A stretch of 64,000 nt of DNA, taken from NCBI GenBank assembly GCA_000634215.1, contig JFLX01000106.1, positions 1-64,000 of the forward strand, written 5' to 3'. The notes beneath the pieces are model-generated. The model saw nothing but the letters and a program-made list of their open reading frames with translations, searched no databases and was not told the DNA's origin. The translations under genes were made by a program, and so were the position numbers. This document shows positions 1 to 64,000 of the stretch, piece by piece; the first letter of the stretch is position 1; each line of letters starts with the position of its first letter. This DNA comes from Prochlorococcus sp. scB243_495L20 (GTDB taxonomy: Bacteria; Cyanobacteriota; Cyanobacteriia; PCC-6307; Cyanobiaceae).

Positions 1-205
1 CGAATGATGCAGTAGTTGTATCTGAGAAACTACCAGCTTCAAAATTGTTAAGTCTGGCTTCTAAACCATCTACACGACTGTTAGTAACAGCGAGTTCTTC
101 AGCAGGGTTGAAGTCGTTAATTGTGACTTCGTTTGCAGTAGCGGACATTGGCGCAAGAAGACCAAGTGTCGCTGGAGCTACTAGCAAGCTTTTAAAAAGC
201 TTCAT
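1..205 (-). CDS. Cyanobacterial porin, N-terminal part (runs off left edge)
   Basis: The minus-strand frame opens with ATG at 205-203 and stays open to the window edge (68 residues). It begins with a signal peptide (MKLFKSLLVAPATLGLLAP, cleavage near ATA/NEV). Next comes a segment ending in SRVDGLEARLNNFEAGSF, typical of the N-terminal SLH/coiled region of cyanobacterial outer-membrane porins of the SomA / iron-uptake porin family. The mature protein would form an outer-membrane beta-barrel for ions and small solutes. The barrel itself lies outside the window, so the substrate cannot be judged. Family assignment rests on the signal peptide and the leading segment. Confidence 0.7.
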   Translation of the reverse strand, partial: MKLFKSLLVAPATLGLLAPMSATANEVTINDFNPAEELAVTNSRVDGLEARLNNFEAGSFSDTTTASF

Positions 206-372
206 AAATTTCCTCACACGAAATTTAAAGTACACCTCAAGATAGTGTATTTGGGTATACAAAATCAAGTATTAACGGCTACATTTTTGGATAATTTGTG
301 CCACTTTCTAAACTTATACAGTCATATTTAAATTATTTGTCTGTTTTTTTCTTAAATCATTGATTTGAATAT

Positions 373-537
373 TTATATCTTTTTGGAAATTTTAAAAGAA
401 ACTTTTTCCGTTTTGTATTTTTTCTTCTTTCTTGTATCAACCGCATCTACGTACCATCCAGAAGCTAACCTAGTGTCAATTTCCTCATAACTTTCGTTTT
501 GATTTAATTTATTTAAGGATTTTTTTTTGTAATCCAT
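373..537 (-). CDS. Small conserved hypothetical protein
   Basis: A 54-residue protein if started at the internal ATG (537-535, MDYKKKSLNKL), which I prefer; the frame is open for 13 more residues upstream to an ATG at 576. It is lysine-rich with a central aromatic stretch (LASGWYVDAVD) and no membrane segment. No function recognised. It lies alone between the porin and a tiny membrane protein. The extended start would add a hydrophobic, aromatic N-terminus (MLYFFYRNKIL), which looks less natural than the internal start. Confidence 0.5.
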   Translation of the reverse strand: MDYKKKSLNKLNQNESYEEIDTRLASGWYVDAVDTRKKKKYKTEKVSFKISKKI

Positions 538-759
538 AAATTCTAATATTTTATTTCGATAAAAAAAATATAGCATTTAAATAAAATTTGAGCAGTAAAT
601 TAATTTGATTAAGATTTTTATAGATTTTGAAAATTATTTTCTTGTAGACTTTACTTTCCTGAAATCTTTAGAAAAAAGAAAAAAAACTTTTATTTCCCTC
701 ATCAGAAAAAATAATTAGTTATATTTTTTTTAATTTATACCTGAGGAGCACAAGGTCAA

Positions 760-864
760 ATGACTCACCTTAATCTTATTGTAAATTCTCTCCCTAGAGA
801 CTTGCTAGAATTTGTTTTTTTTCTTGCAGTTGGTTTTACAGCAGGTTCCGTTGGAATAATCTAA
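760..864 (+). CDS. 34-residue single-span membrane protein
   Basis: ATG at 760 follows a good Shine-Dalgarno (GAGGAG at 743-748). The 34-residue product (MTHLNLIVNSLPRDLLEF, then a hydrophobic stretch FVFFLAVGFTAGSVGII) is a single transmembrane helix with almost no cytoplasmic tail. Its size and form are like the small subunits of photosystem II, photosystem I or cytochrome b6f, but it is not PetM (found at 44083-44181) and I do not match it to PsbM, PsaM, PsbX or PetN. It is transcribed divergently from the small gene at 373-537 and convergently with apt. Confidence 0.55.
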   Translation: MTHLNLIVNSLPRDLLEFVFFLAVGFTAGSVGII

Positions 865-965
865 ACCGTTACTTTACTAAATACAAAGTCAAATATAAAA
901 TATTTTTGATTATCTAATAAACAATTCCCTAAACAGATTAAATTAAGAACAAACATATTTTCCTT

Positions 966-1478
966 TCAAAGCATTATCATCGATTCAACAGGAAACTGGA
1001 GTTTTGATCTACCCTTAAGTTCCCTTAATTCAACAACTGTTATTAAACCTAGAATTTCTTTTTTTTGGTCTCGAAGCAACCTCGAGACACAATTAACCGT
1101 TCCTCCCGTAGCTAACAAGTCATCTACGATTACGAAAGAATTGAACTTTTTCAGGGCATCACTTTGTATTGAAAGAGAATTCTGTCCATATTCCAAATCA
1201 TATTCTCTTGTTAATAAATGGCCTGGTAACTTTCCCGGTTTTCTCGCGACAATCATGGGTTTAGATGATTCTAGAGCAATTGCAGAACCAAAAATAAATC
1301 CCCTAGCATCTATAGAAATAATCGCTTCAGCATTTTTTAAAAATTGATTTGAAGACATTTTTAAAATAAGGTCCTGAAAAATGTCTGGATATTGAAGAAT
1401 TTCTAAAACGTCTTTAAAATCAATACCTTTTTTGGGGAAATCCTTATAAGTGATAATGAAATCTTCTAATTTTTTCAT
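966..1478 (-). CDS. apt: Adenine phosphoribosyltransferase
   Basis: A 170-residue protein of normal length for Apt, which salvages adenine to AMP using PRPP. The PRPP-binding signature [12 protein letters not shown] is at residues 116-127. Upstream are [10 protein letters not shown] (about 55-64) and the purine-site loop ARKPGKLPG (78-86), all diagnostic of Apt. It acts in the cytoplasm in purine salvage. The gene stands alone on the minus strand, just outside the decayed tRNA-Pro copy that begins the island, so it probably marks the conserved left flank. Confidence 0.93.
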
Positions 1479-1664
1479 ACTTCTAAGTCTCGAAAGAAAT
1501 TCAGATGAATATCCTTATGGAATTCAATTTATATTAAAGATATGTCGTAATTTAAAAAATTTCAAAACCAACTTATGAGTAATGTAGTTTCTTGATTTGG
1601 ATAAATTAATTTATAGAATTAATAAATAGATTTTTTTAAAAACAGAACCTCAAATCAATTTCTG

Positions 1665-1790
1665 ACCTAAAAAATGATTTTTTCGTCAAATTGAGGAATT
1701 TGATCTTTTACATAACGGTTATGAACTATTTTCCTATATGGTAGGCGCAGCAAAGTTAGGTTGAAAGGGTGCTATCGGGAGCATACCTTT
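1665..1790 (+). pseudogene. Decayed duplicate of tRNA-Pro and its promoter region
   Basis: The bases before the intact tRNA-Pro (about 3875-3958) and those here are recognisably the same: AAAATGATTTTTT, then a stretch ending GGTTATGAACTA followed by CTTAT/CCTAT. After that, blocks of the tRNA itself survive in order: GGCGCAGC (D-arm), GGGTGCT and GGGAGCA (the two sides of the anticodon arm). The T-arm and acceptor stem are lost. It cannot fold as a tRNA. I read it as an old duplicate left by integration at tRNA-Pro. Confidence 0.6.
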
Positions 1791-1979
1791 TATAAAAGAA
1801 ACTGATCGCAATAATTGACATTCTTGCTTTTACTACTAACTAATAACGAGAGAAAGAGGCAGAAATAAAGTAGCTCGGGTGCCTTCACGATTAAGAAATA
1901 TTTACATCCGTATACGACTTGGTCTACCTCAGATCTGTTAGCCCAACTTTATTTCTTACTAATTCTAAGTTTTGAATCC
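1791..1979. other. Intergenic stretch downstream of the tRNA-Pro remnant
   Basis: Together with the tRNA remnant, this fills the 500-bp gap between apt and the beta-barrel gene. I see no open frame with coding character, no tRNA and no convincing terminator. Confidence 0.4.
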
Positions 1980-3665
1980 TTATTTTGGAGTTCCAAAGCG
2001 CCACACCAGACTAGCGTCAAAGGTATTGGCATCCAGACTCCCTTCTTTAGAAATCACTTTTCCTATACCCGTTTGAAGGCTTAAGTCTTCATTTAAATTG
2101 TATTCCAACCCGACACTAGGTTTGAACAATAGTGCGCTGCCGCTATCAACACCTCCTCCAGCTCCCGCACCAATTAGCATTTCGCCATAAAATTTCAAGT
2201 TCTTCCAACTCGGGCCAAGAATTCCTACCCCCCAGTGTCCCTCTGAATATCCGCCAGCCCCTCCTCCATACGCGCTTAAACCCTGTCCTGTAAGGTACCA
2301 CCAATCTCCTAACATCAAGTCAATTTTACCTCCCAAAAGTTGCATATCTCGTGAAGAACCTCCCTTTCGTTGAGCATCAAAATACCATTGGTGGGCTGGG
2401 CGGAAGCGCCATTTGATAGTTTTTATAAGATCTGTTTCCAATAAAGGTGCTCCTTTTAGATCCTGAGCAAAAGTTTCCATTACGTATGCCAAATTTAAGC
2501 CGAGATATGGGGTATCAAATTTGCCATCTGGAGCAGTGAGATAGCCGCCATCCATAATTAAACTTAGATCAGGAGAAAATCGGTATTCCAAGCCTAAATT
2601 TGCTCGAGCAACAAACCCTCCACCGGTCTCGACCGACCCGCCACCTGCGCCACCGATGGAAAGGGCTGGGAGAATGGCCATTTTATCGTCATTGGTTAGG
2701 GGGAGGCGATAGCCTATCCCGGCTAAAAGTTCGGCGTATCCGCCAACACCTCCTGATAGTGCGCCAGAAGTTTCAAAGGTAGTAAACCAATTATTATCAA
2801 TAAAGTAAGAGTACTCTACTCCGAATAACCCTAGTGAATTGTTAAGCGACCCACCAGAGGTAGTTTTGCTGCCGTTGGCCGGTGAATAGTTGCGAATGCG
2901 GGCGGCTATGTGAGATCTGTGGCGGCTCACATTACTCCAATCAACTCCGAAGTAATCATCCATAGTAAGTCCATCATCTTCCCACTTGAGTATCAGTGAA
3001 CTGAAGGGAATATCCAGTGAAAGCGCTATTGCATCGCTGGAAATATTTCCGTTTGGAAAGTCTACGTATGTATAATTCAGGCCAAATTGGCTCAATCCAA
3101 AGTCGTACTTTAGAGCGAAATGAGGGCGTAACATCAATCCTCCTCCTTGCGCCGCGGCACCCCCGCCTCCAGCACCTACATAGCTCCCTGCATCGAAAAT
3201 AAAGTTATTAAATAACTGACGTTCCAAACCTAAGGTATAGCCTCCAGTAAAGAAGCCACCACGTTGTCCAGTCGCAGCACCGTAAAGAGTAATACCCCCG
3301 TAAAACCAAGGGTTTAGTTTATCGTAAGCCCCAAGACTGTATAAACCCATTTGTTCGCCCACATCTGGCATATCAATTTCCTCAAAAGAAAACCTTAAAG
3401 TACGATTTCGCCAAGTTGAAGAATCTTTTTGAGCTTTGTTAAAATTCTTCTTTGATTTATTTTTTAAATTTGTTTTTTCAAAATAATTTTTATCGTCCTT
3501 ATATGTTTTCCAGATAATCTTTTTTAAAGGATTTTCCTTTTTTTTGCGAATTTCTTCCCACTTAATTGGATTAAATTCAGAAGAATCTTCTTTAACTTTT
3601 TCTGCAAATACTCCCAGAAAGTTTAAAAATTGAGCAATTATGAAAAAATAAAATACAAACCTCAT
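1980..3665 (-). CDS. Glycine-rich outer-membrane beta-barrel protein with three repeated modules
   Basis: 561 residues from the ATG at 3665 (MRFVFYFFIIAQFLNFLGVFA, a clear signal peptide ending before EKVKEDS); a second ATG four codons upstream is less likely. A charged linker of about 80 residues follows. Then come three similar modules (roughly 110-235, 285-400 and 440-561). Each has a glycine tract (GAGGGG, GGAGGGS, GAGAGGG), then a block ending in LxLEYxF or a close variant (LKYDF, LEYRFSPDLSL, LEYNLNEDLSL), then alternating beta-strands. The final residue set WRFGTPK resembles a barrel closing strand. Function unknown; an outer-membrane pore or surface protein is likely. GC content is clearly higher than in neighbouring genes, suggesting transfer. 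It lies between the decayed and intact tRNA-Pro copies. Confidence 0.7.
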   Translation of the reverse strand: MRFVFYFFIIAQFLNFLGVFAEKVKEDSSEFNPIKWEEIRKKKENPLKKIIWKTYKDDKNYFEKTNLKNKSKKNFNKAQKDSSTWRNRTLRFSFEEIDMPDVGEQMGLYSLGAYDKLNPWFYGGITLYGAATGQRGGFFTGGYTLGLERQLFNNFIFDAGSYVGAGGGGAAAQGGGLMLRPHFALKYDFGLSQFGLNYTYVDFPNGNISSDAIALSLDIPFSSLILKWEDDGLTMDDYFGVDWSNVSRHRSHIAARIRNYSPANGSKTTSGGSLNNSLGLFGVEYSYFIDNNWFTTFETSGALSGGVGGYAELLAGIGYRLPLTNDDKMAILPALSIGGAGGGSVETGGGFVARANLGLEYRFSPDLSLIMDGGYLTAPDGKFDTPYLGLNLAYVMETFAQDLKGAPLLETDLIKTIKWRFRPAHQWYFDAQRKGGSSRDMQLLGGKIDLMLGDWWYLTGQGLSAYGGGAGGYSEGHWGVGILGPSWKNLKFYGEMLIGAGAGGGVDSGSALLFKPSVGLEYNLNEDLSLQTGIGKVISKEGSLDANTFDASLVWRFGTPK

Positions 3666-3958
3666 TTCATAAATCACTTAAATTTTGATAAATTATTTTT
3701 CTTCAATAATACTCCTTATTAATAAATATAAAACATTTATTAAAAATTCAATCAATCAGATTAAATGTCATGAATAAAAATATGGGAATTCTTTCTTTAG
3801 GGGAGTTTGTTTTCTGAAGTTATAAATTATTTTCAAGCGTCAAAACATTCTTATATAAGGCTACAAAGCTCATTTCCAAGCCTCAAAAATGATTTTTTAT
3901 AAAAAATTTAGAGATTTAGTCTTTTATAGATGACTGTTATGAACTAATATCTTATGAG

Positions 3959-4032
3959 CGGGGCGTGGCGCAGCTTGGTAGCGCGGGTGCTTTGGGAGCA
4001 CTAGGTCGCAGGTTCGAATCCTGTCGCCCCGA
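3959..4032 (+). tRNA. tRNA-Pro (anticodon TGG)
   Basis: A complete cloverleaf: acceptor CGGGGCG pairs with CGCCCCG, D-stem GCGC/GCGC, anticodon stem GGTGC/GCACT with loop TTTGGGA (anticodon TGG), T-stem GCAGG/CCTGT around TTCGAAT, discriminator A. A CCA follows directly at 4033-4035, so the CCA end is encoded. It is followed by a terminator hairpin and is the integration target of the island: an exact copy of its 3' half recurs at 4945-4991. Confidence 0.96.
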
Positions 4033-4051
4033 CCATTTAAACCCAAGTTAT

Positions 4052-4126
4052 ACTAGCGAGTTTCCCAGACTCGTTTTTTTAATGCAAAATATGACCACTC
4101 GAAATGTGGTCAAATAGTGGTCAAAT
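4052..4126 (+). repeat. 75-bp direct repeat, copy 1 (tRNA-Pro terminator plus GTGGTC repeats)
   Basis: The block starts ACTAGCGAGT and ends GTGGTCAAAT. It contains the tRNA-Pro terminator hairpin (CGAGT at 4057-4061 with ACTCG at 4069-4073, then seven T) and a compact array: GACCAC, 7 bp, GTGGTC, AAATA, GTGGTC. It recurs with few changes at 4782-4856, so the gene at 4172-4786 is bracketed by direct repeats. Confidence 0.85.
4057..4080 (+). terminator. Terminator of tRNA-Pro
   Basis: Hairpin CGAGT-loop-ACTCG followed by seven T, starting about 20 bases after the CCA end. The same hairpin follows the 3'-half copy at 5014-5038. Confidence 0.75.
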
Positions 4127-4129
4127 TTG

Positions 4130-4150
4130 TTGACAGTCGATCTAAAATAA
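4130..4150 (+). promoter_or_regulatory. Island 21-bp promoter/operator element, copy 1
   Basis: TTGACAGTCGATCTAAAATA followed by A, ending 21 bases before the ATG at 4172. TAAAAT is in the place expected for a -10 box. The TTGACA is only 7 bp away, too close for a normal -35, so the conserved upstream half may be a regulator site. Five near-copies precede other island genes. Confidence 0.6.
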
Positions 4151-4171
4151 GCGTTATTATTTCCTTTTATT

Positions 4172-4786
4172 ATGAAAAGATTTTTAATACCTTTATTAGC
4201 TGCTCTCGCATTACCTACTCCTGTCAATGCTAATTATCTTTGCACAATCGACGAAGTTGTCTGGGGCAAAAGTAGAAAATTAAAAGAATATGAACAATTT
4301 AATATCATTGCATTTACTTCAACTAATAGGCTTGATGAGGATGGTGAAAAATTGAAGAAGGGTTTTATATACATCCTAGATGAAAATAAGAATAAATATA
4401 AATATAAAGGGGATTTGAATGATGATGATAGATTTTTCTATTCAAGAACTTATGAATATGAAAACAATCCCTTTGAAGTAATTTATGAGATTGGCGATTT
4501 TGATGGTTCAGGAGGAGAATTTAAAAGAACAGTAAAAAATTTAAAATTTAAACCAGGCAGTGATTTTTATGACGAAAAAACTGCCAAAGCTGTATTAAGT
4601 TATTCACCAGAATCGCGCACTGGATTAGTACATAAAGGAACATGTAAAAGACGCACGTATGATCTTGATAAAAAAATTTATTATTGGAGTGAGATTACAG
4701 GAAATGAATCAGAATCGGAATCAGATCTAGATCTTTTTAAAATGCTTGGAGAAGGATTACAAAAAACCGACTTGTTTAAAAACTAG
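4172..4786 (+). CDS. Secreted/periplasmic hypothetical protein
   Basis: A 204-residue protein with a textbook signal peptide (MKRFLIPLLAALALPTPVNA, cut before NYLC). The mature part is acidic and lysine-rich without membrane spans and has an aspartate-rich stretch near residues 85-90. Cysteines lie right after the cleavage site and near residue 154. Function unknown. The gene is a self-contained cassette: the 21-bp element drives it, 75-bp direct repeats flank it, and its stop codon (TAG at 4784-4786) is supplied by the second repeat. Confidence 0.75.
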   Translation: MKRFLIPLLAALALPTPVNANYLCTIDEVVWGKSRKLKEYEQFNIIAFTSTNRLDEDGEKLKKGFIYILDENKNKYKYKGDLNDDDRFFYSRTYEYENNPFEVIYEIGDFDGSGGEFKRTVKNLKFKPGSDFYDEKTAKAVLSYSPESRTGLVHKGTCKRRTYDLDKKIYYWSEITGNESESESDLDLFKMLGEGLQKTDLFKN

Positions 4787-4856
4787 CGAGTTCCCCAGAC
4801 GCGCTTTTTTATTACAAAATAAGACCACTCGAAATGTGGTCAAATAGTGGTCAAAT
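4782..4856 (+). repeat. 75-bp direct repeat, copy 2
   Basis: Near-identical to 4052-4126, including GACCAC, 7 bp, GTGGTC, AAATA, GTGGTC, AAAT. In this copy the hairpin has one mismatch (GCGAGT against ACGCGC) but keeps its T run. Confidence 0.85.
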
Positions 4857-4944
4857 GTTACTTAAATTGTCCGGACAAATCACGCAGAATTAAGCAAAAA
4901 ATTTGCTATAGCTCGAAAACCTAGTGCTGCACTAGAGCAAATAA

Positions 4945-4991
4945 GTGCTTTGGGAGCACTAGGTCGCAGGTTCGAATCCTGTCGCCCCGAC
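4945..4991 (+). repeat. Exact 47-bp 3'-half copy of tRNA-Pro (attachment-site scar)
   Basis: Identical to 3987-4033 of the intact gene, from the anticodon stem through the T-arm, acceptor 3' strand and discriminator. The 5' half is missing and the bases before it (GCAAATAA) are unrelated. A 3' half of a tRNA as a direct repeat is the usual att scar of an element integrated by a tyrosine recombinase. The sequence after it (CCAAGT..ATAGCGAGT) also matches the region downstream of the true tRNA. Confidence 0.88.
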
Positions 4992-5013
4992 TCTTAAAAA
5001 CCAAGTCAATATA

Positions 5014-5038
5014 GCGAGTTACCCAGACTCGCTTTTTT
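5014..5038 (+). terminator. Terminator after tRNA-Pro half copy
   Basis: GCGAGT (5014-5019) pairs with ACTCGC (5027-5032) and is followed by six T. It corresponds to the tRNA-Pro terminator at 4057-4080. Confidence 0.7.
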
Positions 5039-5125
5039 AATGGGAAAATTGACTTCAAAAAGTGATGTCGATTTAATCTCAAATTGAGATTTTTTTAAAA
5101 TTTCATTTCTCCAAAATTTATTTTT

Positions 5126-5146
5126 TTGAAAGTCGATCTACAATCA
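5126..5146 (+). promoter_or_regulatory. Island 21-bp element, copy 2
   Basis: TTGAAAGTCGATCTACAATC followed by A: three differences from copy 1, ending 23 bases before the ATG at 5170. Confidence 0.5.
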
Positions 5147-5169
5147 AGGGGCATTTATCTCTTTTTTTA

Positions 5170-5553
5170 ATGTCAAGTACTCAAGCCATAGAAAATTTAA
5201 TTAATGGTTATGCAACCAGTGAAGATTCTTCATTTCTAATACCGAATGCAACTAAAGATTTTTTGGCTGTAAGGCCAAGTGGAAATCCAATCTCTGCGCA
5301 GGGATTAGTGGGGATGTTTGATAGTAAAGACTTAGTTGCAGAATCCTCCGAATTAATCAAAACCCACAAAATTGAAATATACGGTGATATTGCATACGCT
5401 GTTTTCACTTTGAATGAAATCTTCAGCTATAAAGGAAATCAAAATATAGATCTTTCAACTTACACTTGCATATTCAAAAATGAAAACAGTACATGGAAAT
5501 ATGCCTGGATGCAAAGATCACAAGGAACTACTGATATGAAAACTTGGGAATAA
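5170..5553 (+). CDS. NTF2/SnoaL-like protein (DUF3804 type)
   Basis: A 127-residue cytoplasmic protein with the size and layout of the SnoaL/NTF2-like fold: N-terminal helix (STQAIENLINGYATSED), middle 'GLVGMF' segment, then strands IEIYGDIAYAVFTLNEIFSYKG and STWKYAWMQRS. It resembles the DUF3804 family known mainly from marine picocyanobacteria. No enzymatic residues can be assigned. It sits directly after the tRNA-Pro half copy and carries its own copy of the 21-bp element. Confidence 0.65.
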   Translation: MSSTQAIENLINGYATSEDSSFLIPNATKDFLAVRPSGNPISAQGLVGMFDSKDLVAESSELIKTHKIEIYGDIAYAVFTLNEIFSYKGNQNIDLSTYTCIFKNENSTWKYAWMQRSQGTTDMKTWE

Positions 5554-5958
5554 ATTAAACGCTTACTACTTGCACCGCAGGTAAATTAAGGCTTGGTTAT
5601 CCTGAATCAATAATCCATGAAGAAATACCTTTTTAATTAATGTTGCGACTTCTTCCGTTACCGATTTTTATTTGTATTTATCTTTGCTCTTGGTGGAGAT
5701 GTAAAAAAATATTATCGCCAGTGATAAGCAACTAAACTCTTGCATTGATTGGGCATATATAAAAAATTTACCTCTACCACCAAAACCTTCTTTTTTCGAG
5801 TTTTATATTGTTTATGTCTCTTCTTTTTTTTAATTTCCCTTTGGGTTAATTATTCAACAACTACCTTTTGCGAAGAAAGTAAGATACTACGAAAGAGAAA
5901 TGAAATTAATATTTGATAAATGGAATTTAGAAAAAATTAAAAAAAATAGTTAACTAAT
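5554..5958 (+). other. Gene-poor stretch with possible remnants of a membrane-protein gene
   Basis: About 400 bases without an intact gene. Short frames with protein character appear but are interrupted: a 31-codon frame from ATG 5640 (MLRLLPLPIFICIYLCSWW), and near 5840-5955 a frame reading IIQQLPFAKKVRYYEREMKL, ending in TAG/TAA. Runs of seven to nine T separate the frames. I read it as a decayed gene, with low certainty. Confidence 0.3.
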
Positions 5959-6072
5959 TTATTGATATGTCTGGAGTAAAGATATATAAATTCCTAATAA
6001 TACAAATATTGCCACACCTATTCCCATAACTGTAGTGGGTTGATTATTCCAAAAATTAGTTAAAAATTCCAT
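5959..6072 (-). CDS. 37-residue single-span membrane protein
   Basis: ATG at 6072 gives MEFLTNFWNNQPTTVMG, then a hydrophobic helix (IGVAIFVLLGIYISLL) and a short tail. It starts 12 bases after the stop of the 41-residue gene upstream on the same strand, so the two probably form an operon. No function recognised. Confidence 0.5.
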   Translation of the reverse strand: MEFLTNFWNNQPTTVMGIGVAIFVLLGIYISLLQTYQ

Positions 6073-6084
6073 TGATTGGGAAGT

Positions 6085-6210
6085 TTAAATTTTTTTAGCT
6101 CTATGAGCTCTACTCATAACTTTTCTCAAAATATTATTTTTAATTGATAAATCAGAAATAAAATAAAGAGTTAAAAACAAAACTAGTTTTGCAAAAAATG
6201 AGATTTGCAT
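6085..6210 (-). CDS. 41-residue small membrane protein
   Basis: ATG at 6210 gives MQISFFAKLVLFLTLYFISD followed by a very basic tail (KNNILRKVMSRAHRAKKI). One hydrophobic segment and a positively charged C-terminus suggest an inner-membrane anchored peptide. It precedes the 37-residue membrane protein in a two-gene minus-strand unit. Function unknown. Confidence 0.55.
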   Translation of the reverse strand: MQISFFAKLVLFLTLYFISDLSIKNNILRKVMSRAHRAKKI

Positions 6211-6399
6211 AATAAAAATAACTCTACAGTCATAAAAGCAAATTTCATTAAAATTGCCAATTTTTTAGAAGACCTTATAGGAGGTATTTTTATAGTTGAA
6301 TACGAAAGACTGAAAAAAAACAAATGCAACAAGATCAGCAGTCCTCGCGTTCGGAGAAGCTCCGGTTAGATATAAGATAGAGTTAGTGGAAAGAGACTT

Positions 6400-6549
6400 A
6401 TGAAGGAACTAGAAGAAAATACTATCGAACAAATAAGAACTCTTCTTAATTATTTAGAGCAAACAGATCTATTAAAAAACAAAGATATTCTTAAGTGTTT
6501 AGATGTAATAGCAAGAGAGTATGGCGGGGAAGTAGTTGACAAAAATTAA
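6400..6549 (+). CDS. 49-residue hypothetical protein
   Basis: ATG at 6400 follows GGAAAGAGA. The product (MKELEENTIEQIRTLLNYLE..., ending EYGGEVVDKN) is acidic and mostly helical. Its TAA is followed at once by the ATG of the next gene (6550), so the two are co-transcribed and translationally coupled. Function unknown. Confidence 0.6.
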   Translation: MKELEENTIEQIRTLLNYLEQTDLLKNKDILKCLDVIAREYGGEVVDKN

Positions 6550-6735
6550 ATGGCAAATCCAGATCAAAAAATAATATTGCTAGAACAAGCTTATGACGAA
6601 CTAAAGGCAATTTGCACCAAGTTCCAAAACGAATCTGGAGCTACAGATATGGAAGTAAAAACTTTACTTAGAGAACTTGCGAGGGTTTATGAAAAAGATA
6701 TTGATGACAACTATGACATAGATTGGGAAGTTTAA
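6550..6735 (+). CDS. 61-residue acidic helical protein
   Basis: MANPDQKIILLEQAYDELKA, then a cysteine-containing helix and an acidic C-terminus ending DIDWEV. Likely a small soluble helical protein. Second gene of a two-gene operon with zero spacing to 6400-6549. Its last four bases overlap the stop of a convergent small frame. A 17-base stretch of its 3' end (GATTGGGAAGTTTAAAT) recurs at 6073-6089. Confidence 0.6.
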   Translation: MANPDQKIILLEQAYDELKAICTKFQNESGATDMEVKTLLRELARVYEKDIDDNYDIDWEV

Positions 6736-6845
6736 ATAAGTTTATTTGATTTTCTTTTGCTATCAATTAATTGAGGCCAAACCTCATCAGCACACTCTAC
6801 GTTTGCTGCAAGACATAAATTGATTCTATATAGTTGCGAGTCGAT
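6732..6845 (-). CDS. Small conserved protein lacking a canonical start codon
   Basis: Between an upstream TAA and the TAA at 6734-6732 the frame reads (I)DSQLYRINLCLAANVECA, DEVWPQLIDSKRKSNKLI. It is clearly protein-like and resembles short picocyanobacterial proteins with a CxxA..C pattern. No ATG, GTG or TTG lies in frame; the natural start position is ATC at 6845. Either ATC is used, the start has mutated, or this is a recent pseudogene. Confidence 0.45.
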   Translation of the reverse strand: MDSQLYRINLCLAANVECADEVWPQLIDSKRKSNKLI

Positions 6846-6889
6846 TTAATAACCCTTTAAGTAGTTGGAATTTCTGGAAGGGTTTCTTG

Positions 6890-7045
6890 TTACTGATATT
6901 TATTTAGTAAACGGTTATAAATTACCAACAATACCATTAACCCAGCTATTCCATAAATTGCACGGAATGGATCGTGATGACTCTGCCAAAGCTCCTTTAA
7001 AAATTCCTTCAATACTTCATAGCCAATGCCCAATGAGAATAGCAC
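6890..7045 (-). CDS. Small membrane protein with non-ATG start
   Basis: From GTG 7045 the frame reads VLFSLGIGYEVLKEFLKELW, then QSHHDPFRAIYG, a hydrophobic helix (IAGLMVLLVIYNRLL) and NKYQ. It could start at ATC a few codons further upstream (RKILWVLF...), since the frame stays open to TAG near 7061. Two hydrophobic segments flank a histidine-containing loop. Function unknown. Confidence 0.45.
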   Translation of the reverse strand: MLFSLGIGYEVLKEFLKELWQSHHDPFRAIYGIAGLMVLLVIYNRLLNKYQ

Positions 7046-7119
7046 CCATAAGATTTTTCTCTAATTAATTTGCATAATTTCTTACAACTGGTAATTTTAG
7101 TGGGCTTCAATAAATTCAA

Positions 7120-7344
7120 ATGCAAGATCAAAAAATTGAAAAGATAGCAGCTTTTGCAGTAAACATAACTAAGGTGCTGGTAATAATCTATCTAGGCTTC
7201 GCAGAAGTATTCAAAATTGGCAAATTACTTATAGAGAATTTAAAAACTGAATTTGATATTTCTCGAAAATGGGCTTCACAAAATTATTCAATTCTAAAAA
7301 AACGACTAGCGGAAGGAAAAATAGCGGGTTTTATAGAAAATTAG
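7120..7344 (+). CDS. 74-residue hypothetical membrane-associated protein
   Basis: MQDQKIEKIAAF, then a hydrophobic stretch (NITKVLVIIYLGFAEVF) and a basic, aromatic tail (SRKWASQNYSILKKRLAEGK). One likely membrane span. It is convergent with the gene at 7357-7620, with 12 bases between. Function unknown. Confidence 0.55.
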   Translation: MQDQKIEKIAAFAVNITKVLVIIYLGFAEVFKIGKLLIENLKTEFDISRKWASQNYSILKKRLAEGKIAGFIEN

Positions 7345-7356
7345 TAAGCGTTATAT

Positions 7357-7620
7357 TTACGCAACAAGTTTGATTGTATATACAACATCCTTACAATTAT
7401 TTTTTTTATCCCATTCCTTTGCGAAAGGAGATTGCATCTCTGCACCTAATTTTTCTAAGTCGGTACAGTTCATTAATAAATGAGATTTGTGTTCATTCAC
7501 TTTTACAAACTCGTAATCAGTTACAAACTCTTTGCACATTTCTTCAAGAAATAGTGTCGTTACATCATTTTTAAATTCTTCAAATTTACAGCTAAAAGTT
7601 GAGATGATGAGAGTGTTCAC
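7357..7620 (-). CDS. DUF3764-like small protein
   Basis: 87 residues from GTG at 7620. The pattern of N-terminal strand (TLIISTFSCKFEEF), central helix and C-terminal SPFAKEWDKKNNCKDVVYTI resembles the DUF3764 family (dimeric alpha-beta barrel type) of picocyanobacteria; this is a tentative match. The start lies directly after a hairpin with a T run (7621-7650), and the island 21-bp element is just beyond it. Confidence 0.5.
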   Translation of the reverse strand: MNTLIISTFSCKFEEFKNDVTTLFLEEMCKEFVTDYEFVKVNEHKSHLLMNCTDLEKLGAEMQSPFAKEWDKKNNCKDVVYTIKLVA

Positions 7621-7650
7621 TAAAAAAAGGGGCTAATTGCCCCTTATTTT
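7621..7650 (-). terminator. Hairpin with T run between DUF3303 gene and the next start
   Basis: GGGGC (7630-7634 region) pairs with GCCCC around TAATT. On the minus strand it is followed by seven T and then, one base later, the GTG of the next gene. It can terminate the DUF3303 gene upstream, but it lies downstream of the 21-bp element, so a transcript from that element would pass through it (attenuator-like). Confidence 0.55.
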
Positions 7651-7664
7651 AGATCGACTGTCAA
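7644..7664 (-). promoter_or_regulatory. Island 21-bp element, copy 3
   Basis: On the minus strand it is identical over all 21 bases to copy 1 (TTGACAGTCGATCTAAAATA plus A). It ends 23 bases before the GTG at 7620. Confidence 0.6.
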
Positions 7665-7671
7665 TCTTTAT

Positions 7672-7944
7672 CTATGAGTAGACTTTGGCAACTATTGGAC
7701 CAGCTTCTTCATCAGTAAATACTGGTGTGGTTTCCCAATTGAGAAATTCACCCCATTCAGCGGCATGTTGATATATTGCTTTTGGATCATCAGTCTTTAA
7801 AACTATCCAACCCTCTAAAGAACCGGGTGCATGATATCTTCCAATCATTTCAACTCCAGGATAATCTCCCCCACCACCAAGAAATTTTTCTGCACCTTTT
7901 TGATGATATCCGGCCTTAAATGACCAATGCTGAACATAAAGCAT
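7672..7944 (-). CDS. DUF3303 family protein
   Basis: 90 residues: MLYVQHWSFKAGYHQKGAEK, glycine tract (GGGGDYPG), GRYHAPGSLEGWIVLKTDDP, AAEWGEFLNWETTPVFTDEE. This is the layout of DUF3303 / YciI-like alpha-beta barrel proteins, cytoplasmic and of unknown role. Two relatives are close by: an intact one at 11977-12288 and a broken one at 8148-8432. Confidence 0.7.
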   Translation of the reverse strand: MLYVQHWSFKAGYHQKGAEKFLGGGGDYPGVEMIGRYHAPGSLEGWIVLKTDDPKAIYQHAAEWGEFLNWETTPVFTDEEAGPIVAKVYS

Positions 7945-8147
7945 TTTATTTTTTAATTTTTATTGGCTTTCTATTACTAGCAAAAAAAATAATTACTGAA
8001 AATAAATTGTTTTAATTGCCCATTTTTGAAGATCCATTAGTGAAACCATTAATTGAGAGTCCAGTTTAAATTTAAGATTCAACTGTTATTTCAAACTACT
8101 TTTTATTAAAATTCAAACTAAAACAATAGGAAATTAGCACCTTTTTT

Positions 8148-8432
8148 ATGCTGTTTCTAATTTCTTATAAATTCAATGATGCAAACGCTCAAGAAAAGGG
8201 ATCCAAAATGTTAAAAGAATGGTACGACAAAGGAGGGCCACAAAATAGACCAGAGGGTTATGACGTTAAATCTTGGATTTTCTTACCTCAACATGGCAAT
8301 GGTTACTCTGTTGTAGATGCTGATTCTTAAGAAACTATCTGGAAACAGTGGAGTCCTTGGAGAGAATTATTGGAATTCACTATTGAACCTTGTGCGGATT
8401 TAGATCAAACAGTAGCTCTATATTGTAAATGA
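8148..8432 (+). pseudogene. DUF3303-like gene interrupted by an in-frame TAA
   Basis: ATG 8148 opens MLFLISYKFNDANAQEKGSK and reaches TAA at 8328-8330 after ...GYSVVDADS. The same frame continues without shift as ETIWKQWSPWRELLEFTIEP, CADLDQTVALYCK, TGA at 8430-8432. The second half is clearly the family's C-terminal part (W-x-x-W-x-x-W and ..EFTIEPC). One base change would restore a 94-residue protein. Most likely a recent nonsense mutation. Confidence 0.65.
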
Positions 8433-8554
8433 AACACTTTTTACTTGCTTTAAAAATATAAGACTTAGCTTTTATGCAGCGATTCAAAAAAAATGCTTAT
8501 TTAACCTATTTAGCCTTTTTATTTTTTAATATATGGGAAATAAAACTCTTAATA

Positions 8555-8809
8555 ATGAATAAATTTAAAGATAACTTTTCAAGTGAAAGCTTTTACCCAG
8601 ATAGTAATTATTATCTTGACCAAGATAATGCTCCTAAAGAGGTCCCAATTAAAGAAGATCAAAAATCCAATATAGGGAGAAGTTTTGAATGGCCAAATAC
8701 CTATTGGTTCATTGCTGAAAGAACAAATGGAAGGCTTGCAATGATAGGTTTCATGGCTGTCATTATTAACTATGCCTTGTTTGGATGGATAGCCTATCCC
8801 ATCCTTTAA
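8555..8809 (+). CDS. hli: High-light-inducible (Hli/LHC-like) protein
   Basis: 84 residues from ATG 8555 (MNKFKDNFSSESF); an ATG 27 codons upstream would add an unlikely hydrophobic head. The C-terminus has the Hli signature: AERTNGRLAMIGFMAVIINY (ExxNGRxAMxGF, chlorophyll-binding helix) and LFGWIAYPIL. Hli proteins are single-span thylakoid proteins that bind chlorophyll/carotenoid and protect photosystem assembly under high light. This one is the longer-N-terminus type with a polar 45-residue head. Island hli genes like this are common in Prochlorococcus and its phages. Confidence 0.88.
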   Translation: MNKFKDNFSSESFYPDSNYYLDQDNAPKEVPIKEDQKSNIGRSFEWPNTYWFIAERTNGRLAMIGFMAVIINYALFGWIAYPIL

Positions 8810-8953
8810 TTTAGTTAGTAAGTCTAATTTTACAAAAATTGATTTAGATAAATCTGGAACACATTGGCTTCAACATTCTGCGTTTTTGTAACTGTATTTG
8901 CTATCTATTTTGACCAATTAACTTAAGCTCCAATTATTGTTATTGCCTTTTGA

Positions 8954-9676
8954 TTATTCATATGTTTTTGAGGAGTTTTCCAGTAATCTATTTAATTCTA
9001 AGAGTTCTTCTTTAGTAAGTTCTCTATATTTTCCTGTTGGCACATCTAACTTAATATTCATAATTCTTACACGCTTTAATGATCGTACTCTATATCCTAA
9101 GGCCTCACACATTCTTCTAATCTGACGGTTAAGTCCTTGTGTAAGTATTATTTTAAAATTTCTTGGACCCAATTGTTTTACGAAACAATTTTTAGTTATT
9201 GTGTCTAATATTTCAACTCCATTACTCATACTTTGAATAAAGTCGCTATTGATAGGACGATTAACTTTTACAATATATTCTTTTTCATGATTATTTCTTG
9301 CTCTGAGTATTTTATTTACGATATCTCCATCATTAGTTAAGAAAATCAATCCCTCACTGAGTTTATCTAATCTTCCGATGGGGAAAATTCTTTTAGGATA
9401 TTTAATGAAATCTATTACATTATTGGGTTCTACTTTTCTATCTGTTGTGCAAACAATTCCTACAGGTTTATTAAAGGCTAAGTATATGTTTTTTTGTCTC
9501 TTTGATTTTTGTATTCTTTGACCTTTAACTTCAACTTGGTCACTATCTTCTACTCTAGTTCCAATTTCTGGAATTTTGCCATTAATGGTTACCTTTCCTT
9601 CTAGGATTAATCTATCTGCTTCTCTTCTAGAACAATAACCGACTTCACTTAAATATTTATTTATTCTGGTAGCCAT
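8954..9676 (-). CDS. rluF: 23S rRNA pseudouridine synthase, RluF-like
   Basis: 240 residues from ATG 9676 (MATRINKYLSEVGYCSRREA); the longer frame from 9748 would overlap the 21-bp element and is rejected. An S4 RNA-binding domain covers residues 1-60. The catalytic motif is GRLDKLSEGLIFLTNDG (101-117; nucleophile Asp104), and GLNRQIRRMCEALGYRV starts at residue 181. HEKEYIVKVNRPI and LTQGLNRQIRRMCE closely follow RluF (YjbC), which modifies 23S U2604, rather than cyanobacterial RsuA/RluB. It is probably horizontally acquired. It carries its own copy of the 21-bp element. Confidence 0.82.
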   Translation of the reverse strand: MATRINKYLSEVGYCSRREADRLILEGKVTINGKIPEIGTRVEDSDQVEVKGQRIQKSKRQKNIYLAFNKPVGIVCTTDRKVEPNNVIDFIKYPKRIFPIGRLDKLSEGLIFLTNDGDIVNKILRARNNHEKEYIVKVNRPINSDFIQSMSNGVEILDTITKNCFVKQLGPRNFKIILTQGLNRQIRRMCEALGYRVRSLKRVRIMNIKLDVPTGKYRELTKEELLELNRLLENSSKTYE

Positions 9677-9727
9677 TTTGGATGTTTTATTTTTATCTGC
9701 AATAAAAAATAATTTACTAATCTCCTT

Positions 9728-9748
9728 ATATTTTAGATCGGGTGTCAA
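9728..9748 (-). promoter_or_regulatory. Island 21-bp element, copy 4
   Basis: TTGACACCCGATCTAAAATA plus T on the minus strand, ending 51 bases before the rluF-like ATG at 9676. The 5' TTGACA and GATCTAAAATA are kept; the middle three bases differ. Confidence 0.55.
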
Positions 9749-9825
9749 TTTTAGTTAATATTCTCATTATTGAATTTCAGATTATTTTCATCAGTAATTT
9801 ATACGCACAGATCTAACTCCATTTT

Positions 9826-10071
9826 TTAATTCCATTTTCTTTCAATTTTCCTCCATCCCTTAGAAAGTAATCTTTTATAAATTTCTCTAGCTAAATCTAT
9901 TTCAACAGAAACTGTATTTGTCATTACTGGTGGTTTGTTTCCTAATCCCCCAACTATTTTTCCAGTATCTATAAACATATATTCAAAAACTCCATCAACA
10001 CTCTTGTCGTTTTTCATAAATCTTTTAACTTCTGAACTATTTGAATTAATCAACCAATAAGATTTAGCCAT
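9826..10071 (-). CDS. DUF1651-like small protein
   Basis: 81 residues: MAKSYWLINSNSSEVKRFMK ... GGLGNKPPVMTNTVSVEID, LAREIYKRLLSKGWRKIERKW. The C-terminal 'AR..Y..LL..GW' helix matches the small picocyanobacterial family DUF1651. It starts 32 bases after the SRAP gene stops, on the same strand, so it is probably its operon partner. A broken relative is at 12581-12832. Function unknown. Confidence 0.6.
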   Translation of the reverse strand: MAKSYWLINSNSSEVKRFMKNDKSVDGVFEYMFIDTGKIVGGLGNKPPVMTNTVSVEIDLAREIYKRLLSKGWRKIERKWN

Positions 10072-10103
10072 TAATCTAACATTGGAATTAGTAAGCGTTC
10101 CAT

Positions 10104-10742
10104 TTAAAACAAACTCATTTGATCAGTATCTTTTTTCTTTACATCCTCTACTAGCCAACCATCAGGGGAGCAACTCATCATGATTGCAAATAATCCTCTT
10201 AATTCATCTGCATCTTTAACTTGCTCTGTCCATTGTTCCTCATATCCGTTAGGAACAATCACAGGCATGCGGTGATGTAAAGGTTTAATTAAATCATTTG
10301 GTTCAGTTGTTAAAACGCAGCAACTCTCAAGTTCTGCGCCATCTGGTGAAGTCCACTTACTCCAAATTCCGCCCAACCAAAAAGTCTCATAATTCGATTT
10401 TCGAACACGATATTTTTTTTCAAAAAAACCGCTTGCAGGTATTAGGCACCTTTTATGTTTCCAACTTCCACTAAATAATTTTTTTTCTTCTACAGTTTCT
10501 GATCTTGCATTAAATGGTCTTGGTCTCTCTTTATCAAATGGGTCTCTGGCCCAAGGAGAAATAAAGCCCCATGTCATAAAAGTAGTTTTAATTCTTCCTT
10601 CGTTTTTAATTACAAGAACAGGATCATTAGGTCTTATTAGACTTTGAGTTTCATATTTAGCATCAAGTCCATTTGGATAGTCTTGTTTCAAAACCTTTGG
10701 CAAATTCTCAAATTTAGTTTTCAACTCAAATCTTCCGCACAT
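10104..10742 (-). CDS. yedK: SOS response-associated peptidase (SRAP / YedK / HMCES-like)
   Basis: 212 residues, the normal SRAP length. SRAP proteins crosslink through Cys2 to abasic sites in single-stranded DNA and shield them. Present here: Cys2 (MCGRFELKT), WGFISPWARDP (58-68), Asn78 in RPFNARSET, Glu108 in PASGFFEKK, and His156/157 in LHHRMPVIV. All the expected active-site residues are kept. It acts on the nucleoid in DNA damage tolerance. It is preceded by the 21-bp island element and followed by a DUF1651-like gene. Confidence 0.9.
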   Translation of the reverse strand: MCGRFELKTKFENLPKVLKQDYPNGLDAKYETQSLIRPNDPVLVIKNEGRIKTTFMTWGFISPWARDPFDKERPRPFNARSETVEEKKLFSGSWKHKRCLIPASGFFEKKYRVRKSNYETFWLGGIWSKWTSPDGAELESCCVLTTEPNDLIKPLHHRMPVIVPNGYEEQWTEQVKDADELRGLFAIMMSCSPDGWLVEDVKKKDTDQMSLF

Positions 10743-10792
10743 TGATTTTTAAAATATTTTTAAAACTCACTTAAAAAAACAGTAAATTTACC

Positions 10793-10813
10793 TTATTTTA
10801 GATCTACTTTTAA
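10793..10813 (-). promoter_or_regulatory. Island 21-bp element, copy 5
   Basis: TTAAAAGTAGATCTAAAATA plus A on the minus strand, ending 50 bases before the SRAP ATG. The GATCTAAAATAA half is exact; the TTGACA half is degraded to TTAAAA. Confidence 0.5.
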
Positions 10814-10931
10814 TTTTCTCAAATAAAAAAAATTTTTTGATCGTAGAAATTTTTTTATCCAAATAATTAAAAGAAAATATAGATATTGAAAAGCTTCCTC
10901 AAATTTAATTTGAATGATTCAAAATTAAGAA

Positions 10932-11078
10932 ATGACAGATCCTATTCTTTATTTATCTATGTTTTTGGGACTTGGAGGAGTTTATGTATTAATCTCTTCC
11001 TTCCATGATGATGACGATGGTGATGATGATGGAGAAAAATATATTTATAATCTCGAACATGCTAATTTAGCAAGATAG
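10932..11078 (+). CDS. 48-residue membrane protein with Asp-rich tract
   Basis: ATG 10932 gives MTDPILYLSMFLGLGGVYVL (one hydrophobic span), then ISSFHDDDDGDDDGEKYIYN and a short tail. Single-span protein with a strikingly acidic loop that could bind cations; a conserved type among picocyanobacteria. Function unknown. Confidence 0.6.
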   Translation: MTDPILYLSMFLGLGGVYVLISSFHDDDDGDDDGEKYIYNLEHANLAR

Positions 11079-11323
11079 TTGATTTGTTTATAAAACATTA
11101 TCTTGAAAAAGTTTTTTGCAAAAACAAAATACCATTAAAAACATTTTTATAGGAGTAACGAAAATATTGTTTTCTATGCTAAATCTAACTTGTAATTATA
11201 TTTATTTTTAAATTAGATTGTTGGTCCTCTATCCGTATATGTTTGTGCATTAAACCGTACATTTATATTAGTCGATTGATAAGCATGCCTAGTTAGAACT
11301 TAGTGGTAACTAAGATAAATTAA
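11079..11323. other. Intergenic, no gene seen
   Basis: AT-rich stretch with only very short frames. It presumably carries the promoter for the 11324-11685 gene pair. Confidence 0.3.
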
Positions 11324-11509
11324 ATGCCTTCAACACCAATAAAATCTTGTAATAAATATGTGTTGAGTTACAAAGATTCAACAAATAAGACACATGAAGT
11401 TGGCTTCTACGCGCGCGATGCATACGATTGCCTAATGCTTGCGAGAGAATTCAACACTTACGTACATGATAATCCAGGATCTGTAATCAGAATCCAACAA
11501 AAATTTTGA
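11324..11509 (+). CDS. 61-residue conserved hypothetical protein
   Basis: MPSTPIKSCNKYVLSYKDST, then a segment with EVGFYARDAYDCLMLAREFN and NPGSVIRIQQKF. Looks like a small alpha/beta domain: strand, helix with ARDAYDC, strand. Conserved type in marine picocyanobacteria. It is followed 11 bases later by a 54-residue gene and is probably co-transcribed with it. Confidence 0.65.
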   Translation: MPSTPIKSCNKYVLSYKDSTNKTHEVGFYARDAYDCLMLAREFNTYVHDNPGSVIRIQQKF

Positions 11510-11520
11510 GGAAATTAATT

Positions 11521-11685
11521 ATGAATTTAAAAAGATCACCATTCGCAATTCAAGATAAAAATGCAAGAGATCTTGATCATGAAAAAGATTATCCAACAAT
11601 TGCAGATTTAATGAGAGAACAGAAAGTTCCGCAAGATTATGCAAACCCAGTTCACCATCGTAGAGATTTAGACTCTCTGGGTTAG
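11521..11685 (+). CDS. 54-residue hypothetical protein
   Basis: ATG 11521 with GAGGAAA eight bases upstream. MNLKRSPFAIQDKNARDLDH, then EKDYPTIADLMREQKVPQDY and a histidine-containing end (NPVHHRRDLDSLG). Soluble, charged. Second gene of a pair with 11324-11509. Function unknown. Confidence 0.6.
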   Translation: MNLKRSPFAIQDKNARDLDHEKDYPTIADLMREQKVPQDYANPVHHRRDLDSLG

Positions 11686-11752
11686 TTTACGAGTATGGCT
11701 ATTTACTAATTTTTAAAATTAACGATCATTATGAATGCCATTTATGATTCAT

Positions 11753-11920
11753 TCAAAAAATAATATTTTCTTCCTCAAGTTTTTTTTTAAGTTCTATAGG
11801 CATATATGCAATATCCTTCTTTATTGCATTAATAGCATCTCTATACTTTTCAGGTTCAGCTAAAAGCATTTTTATTAAATTGTATTGACTTTCTATTTCT
11901 TCAGAAGAAAATTTTTCCAT
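11753..11920 (-). CDS. 55-residue helical hypothetical protein
   Basis: ATG 11920 gives MEKFSSEEIESQYNLIKMLL, AEPEKYRDAINAIKKDIAYM, PIELKKKLEEENIIF, stop at 11755-11753. Entirely helical and charged. The 21-bp island element lies 19 bases upstream, which supports it as a real gene. Function unknown. Confidence 0.6.
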   Translation of the reverse strand: MEKFSSEEIESQYNLIKMLLAEPEKYRDAINAIKKDIAYMPIELKKKLEEENIIF

Positions 11921-11939
11921 AAGTATAGGTCTTACCTTT

Positions 11940-11960
11940 TTATTTTAGATCAAAAGTCAA
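11940..11960 (-). promoter_or_regulatory. Island 21-bp element, copy 6
   Basis: TTGACTTTTGATCTAAAATA plus A on the minus strand, ending 19 bases before the ATG at 11920. TTGAC and GATCTAAAATAA are exact. Confidence 0.55.
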
Positions 11961-11976
11961 TTACTAAAAAAAATTG

Positions 11977-12288
11977 TTAGTTAGAGGCTGCTTCAATTTC
12001 TTTATGGACTGAAAGAAATTCTTTATCAGTTAGAACTGGTGTAACTTCAATTTCTACGCCAAAATTATCGACCCAGATACTACTCCATTTCCAAATATTC
12101 TGATGGTTTGAAGATTCAACTATTGCCCAACCATTAGCTCCCTCAGGATTTACTACTCGATTAAGAACTTTAAACCCATCAAATTCATCACCTTCGCATC
12201 CTCCTTCAACAAAACCCGCAAAAGCTTCAGCCCCTTGCATATGACTTTCTTGATCTGGAAATTGCCAGTGTACGATGTAAGTTTGCAT
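11977..12288 (-). CDS. DUF3303-like protein
   Basis: 103 residues: MQTYIVHWQFPDQESHMQGA, GFVEGGCEGDEFDGFKVLNR, NPEGANGWAIVESSNHQNIW, WVDNFGVEIEVTPVLTDKEF. Same layout as 7672-7944 (N-terminal VHW strand, GWAIVES strand, VTPVLTD C-terminus). Likely a dimeric alpha-beta barrel protein of unknown role. It has no copy of the 21-bp element. Confidence 0.65.
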   Translation of the reverse strand: MQTYIVHWQFPDQESHMQGAEAFAGFVEGGCEGDEFDGFKVLNRVVNPEGANGWAIVESSNHQNIWKWSSIWVDNFGVEIEVTPVLTDKEFLSVHKEIEAASN

Positions 12289-12394
12289 GAATAAAATTAT
12301 TTTTTTAATTATTAATTATCAAATTTAAAAATTAAATAAAAAGTCTTTAAACACTAATTAAAAACTCATTAACCCAAGTGCAAGAAAACAAAAA

Positions 12395-12580
12395 AAAAGA
12401 CTCTTACGAGCCTAGGTGATGGGGACTCCTATAATGACAAATTAAACAGAAACAAACAACCCCATCAATAGGTAATTTTAAATACTTACAAACACCATAT
12501 GTAGTGCTAAGATTTTAAAAAGGCTGGGTGATGGGGATTATCCCGCTTTTTGATTGGGGCGAAGCTAACGCCCTTTTTTT
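12395..12580 (+). ncRNA. Candidate small RNA ending in a strong terminator
   Basis: No coding frame. The motif GGTGATGGGGA occurs twice (12415-12425 and 12530-12540 regions), the second time in CTGGGTGATGGGGATTATCCC, which folds on itself (GGGATTATCCC). It is followed by GGGGCGAAGCTAACGCCC and seven T at about 12556-12580. Repeated motif, two hairpins and a terminator suggest a structured transcript; it could also just be the terminator of an unseen unit. Confidence 0.35.
12556..12580 (+). terminator. Intrinsic terminator abutting the next gene
   Basis: GGGCG-AAGCTAA-CGCCC hairpin followed by seven T. The ATG of the broken DUF1651-like gene begins at the very next base (12581). Confidence 0.7.
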
Positions 12581-12832
12581 ATGGAAAAATATACTTTAAT
12601 CAATAAAGCCAGATCGAGGATTAAAGTATTTGAACCTTTTGAAGATAGTTCTAAGAACTCTTATATGGTTAATAATGCAATTTTAATCTCTTATGGTTGA
12701 GTTTTTAAGCGATCAAGTAGGCCAGTTATGAAAGGCTCTAGGGTTGAATCTATCGAAGAAGCGAGAAACGAATATAAAAAACTTTTAGAGCAAGGGTGGG
12801 GAAAAACTTATAGATTCAATAGTTTTTTTTAA
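12581..12832 (+). pseudogene. DUF1651-like gene with in-frame TGA
   Basis: ATG 12581 reads MEKYTLINKARSRIKVFEPF ... NAILISYG, then TGA at 12698-12700. The frame continues unshifted as VFKRSSRPVMKGSRVESIEE, ARNEYKKLLEQGWGKTYRFN, SFF, TAA. The second half aligns with the C-terminus of 9826-10071 (AREIYKRLLSKGW against ARNEYKKLLEQGW), so the stop interrupts one gene. A TGG-to-TGA change (Trp) would explain it. Confidence 0.6.
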
Positions 12833-12916
12833 AAAAATGGTGAATAGGTACTTTACCTAAAATTTGACATTATTAAAAATTAATTGCTAGATAAGCTTCA
12901 GGATGGAAGATTGAAC

Positions 12917-13084
12917 ATGAAAAATGAAATTTATTCAAATATTAAAGATTCAGATGCTTTGGAAAGTTTTTTTGAATGTATAACTTCTTGTAGCATCAAT
13001 AGTGAGGGAGTAGATTGCACAACAGCATGTTATGTAAAACATTTAGAACCAAACAATATCGATTACCCTTTAAAATTTTCATAA
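12917..13084 (+). CDS. Small protein with paired CxxxC motifs
   Basis: 55 residues from ATG 12917 (MKNEIYSNIKDSDALESFFE); an ATG 11 codons upstream is less likely. CITSC and CTTAC lie about 13 residues apart, in a helix-turn-helix with four cysteines resembling a CHCH-like hairpin that could form two disulfides or bind metal. It ends NNIDYPLKF. Function unknown. Confidence 0.6.
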   Translation: MKNEIYSNIKDSDALESFFECITSCSINSEGVDCTTACYVKHLEPNNIDYPLKFS

Positions 13085-13117
13085 GCAAAGCCCATTGATA
13101 ATTGTTATATTTCATTA

Positions 13118-13231
13118 ATGTTATTCCCACCTCCTCAAGTTATTTTTGGTCTATTGCTTTTATCTATAGCAGTAGTTCTCATCTGAGATATTAGATACAA
13201 CCTTTTTGGAGAAGACGAAGACGGAATTTAA
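13118..13231 (+). pseudogene. Small membrane-protein gene with in-frame TGA
   Basis: ATG 13118 reads MLFPPPQVIFGLLLLSIAVV LI, then TGA (13184-13186). In the same frame it continues DIRYNLFGEDEDGI, TAA. A related 33-residue protein at 53427-53528 (MVLPSPQIAIGLLLISIGIV, then TFDIKID) shows that the segment after the stop is part of the protein and that the stop sits at an aromatic position. Probably a TGG (Trp) turned TGA. Confidence 0.55.
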
Positions 13232-13234
13232 TCT

Positions 13235-13351
13235 TCAACTAGGAAGCTGATTTGTAGGTGGCGCGTGAAATTGCCGTTTCTTTCTTTTGAGTCTTTTGTA
13301 AGCGACTAAAGAGCCTAATAATAACAATGTAATAGCTATTGAGTTAATCAT
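13235..13351 (-). CDS. 38-residue membrane-anchored basic protein
   Basis: ATG 13351 gives MINSIAITLLLLGSLVAYKR, then LKRKKRQFHAPPTNQLPS. One N-terminal membrane helix and a basic tail on the cytoplasmic side. Function unknown. Convergent with the broken gene at 13118-13231. Confidence 0.55.
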   Translation of the reverse strand: MINSIAITLLLLGSLVAYKRLKRKKRQFHAPPTNQLPS

Positions 13352-13529
13352 ATCAAGTGGTTTTATATATATAAAAACAAATATGTTCTAAATATCAATG
13401 ACTAAAGTTATTTTTTCAAAAGGCTATTAATTATGGACTAATTTTTAATATTTAGCTTTTTCATTAGGTACCTAAAACAACCAAGTGAGAATGCTTATCT
13501 GACCAAAAGCAATTGCCATGCAATAAAAA

Positions 13530-13634
13530 TCACTTTTTCTTATTTCTCATTTGATATTGAAGAACAGCTTTTAGGTGTTGAACTTCTTTTTCTAAAGTCT
13601 CAATTCTTTTTTCTAGTTCTTCATTAGTTGCCAT
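13530..13634 (-). CDS. 34-residue coiled-coil peptide
   Basis: ATG 13634 gives MATNEELEKRIETLEKEVQH, then LKAVLQYQMRNKKK. A clean heptad pattern (L/I at a and d: LEKRIETLEKEVQHLKAVL) predicts a coiled coil that would oligomerise. Function unknown. Confidence 0.55.
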   Translation of the reverse strand: MATNEELEKRIETLEKEVQHLKAVLQYQMRNKKK

Positions 13635-13779
13635 ATTTTTTAAAGATAAATTCCTTGATATTTATACTATTAAAAAAGTGACTTGTTACCCATGACAAAT
13701 GTCAATTAAGTATTAGAGCCTATTGATGGGCATAATTTCTCTAGATAAAATATGCAGAGTATAAATTTAGGGGGAATTT

Positions 13780-13923
13780 ATGAGTGGAGATTATGAGACG
13801 CTAGAAATCAATCAGCCTAAAATTAGATATTTTCAGAAAAGATCCGAAAATAATACAGAATGGTTAGATCAATTAATCAACCAAATTGAAGATATGAAAA
13901 ACAACATATCCAAATCTGCTTAA
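13780..13923 (+). CDS. 47-residue protein, first gene of a metal/thiol-type operon
   Basis: ATG 13780 after a strong purine-rich site (TTAGGGGGAATTT). MSGDYETLEINQPKIRYFQK, charged middle, EDMKNNISKSA. Its TAA shares a base with the next ATG (TAATG). The chain of overlapping or abutting genes from here to 15803 makes it the likely leader of one operon. Function unknown. Confidence 0.6.
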   Translation: MSGDYETLEINQPKIRYFQKRSENNTEWLDQLINQIEDMKNNISKSA

Positions 13924-14039
13924 TGAAAGAAAAAGATTTAAAGGAATTAGAGGAATTTGCAAAAGAAAATGGATACAATGAAGAGCTAAAAGACATATAT
14001 TTAAGGGAAGTCATTGACAGAAATAAAGAATACGAATGA
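13923..14039 (+). CDS. 38-residue acidic helical peptide
   Basis: MKEKDLKELEEFAKENGYNE, then ELKDIYLREVIDRNKEYE. Entirely helical. It overlaps the next gene by ATGA (14036-14039), so translation is coupled. Function unknown. Confidence 0.55.
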   Translation: MKEKDLKELEEFAKENGYNEELKDIYLREVIDRNKEYE

Positions 14040-14266
14040 GATCAAATTTTCGACCAAATATTCGACTAGCTACAAATATTCTTTTAGTTATTGGTACTTT
14101 TGCTATTGCTTTAAAGATTGCTCCAATAGCAATGGTATATCAGGAAAAAAATTTATGTATTAAATATTTAAAACATCAAATAGATCGAGACAAACTTATC
14201 AAAAGACTAAAAATAGTTAAACAAGCAAATCCATCTAGTATTTGTGACTCTATCCTTAAAAGTTAA
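14036..14266 (+). CDS. 76-residue membrane-anchored protein with two cysteines
   Basis: MRSNFRPNIRLATNILLVIG then a hydrophobic continuation (TFAIALKIAPIAMV), so one N-terminal membrane span. The outside domain has NLCIKYLKH and SSICDSILKS (two Cys). Coupled to the gene before and followed two bases later by the MauE/DoxX-like gene. Function unknown; the context suggests a periplasmic redox or metal role. Confidence 0.6.
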   Translation: MRSNFRPNIRLATNILLVIGTFAIALKIAPIAMVYQEKNLCIKYLKHQIDRDKLIKRLKIVKQANPSSICDSILKS

Positions 14267-14268
14267 AA

Positions 14269-14721
14269 ATGAAGATTAAGTCATTTGTCCCCTTAATTGC
14301 AGTCTTTGGCACTTCATTTCTTATCACCATTACATTGCTTAAAAGTTTCCAAATTTTTATGGGGATATCAATTTGTCTCTTAGCGATGCTTAAGCTTATG
14401 GATATTGAAGCTTTTGGAACAAGTTATAAGAAATATGATTTAATTTCCTCTCAATTTGATAGCTGGATATATATTTATCCTTTTTTTGAATTAATAATTG
14501 GGATAAGTTTTCTTTATCCTTCTCCACCTTCTCTAATTAATTTTATTGCTCTAGTTTTAGGAATTTCTGGAATGATTTCAGTATTTAAGGCCGTTTATTT
14601 GGATAAATTAAAATTAAATTGTGCATGTATCGGTGGATATGCAAAAACTCCTTTGGGAATTATTAGTTTTATCGAAAATCTTTTAATGGCAATTATGAGT
14701 GTCCTGCTTTTGATTAAATAG
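14269..14721 (+). CDS. MauE/DoxX-like redox-associated membrane protein
   Basis: 150 residues, four hydrophobic spans. Spans 1-2 (about 5-45) lead to LMDIEAFGTSYKKYDLIS; the second pair begins at YPFFELIIGISFLY. Before the last span lies KLNCACIGGYAKTPLG (Cys118, Cys120). The CxCxGG plus ENLLM ending is the signature of MauE/DoxX-type membrane proteins that pair with thiol or heavy-metal systems. Probably an inner-membrane thiol carrier. It lies in an operon with a DUF411 and a DUF3721 protein, which fits a metal-handling role (inference). Confidence 0.72.
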   Translation: MKIKSFVPLIAVFGTSFLITITLLKSFQIFMGISICLLAMLKLMDIEAFGTSYKKYDLISSQFDSWIYIYPFFELIIGISFLYPSPPSLINFIALVLGISGMISVFKAVYLDKLKLNCACIGGYAKTPLGIISFIENLLMAIMSVLLLIK

Positions 14722-14780
14722 CACTTTTACAAATTTTCATTTATTGTTAATTAAAAAAGAATCTAATCGTCTTAATTTCT

Positions 14781-15299
14781 ATGGCAATTAATAAAATATT
14801 TATAAAAACCAGATTTTTAAATTATCTAATTGCTTCTGGAATGCTTTTTGCAAATACAAATAACGTTCATAGGATTAGTGCAGAAACGTTAGAAAATCTA
14901 GATATCCCAAAAGTTGTTTCTTACAGATCAGCATCATGTGGTTGTTGCAAAAAATGGATCAATCATTTAAGAGATAATGGATTACAAGTTGTTGATAATA
15001 TAGTTGAAGATGTTTCAGCAATTAAAAACCAATATCAAATTCCCAATAATCTGAGATCATGTCACTCTGCTCAAATAGCTAACTATACGATTGAAGGACA
15101 TGTCCCGATTGAATCAATCAACAAACTTTTTATAAAAAAACCAAATATTAATGGGATAGCAGTTCCGGGCATGCCAATTGGCTCTCCAGGGATGGAAATG
15201 CATTCTCACCAATCGCACTCTCATGATTATGAGAACTACAAAGTAGTTTCATTTAGTAAAACTGGCAAAACAAAAATATTTGATAAAATCTCTCCTTAA
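14781..15299 (+). CDS. DUF411 metal-binding secreted protein
   Basis: 172 residues with an N-terminal hydrophobic segment (about 10-25, cut or anchored near ISA/ETL). Core: VVSYRSASCGCCKKWINHLR (Cys53, Cys55, Cys56), then LRSCHSAQIANYTIEGHVPI (Cys94, His95) and GIAVPGMPIGSPGMEMHSHQ followed by SHSHD. These are the hallmarks of DUF411: a cysteine cluster plus a Met/His-rich tail, often next to copper-resistance genes. Likely periplasmic copper or other soft-metal binding. Confidence 0.85.
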   Translation: MAINKIFIKTRFLNYLIASGMLFANTNNVHRISAETLENLDIPKVVSYRSASCGCCKKWINHLRDNGLQVVDNIVEDVSAIKNQYQIPNNLRSCHSAQIANYTIEGHVPIESINKLFIKKPNINGIAVPGMPIGSPGMEMHSHQSHSHDYENYKVVSFSKTGKTKIFDKISP

Positions 15300-15320
15300 T
15301 ACAAATACTTATTTGAAATA

Positions 15321-15542
15321 ATGCATATTTTTCTTGGATATTTTAAATTTTTTATTTTTTTATTTTCCTTATCTCTAAATTTCAATAGTTATTCGCATGC
15401 ACATATGAGGGGTACATTTCTTTCTGAAGAGGACGCCGAAAAGAGATCTTTAGAACTTGGTTGCGAAGGAATACATAAGAATCAAGATAAATGGATGCCG
15501 TGCAAAAACGAAAAAGAATTACATATCTATTTGAGGAAATAG
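15321..15542 (+). CDS. DUF3721 secreted protein
   Basis: 73 residues. Signal peptide (MHIFLGYFKFFIFLFSLSLN ... YSHA), then HMRGTFLSEEDAEKRSLELG CEGIHKNQDKWMPCKNEKEL. The 'GCEGIHKNQDKWMPC' block is characteristic of DUF3721, with two Cys and a His. Periplasmic; usually found beside metal-related genes. Its stop is followed directly by the next ATG. Its last 43 bases are duplicated in inverted orientation near 19.3 kb. Confidence 0.78.
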   Translation: MHIFLGYFKFFIFLFSLSLNFNSYSHAHMRGTFLSEEDAEKRSLELGCEGIHKNQDKWMPCKNEKELHIYLRK

Positions 15543-15587
15543 ATGGAAAAATTAAAATCAAATCAAAGAAAAATTCACAGAAAAATA
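15500..15587 (+). repeat. 88-bp perfect inverted repeat, copy A
   Basis: Spans the 3' end of the DUF3721 gene and the first 15 codons of the next gene. An identical reverse-complement copy lies at 19255-19342. Identity stops sharply at both ends. Confidence 0.93.
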
Positions 15588-15803
15588 ACCGCAATTTCAG
15601 CAATCCCATTACTAATTACTATTTTATCTGGAACTATTTATAGTATTCTTCAGCCACTAGGAATAGATGCTTTTTGGTTAATAAAATGGCATACAGGTAA
15701 TTTTGGCATTATTAATTTGCAACCTTTTTACTCGATTTTTCTAGGTATAACTTCAATAATCTCAATAATATCTGGCGTTAAACTATTACAAAAAAAATCT
15801 TAG
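15543..15803 (+). CDS. PepSY-TM-like small membrane protein
   Basis: 86 residues: MEKLKSNQRKIHRKITAISA, then two or three hydrophobic spans (IPLLITILSGTIYSIL; FYSIFLGITSIISIISG) around WLIKWHTGNFGI. 'RKIHRKIT..' followed by a span and a 'WH.G.' loop resembles the membrane part of PepSY-associated TM proteins found in iron or reductase systems. Last gene of the operon that starts at 13780. Confidence 0.55.
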   Translation: MEKLKSNQRKIHRKITAISAIPLLITILSGTIYSILQPLGIDAFWLIKWHTGNFGIINLQPFYSIFLGITSIISIISGVKLLQKKS

Positions 15804-15835
15804 ATATATTCTAAGCCAAGCCAAAATTTAATTAA

Positions 15836-16036
15836 TTAATTAATCCTATTTGCTCCCCCACTTACTAAGAAAATTATCGCTCCAAGTGCCATTGTTGCTA
15901 CACCCATATAAGGGTATTTCTTAATTCTTGATTTAGTAATTGGAAGCCATGAAAGGTATCTATCAGATTTATTTAATTCATTTTTTTTTGGTCTAGGTGG
16001 TAATCCTAATTCTTCTCTTCTTTTAGCTTCGCCCAT
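15836..16036 (-). CDS. DUF2839 family protein
   Basis: 66 residues beginning MGEAKRREELGLPPRPKKNE, the exact signature of cyanobacterial DUF2839, followed by one membrane span (YMGVATMALGAIIFLVSG). Function unknown. A paralogue is at 18241-18453. Confidence 0.8.
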   Translation of the reverse strand: MGEAKRREELGLPPRPKKNELNKSDRYLSWLPITKSRIKKYPYMGVATMALGAIIFLVSGGANRIN

Positions 16037-16142
16037 AATCTTAAATTTGTTTATTTATCAATATTAAAAATTATGTTCTACACCTGCGAGTAAACTTTAT
16101 TAAGAACAGAGGTCCTTTATAGAAAAATAAATTATTTAAAAT

Positions 16143-16364
16143 TTATTTAGCCTTCTTTAAATATAGATTCTTTGTATTTGCCTGATCTGATGTAAATAAC
16201 AAAATTAATATAGTTCCAACTAGAAATGAAAAAATCATTGTCAAACCAACAACTTCAACCATTTCACTGGGCAGATAATTTAGAAACATAATCAATAGAT
16301 CTCTTATTTTAAACTTAGCAATTGTATTTTTTATGTAAAGTAAGTATTCCTCCTTAAATTTCAA
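16143..16364 (-). CDS. 73-residue membrane protein
   Basis: MKFKEEYLLYIKNTIAKFKI, then LIMFLNYLPSEMVEVVGLTM and a strong span (IFSFLVGTILILLFTS), basic tail. One or two membrane segments. Function unknown. Confidence 0.5.
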   Translation of the reverse strand: MKFKEEYLLYIKNTIAKFKIRDLLIMFLNYLPSEMVEVVGLTMIFSFLVGTILILLFTSDQANTKNLYLKKAK

Positions 16365-16443
16365 AAAGAACTTTTTGAGACTTTTTAATCTTTATTTATT
16401 TTTATTTGCGGGATAAATCTAGTTCTAGCGGATTACAATTTTC

Positions 16444-16734
16444 TTACTTAGCTATTCCTATTTTCTTCAGCAATTTCAGATAAGGCAAGGCCCAATTACC
16501 AAATGTAATAGAGATTGTAGTATTTTTTGTAGTTGGTAATAATGTTTTAGAACGTGAAGAGGTTAATTTAGAAAATATATTAATAGACTCTGCTTCTAGA
16601 TTATCCATATACAATTTTTTTTGAACACCTTGATCTTTCTTTTGGGGCAAATAATTTTCTATAAACCATAAAACTTGATCTAAATTTGATTTATTGGGTG
16701 AGGTTTTAATTTGTTTATTTTTCTCTTTAAACAT
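16444..16734 (-). CDS. 96-residue hypothetical protein
   Basis: MFKEKNKQIKTSPNKSNLDQ, VLWFIENYLPQKKDQGVQKK, then a Ser/Thr-rich middle (SSRSKTLLPTTKNTTIS) and a C-terminal ALPYLKLLKKIGIAK. Basic and soluble. Function unknown. Confidence 0.5.
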   Translation of the reverse strand: MFKEKNKQIKTSPNKSNLDQVLWFIENYLPQKKDQGVQKKLYMDNLEAESINIFSKLTSSRSKTLLPTTKNTTISITFGNWALPYLKLLKKIGIAK

Positions 16735-16926
16735 ATTTGTTTAACTCTTAATTACTGAATTAAATTTGCCATTTATATAAATTAAATCAATAGTAAAAGC
16801 ATCAAAATTATATTGTTTTTAATAATCGATAATCGAAAAAATAAATTAATGATTACTTTGTTTTTATAAAAATAAAAAAAGAGAGAGCTAAAACCCCCTC
16901 TTAATTGATCAGTTTCAAAAAAGAAT

Positions 16927-17097
16927 TTAATTTTTTGAGTCTTTCAATTTCATTTCTTTTTGTGTTTTCCTGATTCTTTCTTCAAAGACGGATCTTCTGT
17001 ATGGAGTAACTTCTCCATTTTTAGTAGCCAAAAGTTGGGCTTCATATACCCTATTGGCTCTTTTGATTTTTTCTCTTATTTGTAAGAGGTTATTCAT
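16927..17097 (-). CDS. 56-residue basic helical protein
   Basis: ATG 17097 gives MNNLLQIREKIKRANRVYEA, QLLATKNGEVTPYRRSVFEE, then RIRKTQKEMKLKDSKN. Highly charged, mostly helical. 'YRRSVFEERIRKTQ' is protein-like and the codon pattern supports coding. Function unknown. Confidence 0.55.
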   Translation of the reverse strand: MNNLLQIREKIKRANRVYEAQLLATKNGEVTPYRRSVFEERIRKTQKEMKLKDSKN

Positions 17098-17287
17098 GGT
17101 CTTTTGCAGTTAATGAGAATCCCGTTCCCTACTCCCATTTCATGCGTCCAGAGATATTAACTTGGATGAACGCTATTGAACCTTAACATCTTTAAAAAAA
17201 TTCCGCGAGAGTAATTTTTACTAAATTTTTCTCAAAAAAATAAATATTGAATAGATAGTATAAAAAAAGTTTTTAATATTTCCTAAA

Positions 17288-17563
17288 TTAGGATAAGAAA
17301 ATTGTTTGCGACCCATCATTATTATCCTGAATCACTATTTTTTTATTTGGGAAAATATTTGATAATATTCTTTTCAAATTTGAATTATCTGAAGGAATTA
17401 TACTACTCATATTTTTTGAATTAATTTTCCAATTTTCATCAACAAAAAGTTCTACATCATCACCTTTTTCATTCTCCAGTGATGTCTTATTTAGAATTTT
17501 AAGTAACAGTTCCGAATCATATTCTTTAAATTCTTCAGGGACCTCTTTAAAATTTTCAATCAT
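17288..17563 (-). CDS. 91-residue acidic hypothetical protein
   Basis: MIENFKEVPEEFKEYDSELL, LKILNKTSLENEKGDDVELF and a C-terminus NKKIVIQDNNDGSQTIFLS. Soluble. The end looks like two beta-strands around a DNNDG turn. Function unknown. Confidence 0.5.
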   Translation of the reverse strand: MIENFKEVPEEFKEYDSELLLKILNKTSLENEKGDDVELFVDENWKINSKNMSSIIPSDNSNLKRILSNIFPNKKIVIQDNNDGSQTIFLS

Positions 17564-17787
17564 TATTCAGAAATCTAATGTTTCTAAATCTTGCATAAGA
17601 AATTTGAAGAATACAAGGTATTAATTACCTAAAAATTTCTTTCAAAATAAAAATTCGTACGAAATTAAAATAATTTCCTTTTGAAAATTAAATTCCAAAA
17701 TAGCTAAAGAATGATATTTAAAAAGATTAATTAATCATTTACACCATTTATTTACTAGTTAGGTTGCAATAAAGGGATTCAGAAAAG

Positions 17788-17919
17788 ATGCCAAGAGTAA
17801 TTAACAAAAAAATTAGACTTTTAAGATGGTTAAACTCAGGCATGATACTACCATTTATCATTATGGCTGCATCCTCATCAATCATTCTTTATGGTGTTTT
17901 ATTTATCCTAATAAAATAG
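17788..17919 (+). CDS. 43-residue single-span membrane protein
   Basis: ATG 17788 gives MPRVINKKIRLLRWLNSGMI, LPFIIMAASSSIILYGVLFI, LIK. Basic amphipathic head, then a hydrophobic helix. Convergent with the small gene at 17931-18065. Function unknown. Confidence 0.55.
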   Translation: MPRVINKKIRLLRWLNSGMILPFIIMAASSSIILYGVLFILIK

Positions 17920-17930
17920 TTTTTTTTAAT

Positions 17931-18065
17931 TTAAGCAGCTAAGTTTTCCTCAGATTTAGACATAATTATTGCAGCTTTTTTTAATAAACTAACTACTTCT
18001 TTTCTTCCAACTGCATTATCAGCTTGACGCATTATTTCATCATATTTTTTATTTATTTTTTTCAT
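17931..18065 (-). CDS. 44-residue 'GRKE' helical protein, paralogue 1
   Basis: ATG 18065 gives MKKINKKYDEIMRQADNAVG, RKEVVSLLKKAAIIMSKSEE, NLAA. It matches the protein at 23137-23274 in pattern: KK..KKYxxxxxQAxNxxGRKExxSLxKxA. A small two-helix protein of unknown role. A strong inverted repeat lies 25-55 bases upstream of its start. Confidence 0.6.
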   Translation of the reverse strand: MKKINKKYDEIMRQADNAVGRKEVVSLLKKAAIIMSKSEENLAA

Positions 18066-18089
18066 AAATAGTTTTAATTTAAACTAAAA

Positions 18090-18120
18090 TTACAACACCA
18101 TATGATGGTGTCAATTGTAA
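18090..18120. promoter_or_regulatory. Nested inverted repeat, candidate operator
   Basis: ACACCAT-ATG-ATGGTGT at 18095-18111 has perfect 7-bp arms, flanked symmetrically by TTACAA and TTGTAA. It sits in the promoter position of the small minus-strand gene starting at 18065. No T run follows, so a terminator is unlikely. Confidence 0.45.
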
Positions 18121-18240
18121 ATAATTCTCATATAATTTCTTTGATTATTTTTGCACAATAAAAATTACTCATTTATTCTTAAAGTTTTTTAATTGATGAT
18201 GCCAAAAAATCATAAATATCAAAATTAATAATCCTTTTAA

Positions 18241-18453
18241 TTATGCTATATTGAAGGACTTGAAAACATAAAATAAACCTCCGATTAGGATCAATATTGC
18301 AGCTCCATAAAAAAGAAAAGGGATAATTGGATATTTATACAAAGTAGACCTTACTTTTTGTTGTATGGCTTTTTTATCAAGTTGAGGCAACTTTATATCT
18401 TCAGTTTTTTCTCTAGGCGGAATACCTAAATTTTTTCTTCTCTTTGCCTCTCC
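18241..18453 (-). CDS. DUF2839 family protein, paralogue
   Basis: 70 residues from the internal ATG at 18453 (MGEAKRRKNLGIPPREKTED); the 10-residue extension upstream is not part of the family. Ends with a membrane span (FLFYGAAILILIGGLFYVF). Paralogue of 15836-16036. It follows a 76-residue gene by 5 bases, likely one operon. Confidence 0.78.
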   Translation of the reverse strand, partial: GEAKRRKNLGIPPREKTEDIKLPQLDKKAIQQKVRSTLYKYPIIPFLFYGAAILILIGGLFYVFKSFNIA

Positions 18454-18458
18454 CATAA

Positions 18459-18689
18459 TTAATACTGAGGTATTCCCATACATTTTAAATAATTGTTATC
18501 AGCTAAATCTAAAAATTGATTCCATTCTTCATGAGATGTTTCTAAATTATTTTTAAAATCTTTTTCAAATTTAAGGATACATCTTTTTTCTATATTTTCT
18601 GGAGAATTATAATTTCTTAAAAAAGAAACACTCAAATACAATAATGATGAAAAAACTAAAATTATTTTAGCAATCCTAAAATTAATCAT
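18459..18689 (-). CDS. 76-residue protein with N-terminal membrane anchor
   Basis: MINFRIAKIILVFSSLLYLS, then a charged domain with Cys near residue 37 (EKRCILKFEKDF) and Cys near 71 (YLKCMGIPQY). An uncleaved anchor or signal peptide, then a small two-cysteine domain with HEEWNQFLDLADN. Function unknown; probably co-transcribed with the DUF2839 gene. Confidence 0.55.
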   Translation of the reverse strand: MINFRIAKIILVFSSLLYLSVSFLRNYNSPENIEKRCILKFEKDFKNNLETSHEEWNQFLDLADNNYLKCMGIPQY

Positions 18690-18772
18690 ATCTTAGATGA
18701 TATTGCCTTATATATAAATAAAGGTACTTGTTGGTTTTATAATTAATTTAATCTATTAAAAACAATTATCAA

Positions 18773-18970
18773 ATGATAAATTCTGTGAATTTTAACCATT
18801 TGCCTATTCAGGATTTGGTTGTTTCAGGGTTAATAATCTTTATAATGTCGACGATTATTGCCAATATTTATGACCCATTATTAGGAATAACTTATGCATT
18901 TGGTAATATACTCACTCTTACTTTTTTGAGTTGGTTATACAAAGAGACTTGGAGTGATCCAAAGAAATAA
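18773..18970 (+). CDS. 65-residue membrane protein
   Basis: MINSVNFNHLPIQDLVVSGL, IIFIMSTIIANIYDPLLGIT, YAFGNILTLTFLSWLYKETW. Two hydrophobic spans. Function unknown. Confidence 0.5.
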   Translation: MINSVNFNHLPIQDLVVSGLIIFIMSTIIANIYDPLLGITYAFGNILTLTFLSWLYKETWSDPKK

Positions 18971-18998
18971 TTCTAATTAAGAAAGATAAATAAAAAAA

Positions 18999-19176
18999 CT
19001 ACTTCTGTATTTTTAATTTTGAAGAATACTTTAAATTAACAATGTACTTTGCAAGAAGAGAAAGTATCAAAAAAAATAATAAGCTTTCCAAGGTGGATTG
19101 GGGCATTACCATGAGCAGTACCAAAAATAATATATCTTTAAAGAAACGAATTCTGAAAAAAAATCAACCCTTTCAT
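18999..19176 (-). pseudogene. 58-codon membrane-protein gene shifted by one T in a T8 run
   Basis: ATG 19176 reads MKGLIFF, then a run of eight T (complement of 19156-19163). With one T fewer, the frame continues RIRFFKDILFLVLLMVMPQS, TLESLLFFLILSLLAKYIVN, LKYSSKLKIQK to TAG at 19001-18999. The 178-bp span is 3x59+1, exactly one base too long. Pseudogene, slippage-expressed gene, or sequencing error. Confidence 0.5.
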
Positions 19177-19254
19177 TATTTTTTATTCTCAAACTTATAA
19201 ATTTAATTTGTCTTATAAAGTCTCTGAGATTGAGATTGATTTTAATTTGAAAGA

Positions 19255-19342
19255 TATTTTTCTGTGAATTTTTCTTTGATTTGATTTTAATTTTTCCATC
19301 TATTTCCTCAAATAGATATGTAATTCTTTTTCGTTTTTGCAC
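19255..19342 (-). repeat. 88-bp perfect inverted repeat, copy B
   Basis: Reverse complement of 15500-15587 with no mismatch. One end joins the truncated transporter at 19343. A fragment of the metal-type operon was copied or moved here. Confidence 0.93.
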
Positions 19343-19764
19343 TAGCTTATATTGCAGCAATAACTTCTTCTGTTTCATTATTGGAAGTTCCAGTTTCCTC
19401 CTTGATGGATAAATTTGGTTTTAAAAGAGAAAAATCTGTTTGGCTAATAACTCTTTTCCTATTTTTAGCAGGCATTCCTTCTGCATTGAACTTAAACATT
19501 CTTGGAACTATTGATTCGATTTTTGGAGGAGTATTACTTATCTTTGGTGGATTCTTGGTTACTTTCTTTATGGGATGGGTAGTACCTGGAAAGTTTAATG
19601 AAGAACTTAGTGATTCAAAAGTAGGAATCAAAACTACACGTTATTTGAAATTCATGACAAGATGGGTTGCGCCCCCAATTATTGGTTTTGGACTATTTAT
19701 TAGTGTGTTTGATTTGCTGAAAGGTTGGGTAAGTATAAAATATATTAAAAACAATAATGTATAA
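19339..19764 (+). pseudogene. C-terminal fragment of a Na+-dependent SNF-family transporter
   Basis: The frame reads ALAYIAAITSSVSLLEVPVS, SLMDKFGFKREKSVWLITLF, then GIPSALNL... and ends KGWVSIKYIKNNNV. 'AAITSSVSLLE' and the following spans match the last third of sodium:neurotransmitter symporter (SNF) proteins, which have about 440 residues; here about 140 remain. An ATG at 19450 falls in the middle of a domain. The 5' side is cut exactly at the 88-bp inverted repeat, so the gene was truncated by rearrangement. Confidence 0.75.
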
Positions 19765-20144
19765 AATTAAATAAATTTTCTGCAATATAGTGCAAAAATA
19801 GGGGGAGGGGTACTAGTCAAAAAAAAGATTAAATAGTTTAACTTTTTCGCATTATTTTTGAGCAAACTCAAAAAAATACTAGTCAATAATTAAGTATTTG
19901 CAATGGTTCTTGATTAAAAAATTAATGTGTTGGAGAAGTTCTTTTTTTATTTTTTAAAAGTCCATATGTTTTTTCCAAAAAATGTCTTACTGCAAACTCT
20001 TTTTTTAATTAAGTATTAAATTTCAACTTATATTTAATCTCAAACTTATCGGCAAAAGCCATCCCTAATAGAATCTATATAAAATATACCAAGGTATATA
20101 ATTTTAAGAAATTAGAAAGCCTTCAAGAATAGATAAAAAGTCTG
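19765..20144. other. Intergenic region upstream of selO
   Basis: No gene seen. A 10-bp direct repeat TACTAGTCAA occurs at 19811-19820 and 19877-19886. TATAAAATATACC near 20079-20091 could hold the selO promoter. Confidence 0.35.
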
Positions 20145-21848
20145 ATGTCAACGAAATCTGATTCATATAAAGGAAAGCTTACAGAAAATTTTTCTGAATT
20201 TTCTCAACTATCTGACTATTCTTTTATGGGTTCTCTTAAAGCAGATCCTCAATCAACAAAAGATGGAAACGATCATAAACCGCGTTCAGTATATTCGGGT
20301 CATTATGTACCAGTTGTTCCAACTGCTATTCCAGAACCAGAATATATTTCCCATAGCAAAAAACTTTTTAAGGAACTAAAGCTAAGTTCAGAACTTACTA
20401 AAGACAAGAATTTTTGTCGTTTTTTCTCCGGTGATATTTCTGTTGCTAATTATCCAATGAGTACTGTTGGTTGGGCAACCGGTTATGCATTATCAATTTA
20501 CGGGACTGAATATACCCAGCAATGTCCCTTTGGCACTGGCAATGGTTATGGCGATGGCAGAGCAATTTCTGTTTTTGAAGGTTTATTCAAAGGGAAAAGA
20601 ATGGAAATGCAACTTAAAGGAGGAGGTCCAACTCCCTATTGTCGAGGAGCAGATGGTAGAGCTGTCTTAAGATCAAGCGTTCGAGAATTTCTCGCACAGG
20701 AATTAATGGATGCCTTGAGAATCCCTACCTCAAGATCTTTAACACTTTATGTCTCACGTTCAGAAATAGTTAGAAGACCGTGGTATTCCAAAGGGTCAAG
20801 GTATTTTGAACCTGATATCATGATTGATAATCTAGCGGCAATTACTACGAGAGTCGCTCCATCTTTTTTACGTGTAGGCCAGATTGAACTTTTTGCAAGA
20901 CGAGTTCGTAATAATGCGCATGATGAGGCCTTCAATGAACTAAAGATGATAGTTCAACATCTAATTGATAGAAATTATAAAGATGAAATTGAATATGAGA
21001 TTTCAATTGAAAGTAAAGTAATAAAACTGGCTTCTTTATACAGATCAAGACTTATATCACTTATAGCCAACTGGATGAGAGTTGGTTATTGCCAGGGTAA
21101 TTTCAATAGTGATAATTGTGCTGCTGGTGGTTATACCTTGGATTATGGCCCCTTTGGATTCTGTGAATTATTTGATCCAAGATTTCAACCATGGACAGGT
21201 GGAGGTGAACATTTCTCATTTTTTAACCAGCCTTCTGCAGCGGCAATCAACTTTAAAACATTCTGTTCATCTCTTAGTCCGTTACTTTCACGAAGCAAAC
21301 AAGATCAAGAAAAGTTAGATCAAATCGAAAAGGATTTTTCTGAATTAATGAATAAGGAATTGATGAAAATGTGGGCAAACAAGCTTGGTTTAGAACATTA
21401 CAACGAAGCTCTAATAAATGATTTTTTTAATCTCATGGTCATTTCAAAAGCAGACTATACAATTTTGTTCCGCAAACTCTCTGAAATCCCTGATAACTTA
21501 GATTCTTTAAAAGACTGTTTCTATTTACCAATTAATGACGAGCTCAATAATAGGTGGGAAGTATGGCTTCAAAACTGGCAATCAATCTTGAAGAAAGAGG
21601 GAAATATTAAAGCGAAATCAGCATCAATGAAATCCCTTAATCCAGTCTATACTTGGCGCGAATGGATGGTCGTTCCCGCATATGAAGAAGCTGAAAAAGG
21701 AAATTACAAAAAAATAAAAGAGTTACAGGATGTCTTTAGCAATCCATATATAGAACAATCCTCCGAAATAGATCAAAAATATAATCGACTAAAGCCAAGC
21801 CAGTATTTTAACTATGGAGGAGTATCTCACTACAGCTGTTCTTCATAA
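20145..21848 (+). CDS. selO: Protein adenylyltransferase SelO (YdiU/UPF0061 family)
   Basis: 567 residues. SelO is a pseudokinase-fold enzyme that AMPylates proteins using ATP in a flipped orientation. Visible blocks: CRFFSGDIS (91-99), GTGNGYGDGRA (130-140), MQLKGGGPTPYCRGADGRAV (155-174), EFLAQELMDALRIPT, VRVG-type RVAPSFLRVGQIELFARR, VGYCQGNFNSDN (catalytic HGVMNTDN-like loop), YTLDYGPFGF, and FFNQPSAAAINF. The C-terminus is SHYSCSS: Cys565 is third from the end, the position of selenocysteine in human SELENOO. It stands alone in the island between broken genes; its family is tied to oxidative stress. Confidence 0.88.
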   Translation: MSTKSDSYKGKLTENFSEFSQLSDYSFMGSLKADPQSTKDGNDHKPRSVYSGHYVPVVPTAIPEPEYISHSKKLFKELKLSSELTKDKNFCRFFSGDISVANYPMSTVGWATGYALSIYGTEYTQQCPFGTGNGYGDGRAISVFEGLFKGKRMEMQLKGGGPTPYCRGADGRAVLRSSVREFLAQELMDALRIPTSRSLTLYVSRSEIVRRPWYSKGSRYFEPDIMIDNLAAITTRVAPSFLRVGQIELFARRVRNNAHDEAFNELKMIVQHLIDRNYKDEIEYEISIESKVIKLASLYRSRLISLIANWMRVGYCQGNFNSDNCAAGGYTLDYGPFGFCELFDPRFQPWTGGGEHFSFFNQPSAAAINFKTFCSSLSPLLSRSKQDQEKLDQIEKDFSELMNKELMKMWANKLGLEHYNEALINDFFNLMVISKADYTILFRKLSEIPDNLDSLKDCFYLPINDELNNRWEVWLQNWQSILKKEGNIKAKSASMKSLNPVYTWREWMVVPAYEEAEKGNYKKIKELQDVFSNPYIEQSSEIDQKYNRLKPSQYFNYGGVSHYSCSS

Positions 21849-21890
21849 AAGTTTAATCCTCATACTGATAGGACAACTTTGAGAAAAATC

Positions 21891-22313
21891 TTATTTATTT
21901 ATGGCCGTAGGCATTCCAACTACTGATACAACTCCCACATGAAGTATGGCCGGCTTCTTCCCAACATTTTTCACATAGTGTGGGGCCCCATTATTACTCT
22001 CTATAAATGCATCACCCGCTTTAAAGAAATTAATTACTTCACCCCTCACATGCTTTAATCTTCCTCTGGTAACGTAAATCAACATTGGGGAAGGATGAGT
22101 ATGAATTGGAGTTTTCAAGCCAACTGGAATTTTTACTTTTAAGAGTCTTAATTCAGGCTTACCCTCGAGATAATTAAAATTTTTACCGCTTAGTCCTTTT
22201 GAACTTTGAATAATAGGTATAACTTCAATCTTTTCTTCAGCAAGAGAAGGTTGTGGTAAAGCTAAAGTCCCAATAAAAAGGAAGCTAAATGGAATGAATG
22301 TTTTTATTTTCAT
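21891..22313 (-). CDS. Exported cupin-domain protein
   Basis: 140 residues from ATG 22313 (MKIKTFIPFSFLFIGTLALP, cut near SLA/EEK), preferred over an ATG six codons earlier because it gives a cleaner signal peptide. A single cupin: HTHPSPMLIYVTRGRLKHVR, FKAGDAFIESNNGAPHYVKN. Two metal-binding His in HTHP and the last His in PHYV are present. Periplasmic, function unknown. Confidence 0.8.
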   Translation of the reverse strand: MKIKTFIPFSFLFIGTLALPQPSLAEEKIEVIPIIQSSKGLSGKNFNYLEGKPELRLLKVKIPVGLKTPIHTHPSPMLIYVTRGRLKHVRGEVINFFKAGDAFIESNNGAPHYVKNVGKKPAILHVGVVSVVGMPTAINK

Positions 22314-22366
22314 TAGATATTTGAGTTTCACTAATAATAGGTAGTTTGCAAAAATAATAAACTCAT

Positions 22367-22528
22367 TTATTTTTTATATAACTTTTCTAATTGCTTAATT
22401 TCCTCTCTTAAATCCTTACCTCTCTTATTTAGTTCATTATTTTTAATAACTATTGGGATAATCCACCAGGCTTGAAGACCTAAAAAGATAAATACTAGGA
22501 TCAATAATTCAAAAGTACCAGGCTGCAT
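22367..22528 (-). CDS. 53-residue membrane-anchored protein
   Basis: ATG 22528 gives MQPGTFELLILVFIFLGLQA, WWIIPIVIKNNELNKRGKDL, REEIKQLEKLYKK. N-terminal membrane helix and a cytoplasmic charged coiled tail. Conserved-looking small protein, function unknown. Confidence 0.6.
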   Translation of the reverse strand: MQPGTFELLILVFIFLGLQAWWIIPIVIKNNELNKRGKDLREEIKQLEKLYKK

Positions 22529-22601
22529 TTGATAAATAACCCTTTTTTGTTAATAACATTATTCTAAAAGTTATTAAACATTCATGAGATTTGGAATTTA
22601 T

Positions 22602-22784
22602 TTAGGCTGCCTCTAATTCAATATTAAGTTCAATTCCCTTTGAAATGATTGCTTCTTTAATATTCAATAAGTTTGGAAATTATTCTTTGCTTCTCAAGAT
22701 CAGTTTTATGGATATCATCTAAACTTCCTGCATTGCAAGTGTTACTTTTTGTAGTTTGATTTCTAGATCTTCCCTGTAATTCAT
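22602..22784 (-). pseudogene. Small gene with two frameshifts
   Basis: ATG 22784 reads MNYREDLEIKLQKVTLAMQE V, then TAG. Skipping two bases gives DDIHKTDLEKQRIISK, and one base further on NLLNIKEAIISKGIELNIEL EAA, TAA. All three pieces have protein character and together would make one helical protein of about 60 residues. Two small insertions (2 and 1 base) explain it. Confidence 0.5.
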
Positions 22785-23136
22785 AAGCTTAAAGAAATTA
22801 TCTTATTTATTAAAAAACAAAATAATTAGTTAGTAAATTAGGTCTTTTAATAAACCGAAGGGGGTTTTTAACCCCCTTTTTTTAATTAATTGCATTAAAA
22901 AGATGATTGAAAATTTTCAATCCAATTCATGGATAACTATAAATTAAATCAGGGTTTGAAAACAATGTAATCATAGATACCAACAGCTTTTTTATTAATT
23001 GATTATAAATTTAAAAACACAAATTAACCTGTTCCAATTTGTTGACTCTGAGGTTTTAACCGTTGACTCCTTATCTACTTGTAGTTGTGACTCGCTAGTT
23101 TCAAGATTCAAAAACGGTATTTATTTACCTTAAATT
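22785..23136. other. Intergenic stretch with a terminator, otherwise empty
   Basis: Apart from the hairpin at 22858-22883, no gene is seen. GTTGACTC occurs twice (about 23040 and 23063) in front of the 45-residue gene at 23137. Confidence 0.35.
22858..22883. terminator. Bidirectional terminator
   Basis: AAGGGGGTTTTTAACCCCCTT with seven T after it on the plus strand; stem of 5 G-C plus flanking A-T pairs. No intact gene ends close by on the plus strand. Confidence 0.7.
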
Positions 23137-23274
23137 ATGAAAAAAAAAATCGCAAAGAAATACGCTGATCTTATAGTCCAGGCTAATAATTCAACTGGAA
23201 GAAAAGAAGCTTTGTCATTGATTAAACAAGCAACAAAATTAAAAACCAAACTTGATCAATACGAAATGATGTAG
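23137..23274 (+). CDS. 45-residue 'GRKE' helical protein, paralogue 2
   Basis: ATG 23137 gives MKKKIAKKYADLIVQANNST, GRKEALSLIKQATKLKTKLD, QYEMM. Clear relative of 17931-18065 (KKYxxxxxQAxNxxGRKE). Small helical protein, function unknown. Two copies about 5 kb apart in opposite orientation. Confidence 0.6.
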   Translation: MKKKIAKKYADLIVQANNSTGRKEALSLIKQATKLKTKLDQYEMM

Positions 23275-23386
23275 TCTATTAAAATCTACAGGATATTCAA
23301 GATGAGGTAGAAACTAGTTCTTTTTTTTTATCCTGCTATAAAAAATACTAAGAGATTATTTAACTTCTCTGCTTCAATAAAATATC

Positions 23387-23677
23387 GTGGAATTAACTGA
23401 GCTAATTAAGGATTACGTTGCTACAGAATTATTATCAAGTATTGAAATTGATTTTCTTGAAGGAGAATTATGGGAAACCACTCAACATATTGCAGAAATA
23501 AATACAGTTATCAAAGCCCCAAAAAATATATGCAAGAAATTGGGACTAGATGAAAAATCTTGCTGGCAATTATGTTGTGCAGCCGTTCTTGACTCCTCAA
23601 GACCGTTAAAAAATGGACAAAATAGGGTAGATGATTTTAAAAAATTAATTAATCGATATGAAATTAGCTACATATAA
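23387..23677 (+). CDS. 96-residue hypothetical protein
   Basis: GTG start at 23387 (MELTELIKDYVATELLSSIE). Acidic N-half, then NICKKLGLDEKSCWQLCCAA with four cysteines, and a helical end. Soluble. Followed 12 bases later by a secreted protein gene, so a likely operon with 23690-24720. Function unknown. Confidence 0.55.
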   Translation: MELTELIKDYVATELLSSIEIDFLEGELWETTQHIAEINTVIKAPKNICKKLGLDEKSCWQLCCAAVLDSSRPLKNGQNRVDDFKKLINRYEISYI

Positions 23678-23689
23678 ACTAAAGACTCA

Positions 23690-23986
23690 ATGATACGTTT
23701 ACTTATTGCATCAATTCTTTTTTTTACTCCACTAGTAGGTTTTGCTGATGAAAAGCAAAGAGAAATTGAGAATGAAGCTATAAATCTTGTTATTAAAAAA
23801 TATGGAAAAGGCTTAGAAAATAGATTAAAAGGAACGGGAGTAACTCCCAGTTATCGAAGTTGGTATGAAAATGATTGTTTTGTAAGTATTGCAGCAGGTA
23901 CATACCAAGACGATACTTGGTCGGCATTGAAGTGGTTTAGCGTTAATGTCTGTTCTGAATCAGCTGAAATAATGGAAAGTGAATGA
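23690..23986 (+). CDS. Small secreted hypothetical protein
   Basis: 98 residues: signal peptide MIRLLIASILFFTPLVGFA, then DEKQREIENEAINLVIKKYG and two cysteines (NDCFVS, NVCSES) that could form a disulfide. The stop overlaps the next start (ATGA at 23983-23986), so it is coupled to the amidotransferase. Function unknown. Confidence 0.65.
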   Translation: MIRLLIASILFFTPLVGFADEKQREIENEAINLVIKKYGKGLENRLKGTGVTPSYRSWYENDCFVSIAAGTYQDDTWSALKWFSVNVCSESAEIMESE

Positions 23987-24720
23987 AGGAAATAAAACGC
24001 CTATTAGTTTTGCAGCATTTAGAAATAGAGGGACCTGGTCTTTTTGAACAATTTGCTAAAGAAAGAGATTTAAAAATAGAAATTATTCGTTTAGATAATA
24101 AAAATGCTCTGCCGCAAACAAAAAAAGGTGACTTAATTTTAATTATGGGTGGACCAATGGGTGTTAAAGATATTGGAAGCGAAAAATATCCATGGCTTAA
24201 GTTAGAAAGAGATTTTATAAAAAAAGAATTAGAAAATGAAAGACCTATAGTCGGTGTTTGCTTAGGCGCTCAGTTGCTTGCGAGTGCTGCTGGGGGAGAT
24301 GTAGAAATTCTTAAATATGGATCACCTCCAAAAGCATTACCAGAAATTGGATGGTCTCAAATTTTTATAGACAAATCGAATAAAGACTTTAAAGCACTGT
24401 TTGAAGACCCTTTTCATGTACTACATTGGCATGGAGATAGGATTTTATTACCTAATAAAGCAGTACTCATTGCTAGTAGTGCACGTTGTAAGGAACAGTT
24501 TTTTAAGATTGGTAATTTTGCTTATGGATTACAATTCCATATAGAGACGACGAGGGGAATGATAAATAACTGGATTAAAGAGGATAAAGAGTTTGTCCTT
24601 AAAGGATTAGGCTTAAATGGTCAGGAAATTTTAAAAGAAGAGAATAAAAAATATATTGATAAAACTTTTTCAAAAAGAAAGCTTCTAATAAGTAAATTAT
24701 TTGAATTATTAGATAATTAA
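23983..24720 (+). CDS. Class I glutamine amidotransferase (GMP-synthase GATase-like)
   Basis: 245 residues, a stand-alone GATase1 domain. MGGPMGVKD (55-63), nucleophile elbow GVCLGAQLLA (Cys93), HVLHWHGD, and QFHIE with His186 and Glu188 complete the triad. Such proteins resemble the amidotransferase half of GuaA and hydrolyse glutamine or gamma-glutamyl compounds; the acceptor is unknown. It overlaps the secreted-protein gene by 4 bp, a pairing I cannot explain. Confidence 0.82.
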   Translation: MKEIKRLLVLQHLEIEGPGLFEQFAKERDLKIEIIRLDNKNALPQTKKGDLILIMGGPMGVKDIGSEKYPWLKLERDFIKKELENERPIVGVCLGAQLLASAAGGDVEILKYGSPPKALPEIGWSQIFIDKSNKDFKALFEDPFHVLHWHGDRILLPNKAVLIASSARCKEQFFKIGNFAYGLQFHIETTRGMINNWIKEDKEFVLKGLGLNGQEILKEENKKYIDKTFSKRKLLISKLFELLDN

Positions 24721-24737
24721 AAAGGGCATAATCCAGT

Positions 24738-24767
24738 AAAAAAGGGCTTGATAAAGCCCTAAAAAAA
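24738..24767 (-). terminator. Terminator for the minus-strand hli gene
   Basis: AGGGCTT-GATA-AAGCCCT with A runs on both sides. Read on the minus strand it follows the hli stop (24787-24785) by about 18 bases and ends in six T. Confidence 0.75.
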
Positions 24768-24784
24768 TTTAAAAAGGATTTTTA

Positions 24785-24913
24785 TTAGAAAATACCTGGA
24801 AGAATTTGACCAGTAAAATAGTAGGCTCCTAGGAGAGCAAACATTCCAAGCATTGCTGCTTTACCATTAAGCTTTTCAGCTTTTTCGGTCATGATTTTTT
24901 TTGCGAATTCCAT
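24785..24913 (-). CDS. hli: High-light-inducible protein (short form)
   Basis: 42 residues: MEFAKKIMTEKAEKLNGKAA, MLGMFALLGAYYFTGQILPG IF. The Hli core E-x-x-N-G-x-x-A-M-x-G-x is kept (Lys in place of Arg), followed by the GQILPG end. Single thylakoid helix, binds pigments and protects photosystems in high light. Divergent from the hli operon at 25218. An alternative start at MTEKAEK is possible. Confidence 0.85.
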   Translation of the reverse strand: MEFAKKIMTEKAEKLNGKAAMLGMFALLGAYYFTGQILPGIF

Positions 24914-25217
24914 AATAAAGTGAAATAAATTATATCTAAAAACTAATTATTCAAATTTCAGAATGATGTAGTTTTTTCTACCAAATTGATATCTTTCTAA
25001 GGATTTAAAAATAAATACTTAAACAACAAATTGAACTCTCAATAGTTTTCGAGCCAATCTGTAAAGCGTAGCAAGCCTAAAAAACAACTATTTAAATATA
25101 TATGTCACGGATCTGCGACAGTTATGTAGTAAATATCTTGAAAATAACTTAATTTGGGCTTAATACTTTACATTTGTTAATAGTAGTGTTACATTATTTA
25201 ACAATTACACAACTTTA
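24914..25217. other. Divergent hli promoter region
   Basis: About 300 bases without a gene between divergently transcribed hli genes; must hold both promoters. TGTTACATTATT lies 15-25 bases before the 25218 start; I cannot define a specific light-response element. Confidence 0.4.
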
Positions 25218-25424
25218 ATGGCTAATTCAAACGTTACTACTGAATCAGGTGGCAGACAAAATATGTTTCCTACTGAGACACGTCCTTACATAGATGAGTC
25301 TGTTTCTTACGACAGCTACCCACAAAATGCAGAAAAAGTTAATGGTCGTTGGGCAATGATTGGCCTTGTTGCGTTAGTAGGTGCTTACGTTTCAACCGGA
25401 CAAATTATTCCTGGCATTTTTTAA
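25218..25424 (+). CDS. hli: High-light-inducible protein
   Basis: 68 residues. Polar N-terminus (MANSNVTTESGGRQNMFPTE), then EKVNGRWAMIGLVALVGAYV and STGQIIPGIF. Hli signature ExxNGRxAMxGL. First gene of a four-gene run; its stop (TAATG) overlaps the next start. Confidence 0.9.
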   Translation: MANSNVTTESGGRQNMFPTETRPYIDESVSYDSYPQNAEKVNGRWAMIGLVALVGAYVSTGQIIPGIF

Positions 25425-25684
25425 TGAGTCCACTTTCAGGTTTCTTAGCCGTAATTGTATTCTTTACAGCCATCCTAGTTGCTTATTTAACCAAGCAATT
25501 TCAAAACGAAAATTTAAACTATTCATCCTCTAATCAAATGAAAAACACAAACACAAATGTCAAAACAATCGAAAAAGAAAAAATTGTTGCTGAAACTCTT
25601 AACGGCAGATTCGCAATGCTTGGATTAATTGCTGCTGTTGGAGCATACCTAACAACAGGTCAAATAATTCCTGGTTTCGTTTAA
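25424..25684 (+). CDS. hli: High-light-inducible protein with extra N-terminal membrane span
   Basis: 86 residues from ATG 25424, which overlaps the previous stop. Begins with a hydrophobic span (MSPLSGFLAVIVFFTAILVA), then a polar linker, then the Hli core AETLNGRFAMLGLIAAVGAY and TTGQIIPGFV. Two spans rather than one is unusual for a short Hli. Thylakoid, photoprotection. Confidence 0.88.
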   Translation: MSPLSGFLAVIVFFTAILVAYLTKQFQNENLNYSSSNQMKNTNTNVKTIEKEKIVAETLNGRFAMLGLIAAVGAYLTTGQIIPGFV

Positions 25685-25719
25685 AAACCTACTATTTAAC
25701 ATTTCTACAAATCAGAAAA

Positions 25720-25848
25720 ATGGAAAATTCAAAAACAACTTATTGGCAAAACGCCGAGAGAACTAATGGGAGAATGGCAATGATGGGCTTATTTGCATTA
25801 GTTGTAAATTATGGCTTATTCGGATGGATAATCCCAGGAATTTTTTAA
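25720..25848 (+). CDS. hli: High-light-inducible protein (short form)
   Basis: 42 residues: MENSKTTYWQNAERTNGRMA, MMGLFALVVNYGLFGWIIPG IF. Hli core AERTNGRMAMMGLF; the NYGLFGW end is like the gene at 8555. Third hli of the run; next gene starts one base after its stop. Confidence 0.9.
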   Translation: MENSKTTYWQNAERTNGRMAMMGLFALVVNYGLFGWIIPGIF

Positions 25849-25849
25849 A

Positions 25850-26029
25850 ATGAATTTAGGCTTACTTTTTCTTAAAGTAAATACTTTGGGAGTTATAACT
25901 CTTTCTGAACTTGATTGGATAACTAACCATCAATCTGAATTTTCAAGGTTAGATATGGCTTTAGTTATTAAAATCGGCCGTCTTATGGATTCTGGAGTAG
26001 TAGAAATTGATAATAGATTGCCTGTTTAA
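25850..26029 (+). CDS. 59-residue hypothetical protein of the hli operon
   Basis: ATG 25850. MNLGLLFLKVNTLGVITLSE, LDWITNHQSEFSRLDMALVI, KIGRLMDSGVVEIDNRLPV. Looks like a small winged-helix-type domain (helix, helix, strand). Adjacent to hli genes and followed by a terminator, so part of that operon. Could be a regulator; not recognised. Confidence 0.6.
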   Translation: MNLGLLFLKVNTLGVITLSELDWITNHQSEFSRLDMALVIKIGRLMDSGVVEIDNRLPV

Positions 26030-26051
26030 TTTTTAAAAAATGATCGTCAGG

Positions 26052-26089
26052 AGTGTTTGTCAATAGGGATACTGACAAACACTTTTTTA
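26052..26089 (+). terminator. Terminator of the hli operon
   Basis: 11-bp perfect stem AGTGTTTGTCA (26052-26062) with TGACAAACACT (26073-26083), followed by six T. Confidence 0.9.
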
Positions 26090-26106
26090 TGAGAAAAAAT
26101 ATTTGT

Positions 26107-26145
26107 AAAAAAAAGAGATTGTTTCTTAGCAAAAAACAATCTCTC
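26107..26145 (-). terminator. Terminator for the minus-strand genes from 27.1 kb
   Basis: 11-bp stem AGAGATTGTTT / AAACAATCTCT with a run of eight T on the minus strand. It faces the hli terminator, as expected between convergent units. Confidence 0.8.
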
Positions 26146-26237
26146 AATTACCTAATTCTTACATGAAAATTTCAAGTAAGCTTTCAGATCTTAACTGATT
26201 TGTTTTTATAGTAAATCCGTAAAAATGCTTTTGTAAT

Positions 26238-26453
26238 TTATCTTTTTAAACCACCTCTTTTTATCCAAAGGAACCATGTAACCCAAATAGGAGGGAGGAA
26301 TCTTATTAAAAAAGAAATTTTATACATGTAAAATGGGGCATTTTCACTTTGAAATAAATTCATCAAAAAGGAAGATATAGTTACCCAAAGTAAAATTATC
26401 AATATATTTGCTCCCAACAAAGCGAACTTATTTTGTTTGAATATTTTTGGCAT
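26238..26453 (-). CDS. 71-residue membrane protein
   Basis: MPKIFKQNKFALLGANILII, LLWVTISSFLMNLFQ, then a second span ending RFLPPIWVTWFLWIKRGGLK R. Two membrane segments. Function unknown. Confidence 0.5.
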   Translation of the reverse strand: MPKIFKQNKFALLGANILIILLWVTISSFLMNLFQSENAPFYMYKISFLIRFLPPIWVTWFLWIKRGGLKR

Positions 26454-26511
26454 AAGTTTATTTTTTTATATTCTTAATTTTAAATAACCTTGGGAAGTAA
26501 TTTATACATTT

Positions 26512-26760
26512 TCAAAAAAACTTTAAATTTAGAATCCATATCCAAATAAAAAAAATACTAAATTTTAATCCCTCTCCAAATAATATTCCGAAAGTAATAG
26601 GAGGCGAAAATATTAAAAAAAGAATAGAGAATAAACTAAATAAAGCAAATGATCCACTTAAAAAATAATTCTTTTTTGTTCTTCTTAGATTTTTTAAGGT
26701 ATTCCACTCCCATTGAATAAGCCTGTAGAACTTTTCTGATAATAAAAATAAATACTTCAT
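26512..26760 (-). CDS. 82-residue membrane protein
   Basis: MKYLFLLSEKFYRLIQWEWN, TLKNLRRTKKNYFLSGSFAL and two spans (FSLFSILFLIFSPPITFGIL; FSIFFIWIWILNL). Function unknown. Confidence 0.45.
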   Translation of the reverse strand: MKYLFLLSEKFYRLIQWEWNTLKNLRRTKKNYFLSGSFALFSLFSILFLIFSPPITFGILFGEGLKFSIFFIWIWILNLKFF

Positions 26761-26813
26761 TAATATTATTAATTTCTATCGGCTTTTCTTATTTATAAAA
26801 TTAATTTCACCTG

Positions 26814-27098
26814 TTAGCAATAAACCTTATCCCCTTCTAAAGAAAGATAGTAAATTTTATTTTCTGAACTTACAAAGAAAGTTAATCCCTTATATTGTGA
26901 TCTTTTAAATTTATCTAATCTAAGTTTGTGTAAATCCCAATTATCAGTACTTATATCAGGATTAAATTCTTGTTCTTTTAAGAAAGATACATAAGTTGGA
27001 CTAATTGTTGTTTTTTGGGCTAATCCTCTACTTCGTTTTGAATAAAAAAGTAATAAAAATAAAAGTACAAAAAAAAGAATTAATAATATATTTGTCAT
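26814..27098 (-). CDS. 94-residue membrane-anchored protein
   Basis: From ATG 27098 (MTNILLILFFVLLFLLLFYS), chosen over one 14 codons upstream because it starts the hydrophobic anchor directly. The rest is a soluble domain (KTTISPTYVSFLKEQEF, KLRLDKFKRSQYKGLTFFVS, YYLSLEGDKVYC). Function unknown. Confidence 0.55.
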   Translation of the reverse strand: MTNILLILFFVLLFLLLFYSKRSRGLAQKTTISPTYVSFLKEQEFNPDISTDNWDLHKLRLDKFKRSQYKGLTFFVSSENKIYYLSLEGDKVYC

Positions 27099-27240
27099 TG
27101 TCAATTTTCTAATTTGAGAAAACTTTATTTGGAGAATCAAGAACTTTTCACAATAAATTTCTTAGTAAGTAAAAAATCCTATTTTTATATTCTTGTATTT
27201 TTGAATACTTATCAAGGGGTTACCTAAATCAGATTATAGA

Positions 27241-27402
27241 ATGAGTCGCATTTTCAACATGACTCAAAATTCCATGAACACTCCTTATGCAAAAAGAGTA
27301 GCTGAAAAATTTAGAGAGGCTCAAAACTATTTAAAAACTAATGGTTTTAGTAGATCAACTCAACATTTACTGGAAGATATTGAAAATTCTGTTGAAAAAT
27401 AA
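27241..27402 (+). CDS. 53-residue helical protein
   Basis: ATG 27241 (or MTQ at 27259): MSRIFNMTQNSMNTPYAKRV, AEKFREAQNYLKTNGFSRST, QHLLEDIENSVEK. Soluble helical. Stop overlaps the next start (TAATG). Function unknown. Confidence 0.55.
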   Translation: MSRIFNMTQNSMNTPYAKRVAEKFREAQNYLKTNGFSRSTQHLLEDIENSVEK

Positions 27403-27560
27403 TGCCAATACCCCCTCACTTACCCCAACTACAATATGGCTACGATGATGGCTCTACAACCATTGTTTTTGGGTTAATAGGAAGTTGCTTAGGATGTATC
27501 TTAATTTTATTAATTTCATTTTTTGAATTTAAATTCAAAAAGCAAAATAGTAAACCTTAA
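27402..27560 (+). CDS. 52-residue single-span protein
   Basis: ATG 27402 overlaps the previous stop. MPIPPHLPQLQYGYDDGSTT, IVFGLIGSCLGCILILLISF, FEFKFKKQNSKP. One membrane helix with a CxxxC-like pair and a basic tail. Convergent with ychF. Right edge of the variable region. Confidence 0.55.
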   Translation: MPIPPHLPQLQYGYDDGSTTIVFGLIGSCLGCILILLISFFEFKFKKQNSKP

Positions 27561-27568
27561 GAGACTAA

Positions 27569-28660
27569 CTAAACGTTAAATAAGAACTCCATTACATCAC
27601 CTTCGTTAACAATATATTCCTTACCTTCACTTCTTAAAAGACCTTTAGTTTTTGCATTGGCAATTGAACCTGAATCAATTAAATTTTGATACGAAATAGT
27701 CTGAGCTCTTATAAATCCTTTTTCAAAATCAGTATGAATTACTCCTGCTGCCTGTGGCGCAGTCATCCCATCTTTTATTGTCCAAGCTTTTGTCTCCTTT
27801 TCTCCTGTAGTGAAATAAGTTTTTAATCCCAATAATTTATATGTTGATCTAATTAATGAACTTAATCCCCCTTCTTCTACTCCTAAGCCAATTAGGTAGT
27901 CTTTTTTATCTTCTGGTTCTAACTCTATTAATTCAGACTCGACTTGCGCTGATATTTTTATACATTCTGTATTTTCATTGCTTGCAAAACTCTGAACTGT
28001 TGATGAAAAATCATTACCTTCAGCTAAATCATTTTCATTCAAATTAGTTGCATAAATAATTGGTTTAGCAGTAAGGAAGCCTAATTGCTTAATTATTAAA
28101 TTTTCTTCTTCATTCAAAGATATTGATCTAATTGAAAGGCCTTTCTCTAGCTCTTCTTCAATTTTTTCTAGTAAGGTATCTTCTTTTGCTGCCTCTTTAC
28201 TAGTTCTAACCTGTTTTTTAATTCTTTCTCTTCTTTTTTGGAGTTGAGATAAATCAGCTAAATTCAATTCCAGATTAATTATCTCAATGTCATCCAGGGG
28301 ATCTACCTTTCCAGAAACATGAATTACATCACTATCTTCAAAGCACCTTACAACATGAACTATTGCATCAACCTCCCTAATATTTGATAAAAATTTATTT
28401 CCCAAACCTTCGCCTTTACTAGCTCCTTTTACTAGTCCTGCGATATCTACAAATTCAATTTTTGTTGGGATAATATTTTGGCTAGAACTTAAATTACCTA
28501 ACTCTTGCAACCTTTGATCCGGGACTGAAACTATTCCTTTATTAGGTTCTATTGTACAAAAGGGAAAATTAGCCGCTTGGGCCTTAGCATTTTCTACAAG
28601 TGCATTAAATAAAGTTGATTTTCCAACATTTGGTAATCCAATAATACCTGCTTTTAACAT
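27569..28660 (-). CDS. ychF: Redox-regulated P-loop ATPase/GTPase YchF
   Basis: 363 residues, the usual YchF length. G1 GLPNVGKST (8-16), G3 DIAGLVKGASKGEGLGNKFL (72-91), NxxE-type nucleotide motif NLNENDL, and the C-terminal TGS-like domain (TFFTTG..., KAWTIKDGMTAPQAAGVIHT, EGKEYIVNEGDVMEFLFNV). Universally conserved, prefers ATP, linked to ribosomes and oxidative stress. First clear core gene right of the island. Confidence 0.96.
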   Translation of the reverse strand: MLKAGIIGLPNVGKSTLFNALVENAKAQAANFPFCTIEPNKGIVSVPDQRLQELGNLSSSQNIIPTKIEFVDIAGLVKGASKGEGLGNKFLSNIREVDAIVHVVRCFEDSDVIHVSGKVDPLDDIEIINLELNLADLSQLQKRRERIKKQVRTSKEAAKEDTLLEKIEEELEKGLSIRSISLNEEENLIIKQLGFLTAKPIIYATNLNENDLAEGNDFSSTVQSFASNENTECIKISAQVESELIELEPEDKKDYLIGLGVEEGGLSSLIRSTYKLLGLKTYFTTGEKETKAWTIKDGMTAPQAAGVIHTDFEKGFIRAQTISYQNLIDSGSIANAKTKGLLRSEGKEYIVNEGDVMEFLFNV

Positions 28661-28805
28661 TTGAAAAAACTTATGGAAAAATTATTCAGAAAACATCTTC
28701 TAGTAATATAGTATTTACTTAACCAATCTTGGATAAGTTAATTATAATCGTCTTGATTATTTATTAAGTTTCTAAATATTCTCTACTTCTGCTTTTTAAA
28801 AAGAA

Positions 28806-29867
28806 ATGTTTGATTTAATAAAAAAAAATATAAATCTAAGAAGTGGAATTATCTTACTTTCTTTAACTATATTTTTCGTTTTCATAACCAATTCCTTCAA
28901 GAAAAATAAGTCAAAAGATATTTCTGATTTTGTAGTTCAAGTTGAAAAAGGAATCCTCTCAGATTCAATTAATACTAGTGGTGAAGTAAAAGCAATAAGG
29001 ACAAGCAATATCGGGCCTCGGAAGCAAGGCGTAATAAAAGAGATTAAAGTAGATGAGGGCGATCTTGTAAAAAAAGATCAGGTTTTAGCTTCTCTTGATG
29101 ATGAAGATTTTATCTATAAAATTGAAGAACTTGAATTAAATGTCGAAAAACAAAAATCTGAATTTTTAAGAAGAGAATATTTATATCAAGAAGGTGCAGT
29201 AAGCAAAGAAGATTACGAAAGTTATAAAAATAACTACAACATTAGTAGCGCTAAACTTAATGATGCAAAAGCTGAAAAAAGTTTCTATTTGATTAAAGCG
29301 CCTTATGGAGGAAAGATAACTGCAAAATATGCGGAGATAGGGTCTTATGTCACACCTAGTACAAACTTAAGTTCAGACCCTAAAACCAAAAACTTTATTT
29401 TTGAACTATCAGAGGGTCTTGAAATTGTTGCCAAAGTTCCTGAAAGTGACATTGGCAGAATAAAAATAGGTCAAGAAGCCTCAGTAAGAATTGAGGCTTA
29501 TCCCTCAAAAAAATATAGTGCAATAGTTAAAAAAATAGCTACAAGAGCTGTTAAAGATAATAATGTAACCTCATTCGAAGTAACTTTAAATTTTAAAGAT
29601 ATTTTTGAAGAAATTAAAATTGGAATGACTGCAGATCTTGAATTTAGAGTCGAAGGTATTGAAGAAAAAATCCTAGTTCCAACAGTTTCTATTGTCACTG
29701 AAAAAGGTGAAAAAGGAATTTTGAAGGTTGATAACAACAATTCTCCCAAATTTGAAAAAATCGAAATTGGTATTAGTAGTGGAAATAAAACTTCAGTGAT
29801 TGATGGATTAGAACCTGGAGAGCAAATCTTTATTGATATCCCACCTTGGGCTAAGAAGAGAAAATGA
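28806..29867 (+). CDS. HlyD/MFP-type periplasmic adaptor protein
   Basis: 353 residues. N-terminal membrane anchor (GIILLSLTIFFVFITN, about 14-29). Then a lipoyl/barrel-sandwich half (GEVKAIRTSNIGPRKQGVIK, EIKVDEGDLVKKDQVLASLD), a coiled coil (about 105-150), a second lipoyl half (IKAPYGGKITAKYAEIGSYV) and a beta-barrel domain. Works with an ABC or RND exporter across the envelope; the partner is not next to it. Overlaps polA by 4 bp (ATGA), so co-transcribed. Confidence 0.85.
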   Translation: MFDLIKKNINLRSGIILLSLTIFFVFITNSFKKNKSKDISDFVVQVEKGILSDSINTSGEVKAIRTSNIGPRKQGVIKEIKVDEGDLVKKDQVLASLDDEDFIYKIEELELNVEKQKSEFLRREYLYQEGAVSKEDYESYKNNYNISSAKLNDAKAEKSFYLIKAPYGGKITAKYAEIGSYVTPSTNLSSDPKTKNFIFELSEGLEIVAKVPESDIGRIKIGQEASVRIEAYPSKKYSAIVKKIATRAVKDNNVTSFEVTLNFKDIFEEIKIGMTADLEFRVEGIEEKILVPTVSIVTEKGEKGILKVDNNNSPKFEKIEIGISSGNKTSVIDGLEPGEQIFIDIPPWAKKRK

Positions 29868-32794
29868 GTTTAAAATCTGAAAACTCTAAAAAACCAATTT
29901 TACTTTTAGTCGATGGCCACTCACTTGCTTTTAGAAGTTTCTATGCATTTAGCAAAGGGATTGATGGAGGTTTAACCACCAAAGAGGGATTTCCAACAAG
30001 TGTCACTTATGGATTTCTAAAAAGCCTTCTGGATAATTGTAAAAATATTAGTCCTGAGGGTGTTTGTATTACGTTTGATACAGAAAAACCTACTTTCAGA
30101 CATGAATTAGATCCAAATTATAAGGCCAATAGAGATGTAGCACCAGATGTTTTTTTTCAGGATATTGAACAATTAGAAATCATTTTAGAAGAAAGCCTTA
30201 ATTTACCAATTTTTAAATCTCCAGGATATGAAGCAGATGATCTCCTAGGCACAATTGCAAATGATGCTTCTTCTAAAGGATGGTGCGTGAATATTCTTTC
30301 TGGAGATAGGGACTTATTTCAATTAGTAGATGATCAAAAAGATATTTATGTACTTTATATGGGTGGTGGTCCATATGCGAAAAGTGGAAATCCAACTCTT
30401 ATGAATGAAAATGGAGTAAAAGAAAAATTAGGCGTTGCGCCAGAAAGAGTAGTTGATCTCAAAGCCCTAACTGGTGATAATTCTGATAATATTCCAGGTA
30501 TTAAAGGGGTAGGTCCAAAAACTGCAATTAATCTACTAAAAGAGAATGACACGCTTGATGGAATCTATAAGGCTTTGGACAAGATTCAGCAGAACAACGA
30601 TAAGAAATATAAAGGATTCATCAAAGGGTCAGTTATAGAAAAGCTCAGAAACGATAAACATAATGCTTATCTTTCCAGAGATTTAGCAAAAATAAATACT
30701 GAGGTGCCTTTAATTTTAAGTAACGGTTATGAATTAAAAAATATAAATCAAGAATTACTTTCAGAGTCACTGAAAAAATTAGAACTATCAACACTACTTA
30801 GACAAATTGATATTTTCAATTCAACTTTCAGCAAAGGTGGTTTTGACAAAAATAATATAGCTAAAGAGCAAGAGAAGGCAACAAAAGTCTCAGGCAATAA
30901 TGAATTAGAAAATAGTGAAAATAAAATCCCTGAAATCAACGTAACTGTTGTAAATGATTTCGAATTACTTGAAAAATTAATTCAAAGATTAGACAAGACT
31001 AATCAAATAGTTTCTTTAGATACAGAGACCAATAGTTTGAATCCAATCGATGCGGAACTTGTTGGGATAGGGTTATGTCTTGGAGAAGAAAATGATGATT
31101 TATTTTATATACCTCTTGGTCATCAAACAAAAAAGGAGACCTCCAATCAATTATCAATTGAAGATGTTTTCTCAAAGCTAAGAAATTGGATAGAAGATCC
31201 AAAAAAAGAAAAGGCACTCCAAAATTCTAAATTTGATAGGCAAATATTTTTTAATCATGGACTTGATCTTAAAGGCGTAACCTTTGACACCTTGTTAGCA
31301 GACTACCTTCTTAATAATCAGGAGAAACATGGGTTAAGTGAAATTAGTTTTAGATTATTTGGATTTAAGCCTCCTTCATTTAAGGAGACAGTTGGGAAAA
31401 ATAAAGACTTTTCATTTGTTGATATTGATGAAGCAAGTATTTACTGCGGTTATGATGTTTTTCTAACTTTTAAGATTGTCAAAATTTTTAAAGAAAGTTT
31501 TTCAAAGGAAAAAGATGAATTAATCAAATTGTTCGAAGAAATCGAGCTGCCTTTAGAACCGGTATTGTCCCAAATGGAAATGAATGGCATAACCATCGAC
31601 ATCCCTTATTTGGATAAACTCTCAAAAGAATTAAAAAGTACCTTAGAAGATATTGAAAATAAAGTTTATGATTTAGCAGAGGAAAGTTTCAATCTATCTT
31701 CACCAAAACAACTTGGTGAGATCTTGTTTGAAAAATTAAATTTGGATAAGAAAAAATCACGGAAAACAAAAACAGGATGGAGTACAGATGCAGTAGTTCT
31801 GGAAAGATTAGTCGACGAACATGAAATAATCCAACATTTAATAAAACATAGAACTCTTAGCAAATTACTTAGCACCTATATTGATGCTCTTCCAAATCTT
31901 ATTAACGAAAAGACAGGAAGAGTTCATACAAACTTTAATCAAGCTGCAACAGCGACTGGGAGACTAAGTAGTAGCAATCCTAATCTTCAAAATATCCCGG
32001 TTAGGACTGAATTTAGTAGGAGAATCAGAAAAGCATTCTTGCCTGAAAAAAATTGGAAACTTTTATCAGCTGATTATTCTCAGATCGAATTAAGAATACT
32101 CGCACACTTAGCGGATGAAGAAATACTAATAAATGCATTTCATAAAAATGATGACATTCATTCTTTGACTGCAAGATTAATTTTTGAGAAAGAAGAAATT
32201 TCTTCTGATGAGAGGAGAGTTGGGAAAACAATAAATTTCGGAGTTATCTATGGTATGGGAATTAAAAAGTTTGCACGTTCTACAGGCGTAAGTACTCCAG
32301 AAGCAAAAGAATTCCTAATAAAATACAAAGAAAGATATTCAAAAATTTTCAAATTTCTTGAACTTCAAGAAAGGCTTGCCTTATCAAAAGGTTATGTAAA
32401 AACAATTTTTGGTAGAAAGAGAGAATTTAAGTTTGATAAAAATGGACTTGGAAGATTAATAGGAAAAGATCCTTACGAAATTGACTTGCAATCTGCAAGA
32501 AGAGCTGGCATGGAAGCACAGTCATTAAGAGCCGCAGCTAATGCCCCAATTCAGGGTTCAAGTGCAGACATTATTAAAATTGCAATGGTTCAACTAAATA
32601 AGAAATTCATAGAAATGAATGTTCCCGCAAAAATGCTTTTACAAGTACATGATGAATTATTGTTTGAAGTTGAACCAGATTCTTTGGAAATTACGACGAA
32701 ATTAGTAAAGAAGACTATGGAAGATTGTGTAAAATTAAATGTACCTCTTTTAGTTGATATTGGTATTGGAGACAATTGGATGGAGACAAAATAA
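29864..32794 (+). CDS. polA: DNA polymerase I
   Basis: 976 residues, full three-domain PolI. 5' nuclease (1-300: LLVDGHSLAFRSFYAF, YEADDLLGT, LSGDRDLFQL, GDNSDNIPGIKGVGPKTA). The 3'-5' exonuclease has its acidic residues: SLDTETNSL, NSKFDRQIF, FDTLLADYLL, YCGYDVFL, so proofreading looks active. Polymerase motifs A (DYSQIELRILAH), B (RRVGKTINFGVIYGMG) and C (QVHDELLFEVE) are intact. Repairs DNA and removes Okazaki primers. Overlaps the adaptor gene; cysS follows in 24 bases. Confidence 0.97.
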   Translation: MSLKSENSKKPILLLVDGHSLAFRSFYAFSKGIDGGLTTKEGFPTSVTYGFLKSLLDNCKNISPEGVCITFDTEKPTFRHELDPNYKANRDVAPDVFFQDIEQLEIILEESLNLPIFKSPGYEADDLLGTIANDASSKGWCVNILSGDRDLFQLVDDQKDIYVLYMGGGPYAKSGNPTLMNENGVKEKLGVAPERVVDLKALTGDNSDNIPGIKGVGPKTAINLLKENDTLDGIYKALDKIQQNNDKKYKGFIKGSVIEKLRNDKHNAYLSRDLAKINTEVPLILSNGYELKNINQELLSESLKKLELSTLLRQIDIFNSTFSKGGFDKNNIAKEQEKATKVSGNNELENSENKIPEINVTVVNDFELLEKLIQRLDKTNQIVSLDTETNSLNPIDAELVGIGLCLGEENDDLFYIPLGHQTKKETSNQLSIEDVFSKLRNWIEDPKKEKALQNSKFDRQIFFNHGLDLKGVTFDTLLADYLLNNQEKHGLSEISFRLFGFKPPSFKETVGKNKDFSFVDIDEASIYCGYDVFLTFKIVKIFKESFSKEKDELIKLFEEIELPLEPVLSQMEMNGITIDIPYLDKLSKELKSTLEDIENKVYDLAEESFNLSSPKQLGEILFEKLNLDKKKSRKTKTGWSTDAVVLERLVDEHEIIQHLIKHRTLSKLLSTYIDALPNLINEKTGRVHTNFNQAATATGRLSSSNPNLQNIPVRTEFSRRIRKAFLPEKNWKLLSADYSQIELRILAHLADEEILINAFHKNDDIHSLTARLIFEKEEISSDERRVGKTINFGVIYGMGIKKFARSTGVSTPEAKEFLIKYKERYSKIFKFLELQERLALSKGYVKTIFGRKREFKFDKNGLGRLIGKDPYEIDLQSARRAGMEAQSLRAAANAPIQGSSADIIKIAMVQLNKKFIEMNVPAKMLLQVHDELLFEVEPDSLEITTKLVKKTMEDCVKLNVPLLVDIGIGDNWMETK

Positions 32795-32818
32795 ACCTTA
32801 TGAAAAACTTAATTTAAG

Positions 32819-34288
32819 ATGATCAAACTTTTTAATACTTTAAGCAAAAGAGTTGAGGTTTTTAAGCCTATCGATGATGTCGTTAAAATTTATTGTTGTG
32901 GAGTTACTGTTTATGATTTATGTCATCTTGGTCATGCCAGAAGTTATATAGCTTGGGATGTATTAAGAAGATTTTTAATTTACAGTGATTTCAAAGTGAA
33001 GTATGTTCAAAATTTTACAGATATTGATGACAAGATCTTAAAAAGAGCTGAAGAAGAAAGCAGTTCAATGAAGGAAGTATCTGAAAAAAATATTATTGAA
33101 TTTCATAAAGATATGGATTCTTTAGGAATAATGCGTCCGGATAGTATGCCAAGAGCAACGAATCATATATGCAATATCTGCTCCTTCATAACAATCCTTG
33201 AAGACAAAGGTTATGCATACTCTAGGGATGGAGATGTTTATTATTCTGTTTTTAAAAATAAAAATTATGGAAGGCTAAGTAATCAAAATATACAAGAACA
33301 AAATATCAATCAGCAAGGAAGAATGGCTAATGATGAAAATAGTAAAAAACTAAATCCGCAAGATTTTGCACTATGGAAAAAAGCCAAAGATGATGAACCA
33401 TTTTTTGATTCGCCATGGGGTAAAGGTAGGCCAGGATGGCATATTGAATGTTCGGCGATGGTTAAAGATGAATTAGGAGATACTATTGATATCCATTTAG
33501 GTGGTTCTGATTTGATTTTTCCACATCATGAGAATGAAATCGCCCAATCAGAAGCAGCCAATGGCAAAAAGCTAGCGAACTATTGGTTACATAATGGGAT
33601 GGTAAATGTAAATGGACAAAAGATGAGTAAATCCCTTAAAAATTTTAAAACTATTAGAGAGCTAATTAAGTCAGGTATAAGCCCTATGACTTTGCGATAT
33701 TTTGTAATGACTGTGAATTATAGAAAACCACTTGATTTTACTGAAGAAGCTTTAAGGAGTGCTTCAGAAGCTTGGAAAAACATTAATTTAGCCCTTTCTT
33801 TTTTGGACCTTACAAAAGATGCTTTTAAATTTATTGATAAGAATGAATCTATCGAATTCGAATATAAAGAGAAAATAAGCTTTGAATTATCTAAAAAAAA
33901 GCTTAATTTTTCTGAGGCTCTTGGAAATGACCTTAATACAGCAGGTGCTATCGCAATTATTTACGATTTAGCAAAACCATTAAAAAACTTTTTAAACCAA
34001 TTTCAAAGGGTCGAAGGTTTTAAAATAGACCTAAATGAAAAATTCTTTCTACTTGAGAATTTTAAAACTCTTGAAAAGTTAACTGAAGTACTTGGTCTTA
34101 AAAAAGAGGTTTTAGTAAAAGAAAGTAAAATAAAAGAAGAAGAAATATCAATGCTTGTTAATGAAAGATTGAAAGCAAAAAAAGAAAAGAATTATACGAA
34201 GGCCGATGAAATTAGGAATTTGTTAAAAGAAAAAGGTATTGAACTTATTGATCAATCCAAGGATATAACAACATGGATAAGGGTCTAA
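32819..34288 (+). CDS. cysS: Cysteinyl-tRNA synthetase
   Basis: 489 residues, class I synthetase charging tRNA-Cys. MIKLFNTLSKRVEVFKPIDD start, CCGVTVYDLCHLGHARSYIA with the HIGH-type motif, zinc-site Cys (CHLG; ECSAMV), PHHENEIAQSE, and KMSKS (Lys268 onward, GQKMSKSLKNF). C-terminal helical domain ends RAKKEKNYTKADEIRNLLKE. Same strand as polA, spacing 24 bases. Confidence 0.97.
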   Translation: MIKLFNTLSKRVEVFKPIDDVVKIYCCGVTVYDLCHLGHARSYIAWDVLRRFLIYSDFKVKYVQNFTDIDDKILKRAEEESSSMKEVSEKNIIEFHKDMDSLGIMRPDSMPRATNHICNICSFITILEDKGYAYSRDGDVYYSVFKNKNYGRLSNQNIQEQNINQQGRMANDENSKKLNPQDFALWKKAKDDEPFFDSPWGKGRPGWHIECSAMVKDELGDTIDIHLGGSDLIFPHHENEIAQSEAANGKKLANYWLHNGMVNVNGQKMSKSLKNFKTIRELIKSGISPMTLRYFVMTVNYRKPLDFTEEALRSASEAWKNINLALSFLDLTKDAFKFIDKNESIEFEYKEKISFELSKKKLNFSEALGNDLNTAGAIAIIYDLAKPLKNFLNQFQRVEGFKIDLNEKFFLLENFKTLEKLTEVLGLKKEVLVKESKIKEEEISMLVNERLKAKKEKNYTKADEIRNLLKEKGIELIDQSKDITTWIRV

Positions 34289-34370
34289 ATTTTAAGAAAA
34301 AAACCAATTTGAAATTTTTGTTTTTTAAATACACCTTTAAATGGGAAGATATTAGAAATATCAGAGAAAA

Positions 34371-35600
34371 TTGAAATACATTACTGTGCTCGGTTCTACT
34401 GGTTCAATTGGGACTCAAACTCTCGAAATAGCTAGTGAGCAGCCTGATAAGTTTAAAGCCGTAGCTCTCACGGCAGGAAGAAATATTAATTTATTAACAG
34501 AACAAGTTAAAACACACAAACCAGAAGTAGTTGCGATTGAGGATGAAAATCTTATAGAAGATTTAAAAGATAATATTAATAACTTAGATTTGGATAGTGC
34601 TCCCTTGATTTTGAGTGGAAAGGAGGGGATTAACGCTGTTGCAGCATGGGATAAGGCAGATACTGTGGTTACAGGGATAGTAGGATGTGCAGGCTTAATC
34701 CCAACAATGTCAGCAATTAATGCGGGGAAGAATATTGCACTTGCTAACAAAGAAACTTTAATTGCGGCAGGACCAATTGTTATTCCTGCATTAAAGAAAA
34801 ATAATAGTAGGCTTTTACCTGCTGATTCAGAACATTCTGCTATCTTTCAATGTTTACAAGGATTACCCAATTATGAAAATGCAGATTTTTCAACAGGAGA
34901 GATACCTAAAGGTTTAAAAGCCATACATTTAACAGCTTCTGGTGGTGCTTTCAGAGATTGGGACGTTGAGGATTTAAAGCATGTCACAGTGGAAGATGCA
35001 ACTTCACATCCTAATTGGGATATGGGAAAAAAAATAACTGTAGATTCTGCAACTCTTATGAATAAAGGATTAGAAGTTATAGAAGCTCATTATTTATTTG
35101 GGACCTCCTACGAAAATATCGAAATAGTTATCCACCCTCAAAGTATTATTCATTCAATGATTGAGATGGAAGATTCTTCAGTATTAGCTCAATTAGGTTG
35201 GCCAGATATGAAACTACCCATTTTATATGCGATGAGTTGGCCTGAAAGATTTAAAACAAATTGGAAAAGATTAAACCTAAGTGAAATTGGAAAATTAACT
35301 TTTAAAGAGCCAGACGAGTTTAAATATCCATGCATGGGACTTGCCTATGCCGCAGGAAAATCTTCTGGGACTATGCCTGCAGTTTTAAATGCTGCTAATG
35401 AAATAGCTGTTGAACAATTCCTTAAAGAAAAAATTTCTTTTCAAGAAATTCCAATATTTATAAGTAAAGCATGTGAATCACATATGGAGAATTTGAATTT
35501 GAAGCCCGAATTGGAGGATATTCTTGAAGTAGACAATTGGGCCAGACTTTTTGTTGAGCAAGAAATTAAAAAAGGGAAAAAATACGTAAGTATTGGATAA
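34371..35600 (+). CDS. dxr: 1-deoxy-D-xylulose 5-phosphate reductoisomerase
   Basis: 409 residues from TTG at 34371 ([20 protein letters not shown]); no ATG is near and the NADPH motif GSTGSIG fixes the start. Further: ALANKETLI (substrate), [14 protein letters not shown] (metal), [40 protein letters not shown]. Makes MEP from DXP, second step of the non-mevalonate isoprenoid pathway feeding chlorophyll phytol and carotenoids. Confidence 0.96.
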
Positions 35601-35943
35601 AGTGAATATTAAAAAGCATCTTCTACTATGCGCAACACCCACAAAACAGAAATGCTTTAAAGGCAATGAAGGTCAAAAAACATGGGAATGCCTGAAAAAG
35701 ACTTTAAAAAAATTTGAGAATGATCCCTGTACAAAAAACGTTCATATATTGAGATCAAAAGCTGACTGTTTAAGGATATGTAAGAACGGCCCAATTCTTC
35801 TTGTGTGGCCTGATGGTATTTGGTACGAGAAAGTTTCTCCAGAAAAAATTTCAGAAATTTTTACCTCACATATTATTAACGGTAAGCCAATAGAAAAATG
35901 GATTTTTAAAAAAACACCATTTTCAAATAGTCCTAGATATTAA
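35593..35943 (+). CDS. Thioredoxin-like [2Fe-2S] ferredoxin
   Basis: 116 residues from TTG 35593, overlapping the dxr end; GTG at 35602 ([20 protein letters not shown]) is an equally possible start. Cluster ligands: [13 protein letters not shown] near the N-terminus and [20 protein letters not shown] in the middle. The [18 protein letters not shown] end is typical of cyanobacterial (2Fe-2S) thioredoxin-like proteins. Electron carrier of unknown partner. Converges with the hydrolase, overlapping its end by 11 bases. Confidence 0.8.
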
Positions 35944-37018
35944 TAAACCAGTTCTTTACTGCTTCGTCTGACCAGCAACCATTAATAGAATGAAAACCAT
36001 TATGACCTCCTTTTTCAGTTATAAAAATAGTAAATTTATCAATAAATTTCCCTCTTAAATTCAAAGTTTCATTATATGGAACCCAAGGATCATCCTTGGC
36101 ATGAATAAAAAGCATTTGAGGTAATTTTTTTATTGAGTTTTGGATTCTAAATATTGGAGAAGCTTTAACATAATAATCTTCTAAAGAATCAAATCCCCAA
36201 CTTGGAGCTGTAAATTTCTGATCAAATTCCCTTATACTTTTTAAAGCTCTAATTTTTTTTCTTAATTCCTCATTATTAAGAATTTTGCCTTCATCATTAA
36301 ATCCGTCCCATAACTGATTTTTTAAGCGATGAAGTAACCATTTTTGGTAGATATAATTTCTAGATTTTTCAATACAGAGACTACATGATGATAAATCTAA
36401 AGGGCTACTCACGCAGGCTAGGCCATCTAAAAGTTTTTTCCCTTTGTTTTCATCGTAATCTAAGCAGGCATTTAAAAGAATTGTTCCCCCTAAAGATAAT
36501 CCAACTCCGTAAATTGGAAGATGATTCATCTTAATGAGATCTTTAAACTCTAAATTAATGAATTTTTTAAAATAATTAATTGCTGAAATAACATCACTGG
36601 AGCATCTAGCACAATAATTTCCTTTAGCTAAATATCTCGCAGATCCAGATCCTCTCAGATTTAATTTAAGAACTCCAAAACCATTATTTGCTAATTTCCT
36701 AGAAATTCTTCTTAAACCAAACCGTTTAGTTGAACCCCCTAAACCATGAGTAACGATTACAAAACCCCTAAGTGATTCTAAGTTGTCAGGTAATTCTAAA
36801 AACCCTAGAAGATAATCATATTCAAACTTTTTAGAAAGAATTTTGTTAATCGGAAAGAATATTTTTTTATTTTTTTTTGATTTACCAAGATCAATAACAA
36901 AAGTATCTCTCAAAGTTTGTAAGTCGCCACCTATCCAAGGTAAAACTTCTCGAAATGGCTTATTTTTTAGGTAATCTGAAAAAATAAAAGATATACTACT
37001 ATTTCTCCCCAACTCCAA
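35933..37018 (-). CDS. Alpha/beta hydrolase, YheT family
   Basis: 361 residues. VTHGLGGSTKRFGLRRISRK (oxyanion region), NLRGSGSARY, nucleophile elbow GVGLSLGGTILLN (Ser), acid in HAKDDPWVPYNETLNL and catalytic His in TEKGGHNGFHS. Typical of YheT-like esterases; substrate unknown. Overlaps the pntB stop by 20 bp, so it is translated from the pnt operon. Confidence 0.85.
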   Translation of the reverse strand: MELGRNSSISFIFSDYLKNKPFREVLPWIGGDLQTLRDTFVIDLGKSKKNKKIFFPINKILSKKFEYDYLLGFLELPDNLESLRGFVIVTHGLGGSTKRFGLRRISRKLANNGFGVLKLNLRGSGSARYLAKGNYCARCSSDVISAINYFKKFINLEFKDLIKMNHLPIYGVGLSLGGTILLNACLDYDENKGKKLLDGLACVSSPLDLSSCSLCIEKSRNYIYQKWLLHRLKNQLWDGFNDEGKILNNEELRKKIRALKSIREFDQKFTAPSWGFDSLEDYYVKASPIFRIQNSIKKLPQMLFIHAKDDPWVPYNETLNLRGKFIDKFTIFITEKGGHNGFHSINGCWSDEAVKNWFINI

Positions 37019-38438
37019 GATCCTTTAATTCTCCAATCAAATCATTCAATACCTTTTTTGCATCACCAAAGACCATTGAGGTATTTGGTAAATCAAATAA
37101 ATCATTTTTTATTCCGGAGTAACCTGCACTCATTCCACGTTTAATTACAAATACAGTTCTTGCTTCCTGCACATCAAGAACTGGCATGCCATATAAAGGA
37201 GAAGAGCTATCATTTTTAGCTTGAGGATTAACCACATCATTTGCTCCTAAAACTAAAACAACATCCGTTGCTGGAAAATCAGGATTTACAACGTCCATTT
37301 CTTTAAGTTGTTCGTAAGGAACATCTGCTTCTGCTAAAAGTACATTCATATGCCCAGGCATTCTCCCTGCTACAGGATGAATTGCGTAAACAACTTCAAT
37401 ACCATTTTGCTCTAGTTTTTTTGTCACTTCCCTTAAAGTATGTTGAGCTTGAGCTACCGCCAGACCATAGCCAGGAACTATAATTACCTTGTTGGCTGCC
37501 TCTAAAGTCAATGCACATTCTTCAACACTGCAAGAAGTTATATTTGTATATTCTCCTGAACCAGAAGAGGCTGTACTTTCTGCGGATAAAGATCCTCCAA
37601 AAAGAACTGAGACCAATGATCTATTCATACCCTTGCACATTACTTGAGTAAGTATTAGGCCTGCTGCTCCAACCATTGCACCTGCTACTATCAAAAGCTG
37701 ACTATCTACAACAAAACCTGCTGATGCTGCTGCGATCCCTGAATAGCTATTTAATAAAGATATAACGACTGGCATATCAGCTCCACCAATTGGTAAAGTA
37801 ACTCCAATACCTAATAAAGAAGAAACAATAACTAAAAGCCAAATAGAACTTGTATTGCCGTTTATCAAATCAAAAAAGGCTATCAATGAAGCAACTGCAA
37901 AAACAATATTTACAAAATGTCTAACTTTGCTCTGAGTCCATCCTGGAGTTGACAACCAACCCTGTAACTTTGCCATCGCCACAATTGAACCTGTGAAAGT
38001 TATGGCACCAACAAATATAGAAACAGATATTGAAACTTCGTTAATCAGTGACTTAAAGAAATCAAAATTTTCTTGACCACCAGATATAGGGAAAATAGCT
38101 ACTCCTAAGGCCACTAAAAGTGATGACATTCCTCCACAACCATTGAACAATGCCACTGTTTCAGGCATGGAGGTCATAGGTACTTTTTTTGCAAGAATTG
38201 CTCCGAATAAACTACCTAAGATTGATCCAATTATTATCCAAATCCAAGACTGAATAGCAATTCCAGAAGTGCCTAAATAATAAGAAAGTAATCCTACTAC
38301 TGATAGCGACATTGCAAATGCAGCTAATCTATTGGCATCTCTTGCTGATTTTACTTTTGACAATCCTTTTATTCCCAACGCCAGTAAAAGTACTGCTAGA
38401 AGGTCAATAACGAATTTAATGATTACAGGTAGATTCAT
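36999..38438 (-). CDS. pntB: NAD(P) transhydrogenase subunit beta
   Basis: 479 residues. About nine membrane spans (1-270), GG-rich TM motifs (FNGCGGMSSLLVALG; IGGADMPVVISLLNSYSGIA), then the NADP-binding domain III: VIIVPGYGLAVAQAQHTLRE, HPVAGRMPGHMNVLLAEADV, VVLVLGANDVVNPQA, VFVIKRGMSAGYSG. With PntA1/A2 it uses the proton gradient to make NADPH from NADH. Confidence 0.97.
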   Translation of the reverse strand: MNLPVIIKFVIDLLAVLLLALGIKGLSKVKSARDANRLAAFAMSLSVVGLLSYYLGTSGIAIQSWIWIIIGSILGSLFGAILAKKVPMTSMPETVALFNGCGGMSSLLVALGVAIFPISGGQENFDFFKSLINEVSISVSIFVGAITFTGSIVAMAKLQGWLSTPGWTQSKVRHFVNIVFAVASLIAFFDLINGNTSSIWLLVIVSSLLGIGVTLPIGGADMPVVISLLNSYSGIAAASAGFVVDSQLLIVAGAMVGAAGLILTQVMCKGMNRSLVSVLFGGSLSAESTASSGSGEYTNITSCSVEECALTLEAANKVIIVPGYGLAVAQAQHTLREVTKKLEQNGIEVVYAIHPVAGRMPGHMNVLLAEADVPYEQLKEMDVVNPDFPATDVVLVLGANDVVNPQAKNDSSSPLYGMPVLDVQEARTVFVIKRGMSAGYSGIKNDLFDLPNTSMVFGDAKKVLNDLIGELKDLGVGEK

Positions 38439-38446
38439 GTTAAAAA

Positions 38447-38740
38447 TTACTTCTTATTTGATGGTTTACGACTAAACATCGCGAGCATTCGATCAGTTAC
38501 AAAGAAACCTCCTACAACGTTGAAAAGAGCAAATCCAAGAGAAACTGAACCAATGATTAAAAGTGGTACGTTACCTTCTGCTTTTACAATTAAAGTCAAA
38601 GCTGCAAGCATTGTTATTCCTGAAATTGCATTTGCTCCACTCATTAGAGGTGTGTGAAGAGTAGGAGGAACTTTTCCAATTAACTCGAGACCTAATAAAC
38701 TACCAAGTAAAAGAACCCAAAGAAGACTTATAAAAGACAT
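38447..38740 (-). CDS. pntA2: NAD(P) transhydrogenase subunit alpha part 2
   Basis: 97 residues, three membrane spans: LLWVLLLGSLLGLELIGKVP, PTLHTPLMSGANAISGITML, VNVVGGFFVTDRMLAMF-like end (FNVVGGFFVTDRMLAMFSRK). It is the membrane part of PntA as a separate protein, the usual split form in cyanobacteria. Lies 8 bases before pntB and 12 after pntA1. Confidence 0.95.
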   Translation of the reverse strand: MSFISLLWVLLLGSLLGLELIGKVPPTLHTPLMSGANAISGITMLAALTLIVKAEGNVPLLIIGSVSLGFALFNVVGGFFVTDRMLAMFSRKPSNKK

Positions 38741-38752
38741 AATTTTAAAACC

Positions 38753-39883
38753 TCAATTTTCAAAAACTTTATTTTGAAGAACAACTCCTTCATCGCTTAA
38801 TAAACATCCAGAAATGAGTTCATCCTCTTTATCTAATTTAATTACACCATCTTTTATAAATGGTGTAATCAAAGATGTTAAGTTCTTAGCATAAAGAGAA
38901 CTTGCATCATAAGGAACTGAAGAGGGTAATTCGCCCGCTCCTATAAGTTTTACCCCATCTTTGATAATAGTTTCATTTGATTTTGTTCCTTCGCAGTTGC
39001 CTCCCTGAGAAACTGCTAAATCAATAACGACTGCTCCAGGCCTCATTTTTTCAATCATGGGTGCGTCAATTAAAACGGGGGCCTTTTTACCTAGAACTTG
39101 CGCAGTACATATAGCAACATCAGCTTCAGATAAATATTTAGTTAAAGTTGCCTTCTGTTTTGAGAGGAATTCGGGTGTTACAGCTTTCGCATAACCTCCT
39201 GCCTCTCCAGGCTTTTCCTCAACTTCAGGAAGTTCTATAAATCTAGCTCCAAGGGACTCTACTTGTTCTTTAACAGCAGGTCTAATATCAGATACGAATA
39301 CTATTGCTCCAAGTCTTTTTGCTGTCGCAACTGCCTGTAATCCTGCTACGCCTCCACCAAGAACAACTACTTTGGCAGGTTGGACTGTCCCTGCTGCAGT
39401 CATAAGCATTGGGAAATATCTATCTAACTCACTTGCAGCCAAAAGAACTGCTTTATATCCAGCAATATTGGCCTGTGAAGAAAGAACATCAGAAGATTGA
39501 GCTCTACTAATCCTCGGAAGCAACTCTAGTGATAAAGCTGAAATCTTAGTACTATTTATAATCCTAAGAAGCTGCTTATTGCCATATGGGTTAAGAAGAC
39601 CAAGAAGAACAGCGCCTTTCTTTAACTTAGTTAAATTATCCTCTGATGGAGTTTGAACACAAAATATTAAGTCCGCTTCACCCCAAATTTTTTGATCTGA
39701 GCTGTTTATTATTGTTCCGCCCGATTCTTTATATGATAAGTCACTAAATCCTGATAATTTTCCTGCTGAACTTTCAATATAAACATCACATCCAAGGCTT
39801 TTTAATTTCTTTACCGCTTCTGGTGTAGCTGAAACTCTCCTTTCACCAGAGCTTGTTTCGGAAGGAATAAGTATCTTTGTCAA
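38753..39883 (-). CDS. pntA1: NAD(P) transhydrogenase subunit alpha part 1
   Basis: 376 residues. Soluble NAD(H)-binding domain I: MTKILIPSETSSGERRVSAT, GLLNPYGNKQLL, RISRAQSSDVLSSQANIAGY, Rossmann loop VVLGGGVAGLQAVATAKRLG, FIELPEVEEKPGEAGGYAKA, RPGAVVIDLAVSQGGNCEGT. First gene of pntA1-pntA2-pntB-hydrolase. Confidence 0.96.
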   Translation of the reverse strand: MTKILIPSETSSGERRVSATPEAVKKLKSLGCDVYIESSAGKLSGFSDLSYKESGGTIINSSDQKIWGEADLIFCVQTPSEDNLTKLKKGAVLLGLLNPYGNKQLLRIINSTKISALSLELLPRISRAQSSDVLSSQANIAGYKAVLLAASELDRYFPMLMTAAGTVQPAKVVVLGGGVAGLQAVATAKRLGAIVFVSDIRPAVKEQVESLGARFIELPEVEEKPGEAGGYAKAVTPEFLSKQKATLTKYLSEADVAICTAQVLGKKAPVLIDAPMIEKMRPGAVVIDLAVSQGGNCEGTKSNETIIKDGVKLIGAGELPSSVPYDASSLYAKNLTSLITPFIKDGVIKLDKEDELISGCLLSDEGVVLQNKVFEN

Positions 39884-40010
39884 TTTATTTATTTTTTTAA
39901 CATACTAAATATAAATAGAAGAAAGTCAAAAGTCTTGGATTTTTGTTAAAAATATATTTTCTTTTCTATAAAAAATAGCTATCTAGAATATAAAGGTACT
40001 TAATAATCTA

Positions 40011-40589
40011 ATGAGTATAAAAGCAATCGAATGTCCTGATGGAGTATGTCACAGTCATCATGGTGGACATGCTGTTCCAAGGCAAGCTATGCAGAAAAAC
40101 CTAGAAAAGCATGGTAAAGACTGGTGCGAGAAATTAGCAGAGAGAATTTATGAAATGTCAGTTGATACTTATTCACAGACAGTCATGCCCAGTCTCCACT
40201 CAGCAGGCTGGCAAAGAAGACATTTAGATTGGGAATTTAAGCTGGCAGAAAATGATTCTGAACCTGATGAAGCTCTTGTTGAAGGAATTATTAATGCCAC
40301 AGAAAGCTTTCTAAGGAGTAGTGAAGTGCATCGATTATTTATTCAAGAATTAGTTCAGGGTACATTCGAGGAAGCAAATGATAAAAAAATAATTTCTAAA
40401 GCAATAAAATCTATCATTGAAGAAGAAATTGTTAGTTCACTAAGAGAAAAGAAAGAAACTCTTTTAAAAAAAATATCCGCAAAATTAATATCAGAAGAAA
40501 AAGTTAGCGAGGAACTTGCAATAAATTCAGCTAAAGAGGGTTTTGAGGAAGTTGAAAGGCTACTTGCAAATCACAGCGAGGCAGTCTAA
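40011..40589 (+). CDS. Conserved picocyanobacterial hypothetical protein
   Basis: 192 residues. N-terminal Cys/His-rich segment (IECPDGVCHSHHGGHAVPRQ) that could bind metal, then a helical body with SAGWQRRHLDWEFKLAENDS and a long charged C-terminal helix region (about 120-190). Cytoplasmic, no known domain recognised. Divergent from pntA1. Confidence 0.65.
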   Translation: MSIKAIECPDGVCHSHHGGHAVPRQAMQKNLEKHGKDWCEKLAERIYEMSVDTYSQTVMPSLHSAGWQRRHLDWEFKLAENDSEPDEALVEGIINATESFLRSSEVHRLFIQELVQGTFEEANDKKIISKAIKSIIEEEIVSSLREKKETLLKKISAKLISEEKVSEELAINSAKEGFEEVERLLANHSEAV

Positions 40590-40744
40590 CTCTATTTTTT
40601 TTATATTTTCTTTATAATTTACCCAAAAATTGGCTCAAATATAAATTAAAGATTAAATTATTGTTTGGAAGTACAAAGTTGTAACTTATTAGACAATACA
40701 TAGGTTCTCTGGTGTGTTTATCTATATACAACTTAAATCTTGGA

Positions 40745-40969
40745 ATGGACAATTTCATTAGAAAAAGGATCGACATAGCGACCTGTTGGGCAACCAATAG
40801 AATTTCTGCAATGGACACTTTAGAAAGGTATGAAGACAGTTATGCAATCGCAGAAGAATTTAGAGAGTGGATATTACATATTGGAGAAAAGAACGAAAAT
40901 TTAAAAGATTCTGTTTTAAACTTCCCAAAGGAATTAAAAAAGTTATTAGATCAAAAAGTCAACGATTGA
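40745..40969 (+). CDS. 74-residue conserved hypothetical protein
   Basis: From ATG 40745 (MDNFIRKRIDIATCWATNRI); the open frame extends 11 codons upstream without a better start. SAMDTLERYEDSYAIAEEFR EWILHIGEKN, helical and acidic. Followed by trxB. Function unknown. Confidence 0.55.
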   Translation: MDNFIRKRIDIATCWATNRISAMDTLERYEDSYAIAEEFREWILHIGEKNENLKDSVLNFPKELKKLLDQKVND

Positions 40970-41048
40970 GTAATAAATATATCGAGTGAAATCCGCCCTA
41001 CATTATTTGGGTTAGTTTATTATTATTAATATTGAAATTAGCAAATAA

Positions 41049-42425
41049 ATGGAGAATAAAGAGAACACTTCAAATGTAGAAAATGTTGTAATTATTGGTT
41101 CAGGTCCTGCAGGATATACAGCTGCAATTTATGCAGCAAGAGCAAATCTTCAACCATTGCTCGTTACAGGATTTAATTCTGGTGGAATTCCTGGTGGCCA
41201 ATTAATGACTACAACATTTGTTGAAAATTATCCAGGTTTTCCAGATGGTGTACTTGGTCCTGAATTAATGGATCTAATGAAAGCTCAAGCCGAAAGATGG
41301 GGTACTAATTTATACGAAAGTGATGTTGTCTCAATAAATACTGATTCACATCCCTTTGAATTAAAAACTTTAGAAGGAACTATAAAATCTAACTCAATTA
41401 TTATTGCAACTGGAGCAAGTGCAAATAGATTAGGCGTGATAAATGAAGATAAATTCTGGAGTAAAGGAATAAGTGCGTGTGCAATATGTGATGGAGCGAC
41501 CCCACAATTTAGAGGTGAAGAATTAGCTGTTATTGGAGGGGGTGACTCTGCATGTGAAGAAGCAGCATATCTCACAAAGTATGGAAGCAAAGTGCATTTG
41601 ATTGTTAGATCAGAAAAATTAAGGGCTAGCGCAGCAATGGTAGATAGAGTAAAAGCTAATCCAAAGATAGAAATTCATTGGAACACAAAAGTTAATAAAG
41701 CGGATGGCTCTGAATGGCTTGAGAAAATAGAAACTATTCACCCTCTAGAAGGTAAAGGGGAAATTAATATAAAAGGTCTTTTTTACGCGATAGGGCACAC
41801 ACCAAATACGAAGTTCTTAGCCAACAAAATTGATTTAGATAATAAAGGATATATTGCTTGCAAATCAGGAAGGCCAGAAACATCTATTGAAGGCATCTTC
41901 GCAGCAGGTGACGTTGTTGATTCTGAGTGGAGACAAGGAGTTACCGCCGCAGGAACTGGGTGCATGGCAGCATTAGCTACCGAAAGGTGGCTAGCCGAGA
42001 AAAACTTAGCAAAAACTATAGTCAGAGAAACACCAGAACCAGAAAAAAAACTTAATTCATCAGATTTTAATGAAGAAGAAGTTAATGAAGATACTTTCGA
42101 TGCAAATTCTGAATGGCAAAAAGGCAGTTATGCATTAAGGAAACTTTATCACGAGAGTAAAAAACCTATCTTAGTAATTTTTAGTTCTCCAAGTTGCGGC
42201 CCATGTCATGTTTTAAAACCTCAGTTAAAAAGGGTAATTAAAGAACTTGATGGTGCAGTTCTTGGCGTTGAAATAGATATTGATAAAGATCAAGATATTG
42301 CAAAACAAGCTGGTATTAATGGCACACCAACAGTTCAACTTTTTAAAGAAAAATTATTAAAAAAACAATGGCAAGGTGTTAAACAAAGAAGTGAGTTTAA
42401 AGAAGCGATAAAAAATATTATCTAA
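41049..42425 (+). CDS. ntrC: NADPH-thioredoxin reductase with fused thioredoxin domain (NTRC)
   Basis: 458 residues: thioredoxin reductase (1-320) plus thioredoxin (about 350-458). FAD motif IIGSGPAGYTAAIYAA (15-30), redox CAICDG (Cys144, Cys147), NADPH loop VIGGGDSACEEA, FAD motif FAAGDVVDSEWRQGVTAAGT. The C-terminal domain has CGPC (383-386) and the cis-Pro NGTPTVQLF. NTRC is the bifunctional reductase known from plastids and cyanobacteria; it keeps 2-Cys peroxiredoxins and tetrapyrrole enzymes reduced with NADPH. Confidence 0.95.
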   Translation: MENKENTSNVENVVIIGSGPAGYTAAIYAARANLQPLLVTGFNSGGIPGGQLMTTTFVENYPGFPDGVLGPELMDLMKAQAERWGTNLYESDVVSINTDSHPFELKTLEGTIKSNSIIIATGASANRLGVINEDKFWSKGISACAICDGATPQFRGEELAVIGGGDSACEEAAYLTKYGSKVHLIVRSEKLRASAAMVDRVKANPKIEIHWNTKVNKADGSEWLEKIETIHPLEGKGEINIKGLFYAIGHTPNTKFLANKIDLDNKGYIACKSGRPETSIEGIFAAGDVVDSEWRQGVTAAGTGCMAALATERWLAEKNLAKTIVRETPEPEKKLNSSDFNEEEVNEDTFDANSEWQKGSYALRKLYHESKKPILVIFSSPSCGPCHVLKPQLKRVIKELDGAVLGVEIDIDKDQDIAKQAGINGTPTVQLFKEKLLKKQWQGVKQRSEFKEAIKNII

Positions 42426-42434
42426 AGTAACTTT

Positions 42435-42701
42435 TTATTTATTATTTCTCTTGGGATTATTTTTATTAGTAGTAGGTTTAGCATTGCCTGCATTCCTCTC
42501 TCTATAAGTTATCCTCCCTCTAGAAAGATCATAAGGACTTATCTCAACTAACACTTTGTCTCCAGCTAATAATTTAATTCTAAATTTAGTCAATTTACCT
42601 GCAGCTCTACATAAACATTGATGTCCTTCAGGTTGTTCTAAGGTAACCAAATAAAATCCATTCCCCTGCTCTTTTTCTATTACACCTGAAGTTTCAATCA
42701 T
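42435..42701 (-). CDS. infA: IF-1-like translation initiation factor (divergent)
   Basis: 88 residues with the S1/OB fold of IF-1: MIETSGVIEKEQGNGFYLVT, LLAGDKVLVEISPYDLSRGR, ITYRER, then a 20-residue Asn/Lys-rich tail absent from normal IF-1 (about 72 residues). The central part (QCLCRAAGKLTKFRIKL) has cysteines and lacks the HISGK block of standard IF-1. It is not in a ribosomal-protein operon, so I take it as a paralogue. Confidence 0.8.
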   Translation of the reverse strand: MIETSGVIEKEQGNGFYLVTLEQPEGHQCLCRAAGKLTKFRIKLLAGDKVLVEISPYDLSRGRITYRERNAGNAKPTTNKNNPKRNNK

Positions 42702-42793
42702 TAATTAATCTTTTACTAAGTACATATTATCAGAAAAAGATTAGCCAAAATTGATTTAAAAAAAATTACATACCAAAAAATATGCAATTCAAT

Positions 42794-43006
42794 TCAAATT
42801 GAAAATTTAATTTCATTAATTATTTGCAGTTGTCCATAGTAAAAATTTGCTTTCGCAATTTTTTCAGAATCTTCTAATTGATCAAAAAAAACAAACCCAA
42901 GGCTTTCCCATAATGAAGATCCGCAAACATTATTCAATTCATTTTTTGCTTCTTTTGCAAAATTATCTAGTTTTCGTTCAAGGTTTTTAGACTTAGAAAC
43001 AGACAT
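42794..43006 (-). CDS. 70-residue hypothetical protein
   Basis: MSVSKSKNLERKLDNFAKEA, KNELNNVCGSSLWESLGFVF, FDQLEDSEKIAKANFYYGQL. Soluble, helical, one Cys. Function unknown. Confidence 0.5.
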   Translation of the reverse strand: MSVSKSKNLERKLDNFAKEAKNELNNVCGSSLWESLGFVFFDQLEDSEKIAKANFYYGQLQIINEIKFSI

Positions 43007-43062
43007 AGGTCAATAATATTTAATATAGTACAAATATACTATATGATTCTAAAATTGCAATA

Positions 43063-44025
43063 TTAAAAAGGTAATCTCTTTTTTTCTTCAATATTAAGAT
43101 CTGCTTCCATTTCCCTTAATCTTTTAAGTATTTGTTGATAGTACTCCTTTATATAACTATCTAGTGAGGTCATATCCTCTTTTTTAAGTTCCAATATTTC
43201 GTAAGTTTTGCTCATTTCAGCATCTAGTGATTCACCACTACTAGTTACTTCAGCAAAAGCCAATCGCTCAGCAACATTAAGAGAATCTTGGAAAAAGGAA
43301 ACTACTTTTTGAGTGACACTAATAAGGAATGGGGAAACTCTAAAGATTTTCGCCTTTTTTTCACTAAATTTTTCACATAAAGATATAACTTCATTTGAAT
43401 CCCATGCTTTGGGACCTACTAATGGCAATGATGTTCTGTGAGTTTTTGGATTATTTACTGCTGCTACAATAACTTTCGCCATATCTTGAGTATTCATATA
43501 AGCAATTTTAGTTGGAGTCCCACTCATCCACACTGCTTGACTATCCAAGATTGGGATTGCGAATTGACCAATAACTCCTTGCATAAAAGCTGCGCATTTG
43601 AAGATTGTATAGTCTAAACTCGATTTTTCAAGAAGTTTTTCAGTGCAAAATTTAATGTCCATTAAAGGAACATTTCTAAACTTTTCTGTTAGGAGGATAG
43701 AAAGGAATATTACCCTTTTTACGTTTAAAGATTCGCAAGCATTGAATAAGTTTAGTTTTCCATCCCAATCAATTTCATAAATACTTTTTGGATCATCTGG
43801 CCTACTAGTCGCTGCATCAATAACTACTTCAATATCTTGCAATGCATATTCGATATCAGAAGAATTTAATAAATTACCTTTTGTTAGCTCACAACCCCAT
43901 TCTTGTAGAAAGGAAGATTTTCTTGGATTTCTTACAAAGCATCTTACTTCATGTCCCTCTTCTATAGCTTGCTTTGCTATTTGTCTACCAAGTGTCCCTG
44001 TTGCTCCTACTAAAAGAATCTTCAT
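43063..44025 (-). CDS. ycf39: Ycf39, photosystem II assembly factor
   Basis: 320 residues, atypical short-chain dehydrogenase. NADP loop LLVGATGTLGRQIAKQA (4-20), FVRNPRKSSFLQEWGCELTK GNLL, VIDAATSRP, YEIDWDGKLNLFNAC. Ycf39/HCF244 works with Hlips to deliver chlorophyll to newly made D1. The gene lies 57 bases downstream of petM on the same strand, a likely operon. Confidence 0.92.
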   Translation of the reverse strand: MKILLVGATGTLGRQIAKQAIEEGHEVRCFVRNPRKSSFLQEWGCELTKGNLLNSSDIEYALQDIEVVIDAATSRPDDPKSIYEIDWDGKLNLFNACESLNVKRVIFLSILLTEKFRNVPLMDIKFCTEKLLEKSSLDYTIFKCAAFMQGVIGQFAIPILDSQAVWMSGTPTKIAYMNTQDMAKVIVAAVNNPKTHRTSLPLVGPKAWDSNEVISLCEKFSEKKAKIFRVSPFLISVTQKVVSFFQDSLNVAERLAFAEVTSSGESLDAEMSKTYEILELKKEDMTSLDSYIKEYYQQILKRLREMEADLNIEEKKRLPF

Positions 44026-44082
44026 ACTTAAGATTTACTTAACTTTAAGACCATAACTCAAATTGTGATGTATCCGTGAGAA

Positions 44083-44181
44083 TCAGTCTCCCTGAAACTT
44101 TAATAACAAAGCCCCACCAACTAATCCTATTGGTATCAGTATCCAAAAAACTGCTGCAATACTAAAAATTTCTTTAGCCAT
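44083..44181 (-). CDS. petM: Cytochrome b6f subunit 7 (PetM)
   Basis: 32 residues: [32 protein letters not shown]. An almost exact match to known cyanobacterial PetM: one transmembrane helix and the terminal KFQGD. Structural subunit of the thylakoid b6f complex. Confidence 0.95.
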
Positions 44182-44274
44182 AGTAAAATTGAATGATTAC
44201 TATAATTTACATTCAAAATACATTTATTTGTAAAAAATGTAGATAATTCAAATATCTTGAAAATTTTTGAATAT

Positions 44275-45216
44275 ATGAATAATAATTTTAAAAAAAATAT
44301 AAACATTCCTAATTACTGGAATTGGAATGGTTTTAAAATTTGTTGGAGTGTTACAGGCGAAGAAAATGAGATTCCAATTATCTTTCTCCACGGATTTGGA
44401 GCAAGTCGAAAACATTGGAGAAATAATTTAGAGTATTTTGCGAAAAAGAATTTTGCCTCTTATTCCTTGGATTTAATAGGATTTGGGGATTCAGATCAAC
44501 CTGGGATTAGACAAATTGGAAAATTAAATAATGAGATTTGGTGTGATCAAGTGAAAGACTTTATTGCACAGGTAGTAAGACCAAAGAATTCTGGGAAAGT
44601 AATTCTTATTGGCAATTCCCTTGGATCACTAGTTGCTTTAACATGCGCTGTTTCATTAGAGGATCAGATTGCAACAGTTATTGCATCTCCTTTGCCAGAT
44701 CAAATTCAAGAAAATAAAAAGTCCATAACAAAAAAATCATCATTTAAGAAATTTCAAGATAGATTCATAACAATATTTTTTTTGTTTTTCCCTTTGGAGA
44801 TTATTTTATTTTTAATAACTAAATTAGGAGTTATTAAACTGGGACTAAATTCTGCATATTTCAAAAAAGATAACATTGATCGCGAACTAATAGATTTGGT
44901 AACAAAACCAGTTTTAAGGAGAACTTCAGCTAGATCATTAAGAGCAATGTGTATTGGTATGTCTTCAAGAGATAATAAATTTCAAGCTTCTTACCTTTTG
45001 AGGAAACTGAGCGCCTCAAAAAAAGTTCCTTTTTTATTGATTTGGGGAGAAAAAGATAATTTCATACCTTTGTTTGTTGGTAAAAAGATTGCAAATTTCC
45101 ATAGATGGGTAAAATTAAAAATAGTATCCAATTCAGGGCATTGTATTCATGATGAAGACCCCTCAGTATTCAACAGAATTTCTTATGAATGGATTAGAGA
45201 TTTAAAAACCTTTTAA
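44275..45216 (+). CDS. Alpha/beta hydrolase
   Basis: 313 residues from ATG 44275 (a TTG six codons upstream is possible). IIFLHGFGASRKHWRNNLEY (oxyanion HG), DLIGFGDSDQP, nucleophile elbow LIGNSLGSLVAL (Ser), acid in WGEKDNFIPL and His in SNSGHCIHDEDPS. Typical cyanobacterial epoxide-hydrolase/haloperoxidase-like esterase; substrate unknown. Followed three bases later by ilvN. Confidence 0.85.
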   Translation: MNNNFKKNINIPNYWNWNGFKICWSVTGEENEIPIIFLHGFGASRKHWRNNLEYFAKKNFASYSLDLIGFGDSDQPGIRQIGKLNNEIWCDQVKDFIAQVVRPKNSGKVILIGNSLGSLVALTCAVSLEDQIATVIASPLPDQIQENKKSITKKSSFKKFQDRFITIFFLFFPLEIILFLITKLGVIKLGLNSAYFKKDNIDRELIDLVTKPVLRRTSARSLRAMCIGMSSRDNKFQASYLLRKLSASKKVPFLLIWGEKDNFIPLFVGKKIANFHRWVKLKIVSNSGHCIHDEDPSVFNRISYEWIRDLKTF

Positions 45217-45219
45217 AAT

Positions 45220-45744
45220 ATGAAGCATACATTATCAGTTCTTGTAGAAGATGAATCTGGAGCCTTGAGTAGAATCTCAGGTCTATTTGCTAGAAGGGGA
45301 TTCAACATAGATAGCCTTGCAGTAGGACCTGCTGAATCTAAAGGGATTTCAAGGTTAACAATGGTAGTAGAGGGTGATGATGAAACTCTTCAACAAATGA
45401 CTAAGCAACTTAATAAGTTATTTAATGTTCTAGGAGTTGTAGATTTTACTAATCTCGCAGCTGTTGAGAGGGAATTGATGTTACTAAAAGTTTCATCGAA
45501 AGAGGATACTAGGAGTAACATCCTTGATATAGTACAGATTTTCCGCGCAAAAGTTGTTGATGTATCAGATATGGCCTTAACTCTCGAGGTTGTTGGGGAT
45601 CCTGGAAAGTTAGTTGCTCTAGAGAAATTACTCGAGCCGTACGGCATCCTTGAAATAGCAAGGACTGGTAAGGTAGCTCTTAAACGCTCTTCAGGAGTTA
45701 ATACAGAAATGTTGAAAATAAACAAATACTCTCTAGAAATTTAA
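45220..45744 (+). CDS. ilvN: Acetolactate synthase small subunit
   Basis: 174 residues. N-terminal ACT domain: [37 protein letters not shown], then the IlvN C-terminal domain ([43 protein letters not shown]). Binds valine and activates the catalytic subunit IlvB in branched-chain amino acid synthesis. Convergent with the cyclophilin gene, overlapping 4 bases. Confidence 0.95.
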
Positions 45745-46394
45745 TTAGATATCTGGACTGACTTGATGTAGTCTTCTTTATTGATTTTTTTGAGTACGTC
45801 TAATCCGTTAATAATCTTTCCAAAAATCGAATATCTTCCATCTAGTTCTGGGATCTTACTAGTAACAAAAAAAAATTCAGTAGATGAGGACTTATACTTA
45901 CCTCTCTTAACCATAGCGATTGATCCACTCTCAAAAGTATTAACTAAATTTTCAGTTTCATTAGGATTTTTTATTTGGTAGTTATATCTTGGTTTTATTT
46001 CTTGTTTGAATTTTATTTCTAAAGGTATTGATGGACTTGTTTTATTCAGGTTTTGTTTTTGTTCAAAATAAAATTTGTTTTCTGGGTTAACACCACCATG
46101 TATAAACCTTATTTCGGAATGATTTATAATTTTATAAAATTTTTGATTTACATAAATACTATTGTCGATATTTTCCAGAAAGTTTGATACTGTTACTGGG
46201 TTATCTTTACCAAATAATTTAACCTCAAAATCACCTCTTGAAGTTTTAAAACTAACTACTTTATTATTCTGAGTGCAACTTAATTTAAGTTTTTGACAGT
46301 AATAACTTGAATCTCCCTTATATTTATAACTACAAGCTTGAACCAAAAACAAAACCTGTACAAAATATAATGTTTTAAAATATTTTTTTTTTAT
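45741..46394 (-). CDS. Cyclophilin-type peptidyl-prolyl isomerase lipoprotein
   Basis: Core is a cyclophilin: [71 protein letters not shown]. From the TTG at 46352 the head is only MFLVQAC. In the same frame upstream, (I)[20 protein letters not shown] gives a full lipoprotein signal with lipobox VQAC, starting at ATA (46394-46392). That ATA overlaps the ycf4 stop (ATAA), as coupled genes do with ATGA. I therefore prefer the non-canonical start. Periplasmic, anchored to a membrane. Confidence 0.75.
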
Positions 46395-46948
46395 TTTAGG
46401 CCCTCCAGATTAACATTTAAAAATTTAGCTAGACGAGCTCCTTCTTCTTCAACTTGAAGAAGTGGTTTAAGTTCACCTGCTCCGCTTAAAGGGAGAGGTT
46501 TTTTTCTACCTTTTAATACTAATGCAATTCTTCTTCTAGGATTAAATCCCTCACTTATATCCAACTTAACAGATTTAATTTCATCGAAATTTAATTTAAC
46601 TTCAACATCTTTAAATAATCCTTTTCTCTTTATTTCAACTGATTTTGAGGACTTATCAAAATAATTACTTCCTGAACCAAAGTTTATGTAAACTAGATAC
46701 CACAAATAAAGGTTTAATAAATTAGCTATTACTCCGTATGCTCCCATTATTATTCCTTGAGGGATAAACAATAAAGTTGAAGGATTTCCTAAAGGTAATA
46801 AATCTCTTCCTGTGTAGCTAGATATAGAGGCCAAAAGAAAACCAATACCTCCTATAGTTAGCATTCCTCCAATAATATAATTTGAAATTTTTCTTGATCC
46901 ACCAATTTTTTGTTCGATTTTATCGAAAGACGTGAGGTCTGAATTCAT
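46391..46948 (-). CDS. ycf4: Photosystem I assembly protein Ycf4
   Basis: 185 residues. Two N-terminal spans (ISNYIIGGMLTIGGIGFLLA; LLFIPQGIIMGAYGVIANLL), YLWYLVYINFGSGSNYFDKS, GLFKDVEVKLNFDEIKSVKL, NPRRRIALVLKGRKKPLPLS. Thylakoid scaffold for photosystem I assembly. Its stop overlaps the proposed start of the cyclophilin gene. Divergent from psbD. Confidence 0.95.
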   Translation of the reverse strand: MNSDLTSFDKIEQKIGGSRKISNYIIGGMLTIGGIGFLLASISSYTGRDLLPLGNPSTLLFIPQGIIMGAYGVIANLLNLYLWYLVYINFGSGSNYFDKSSKSVEIKRKGLFKDVEVKLNFDEIKSVKLDISEGFNPRRRIALVLKGRKKPLPLSGAGELKPLLQVEEEGARLAKFLNVNLEGLK

Positions 46949-47131
46949 TTTTATCTTTTTTTAGAGCCTAATTCAGATAATTTAACAAACTAAGGGAGTA
47001 TTCTTACCTATTTTTTAATAAAAAAGTCAGGAAAGCTTTACAAGGCATTTCAGATATACAAATATTTCCCCACATTACTCTCAATCTTTGTTACAGTCAC
47101 TGCGTATCCCGAAGCTAAAAAACGATTTCTC

Positions 47132-48208
47132 ATGACGATCGCAGTTGGTAGCGCCCCACAAAGAGGATGGTTTGATGTCCTCGATGATTGGCTGAAGCGT
47201 GACCGCTTTGTATTTATTGGTTGGTCCGGACTACTTTTACTTCCTTGTGCATATCTTGCGATAGGTGGTTGGTTTGTCGGAACAACATTTGTTACCTCTT
47301 GGTACACACACGGAGTTGCAAGCTCATACCTTGAAGGTTGTAACTTTTTAACAGCAGCTGTAAGTACCCCTGGTGATGCCATGGGACACAGTCTTCTATT
47401 TTTATGGGGTCCTGAAGCCCAAGGTAGTTTCGTAAGATGGCTACAACTTGGTGGTCTTTGGAACTTCGTTGCATTACATGGAGTATTTGGCCTAATTGGT
47501 TTTATGCTTCGTCAGTTTGAAATTGCTGGCCTTGTTGGAATTAGACCTTACAACGCTTTAGCATTCTCAGCAGTAATTGCAGTATTTACAAGTATTTTCC
47601 TTATTTATCCTTTAGGACAGCATAGTTGGTTCTTCGCACCTTCATTCGGTGTTGCAGCAATCTTCCGTTACATTCTGTTCATTCAAGGTTTTCACAATAT
47701 TACTTTAAATCCATTTCACATGATGGGTGTTGCTGGAATTCTTGGTGGTGCTCTACTTTGCGCTATTCATGGAGCTACAGTACAAAACACTTTGTATGAA
47801 GATACAAGTATTTATACAGATGGTAAGGTTCAAAGTTCAACATTTAGAGCTTTTGACCCAACTCAAGAAGAAGAAACCTATTCAATGATTACAGCGAATA
47901 GATTCTGGAGTCAAATCTTCGGCATTGCTTTCTCAAACAAGCGTTTCTTACATTTCTTGATGCTATTTGTACCTGTAATGGGTATGTGGACATCTTCAAT
48001 AGGTATAGTCGGCTTAGCACTAAACTTAAGAGCTTATGATTTCGTAAGCCAAGAAATTCGTGCAGCAGAAGATCCAGAATTTGAAACTTTCTATACAAAA
48101 AATATACTTTTGAACGAAGGTATGCGAGCATGGATGTCTTCTGTGGATCAACCACACGAAAACTTTGTATTCCCTGAGGAGGTTCTTCCACGTGGAAACG
48201 CCCTTTAA
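47132..48208 (+). CDS. psbD: Photosystem II D2 protein
   Basis: 358 residues, near-identical in form to D2 from cyanobacteria: [20 protein letters not shown], five spans, [40 protein letters not shown], and the C-terminus [12 protein letters not shown]. Reaction-centre subunit carrying P680 chlorophylls, Q_A and Tyr-D. The end overlaps psbC by 17 bp, the classic psbDC arrangement. Confidence 0.99.
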
Positions 48209-49574
48209 TAATTTATTAAGAGCTCCAAACCAAAGTATTGAGGAAACTGGTTATGCCTGGTATGTAGGCAACGCTAGATTAATCAATTTATCTGGACGTT
48301 TATTAGGAGCTCACATTGCTCACTCTGGACTCATAGTCTTTTGGGCGGGAGCAATGATGCTCTTTGAGGTTAATCATTTCACTTTTGATAAACCAATGTG
48401 GGAGCAAGGTTTAATCTGTATGCCACACGTTGCAATGTTTGGCTACGGGATTGGCCCAGGTGGTGAAGTTACTGATATCATGCCTTTCTTCCAAGCAGGC
48501 GTGGTTCATTTGATAGCTTCTGCTGTTCTTGGTTTTGGTGGTATTTACCACTCATTAGCAGGCCCAGAAAAACTTGAAGAAGATTTTCCATTTTTCTCTA
48601 CCGACTGGAGAGATAAAAATCAGATGACAAATATTCTTGGATATCATTTGATTGTATTGGGTGTAGGTGCATTAGCATGGTCAGTTAACTGGTGTTTTAT
48701 TGGCGGTGCATATGACACATGGGCACCTGGTGGTGGTGAAGTCAGACTTGTTAATCCAACTTTAGATCCGAGAGTTATTCTTGGTTATCTATTTAGATCT
48801 CCATGGGGAGGAGCTGGTTCAATAATCGGAGTCAACTCCATTGAAGATATTGTTGGTGGACACGTTTACGTGGGTATTACTGCAATTATTGGAGGAATAT
48901 TCCATATCTTCACTAAACCCTTTGGATGGGCAAGAAGAGCATTCATCTGGAATGGTGAAGGACTTTTAAGTTATGCTCTTGGTGGAATTTGTGTAGCAAG
49001 TTTCATTGCTTCAACATTCATTTGGTTTAACAATACTGCTTACCCTTCAGAATTTTATGGCCCAACAAATGCTGAAGCTTCACAGGCTCAAAGCTTTACT
49101 TTCCTTGTGAGAGACCAAAGAATTGGAGCTAACGTAGGTTCAACAATGGGACCAACAGGTCTAGGTAAGTATCTCATGAGATCTCCTACTGGTGAAATTA
49201 TATTTGGTGGTGAAACAATGAGATTTTGGGATTTCAGAGGTCCATGGTTAGAGCCTTTAAGAGGTCCTAATGGATTGAGCCTTGAGAAAATTCAAAATGA
49301 TATTCAGCCTTGGCAGGTAAGAAGAGCAGCTGAATATATGACTCATGCTCCTAACGCTTCTATCAACTCTGTTGGTGGAATCATTACAGAGCCAAATGCT
49401 GTTAACTTCGTTAACTTAAGACAATGGTTAGCTGCAGCTCAATTCTTCCTAGGATGGTTTACATTTATCGGTCATCTTTGGCATGCTGGACGTGCTAGAG
49501 CTGCCGCTGCTGGTTTCGAGAAAGGAATCGACAGAAAGAGTGAACCAGCTCTAGAAATGCCTGATCTAGATTAA
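48192..49574 (+). CDS. psbC: Photosystem II CP43 protein
   Basis: 460 residues from GTG 48192 ([20 protein letters not shown]), the usual psbC start within psbD; an ATG nine codons upstream is not the family start. Six spans, chlorophyll-binding histidines, the large lumenal loop with [40 protein letters not shown] (CP43 Glu/Arg near the Mn cluster), end ALEMPDLD. Inner antenna of PSII. Followed by a terminator. Confidence 0.98.
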
Positions 49575-49590
49575 TTTCTATTTCATCTTT

Positions 49591-49624
49591 AAAAAAACCC
49601 TATCTAAAGATAGGGTTTTTTTTT
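49591..49624. terminator. Terminator of psbDC (and of maf)
   Basis: AAACCCTATC-TAAA-GATAGGGTTT, a 10-bp stem with nine T on the plus strand and seven T on the minus strand, so it can serve both converging units. Confidence 0.92.
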
Positions 49625-49635
49625 GCTCAATTTTA

Positions 49636-50247
49636 TTATCTATATAAATTTTCTCTGAGCCATGGCAAACTTAAACCCATTACATTACTAAAACAACCCT
49701 CTATTTTTTTTATATATTTACCACCAATACCTTCCAAGGCAAATCCTCCTGCGCAATATAAAGGTTCATTTGTATCTACATAACTCTTGATTTCCCAATC
49801 CTCCAAATTAGAAAAATAAACTCTTGAACTTACTGTTTTTTTTATTATTTCAGTGATTTTAAAAATATTGGAAGTTGAATCAAAATTCCCAATTATTAGA
49901 GTATGACCAGTATGTAAAAATCCAAATTCTCCAGACATTTTTTTCCATCTAATAAATGCCTCCTCTTTATTAGATGGTTTTCCATAAGCTTCTCCTTTAA
50001 ATTCAAAAATTGAATCGCACCCAAGTATTTCCATAGTTCCATAATTAAATTCTTCGGGCAATGATAAGTTTTGGATATTTTCAGATAAACTATTAGCCTT
50101 TTGAAAAGATAATTCCAAAGCTAAATTAAATATATTCTTTTCTTGAATAGTAGTTTCATCAAATTTACTTGCTATTTGGATAAATTCGATTTGACAATTT
50201 TCTAGTAATTTCTTTCTAGATTGAGAAGCAGAGGCTAGAATTAACAC
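49636..50247 (-). CDS. maf: Maf-family nucleoside triphosphate pyrophosphatase
   Basis: 203 residues. [20 protein letters not shown] (2-21), [36 protein letters not shown], and [30 protein letters not shown]. Maf proteins hydrolyse non-canonical or pyrimidine NTPs and may restrain division. Active residues (S/R in the first motif, D in GCDS, K in GKP) are kept. Confidence 0.9.
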
Positions 50248-50313
50248 AAATTTTTTACCAAATTATAATTCAATTTAATAATTAATAAATTTTAAAATAA
50301 ATATAAATTACTA

Positions 50314-51843
50314 ATGGAGTTAGAAGCAAAATTACATGAAATAAGGCAACCAATAATGGTCTTAGGTACTTCCAGTGGAGCAGGGAAATCGTTAACGGTT
50401 ACTGCTATTTGCAGGATTCTTAAAAATTTAGGAGAAGAACCAATACCTTTTAAAGGACAAAATATGAGTAACAACGCTTGGGTTGATTGGGAAGGTGGAG
50501 AGATGGCATATTCACAAGCACTTCAAGCTTTTGCTTGTGGTATTAATCCCTCTGCAGAGATGAATCCCATTTTATTAAAACCACAAGGAAACTCAGTAAG
50601 CGAGGTGATTCACCTTGGCAAAAGCATAGGCACCACAACCGCACAAAATTACTATAAAGATTGGTTTATTCCAGGCTGGAAAGTAATTAAAAAAAGTTTA
50701 AATTCTATTTACGAAAGGAATCCGAATTGCCGCTTAATTATCGAAGGGGCTGGCAGTCCAGTAGAAATGAATTTAATTCATAGAGACCTTACTAATTTAA
50801 GAATTGCAAAATATTTAAATGCAAATTGCATATTAGTTACTGATATTGAAAGAGGAGGTGTATTTGCACAAATAATTGGTACTCTTGAATTAATGAAGCC
50901 TGAAGAAAAGAAACTTATTAAGGGAATTATTATAAATAGATTCAGAGGAGACCTTTCATTATTTGAAAATGGAAAAAAATGGATAGAGAATAAAACTCAA
51001 ATCCCTGTTATTGGAATTATTCCTTGGTTAAATGATTCATTTCCTCCAGAGGATTCTTTAGATTTAATAGAAAAAAAATCACTTTCTAAAAATCCTGAAA
51101 TCAAAGTTGGAATTATAAAATTACCATCTATTAGTAACTTCTCGGATTTTGATCCCCTAGAAAATGAAGAAACAATTTTAATGGAATGGATTAGAAAATC
51201 ACAAAACCTAAGTAAGTATGACTTCATTATTCTGCCGGGCAGCAAACAAACGATTAAAGATCAAATATTTCTTGAAAATTCTGGCTTATCTCAAGACATA
51301 AGGGACTATTCAAAAAGCGAAGGAAATATTATTGGAATATGTGGAGGTTTACAAATGTTAGGAACTACACTTGAAGATCCGCATTTCAAAGAGGGTTCCA
51401 AAAATTATTCTGAACAAAAAATTAAAGGTATTGGATTACTACCATTAAAAACGACTTTCTTTAAAAAAAAATTAACACGTCAAATTAACTCTAAATCTAT
51501 ATGGCCGTGCCAATCAGAAATTAATGGATTTGAAATTCATAATGGTCAAACTGTATTAGATGAAATCCAAAGTTCATTAAAGATTAATCCTATTTTTGAA
51601 GATTCAGATCTTGGTTGGTACAAAGAAAATAATAAAGGAGGAACTATTGCAGGAACTTACATTCATGGGATCTTTGAAAATGACAGCTGGAGAGCACAAT
51701 ATATTAATTTAATAAGGAAGAGTAAAAATCTACCAATATTAAATAAAAAGTCAATATCTTATAAAGAGAAGAGACAATCCATTATTGATAATCTTGCGAA
51801 TGAATTCCACAAACATTTAAATCTCAAATCATTTTTAAGTTGA
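50314..51843 (+). CDS. cobQ: Cobyric acid synthase
   Basis: 509 residues. P-loop-like GTSSGAGKSLTVTAICRILK (18-37), FKGQNMSNNAWVDW, GAGSPVEMNLIHRDLTNLRI, DIERGGVFAQIIGTLELM, then a class I-like glutamine amidotransferase domain: LPGSKQTIKD, GICGGLQMLG (Cys nucleophile), GTYIHGIFEN (His). Amidates adenosylcobyrinic a,c-diamide in B12 (pseudocobalamin) synthesis. Overlaps the next gene by 4 bp. Confidence 0.95.
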   Translation: MELEAKLHEIRQPIMVLGTSSGAGKSLTVTAICRILKNLGEEPIPFKGQNMSNNAWVDWEGGEMAYSQALQAFACGINPSAEMNPILLKPQGNSVSEVIHLGKSIGTTTAQNYYKDWFIPGWKVIKKSLNSIYERNPNCRLIIEGAGSPVEMNLIHRDLTNLRIAKYLNANCILVTDIERGGVFAQIIGTLELMKPEEKKLIKGIIINRFRGDLSLFENGKKWIENKTQIPVIGIIPWLNDSFPPEDSLDLIEKKSLSKNPEIKVGIIKLPSISNFSDFDPLENEETILMEWIRKSQNLSKYDFIILPGSKQTIKDQIFLENSGLSQDIRDYSKSEGNIIGICGGLQMLGTTLEDPHFKEGSKNYSEQKIKGIGLLPLKTTFFKKKLTRQINSKSIWPCQSEINGFEIHNGQTVLDEIQSSLKINPIFEDSDLGWYKENNKGGTIAGTYIHGIFENDSWRAQYINLIRKSKNLPILNKKSISYKEKRQSIIDNLANEFHKHLNLKSFLS

Positions 51844-52094
51844 AAGAGAAAAAAAATATAAAAGTAATATGGCCAAACGATAAAGAAACATTTGTTTCAG
51901 ATGGTGATGACTGGTTTTCTTCTGCTGAAAAAGCAGGTTTAGATATCCCTACTGGCTGCCTCACAGGAAGTTGTGGAGCCTGTGAAATAGATGTAAATGG
52001 TGAAACAGTGAGGGCTTGTATCAGTGAAATTAAAAATTATAAAGAATCTACATTAAGGGTTTCTTTAACTACAGACCCCTTTTGGGAAAAATAA
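51840..52094 (+). CDS. [2Fe-2S] plant-type ferredoxin
   Basis: 84 residues from TTG 51840, overlapping the cobQ stop. IKVIWPNDKETFVSDGDDWF, then ligands Cys40, Cys45, Cys48 (GCLTGSCGACEIDVNG) and Cys60 (VRACISE). The spacing from Cys48 to Cys60 is far shorter than the usual 29, as in short ferredoxins with the last ligand close by. Coupled to cobQ, so it might supply electrons to corrin steps (inference). Confidence 0.83.
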   Translation: MKEKKNIKVIWPNDKETFVSDGDDWFSSAEKAGLDIPTGCLTGSCGACEIDVNGETVRACISEIKNYKESTLRVSLTTDPFWEK

Positions 52095-52106
52095 TTTTAC
52101 TAAAGA

Positions 52107-52649
52107 TTACCTAATTATTAGATAAAGGAAAACATAGTAAAAAAATGATCCAAAAAATGTGTTTAATAGAATAACTTTCTTTTTAATTTTTGACGAGGCA
52201 ATGATATAGCTACCCAAAACATGAGGTAGGATTGGGAAAGATCTTATGATTAAAATATAAAAAGATTTGAAAGTAATATTGTCAAAAAATTTATAAAGAT
52301 TATTTTTTTCTGGGTTTTTTAAAAATAATATATTTCTAGAAAATTTAAATTTAATTTTCCTCAGAATAAGAACTTGAATTACACTTAAAATGGTTAAAGC
52401 AGGAGAAAAGAATAAAACATATTTCAACCCATAAATCTTTATTAAGATAAAATCAAAAATAATTGATAAAGGAAGGCCTAAAAATATAGAAACTATATTT
52501 AAAGCAATCAAATATTTGTATTGAATATTATTAAATAGGGACTCAAGATCATAGGTATACTTGAATATTAGAGCAAGAAAATAAACCCCTAAATAGGTAA
52601 AAAATATTTTAAAAATTACTGATTTAAAATTTAGATCTTTTTTATTCAT
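52107..52649 (-). CDS. VTT/DedA-like (TVP38/TMEM64) membrane protein
   Basis: 180 residues, about five spans. Motif region IFLGLPLSIIFDFILIKIYG and SFPILPHVLGSYIIASSKIK match the 'F-P-x-x-P' and 'R-x-x-P' elements of the VTT superfamily. Possibly lipid or small-molecule transport. Function uncertain. Confidence 0.6.
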   Translation of the reverse strand: MNKKDLNFKSVIFKIFFTYLGVYFLALIFKYTYDLESLFNNIQYKYLIALNIVSIFLGLPLSIIFDFILIKIYGLKYVLFFSPALTILSVIQVLILRKIKFKFSRNILFLKNPEKNNLYKFFDNITFKSFYILIIRSFPILPHVLGSYIIASSKIKKKVILLNTFFGSFFYYVFLYLIIR

Positions 52650-52654
52650 ATTAG

Positions 52655-52783
52655 ATGAACATTAATGATGATTATCAAAAACGTAGAGGGCAAATAACAT
52701 CTTTTCCTACAGGGGAAATTATAGAAACAAACAGGGAATATTTAGAAAGTAACTCATTTTATCAAATATCAAATTTTTTATAA
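52655..52783 (+). CDS. 42-residue hypothetical protein
   Basis: ATG 52655 gives MNINDDYQKRRGQITSFPTG, EIIETNREYLESNSFYQISN, FL. Soluble and polar. Divergent from the VTT gene with only 5 bases between the two starts; followed by a terminator at 52831. Function unknown. Confidence 0.5.
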   Translation: MNINDDYQKRRGQITSFPTGEIIETNREYLESNSFYQISNFL

Positions 52784-52830
52784 GAAATCCTTGGAACGAC
52801 ATGAAAGTAATTAGAAGCAAAGAATTTGCA

Positions 52831-52861
52831 AAAAAAAAGACCCCTGATAATTGGGTCTTTT
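52831..52861 (+). terminator. Intrinsic terminator
   Basis: AAAGACCC (52836-52843) pairs with GGGTCTTT (52853-52860), loop of nine, T run after it; A run before it makes it usable on the other strand too. Confidence 0.75.
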
Positions 52862-53138
52862 ATGGTTCTACCAAAACAAGTGTTTCCTTGTTTCCACTGC
52901 TTCAGTAAATCCACTCCTTCACACATACATAAACTATGCCATTAAATTCTATTTCGTGGAAGAGCTGAATGTAATGTTACTTAACTGTCACATGTGACAG
53001 TTTCCCATTTGTGGACATAAAGAAAAATCACCCTAATTCAGAGAGAAGGGGATTTACTTATAAGAGATTAACGTGCGAAGAGTTTCTAATTTGTAAAACT
53101 TACTGGGGAAACACATAAAGTATCTACAATATTAATTA
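52862..53138. other. Gene-free stretch with a 20-bp palindrome
   Basis: No gene seen across about 280 bases. It holds the perfect palindrome at 52983-53002. CACTCCTTCACACATA near 52910 is reminiscent of, but not the same as, the ACTCCTCACAC core of the small RNA Yfr1. Confidence 0.35.
52983..53002. promoter_or_regulatory. Perfect 20-bp palindrome, candidate regulator site
   Basis: AACTGTCACATGTGACAGTT is its own reverse complement over all 20 bases. The TGTCA..TGACA half-site spacing resembles CRP/FNR-family operators. It lies about 330 bases before the start of the small minus-strand gene at 53333 (on its 3' side) and 200 after the 42-residue gene, so the target is unclear. Confidence 0.45.
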
Positions 53139-53333
53139 CTAATTTTTTTCCCAAAATAGATAAAGATTTGAAAACTGGTTTTTAGTATCTACTATTGCGC
53201 TACTTGTTGAGATCAACTTCCATCCTGCAGAATTACGTTTTTTCATAATTGCTGCAAGTTCGTTTTCTTGTCTTTGAGTATTTGCATTTCCAACTGCATA
53301 ATATGTATCAAGATCATTTTCTACTTTTGCCAT
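53139..53333 (-). CDS. DUF4177-like small protein
   Basis: 64 residues: MAKVENDLDTYYAVGNANTQ, RQENELAAIMKKRNSAGWKL ISTSS, NLYLFWEKN. The 'NE..A..GWKLISTS...LYLFWE' pattern matches DUF4177-type proteins. Soluble, function unknown. Confidence 0.6.
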   Translation of the reverse strand: MAKVENDLDTYYAVGNANTQRQENELAAIMKKRNSAGWKLISTSSAIVDTKNQFSNLYLFWEKN

Positions 53334-53426
53334 TTTTTAAGGTGATACTTTATTCAAAGTTAATATTACTCAATCTTTCTTAGTAACTGGTAAAGATTCG
53401 ATAGAGTTGCTGTAAATAATTCTAAT

Positions 53427-53528
53427 ATGGTATTACCTTCACCCCAAATTGCGATTGGACTACTCCTTATAAGTATTGGAATAGTAGTTACTTTCGATAT
53501 CAAAATTGATCAGTTTAAAAGTAAATAA
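53427..53528 (+). CDS. 33-residue single-span membrane protein
   Basis: ATG 53427 gives MVLPSPQIAIGLLLISIGIV, VTFDIKIDQFKSK. One helix. It is a relative of the broken gene at 13118-13231 (shared PxPQ..x.GLLLxSI and DI), which supports both. Function unknown. Confidence 0.55.
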   Translation: MVLPSPQIAIGLLLISIGIVVTFDIKIDQFKSK

Positions 53529-53594
53529 TTTTAAAAAAAGTTGAATATCTGGGTGAATATCTATATTAATTTGATCAATAAAGAATTATCTTAT

Positions 53595-54200
53595 TTAGAT
53601 CAAGAATAACAAACACCCTGCAATAAAACCACTTAAATGACCTAATAAACTTACCCCTGGCAAAAAGGAGAAAATCAAACCTATAAAGCTTATTGTTTTT
53701 GACATTTTCTGAACTTCATAATTGGACTTAAAACCGATTTTTTTACCTAAAAAATATTTCTTTCCATAAAAAGAGCTTAATAGTATGAATCCAAATAAAG
53801 CATAAATTATTCCACTAAATCCTAAAGCAGCATATTTGGGATAGAAATTAAGAAAGTACGATAAAATCTTTTCGTAAACCCAAATAATAAAGAAATTAAT
53901 AAAAGAACAAATAAAAATAAATTTCAGATAAAAAAATCTGCTTTCGATTCCAAGTTTCATCAAAAAATATCTAGTAATGATTATTCCTCCAAGATTACTT
54001 AATAAATGATTTAGATCTGCATGGATTAAAATTGATGTGAAAATCCTATGGGGTTGATCACTAATTAATCTAGGTACAAAGTAAAAATATTCTTTATCAA
54101 TGACGCCAATTAAATCTGTAAAAATATAAACTGAAATTAAAAAAAATCCTGTTGCAAGAAACTGCCAGTCATATTTAGATATTGAATTATTAATAGCCAT
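53595..54200 (-). CDS. Rhomboid-family intramembrane serine protease
   Basis: 201 residues with six spans. HADLNHLLSN (60-69), nucleophile in GFSGIIYALFG (Ser129), and catalytic His188 in GHLSGFIAG near the C-terminus complete the rhomboid dyad. Cleaves membrane-protein substrates inside the membrane; substrates unknown. Starts just after MAINNSISKYDWQ with no signal peptide. Confidence 0.85.
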   Translation of the reverse strand: MAINNSISKYDWQFLATGFFLISVYIFTDLIGVIDKEYFYFVPRLISDQPHRIFTSILIHADLNHLLSNLGGIIITRYFLMKLGIESRFFYLKFIFICSFINFFIIWVYEKILSYFLNFYPKYAALGFSGIIYALFGFILLSSFYGKKYFLGKKIGFKSNYEVQKMSKTISFIGLIFSFLPGVSLLGHLSGFIAGCLLFLI

Positions 54201-54290
54201 ACTTTCTTTAGTTTTATACTAAAAGAATATCTGCTTAATTAGAAGAAAATAACCTCAAAAGTTTTTTAATGTCTTGAATTTATATTACCT

Positions 54291-54455
54291 TTAGTAAACT
54301 TTGCAATGAGAACTTGTTGGGTGATCTATACACTCTTTCTCCCAATAATCTTGTCTTGGATCTTTTGGCAGTTGATAATTAAAATCATGCATTCTCCAAA
54401 TATCTGAAGTTGCATTTTTTAGGGCAGTGAATGGAGTGGTGAGTCTCATAAACAT
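54291..54455 (-). CDS. 54-residue conserved picocyanobacterial protein
   Basis: ATG 54455 with a strong Shine-Dalgarno (GGAGG five bases before). MFMRLTTPFTALKNATSDIW, RMHDFNYQLPKDPRQDYWEK, ECIDHPTSSHCKVY. Two Cys near the end (ECIDHPTSSHC) could form a small loop. A conserved type in marine Synechococcus/Prochlorococcus. Function unknown. The second ATG (MRLTT) is an alternative. Confidence 0.65.
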   Translation of the reverse strand: MFMRLTTPFTALKNATSDIWRMHDFNYQLPKDPRQDYWEKECIDHPTSSHCKVY

Positions 54456-54499
54456 AAAACCTCCTATATCTCTACCCCTTAATTATCCTCCTATTCAAT

Positions 54500-54670
54500 T
54501 GAAATTAATAGAGTATTAATACCCGAGTATTAGTGCTTTGTGGTTGTCGCGACTATCTTTTCTCATTCAGTAGGAGTAGAAATAATTCAGGAGTCAAAAG
54601 AACTTCATCGACTTTGTGGACAACGAGGTGCAGAAGACTCGAAGAGGGCAAATAAATGCCCTCTTATTTT
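54500..54670 (+). ncRNA. Candidate small RNA with terminator
   Basis: GAGTATTA occurs twice just before 54530 (possible -10 region), then about 130 bases without coding character, starting near GTTGTCGCGAC, and ending in a strong hairpin AGAGGGCA-AATAAA-TGCCCTCT at 54643-54664 followed by TATTTT. The open frame across it ends in GEGGIRTHE, the well-known false translation of a tRNA, so it is not a protein. Confidence 0.35.
54642..54670 (+). terminator. Intrinsic terminator
   Basis: 8-bp stem AGAGGGCA / TGCCCTCT with a six-base loop, then TATTTTATTTTT. Confidence 0.75.
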
Positions 54671-54700
54671 ATTTTTGGGATTTCTAGAAACTATTTTTAA

Positions 54701-54785
54701 CGGAGAGGGTGGGATTCGAACCCACGAATAGTTACCTATTAAACGATTTCGAGTCGTTCGCTTTCGACCACTCAGCCACCTCTCC
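54701..54785 (-). tRNA. tRNA-Ser (anticodon CGA)
   Basis: Reverse complement starts GGAGAGGTGGCTGAGTGGTC, anticodon loop in GACTCGAAATC (CGA), long variable arm as expected for class II tRNA-Ser, T-arm GTGGGTTCGAATCCCAC, acceptor CCTCTCC. Discriminator G at 54701; CCA is not encoded. Confidence 0.96.
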
Positions 54786-54839
54786 CATATTTAAAATATA
54801 AATTAAAAAATTTATACTAAAAATATATTTAGATTTTTG

Positions 54840-55868
54840 TTAATTCCAACCAGTTTCTTTCATTATTTCTATTGCCTTACTATTGAATTTGCCAATTTCT
54901 TTTATAGTCACATTATCTGGAGTGAAATCTCCAAATTTACTAACAATTCTATTTTGACTTGATTCCTTTAAAGGGTGCTCATAAGTTTTATTAGCTAAAC
55001 CTTGACTACCTTCACTAGAAGCTAAATATTCAAGAAGTTTAATAGCCTCAGTCTTGTTTTCTGCATATTTATATACGCCCCCAGCAGTTATATTTACATG
55101 CGCAGGATTGGGTATTATTAATTTTATTTTTTCTGCTAAAGAAGCATCTCTTGGGCCTTTAACTCCATCAAGCATCCTTGCGACATAATAATGATTAACG
55201 ATTCCAATACCGCACGTTCCCTGCCCTACAGCTCTTATTAATGAAGAATCTCCAGAAAAATAGGGAGTGGAGACATTTGATATCAAACCCTTAAGCCAAA
55301 TTTTTGTTTGGCCAACGCCTTTCTTTGCTATTTGATTAGAAACCAAAGATTGATTATAAGGACTTTTTCTATTTCTTAGACATACTTTTCCTTTAAAAGA
55401 AGGATTGGTTAGATCCTCAAAATTTTTGATTTTTGTAATATCCACAATATCCGGATTTGTGATGATTACCCTTAATCGCCTAGTAAGGCCAAACCATTTA
55501 TTTCTAGGATCTCTTAAATTATTTGGAACACTATTTTCTAGAATATTTGAATTAATTTTTTGAAATAAATTTGCCTTTGATGCATTTTCAATTCTTGCTG
55601 CATCAACAAGAATTACTAAATCAGCCTGAGAATTTTTACCCTCTCTTTTTAAGCGCTCAATTATAGCTTTTCCATCTGTTTCTATATATCTAACTTTGAT
55701 GCCAGTTTGTTCTTGAAATTTTTGATAAACCTCTTTATCTGTATTGTAATGTCTACCAGAAAATAACCTAACCTCTTTCTCTGCAGAATTTACAGGTTGA
55801 TTATTTAGAAGTAGCGATAATGTCACTGAAGTAAAAAATAGCTTTTTTAAATAATTCTTTAATTTCAT
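54840..55868 (-). CDS. futA: Iron(III) ABC transporter substrate-binding protein (FutA/IdiA)
   Basis: 342 residues. Signal peptide (MKLKNYLKKLFFTSVTLSLL ... NSA). Then EVRLFSGRHYNTDKEVYQKF, ADLVILVDAARIENA, GLTRRLRVIITNP and YFSGDSSLIRAVGQGTCGIG IVNHYYVARML, with the tyrosines typical of FutA iron sites (RHYNTD, NHYYVAR). Periplasmic ferric-iron binding for a FutABC importer; also called IdiA. Likely iron-regulated, but I do not see a convincing Fur box. Confidence 0.92.
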   Translation of the reverse strand: MKLKNYLKKLFFTSVTLSLLLNNQPVNSAEKEVRLFSGRHYNTDKEVYQKFQEQTGIKVRYIETDGKAIIERLKREGKNSQADLVILVDAARIENASKANLFQKINSNILENSVPNNLRDPRNKWFGLTRRLRVIITNPDIVDITKIKNFEDLTNPSFKGKVCLRNRKSPYNQSLVSNQIAKKGVGQTKIWLKGLISNVSTPYFSGDSSLIRAVGQGTCGIGIVNHYYVARMLDGVKGPRDASLAEKIKLIIPNPAHVNITAGGVYKYAENKTEAIKLLEYLASSEGSQGLANKTYEHPLKESSQNRIVSKFGDFTPDNVTIKEIGKFNSKAIEIMKETGWN

Positions 55869-56000
55869 TTATTAAAATTGTTATTTTTGTTACCTTACAA
55901 CAAAAATTTGGTAGAAATAATCCAAAAATAAAAAATCACTTTGTCATGTATATTTCTTTACCTTAGGAAATAACATTCTGATACTTTCGAGATATAAATC

Positions 56001-56870
56001 TTACTTTACTAAGGGAAAGCCCATGCGTTCCCTCTCTAGTATCCATGAAGACGCGACTTCTCTAGCTAACTTTCTGATTTTTTCTATATACTGGGCACGA
56101 TCAGTTACTGATATTACGCCTCTAGCATCAAGCAAATTAAAGCTATGACTACACTTTAAAACATAATCAAGCGCGGGGTAAGTTAGCTTCTTTTCAATTA
56201 ATGAATTTGCTTCATCTTGATATATCTCAAATAATTTTCTGAGATTTTCAGGATTTGATTCAGAGAAATTATATGAACATTGACCTTTTTCAAATTCAAG
56301 CCAAATATCGCTGTATTTCAGATCTTTATTCCAATTTAAGTCCCAGATACTTTCTTTATCCTGCAAAAACATTGCAATTCTCTCTAAACCGTATGTAATT
56401 TCAATTGGTATTGGTTGACAATCAACTCCCCCGCATTGTTGAAAATAAGTGAATTGAGTAACTTCCATTCCGTCTAGCCATACTTCCCAACCTACGCCCC
56501 AAGCTCCAAGAGTTGGCGACTCCCAATTATCTTCAACAAATCTTATGTCATGATTTTTAGCCTCTATTCCTAGAGATTCCAGAGATTTCAAATATTTTTC
56601 TTGGATCCCATCTGGGGAAGGCTTAATTATTACTTGATATTGAAAATAATGTTGTGCACGATTAGGGTTATCACCAAATCTTCCGTCTGTGGGTCTTCTA
56701 CATGGCTCAGCATATGCAACAGACCAAGGTTCGGGTCCAATTGCCCTCAAAAAAGTATGAGGACTCATTGTACCAGCACCCTTTTCAGTATCATATGGCT
56801 GCATAATTAAACAACCCTCTTTGGACCAAAAATTATTTAAATTTTGAATTATATCCTGAAAAAACATCAA
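56001..56870 (-). CDS. glyQ: Glycyl-tRNA synthetase alpha subunit
   Basis: 289 residues, class [93 protein letters not shown]. Forms an alpha2beta2 enzyme with GlyS, not in the window. Charges tRNA-Gly. Confidence 0.97.
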
Positions 56871-57022
56871 ATTTTAAGAAGTTTAGAATTTAGATCAATG
56901 CCATTAAACATAATAACAAAACTTAAAACAAAAAATATTTTTAACTCTAATTTCTGAGAAGCATTATCTGGTATTTGGATAGCATAAAACTTAATCCAAT
57001 ATAAACATAAATTAGAAATTAA

Positions 57023-57409
57023 TCATGAAAAAAAATCTAATGGCAAAGGTCCAAAAGTATTAGATTCTTCTGCATCTTCATCATATTGGCAAGTTATTAA
57101 AATTCCTTCTCCCAGACCATTCTCAGATCTAACAAAAACATTACCAGTTTTTTGGTTGCCTTTTAAAAAAACATATCCATCAGCATTAAGCGAATCTAAA
57201 TTACCAAATTTTATTGAGGAATATTTATTAGAAATTGATTTCAGTGCTTCAATAGCTTTGGTATCAGAAGCTGCCATTATTCCTATTGTTATCCAATCGG
57301 CATTATAAATATTAGTTTCTAATTCTATTAATAGTTTTTTTTCTTGACTACTGCTTAAATGAGGAGCAGTTCTAAGACTGTTTAAATCAGCTAATTTATT
57401 TATTTCCAT
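57023..57409 (-). CDS. DUF1824 family protein
   Basis: 128 residues. LRTAPHLSSSQEKKLLIELE, ADWITIGIMAASDTKAIEAL, YVFLKGNQKTGNVFVRSENG LGEGILITCQ, NTFGPLPLDFF. The 'FLKGNQKTGNVFVR..GLGEGILI' core is characteristic of the cyanobacterial DUF1824 family. Soluble, function unknown. Confidence 0.75.
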   Translation of the reverse strand: MEINKLADLNSLRTAPHLSSSQEKKLLIELETNIYNADWITIGIMAASDTKAIEALKSISNKYSSIKFGNLDSLNADGYVFLKGNQKTGNVFVRSENGLGEGILITCQYDEDAEESNTFGPLPLDFFS

Positions 57410-57436
57410 TAAATTAGTACCTAAAATAATAAATTA

Positions 57437-57769
57437 TTAACCAAAGGTTCTTCCATTCCAAGCCCATAATGAAGCGGGCACATCCTCGAAAGAAATATAA
57501 ATTTTATCTATTGGAATTCCAATTTTTTCATAAACAAAATTAGATATTTGCTTTGCCATCTCTGAAGGATTTAAAGAGCCTATCGACTTAATTTCTAAAA
57601 AACAACAAGGTCTTTCATCATCAAAATACATTTCTAAATTATCATCTAACTTAGCCATAACAAATCTTTTTGATTTATTTGTTAAAGACGCGACTAATAT
57701 TGAAATTTCTTCAAGTAATTTCTTCTTATCCTCTATTTTTGCTGAAGTAGAAACATTAATATAAGGCAT
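57437..57769 (-). CDS. MIF/tautomerase family protein
   Basis: 110 residues starting MPYINVSTSAKIEDKKKLLE, with the catalytic Pro2, then MAKLDDNLEMYFDDERPCCF LEIKS and IYISFEDVPASLWAWNGRTF G. Matches macrophage-migration-inhibitory-factor homologues of picocyanobacteria; phenylpyruvate tautomerase activity is possible. Trimeric in the family. Confidence 0.85.
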   Translation of the reverse strand: MPYINVSTSAKIEDKKKLLEEISILVASLTNKSKRFVMAKLDDNLEMYFDDERPCCFLEIKSIGSLNPSEMAKQISNFVYEKIGIPIDKIYISFEDVPASLWAWNGRTFG

Positions 57770-57771
57770 AT

Positions 57772-57942
57772 TTATGCAGCTAAATTATCTTTTTGAAAAT
57801 CATTTTGTAGATTAAAAGTTTTATTTTTTAAAACTTTTTTTGATGAAAGATATGCCATATCGTATTGACTTATTCCGTTTTTATAGGGATTGAAAAGGGC
57901 ATTTTTAGATCTACTTTTTTTGCTCCTTTTGAATTCAATCAT
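57772..57942 (-). CDS. 56-residue basic hypothetical protein
   Basis: ATG 57942 gives MIEFKRSKKSRSKNALFNPY, KNGISQYDMAYLSSKKVLKN, KTFNLQNDFQKDNLAA. Very basic. Stops two bases before the tautomerase start, so a likely co-transcript. Function unknown. Confidence 0.5.
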   Translation of the reverse strand: MIEFKRSKKSRSKNALFNPYKNGISQYDMAYLSSKKVLKNKTFNLQNDFQKDNLAA

Positions 57943-58094
57943 TTTTACAAAATTATTAATTATTAATTTAACTTTTTTTTAATAGATGTCTAGCTTTTTT
58001 AAAAATCTTTAATTAATTAAATGCAAAATATATTTCTGAATCACAATATGAATAACTATTTATTAAATTTGAATTAGATCACTTAATAATCGTT

Positions 58095-58733
58095 TTGGAA
58101 GTTCTAAATAATTATCAAAGAAAAAAACTTGATGAGAGCAATGATGAAGAATTTTATTCTGACCCAAAATTTGTTTATCATTTAGATGCGAACTTCAGGC
58201 AATATCTATCAAATGTTTATAAAAAAGAAATTTCAGACAATTCAACTGTCCTAGATTTAATGTCCAGCTGGGATAGTTACTTACCTCAAGAGAAAAAATA
58301 TAAAAAAGTTATTGGGCATGGATTAAACAAACAAGAACTTGAGAAAAATAAAATTTTTGAAACTTATTGGATACAAAATTTCAATTTAAATCAAGAAATT
58401 CCTTTAGGTAATGAAAGTGTTGATTTCTGTTTAATGGTCGCAGCTTGGCAATATTTACAATACCCAGAAAATTTATCTAGAGAAATCGTAAGAATTTTGA
58501 GTAATGATGGCAAGTTTATAATATCTTTTTCAAATAGAGCATTTTGGCATAAGGCTCCCAACATTTGGACTTCATCCACTGAAGAAGAGAGAATTAAATA
58601 TGTAAGAAAAGTCTTAATATCAAACGGATTTAATGAGCCAAGAATAATTAAAAAGTTTAATGAACCAGTCCAAAATATCTTCAATTTTTTTAGTAAAGAC
58701 CCATTTTATTGCTTGATTGCAAGTAAAAAGTAA
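58095..58733 (+). CDS. SAM-dependent methyltransferase-like protein
   Basis: 212 residues from TTG 58095 (MEVLNNYQRKKLDESNDEEF); no ATG nearby. STVLDLMSSWDSYLPQEKKY is motif I (usually DLGCG, here DLMSS, so SAM binding is atypical), VIGHGLNKQEL, LGNESVDFCLMVAAWQYLQY (motif IV region), REIVRILSNDGKFIISFSNR. A Methyltransf_11-like fold; target unknown. Confidence 0.7.
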   Translation: MEVLNNYQRKKLDESNDEEFYSDPKFVYHLDANFRQYLSNVYKKEISDNSTVLDLMSSWDSYLPQEKKYKKVIGHGLNKQELEKNKIFETYWIQNFNLNQEIPLGNESVDFCLMVAAWQYLQYPENLSREIVRILSNDGKFIISFSNRAFWHKAPNIWTSSTEEERIKYVRKVLISNGFNEPRIIKKFNEPVQNIFNFFSKDPFYCLIASKK

Positions 58734-58829
58734 ATAATATCTTTACTGCATTTCAGATAAAGCTTTGAACAAAGATCTATAGCCATACTTTTAAATTTTT
58801 ACTAATATTGGATAGATAATATTAAAAAT

Positions 58830-59075
58830 ATGGGCTCTAAAAGAGAAAAATATCCTGAAAAATGCCCTTGGGATCTAGGACCTAATCAACCTTTAGCTAA
58901 AGAAGAAAACTGGACTTTAAGATTAGGTGAAGCAAACGTGTGTTTTAGCAAAAACAAATTAGACAATAATTATTTTCATGTAATTAGTAATGAAAATGAA
59001 GAACAAATTTTAGCCTTCAGAGCAAGACTTCTTTATCAAAAACTACTTGATAAAGGATTTAGATTGGTTGAATAA
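58830..59075 (+). CDS. 81-residue conserved hypothetical protein
   Basis: MGSKREKYPEKCPWDLGPNQ, PLAKEENWTLRLGEANVCFS, HVISNENEEQILAFRARLLY, QKLLDKGFRLVE. Two Cys. Soluble. C-terminal 'RARLLYQKLLDKGF' helix is reminiscent of the DUF1651-like end. Function unknown. Confidence 0.6.
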   Translation: MGSKREKYPEKCPWDLGPNQPLAKEENWTLRLGEANVCFSKNKLDNNYFHVISNENEEQILAFRARLLYQKLLDKGFRLVE

Positions 59076-59080
59076 AAAAC

Positions 59081-59734
59081 TTATTTCAATAAACTTAAAT
59101 CCTCGAAAACAAACTTTTGTATTTCTTCTTCTTGATTTTGGTTTAAATATTTTATTGATCTCGAATTTAAAATCCAATAATCTTTTTTACCTATATTTAT
59201 AAATTCATCTTTGTATTCAATTTTTTGAGAATTTGATTCTAGGGTTTTTGGATTAATTTGTTGACTAGTATATTTCTTACTAAGAAAACCAACTCCAGTA
59301 TCAAAAAATTCCTCAACAAAAATCTCAATAATTGTTCTATGAATTTTTCTATAAACCATATTAATACAATCATCTTTAACCCTATACTTATCTCCTTCAT
59401 TTCTCCCAGAAACATTCATTTCAATCCCATTTTCAGAACTTTTAAGTAAATTAAAATTATTTTCTGAATGAACTGAATTAAATTCTCTTTTTACCCTGTG
59501 AATACACACTTCAAACAATTGAGAAGCAATACTTTTCTTTATGTTTTCTTCATCTATATTTTTAATCTCAGGTTTAAAGTCTTCACCTAATAAGAACTCA
59601 CCCTCATAAGAATTATCTTCAAATAAATAAGTACACTTGCCTTTATAGCCTTTGAAATCAGTATTCCATGTATATCTTTTTTCATAAGCATTTTTAAAAA
59701 TATCTTTGCAACTCTGTTCTTTTAAATTTTTCAT
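59081..59734 (-). CDS. DUF3386 family protein
   Basis: 217 residues. CKDIFKNAYEKRYTWNTDFK GYKGKC is the N-terminal signature of cyanobacterial DUF3386 (AYENRYTW..F.GY). Then alternating strands and ISRP-like RKIHRTIIEIFVEEFFDTGV GFLSKKY. Soluble, function unknown. Convergent with the 81-residue gene, 5 bases between. Confidence 0.75.
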   Translation of the reverse strand: MKNLKEQSCKDIFKNAYEKRYTWNTDFKGYKGKCTYLFEDNSYEGEFLLGEDFKPEIKNIDEENIKKSIASQLFEVCIHRVKREFNSVHSENNFNLLKSSENGIEMNVSGRNEGDKYRVKDDCINMVYRKIHRTIIEIFVEEFFDTGVGFLSKKYTSQQINPKTLESNSQKIEYKDEFINIGKKDYWILNSRSIKYLNQNQEEEIQKFVFEDLSLLK

Positions 59735-59838
59735 TATTTTTAAGATTTACAAGCAATCATACAAAAAGGCATCTCTAATTGGGATAGAAAGTTTTAATTT
59801 ATTAAATTGACTATTTTTTTAGGTTTTTTGTCAAAAAT

Positions 59839-60363
59839 TTAAGCCAAAGAGGGGATTTCACCTTTAAGCTGAGAAGCCCATGCCTCAAGACGCGAATCGG
59901 TCAAATCAGATTCACTATCCTCATCAAGAGGTAATCCACAAAAGCTTTCCCCTATAACACTTTTAGATTCATCAAATGTATAAGAAGATTTATCTACGTA
60001 ACCGACCATTTCAGCGCCTGCTTTTGTGAAGTAGCTATGAAGTTCTTCCATTGCATCACAATAATTTTCAGTATAGGTAGAAGAATCTCCTAAACCAAAA
60101 ATTGCTACTTTTTTTCCTGATAAATTTAGTTTGCCTATATCTTCTAATATTGAATCCCACGAAGTTCCAGATCTCTCCTCGTCCGCTCCAGTATTCCAAG
60201 TTGGCAGGCCACAAATAATACCTTCAAGATTTTCAAATTCTGAAAGATCATCAACATCTGATACATCTTTTGGTGATTCTGCTGAAGGAATAAAGTTGTG
60301 AAGACGATCTGCGACATCTTCAGTTTTTCCAGTTGTAGTTGCGTAATAAATTCCTACTGTCAT
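59839..60363 (-). CDS. isiB: Flavodoxin
   Basis: 174 residues, long-chain flavodoxin. FMN phosphate loop GIYYATTTGKTEDVADRLHN (4-23), GLPTWNTGADEERSGTSWDS (57-76 region), aromatic stacking in GLGDSSTYTENYCDAMEELH. Replaces ferredoxin in photosynthetic electron transfer when iron is short. Fits the iron-poor ocean setting along with futA. Confidence 0.95.
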   Translation of the reverse strand: MTVGIYYATTTGKTEDVADRLHNFIPSAESPKDVSDVDDLSEFENLEGIICGLPTWNTGADEERSGTSWDSILEDIGKLNLSGKKVAIFGLGDSSTYTENYCDAMEELHSYFTKAGAEMVGYVDKSSYTFDESKSVIGESFCGLPLDEDSESDLTDSRLEAWASQLKGEIPSLA

Positions 60364-60502
60364 AAATTTAAATTGTTTTCTTTAAAATAATAGAAACAAA
60401 CAAACGAAAAATTTCTCCAAAAAAGACTTTTTCAAGTTAAATTTTATACTAATAAAGGTAAGAAAAAGCTTTTAAAAATAATCTACTCAAAAATCTTTAA
60501 GC

Positions 60503-61240
60503 ATGAATAGTAAAACTTCTGATAACAATCTAAATAAAATCATTGATGAATACAAATTTAATGGGCAGAAAAAGTTTAAATTAATTATTTTATTTGGTTT
60601 ATTAGGAGATTTTGATAGCTTTGAATATGCAATAAATTTGAAAAATTACATCAATAAGAATCAAGATAAAAATTTAGATATTTTTGCAATTGCTATTGGG
60701 AACCAAAGTGGGAAAGATAAATTCTGTAAATTTACTGGCTTTAACAAAGAAAATTTAATAGTAGTTTCTGATAATCAAATCCATAATAATTTAAAAGTCT
60801 CAAGAGGATTAGATATTGGTTTAGGCGGTTGGATCAATATGCTTTTGATGTTATCAGGGATAAATTCCTTTAAAACTATTAAAGAAGTTATTAGAGGTTA
60901 TACTGGCGACCGAAAAGCAAAGCAAATTTATTCAGAAGTTGACAAAATTGATGTATTAAAATTTTTAAAATTTTCAGGTAATTCTTTTAAAAAGGTTTTC
61001 GGGGATGGTTATTTAAGACCATTTGAATTAGCAACATTTAGACTAAATAATATGAATGAAATAATTCAAAATTGGAGTGATTATATTCTTAATGAAGAAT
61101 ACCTTCCTCAAAGAGGGGCTTCTTTTCTTTTGAATAATAACAATCAAATTATTTATAAATTTTTTTCAAACGATGTGCTTGGATATTCATCAAATATGAG
61201 GGATCCATTAGGATTTTTGACTAACTTAATTAAAGAATAG
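60503..61240 (+). CDS. Peroxiredoxin-like (AhpC/TSA-like fold) cyanobacterial protein
   Basis: 245 residues. KFKLIILFGLLGDFDSFEYA, DIFAIAIGNQSGKDKFCKFT GF, RGLDIGLGGWINMLLMLSGI, VFGDGYLRPFELATFRLNNM, YLPQRGASFLLNNNNQIIYK FFSNDVLGYSSNM. This is the pattern of the PRX-like2 / AhpC-TSA protein of cyanobacteria; the single Cys in DKFCKF is not in a classical peroxidatic motif. Redox role uncertain. Confidence 0.7.
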   Translation: MNSKTSDNNLNKIIDEYKFNGQKKFKLIILFGLLGDFDSFEYAINLKNYINKNQDKNLDIFAIAIGNQSGKDKFCKFTGFNKENLIVVSDNQIHNNLKVSRGLDIGLGGWINMLLMLSGINSFKTIKEVIRGYTGDRKAKQIYSEVDKIDVLKFLKFSGNSFKKVFGDGYLRPFELATFRLNNMNEIIQNWSDYILNEEYLPQRGASFLLNNNNQIIYKFFSNDVLGYSSNMRDPLGFLTNLIKE

Positions 61241-61256
61241 TTTTTAAAATATTTTT

Positions 61257-61514
61257 ATGAATGTAGATATATTTGGATATTTTGCAGCGATTTTAACAAC
61301 AGCAGCATTTCTACCTCAATTGATAAAAACTTTAAAAACAAAAAAGGCAGATGATGTTTCTTTGACAACATTAATAATGTTTATTATCGGTGTTTTGTCT
61401 TGGATTATTTACGGTTATAAAATTTCGTCTACACCAATATTGATAGCAAATTTGATCACCCTGATCTTAAATTTATTGATATTAATCTCTAAAATATATT
61501 TTTCAAAAAACTAA
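61257..61514 (+). CDS. SemiSWEET sugar transporter
   Basis: 85 residues, three spans with a PQ-loop: IFGYFAAILTTAAFLPQLIK, TLKTKKADDVSLTTLIMFII, GVLSWIIYGYKISSTPILIA N. PQ motif (LPQLIKT) and the SWxIYG element are the SemiSWEET signature. Dimerises to move small sugars across the membrane. 16 bases after the previous gene. Confidence 0.88.
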   Translation: MNVDIFGYFAAILTTAAFLPQLIKTLKTKKADDVSLTTLIMFIIGVLSWIIYGYKISSTPILIANLITLILNLLILISKIYFSKN

Positions 61515-61598
61515 ATTGAGTAAATTTTTTTTTAAAAGTTATACTCTTTATATTTAATAATTAAATCTTGATTAAAATAGAACAAAAATTTACTGATC

Positions 61599-61823
61599 TT
61601 GAAAACTTCAAAATGCTGGGTTTGGTTTAAAGGAAGCCTTAACGATAGTGGATATTGGAAAGAGGGGTTTACTTGTACTTTTGATGAGAAACCAGGAGTT
61701 TTAATAGAAAGTCCTGCTTACGTAACTTGTCGGGTCCCTTCATGGAGAGTTTTGACTAAAGAACCAGAAAATTTATATAAATCTCCTTTAATTCCTGAAA
61801 AAGCAATTTGGAAAATAATTTAA
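61599..61823 (+). CDS. 74-residue conserved hypothetical protein
   Basis: TTG start at 61599 (MKTSKCWVWFKGSLNDSGYW). EGFTCTFDEKPGVLIESPAY, VTCRVPSWRVLTKEPENLYK. Trp-rich with three Cys; looks like a small beta-domain. Function unknown. Confidence 0.55.
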   Translation: MKTSKCWVWFKGSLNDSGYWKEGFTCTFDEKPGVLIESPAYVTCRVPSWRVLTKEPENLYKSPLIPEKAIWKII

Positions 61824-61893
61824 TTTCTAAATGAATTAGAAAAAACTTTTTTACTGCACTATGGCGAGTTAATATTGCTTTAATAAATATTTA

Positions 61894-62814
61894 ATTAATA
61901 CCATCTACTCTCTTTTTATTAATATTATCCCTTTTTTATTCTTAGGTTTTCTTCTAGGAAAAAAGAATCCAAAGATTTCAAAATATATAGCAAGACCTCT
62001 AATAAGATTTGGCATTCCATTAAGTGTAATGGGTCTCTTATTAAAGGAAGGCATAGATATAAATCTAATTAAAAGTGCATTTTTAGCATTCTCTGTAATT
62101 GGAATTTTAATAACTTTTATAAATATAATCCCAATATTTAAGAAGAGGCTTCCAAATTACACATTGCAGCTAGCAGGCCTAATAGGTAACACATCATTTC
62201 TTGGAATACCAATTGCGCTAGCTCTTCTACCTTCAACAACTATAAATTTCACTATTGGATTTGATTTAGGAACAACACTTTTCGCTTGGATATTTGGACC
62301 TTTTTTTCTTCAAGAAAAGGCTAACAGCAATAACATCCCAAACATCAAAGGACTATTAAATGCATTGATAAATAGTCCTGCTTCTAGAGGGATTATTGGA
62401 GTACTTCTTGCATATCTTTTTCAAATAGATGGAATTTTGGGCAATTATCTTTGGATTCCTGCAAGAATAGTGATTGCTTTGGCAATAATAATTGTGGGAA
62501 CAAGACTTGGAATAATCACAAATCAAAATGAGAGGATTTTGGATCTAAATGAGGAAATTAAATTTTCAATTATATTAAAATTATTTATTCTTCCCTGTAT
62601 TATTTTTTTAATATGCAAATTCTTAGATTTTAACTTCTATCAATCATCTGCAGTAATTCTTCAGGCAGGAACCCCAACAGCAATATCCACAATATTAATG
62701 GCAGAGGCTTATGGTGTGAACCAAAAAATAGCTTCAAAAATTCTTTTTACTACAACTTTAATTTCAATAATTACAATTCCTCTATTAAAAATGTTGATGA
62801 ATTTATTTATTTAA
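61894..62814 (+). CDS. AEC (auxin efflux carrier) family permease, non-canonical start
   Basis: The first ATG in frame (62029) would cut off the first spans. Upstream in the same frame is (I)NTIYSLFINIIPFLFLGFLL, GKKNPKISKYIARPLIRFGI, which is the normal AEC N-terminus; the only start-like codon is ATT at 61894-61896, since a TAA lies eight codons further up. From there 306 residues, normal for AEC: GLIGNTSFLGIPIALAL, GFDLGTTLFAW, NSPASRGIIGVLLAYLFQ, LQAGTPTAISTILMAEAYG. Inner-membrane exporter, substrate unknown. Confidence 0.75.
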   Translation: MNTIYSLFINIIPFLFLGFLLGKKNPKISKYIARPLIRFGIPLSVMGLLLKEGIDINLIKSAFLAFSVIGILITFINIIPIFKKRLPNYTLQLAGLIGNTSFLGIPIALALLPSTTINFTIGFDLGTTLFAWIFGPFFLQEKANSNNIPNIKGLLNALINSPASRGIIGVLLAYLFQIDGILGNYLWIPARIVIALAIIIVGTRLGIITNQNERILDLNEEIKFSIILKLFILPCIIFLICKFLDFNFYQSSAVILQAGTPTAISTILMAEAYGVNQKIASKILFTTTLISIITIPLLKMLMNLFI

Positions 62815-62906
62815 ACAACTTTAATGAAATCTTATTTAAATGCATGATTAATGAATAATGTAAAGTTTATATCCTGATAACTAAATAATGTCTTAAGATT
62901 TAGGTT

Positions 62907-63158
62907 ATGAAGTCAGTAAACCCTGAAAATGAATATATCCCTCTAGATCTAAGGATTTCTGTGAGGAGGGATACTCTACGGCTTATCTCAGAGATGGCTC
63001 AAGATATGGGAATAAGCATTAATGAAGTTTTTAGTTTTTTAGCCGAAGATTCTGTCATCGATCTCGAATTAATGGAAGATTTGAATAAAATTGATATCCC
63101 AAGCAAGTGCAGCATTGATGATTTAAAAAAAGCTCTTCTAAAAAAAAGACTTTGTTAA
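62907..63158 (+). CDS. Ribbon-helix-helix-like small protein
   Basis: 83 residues. YIPLDLRISVRRDTLRLISE, MAQDMGISINEVFSFLAEDS, VIDLELMEDLNKIDIPSKCS. 'LRISVRRDTLRLISEMAQDMGISINEV' has the strand-helix-helix order of RHH/CopG DNA-binding proteins. Possible small regulator; tentative. Overlaps the convergent glycosyltransferase end by 4 bases. Confidence 0.5.
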   Translation: MKSVNPENEYIPLDLRISVRRDTLRLISEMAQDMGISINEVFSFLAEDSVIDLELMEDLNKIDIPSKCSIDDLKKALLKKRLC

Positions 63159-64000
63159 AATTTTTCAACTATTCTATTTTCCCAGTCAGATTTATAACCA
63201 CTTTTCACTAAAAAATTCGAATACTTATTTAAATCACTTTTTTGAATTCGCCATAAATTATAAATCCCAAATTTGCCCAATTTTTGATGATTAATTTTTG
63301 ACCATTGTTTTCGGCGGGTAGAGTATTCATCTATCACGACCAGTAGAGATTTATATTCATAATCGGGTTGATCCTCATAATTCTTTCTCCTATCAGTATT
63401 TAGCCTTTCTGAAAGATTAATTAATCCTTCTTCAGTATTTGGTTCATAAAAAACTATTTGTCTCGAATAATAATGTAATGAGGGTTTTCTTATCCCGATC
63501 ATTGCTAAAGTTTCCCTTCCCTCGCGAATATCTAAAATTAATTTTGAGATATTCCTTAAAGGTAATTGCCTTGAAGTATCTGCTAATTTTCTAATTGGCG
63601 ACATCAAATAAGGTTGTCCAATTAAAAGTAAAATTTGGAGATAAAAAAAGATATATCTAGATTTTAAAGAAAATAAGATTATTGCAAGAAGGGTAAATGA
63701 AGAGAAGAACAATTTAGCTTTGAAAATAATCCCAGAGCTTATAAGTTCTGATGCAAGATTAGGCATTTCGGGATCATTAATTGAACTCAACCAAATATTG
63801 GAAAAAAAGAATGCTATTGAGAAACCAAACAAAACTAAAATATTAAAAATCCAGAAAAATAAATAACTTTTATTTATATTTTTTAAGCTTATAAAGCTAT
63901 TACTTGTTAACAACGCTGCCGCTGGAATTGCTGGCAACCAATAGCTCGGTAGTTTTGTTGCAGAAAGGCTAAAGAAGATTAAAACTGACGTTAACCAACA
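63155..64000 (-). CDS. ArnT/PMT-type membrane glycosyltransferase, C-terminal part (runs off right edge)
   Basis: The frame is open to the window edge: ...SVLIFFSLSATKLPSYWLPA IPAAALL, followed by four hydrophobic spans and a cytoplasmic or periplasmic domain ending WENRIVEKF. 'FFSLSATKLPSYWLPAIP' is the hallmark loop of ArnT/PMT-2 (dolichyl-phosphate-mannose type) glycosyltransferases. Adds sugars from lipid carriers to envelope glycans. N-terminus lies outside the window, so the apparent TTG start at 63937 is not real. Confidence 0.8.
   Translation of the reverse strand, partial: CWLTSVLIFFSLSATKLPSYWLPAIPAAALLTSNSFISLKNINKSYLFFWIFNILVLFGFSIAFFFSNIWLSSINDPEMPNLASELISSGIIFKAKLFFSSFTLLAIILFSLKSRYIFFYLQILLLIGQPYLMSPIRKLADTSRQLPLRNISKLILDIREGRETLAMIGIRKPSLHYYSRQIVFYEPNTEEGLINLSERLNTDRRKNYEDQPDYEYKSLLVVIDEYSTRRKQWSKINHQKLGKFGIYNLWRIQKSDLNKYSNFLVKSGYKSDWENRIVEKF

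Follow-up and report, generated by a model that had tools for sequence, protein, structure and literature searches.

A promoter- and terminator-like punctuation module that may double as a crossover joint of island genes in Prochlorococcus

The window, by which we mean the whole 64-kb stretch of DNA analysed, contains an island edged by a tRNA-Pro(tgg) gene (3959..4035, + strand). Tycheposons are tRNA-targeted elements with a duplicated tRNA 3' part at the tRNA edge and an integrase of their own. Such an edge is present here, with a 141-nt duplication (3987-4127 and 4945-5085, 79% identity) that belongs to a 958-bp unit rather than to the repeat described below; an integrase belonging to the unit was not found, the sole PF00589 match in the genome being a 389-aa core protein.

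The 20-mer TTGACAGTCGATCTAAAATA matches the window six times with ≤3 mismatches, against a mean of 0.03 and a maximum of 1 in 100 shuffles; the repeat reported in the preliminary description is thus real, with exactly six copies at the positions then given. Copy 1 (4130-4149, + strand; module 4130..4171) begins 94 bp downstream of the tRNA gene and shortly after an 11-bp direct repeat (GTGGTCAAATA GTGGTCAAAT; 4106..4126, + strand) of a type that precedes 33 of 300 copies. It has no mismatch and an exact core, lacks a clear hairpin, and precedes a secreted-protein ORF (4172-4786) whose start codon lies 27 nt past the core. Copy 2 (5126-5145, + strand, three mismatches; module 5126..5169) has a weak hairpin and T-run and precedes a DUF3804 (NTF2-like) gene that starts at 5170. 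Copy 3 (7645-7664, − strand; module 7621..7664), likewise an exact core without mismatches, begins 7 nt past the stop of a DUF3303 gene (7672-7944) and carries a perfect hairpin, GGGGCAATTAGCCCC, and a T-run before the GTG start of an 87-aa ORF at 7620. Copies 4 (9729-9748, two mismatches) and 5 (10794-10813, three mismatches), both on the − strand and hairpin-free, stand upstream of two near-core genes, an RluF-like pseudouridine synthase (ATG ~52 nt further) and a SRAP gene (ATG at 10742). Copy 6 (11941-11960, − strand, three mismatches, no T-run) is preceded by a DUF3303 gene (11977-12288) and lies upstream of a 55-aa ORF (ATG at 11920) whose product belongs to a cargo family with seven members elsewhere. 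Measured from the 21-mer, the start codons of copies 1 to 6 are 21, 23, 23 (GTG), 51, 50 and 19 bases away, matching the earlier distances, and the proposal of a shared cis element aimed at the start codons of unrelated genes is supported. A hairpin is visible in the window at copies 2 and 3 only, which counts against the interpretation favoured below.

The genome as a whole holds 14 copies (≤3 mismatches), six in the window and eight on five other contigs, with one in the reversed control. The core common to the genus, TTGACAGTCGATCTA, occurs exactly in 256 of 266 Prochlorococcus genomes and in none in the reversed control. Together with the shuffled window, these reversed controls led us to reject a chance origin. 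A known RNA family was rejected as well, since in window positions 1-16000 the tRNA and Yfr13 alone passed Rfam cut-offs and neither overlapped a copy.

The preliminary description saw no copy upstream of core genes, which proved wrong: the RluF-like gene is present in 31 of 31 sampled genomes of the genus and the SRAP gene in 28 of 31. With two of the six window genes near-core, restriction of the element to island genes was rejected. A similar site recurred at similar distance upstream of 15 of 29 RluF-like and 16 of 27 SRAP orthologs (≤4/16 mismatches, raw counts). The recurring form, TTGACA-n4-ATCTAAAAT, comes with no hairpin, which is what a promoter would be expected to show. Roughly every second ortholog has no such site, and this too counts against our favoured interpretation.

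Across the genus the module spans ~45 bp and often comprises, in order, a stop codon, the core, TANNNT, a terminator-like hairpin, a T-run and a start codon. The core is a near-perfect dyad. Among 166 non-redundant exact copies, the T closing TANNNT (position 19) was conserved in 97% and A-1 in 94%, TA at positions 14-15 being invariant through the selection of exact cores; a TANNNT at a fixed place is the mark of a sigma-70-type −10, so that the −10-like hexamer noticed earlier holds up. Strong conservation was absent 16-18 bp upstream, where a −35 would lie, and the consensus has TTGACA 7 bp from TANNNT and hence no normal −35. The dyad upstream of TANNNT could be the site of a regulator, as the preliminary description supposed. 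Across 104 near-copies, change was most frequent at C5, G7, C9 and G10 in the inner part of the dyad (24-26 times each), with T1, T2 and A4 altered once each; a GC-to-AT bias would largely account for these counts, but they lend no support to a dyad that is strictly needed.

At 61% of 261 copies, an ORF of ≥50 aa started 10-70 nt downstream (16-21% at random places), the distance peaking at 27-29 nt past the core, and a stop codon lay within the core or ≤60 nt upstream at 47% (7-11% at random places). Neither neighbour ORF was present at 22% of these copies, and 125 of 337 copies had no ORF of 35 aa in place; both figures count against the favoured interpretation. The 69 downstream sequence families behind the copies showed no recognisable common theme. 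A G+C-rich hairpin followed by a T-run, as in an intrinsic terminator, was found in 184 of 300 copies and was absent from 116; shuffled sequences gave 5 of 300. Hairpin identity was 0.86 between copies with the same gene and different left flanks (n=190), 0.66 when the left flank was the same and the gene different (n=122), and 0.63 between unrelated pairs. Judged by these identities, the hairpin goes with the downstream gene, although in 22 of the 190 same-gene pairs identity fell below 0.7, so that hairpin and gene are unlinked there, which again speaks against our interpretation.

These observations bear on two alternatives. The frequent stop codon just upstream and the terminator-like hairpins would suit an element whose main task lies at the 3' end of the preceding gene, as a terminator or a stabiliser of its mRNA, but this is very improbable: the hairpin sequence tracks the gene downstream, spacing is more tightly defined towards the start codon than towards the stop codon, copy 1 is preceded by a tRNA gene rather than an ORF, and the vertically kept RluF-like and SRAP sites are hairpin-free. 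Still harder to credit is a small mobile repeat of REP- or MITE-like type inserting between genes. The element is short, hairpin-bearing and present in many copies, as such repeats are; its hairpin, however, is variable and gene-linked, and its copies stand in register with start codons.

Homology between island loci breaks off at the element far more often than elsewhere. Breakpoint density relative to background was 9.1-fold at the element, 3.0-fold at other stops, 1.35-fold at other starts and 0.25-fold in coding DNA, as expected of a mosaic joint, where homology ends at a shared sequence more than at other places. In pairs of copies taken from different genomes among a set of 24, the left flank alone was shared in 77, the right alone in 45 and both in 16. 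Small gene units are present in some genomes and absent from others with joints exactly at the core; units of ~300-560 bp were precisely present or absent in six clean examples among ten distinct triplets (from 18 triplets in all), the other four being judged doubtful (L130, the second L199 case, L282 and L302). One left flank was joined to seven different right flanks in seven copies, and in several independent genomes left flanks were identical up to the core and right flanks diverged directly after it.

The last pattern weighs against a promoter/operator of a coordinated regulon and nothing else, with breakpoints reflecting selection in favour of incoming genes already equipped with a usable promoter rather than crossovers. 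A coordinated regulon, perhaps linked to damage or stress, was the view taken in the preliminary description. The promoter-type evidence fits that explanation, as does the 3-fold enrichment of breakpoints at element-free gene ends; yet breakpoints are three times as enriched at the element as at other gene ends, and we regard the explanation as improbable.

Many of the loci come from single-cell genomes, in which joining artefacts occur, and the pair counts were therefore repeated on the 24 genomes, listed as 99-100% complete; the pattern held. These counts omit 6 of 60 loci (L259, L265, L299, L300, L305 and L306). Four loci from other organisms (L141, L186, L187 and L191) were excluded before counting. 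L198 (Ahrensia) and L214 (SAR324), with at most one copy each, remain in the sets used for conservation, near-copies, ORFs and stops, hairpins, hairpin identity, flanks, triplets, families, direct repeats and orientation; breakpoint densities and the 24-genome pair counts are free of them. Certain named loci duplicate DNA of catalogued genomes (e.g., L143, L299); exact duplicates were dropped, and near-duplicates were removed in the non-redundant sets only. The preliminary description missed the hairpin, the frequent post-stop position, the genus-wide spread and the concentration of breakpoints at the element.

The explanation we favour, and consider somewhat probable, is a promoter/terminator punctuation module that doubles as a crossover joint of island genes. 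TTGACAGTCGATC-TANNNT would be a promoter for the next gene, made up of a −10 box and, adjoining it upstream, a dyadic regulator site; in most cassette-type copies the start codon of that gene lies 27-29 nt past the core. The hairpin and T-run between the −10 and the start codon would be the intrinsic terminator of the preceding gene. The sequences themselves show the position, conservation, hairpins, breakpoints and the linkage between hairpin and downstream gene; promoter activity, regulator and terminator activity are what we infer from them. Neighbouring copies ≤3 kb apart pointed in the same direction in 108 of 113 cases, compared with 65% of adjacent ORFs. Because a ~45-bp module is common to many island genes in the same direction, it offers a short region of common sequence amid DNA that is otherwise unrelated, at whose core genes or blocks could be gained, lost and swapped by crossovers, each swapped gene carrying its own hairpin along. 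Such crossovers would probably proceed by general or short-homology recombination, not by a dedicated enzyme.

An integron-like, site-specific system, in which one-gene cassettes with promoter and hairpin are inserted or excised by an enzyme specific for the 15-bp dyad, seems unlikely to us, and the same doubt attaches to a dedicated system of non-integron type acting on the dyad GATTGACAGTCGATC and shuffling single small genes. If it existed, a cassette gene with its own promoter and terminator would be insulated and expressed immediately on insertion. Joints at the core, the left flank meeting seven right flanks, the precise presence or absence of units, unidirectional arrays and a hairpin more variable than the core all agree with such an enzyme. 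Against it, the next element followed within 150 bp after only 36 of 209 ORFs, and the site is inherited at near-core genes that lack cassette structure. No dedicated recombinase was found among PF00589 and PF00239 profile matches in the 87 genomes scanned. PF00589 matched in 86 of the 87 and PF00239 in 83, both including core proteins that also occur in genomes lacking an exact core (G026, G089, G144 and G170; the last three carry one-mismatch copies, and G026 fell outside that sample). This genome yields one match to each profile and no specific enzyme: the PF00239 match seems to lack catalytic residues, and the 389-aa PF00589 protein is family-wide, conserved in 150 of 151 genomes of the family and far more widespread than the element. 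It scores 37.8 against the 220-bit NCBIfam cut-off for XerA/integron integrase; an integrase could be encoded elsewhere. An attC site is a long imperfect inverted repeat with a GTTRRRY-type core, whereas our consensus has no such core and comprises only the 15-bp dyad and terminator hairpin. The element thus resembles integron cassettes in its unidirectional arrays of small promiscuous genes with a short common border site, and differs in that its site is not attC-like, an integron integrase was not found, most genes lack a flanking site on at least one side, and a promoter-like sequence stands at each gene.

Phage-borne cassettes were considered and dropped. Scanning IMG/VR for the exact core yielded 33 contigs, of which only L085, L101 and L104 had the hairpin module by eye; in L101 and L104, T4-like phage genes adjoin island DNA of Prochlorococcus type (97-98% over the best pieces). 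The join in L101 falls within 17 bases common to a host gene (L529) and the start of phage uvsX, so that a chimeric contig is likely; that in L104 is at the core and was not repeated in a second contig. Two hairpin scans of viral contigs picked up L085 and L101 along with a chance match in coding sequence (L523), and a looser viral scan gave no further module among the matches listed. Two cassette proteins had no match among 50,697 phage records, and the 51-nt module matched phage records only partially, in phages of other hosts. Given the doubt about chimeras and the lack of viral matches, phages are not used as evidence here.

Several known systems share features with the element. A phage moron is a gene that has come to lie between others and brings its own promoter and terminator; island genes are similarly autonomous, with a promoter-like sequence before them and terminator-like hairpins at their borders, but one common sequence serves all units as a shared joint and was not found in the named phage records. 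Coleman et al. in 2006 reportedly described a 48-bp element repeated in the islands of MED4 and MIT9312. Like that repeat and tycheposons, the present element belongs to tRNA-edged islands, and the reported 48 bp fits the length of the module; if the two are the same, the repeat is known and the additions are its anatomy and joint role. Mosaic phage genomes have short conserved boundary sequences at module borders, proposed as homologous recombination sites (PMC3029335); these likewise are short sequences shared between unrelated modules, whereas our element lies in a bacterial chromosome, is genus-wide and has promoter and terminator features. SAS/ESAS of cluster K mycobacteriophages are a conserved 13-bp repeat at translation starts, some with inverted repeats (PMC3203893); they too mark the starts of a subset of unrelated genes, but differ in sequence and organism, and SAS sits at the ribosome-binding position, not at a −10. 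Intergenic repeats of halovirus HF2, situated between genes as here, are promoters by reporter tests (PMC8707807); HF2 is an archaeal virus, and the abstract of that source describes no recombination role. Neither core sequence nor element appeared in the accessible portions of the literature searched on Prochlorococcus islands, RNAs and transcripts.

Few photosynthetic organisms are as abundant as Prochlorococcus. Much of the difference between its strains resides in hypervariable islands, and how genes turn over there has yet to be settled. A genus-wide promoter/terminator-like joint would explain how unrelated genes can be swapped singly or a few at a time in a compact genome without losing expression or insulation. 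The module would also serve as a tag for recently exchanged genes, and it gives reporter and recombination assays a defined sequence to work with.

The preliminary description had placed six copies of the element in the window, and all six were recovered as 20-mer matches with ≤3 mismatches (4130 and 5126 on the + strand; 7645, 9729, 10794 and 11941 on the − strand), against 0.03 expected in 64 kb; the start-codon distances it gave agree with those read from the window sequence. The whole genome (1.57 Mb, 143 contigs) had 14 copies at this threshold (reversed control, 1), and the 15-base core occurred in it nine times without a mismatch. Exact cores were found in at least 119 stretches of GTDB species genomes, the matches listed comprising 110 from Prochlorococcus, three from Synechococcaceae cyanobacterium and six from other bacteria. 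TTGACAGTCGATCTA occurred exactly in 256 of 266 genus genomes (reversed control, 0), and TTGACAGTCGATCTANNNT, allowing ≤1 mismatch, in all 81 sampled genus genomes versus 11 of 219 genomes of other genera, eight of the 11 being from one genus. Searching ten genomes for the core with a free centre gave 98 matches versus 2 control matches.

The core, GATTGACAGTCGATC, is a dyad with a central A and one broken pair; the perfect dyad, GATTGACAGTCAATC, was found at a SRAP ortholog (locus L364). Among 166 non-redundant exact copies, the core was preceded by A at −1 (94%), G at −2 (67%) and T at −3 (72%), and followed by variable positions 16–18, T at 19 (97%), and then G-rich, A/T, C-rich and T-run positions in that order. 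Typical copies read TGA-TTGACAGTCGATC-TAAAAT-AAGGGGCAATTAGCTCC-TTTTTTT-ATG or ...TAACAT-AGAGGGATAAAACCCTC-TTTTTTT-ATG. A terminator-like hairpin was present in 184 of 300 copies versus 5 of 300 with shuffled bases, and took 94 versions in these 184 copies; in the window it is visible only at copies 2 and 3 (5126 and 7645). An ORF of ≥50 aa began 10–70 nt past the core at 61% of 261 copies, versus 16–21% of random places, the distance peaking sharply at 27–29 nt, and a stop codon lay within the core or ≤60 nt upstream of it at 47%, versus 7–11%; 22% had neither. Such a module would be an expression unit, supplying a promoter for the next gene and a terminator for the preceding one.

An ORF of ≥35 aa stood in the expected place at 212 of 337 copies, and these ORFs represent 69 families. 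DUF3764, DUF1330 and DUF1651 proteins were among ten cargo proteins scanned; cargo in the window includes DUF3804, RluF-like and SRAP proteins. The element belongs primarily to the gene downstream of it, because just 36 of 209 ORFs have a second element within 150 bp of their end. Neighbouring copies ≤3 kb apart had the same direction in 108 of 113 cases, versus 65% for neighbouring ORFs.

The element also lies where island homology ends. Of 3933 free ends of pairwise homology among 67 island loci (1.02 Mb), 375 fell in intervals around exact cores, which make up 1.04% of the sequence, a 9.1-fold density. By this measure, ORFs lacking the element scored 3.0 at their stops and 1.35 at their starts, intergenic DNA lacking it scored 1.72, and coding DNA scored 0.25. 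Pairs among 184 copies shared the left flank alone (168), the right alone (194) or both (198), and pairs from different genomes, among 24 listed as 99–100% complete, shared left only 77 times, right only 45 and both 16. A single left flank, whose gene ends in ...RKLINY*, was found at seven copies with seven different right flanks, each diverging directly past the core. Presence or absence of gene units was precise for 351 bp in L170 versus L224, 349 bp in L231 versus L224, 303 bp in L270 versus L209, 560 bp in L199 versus L298, 347 bp in L154 versus L172 and 322 bp in L076 versus L279. In the 18 triplets compared (ten distinct, six of them judged clean), the 20 bases before the core of the merged site were nearer the proximal copy in 16, the distal in 1 and tied in 1, and the 32 bases past it were nearer the distal copy in 12, the proximal in 3 and tied in 3. 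Hairpin identity was 0.86 between copies with the same gene and different left flanks (n = 190), 0.66 in the reverse case (n = 122) and 0.63 in unrelated pairs; the hairpin travels with the downstream gene, with exceptions (unlike hairpins in 22 of the 190 same-gene pairs). In one viral contig carrying T4-like phoH (L104, 548–566), the core marks the exact point at which the sequence passes into island DNA resembling that of Prochlorococcus; no second contig repeating this join was found, so that it may be either a real capture or a chimera.

The preliminary description had noticed no copy upstream of core genes in the window, but the RluF-like pseudouridine synthase (present in 31 of 31 genomes) and SRAP (28 of 31), both among its six genes, are near-core. 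By raw mismatch counts over 16 positions, 15 of 29 RluF-like upstream regions had ≤4 mismatches and 14 had 6–7; for SRAP, 16 of 27 had ≤4, five had 5 and six had 7–8. The RluF-like set keeps TTGACA and ATCTAAAAT while the middle bases vary; the SRAP set mostly keeps the TCTAAAAT half. The hairpin was not seen in most of the upstream regions compared for these orthologs. A cis-regulatory site passed down together with its gene would be expected to show such a pattern. TTGACA is ruled out as a normal −35 because its spacing to TANNNT is 7 bp.

Crossovers at the core might be made by an enzyme that reads the dyad. The genome encodes one PF00589 match, a 389-aa protein present in 150 of 151 family genomes, a range far exceeding that of the element, and one PF00239 match. 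PF00239 matches occurred in 83 of 87 genomes, and the resolvase-type protein is found in most genus genomes (e.g., L311, 1327–1950). Active resolvases have YxRVS and DRxxR motifs; this protein has YARAT and DRAFK in their place and is therefore probably not an active recombinase; it may be a DNA-binding protein without catalytic activity. Neither match provided a dedicated recombinase for the element. General recombination at shared sequence is favoured over a dyad-reading enzyme, since no such enzyme was found among the matches to these two families and since the site is also kept vertically in a promoter-like form.

Some copies adjoin signs of tRNA-targeted integration. An 11-bp direct repeat lay ≤60 nt upstream of 33 of 300 copies (e.g., L051 4130, L060 1501, L127 7211, L131 419) versus 27 of 1500 random places, and periods of 8–10 and 12–14 occurred at 0–6 of 300; the period is constant and the sequence differs among groups of copies. 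These repeats may be integrase arm sites, like those of different integrases. An aragorn-predicted tRNA ended ≤250 bp upstream, in either orientation, at 15 of 300 copies. Window copy 1 (4130) is preceded by tRNA-Pro and direct repeats of the 11-bp type. At 3987–5085, the tRNA-Pro 3' half and its flank (141 nt, 79%) are duplicated 958 bp apart, bounding a unit with one gene (4172–4786) and no integrase; this unit is a one-gene integrated element. The same island carries the Yfr13 small RNA (6773–6870; RF02364, 101 bits). Short stubs reading ATGAAACGCTTACTACTTGCA or a near variant, which resemble the beginning of a signal-peptide gene, recur, often immediately upstream of a copy (window 5553–5590; L050 near 37, L061 near 1847, L069 near 1515).

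Together, the data fit a promoter/terminator module that would double as the joint at which island genes cross over, more probably via general recombination. Coleman et al. (2006) reportedly described a 48-bp element repeated in islands; should the two be identical, the repeat was already known, and the anatomy and the role as a joint would be new.
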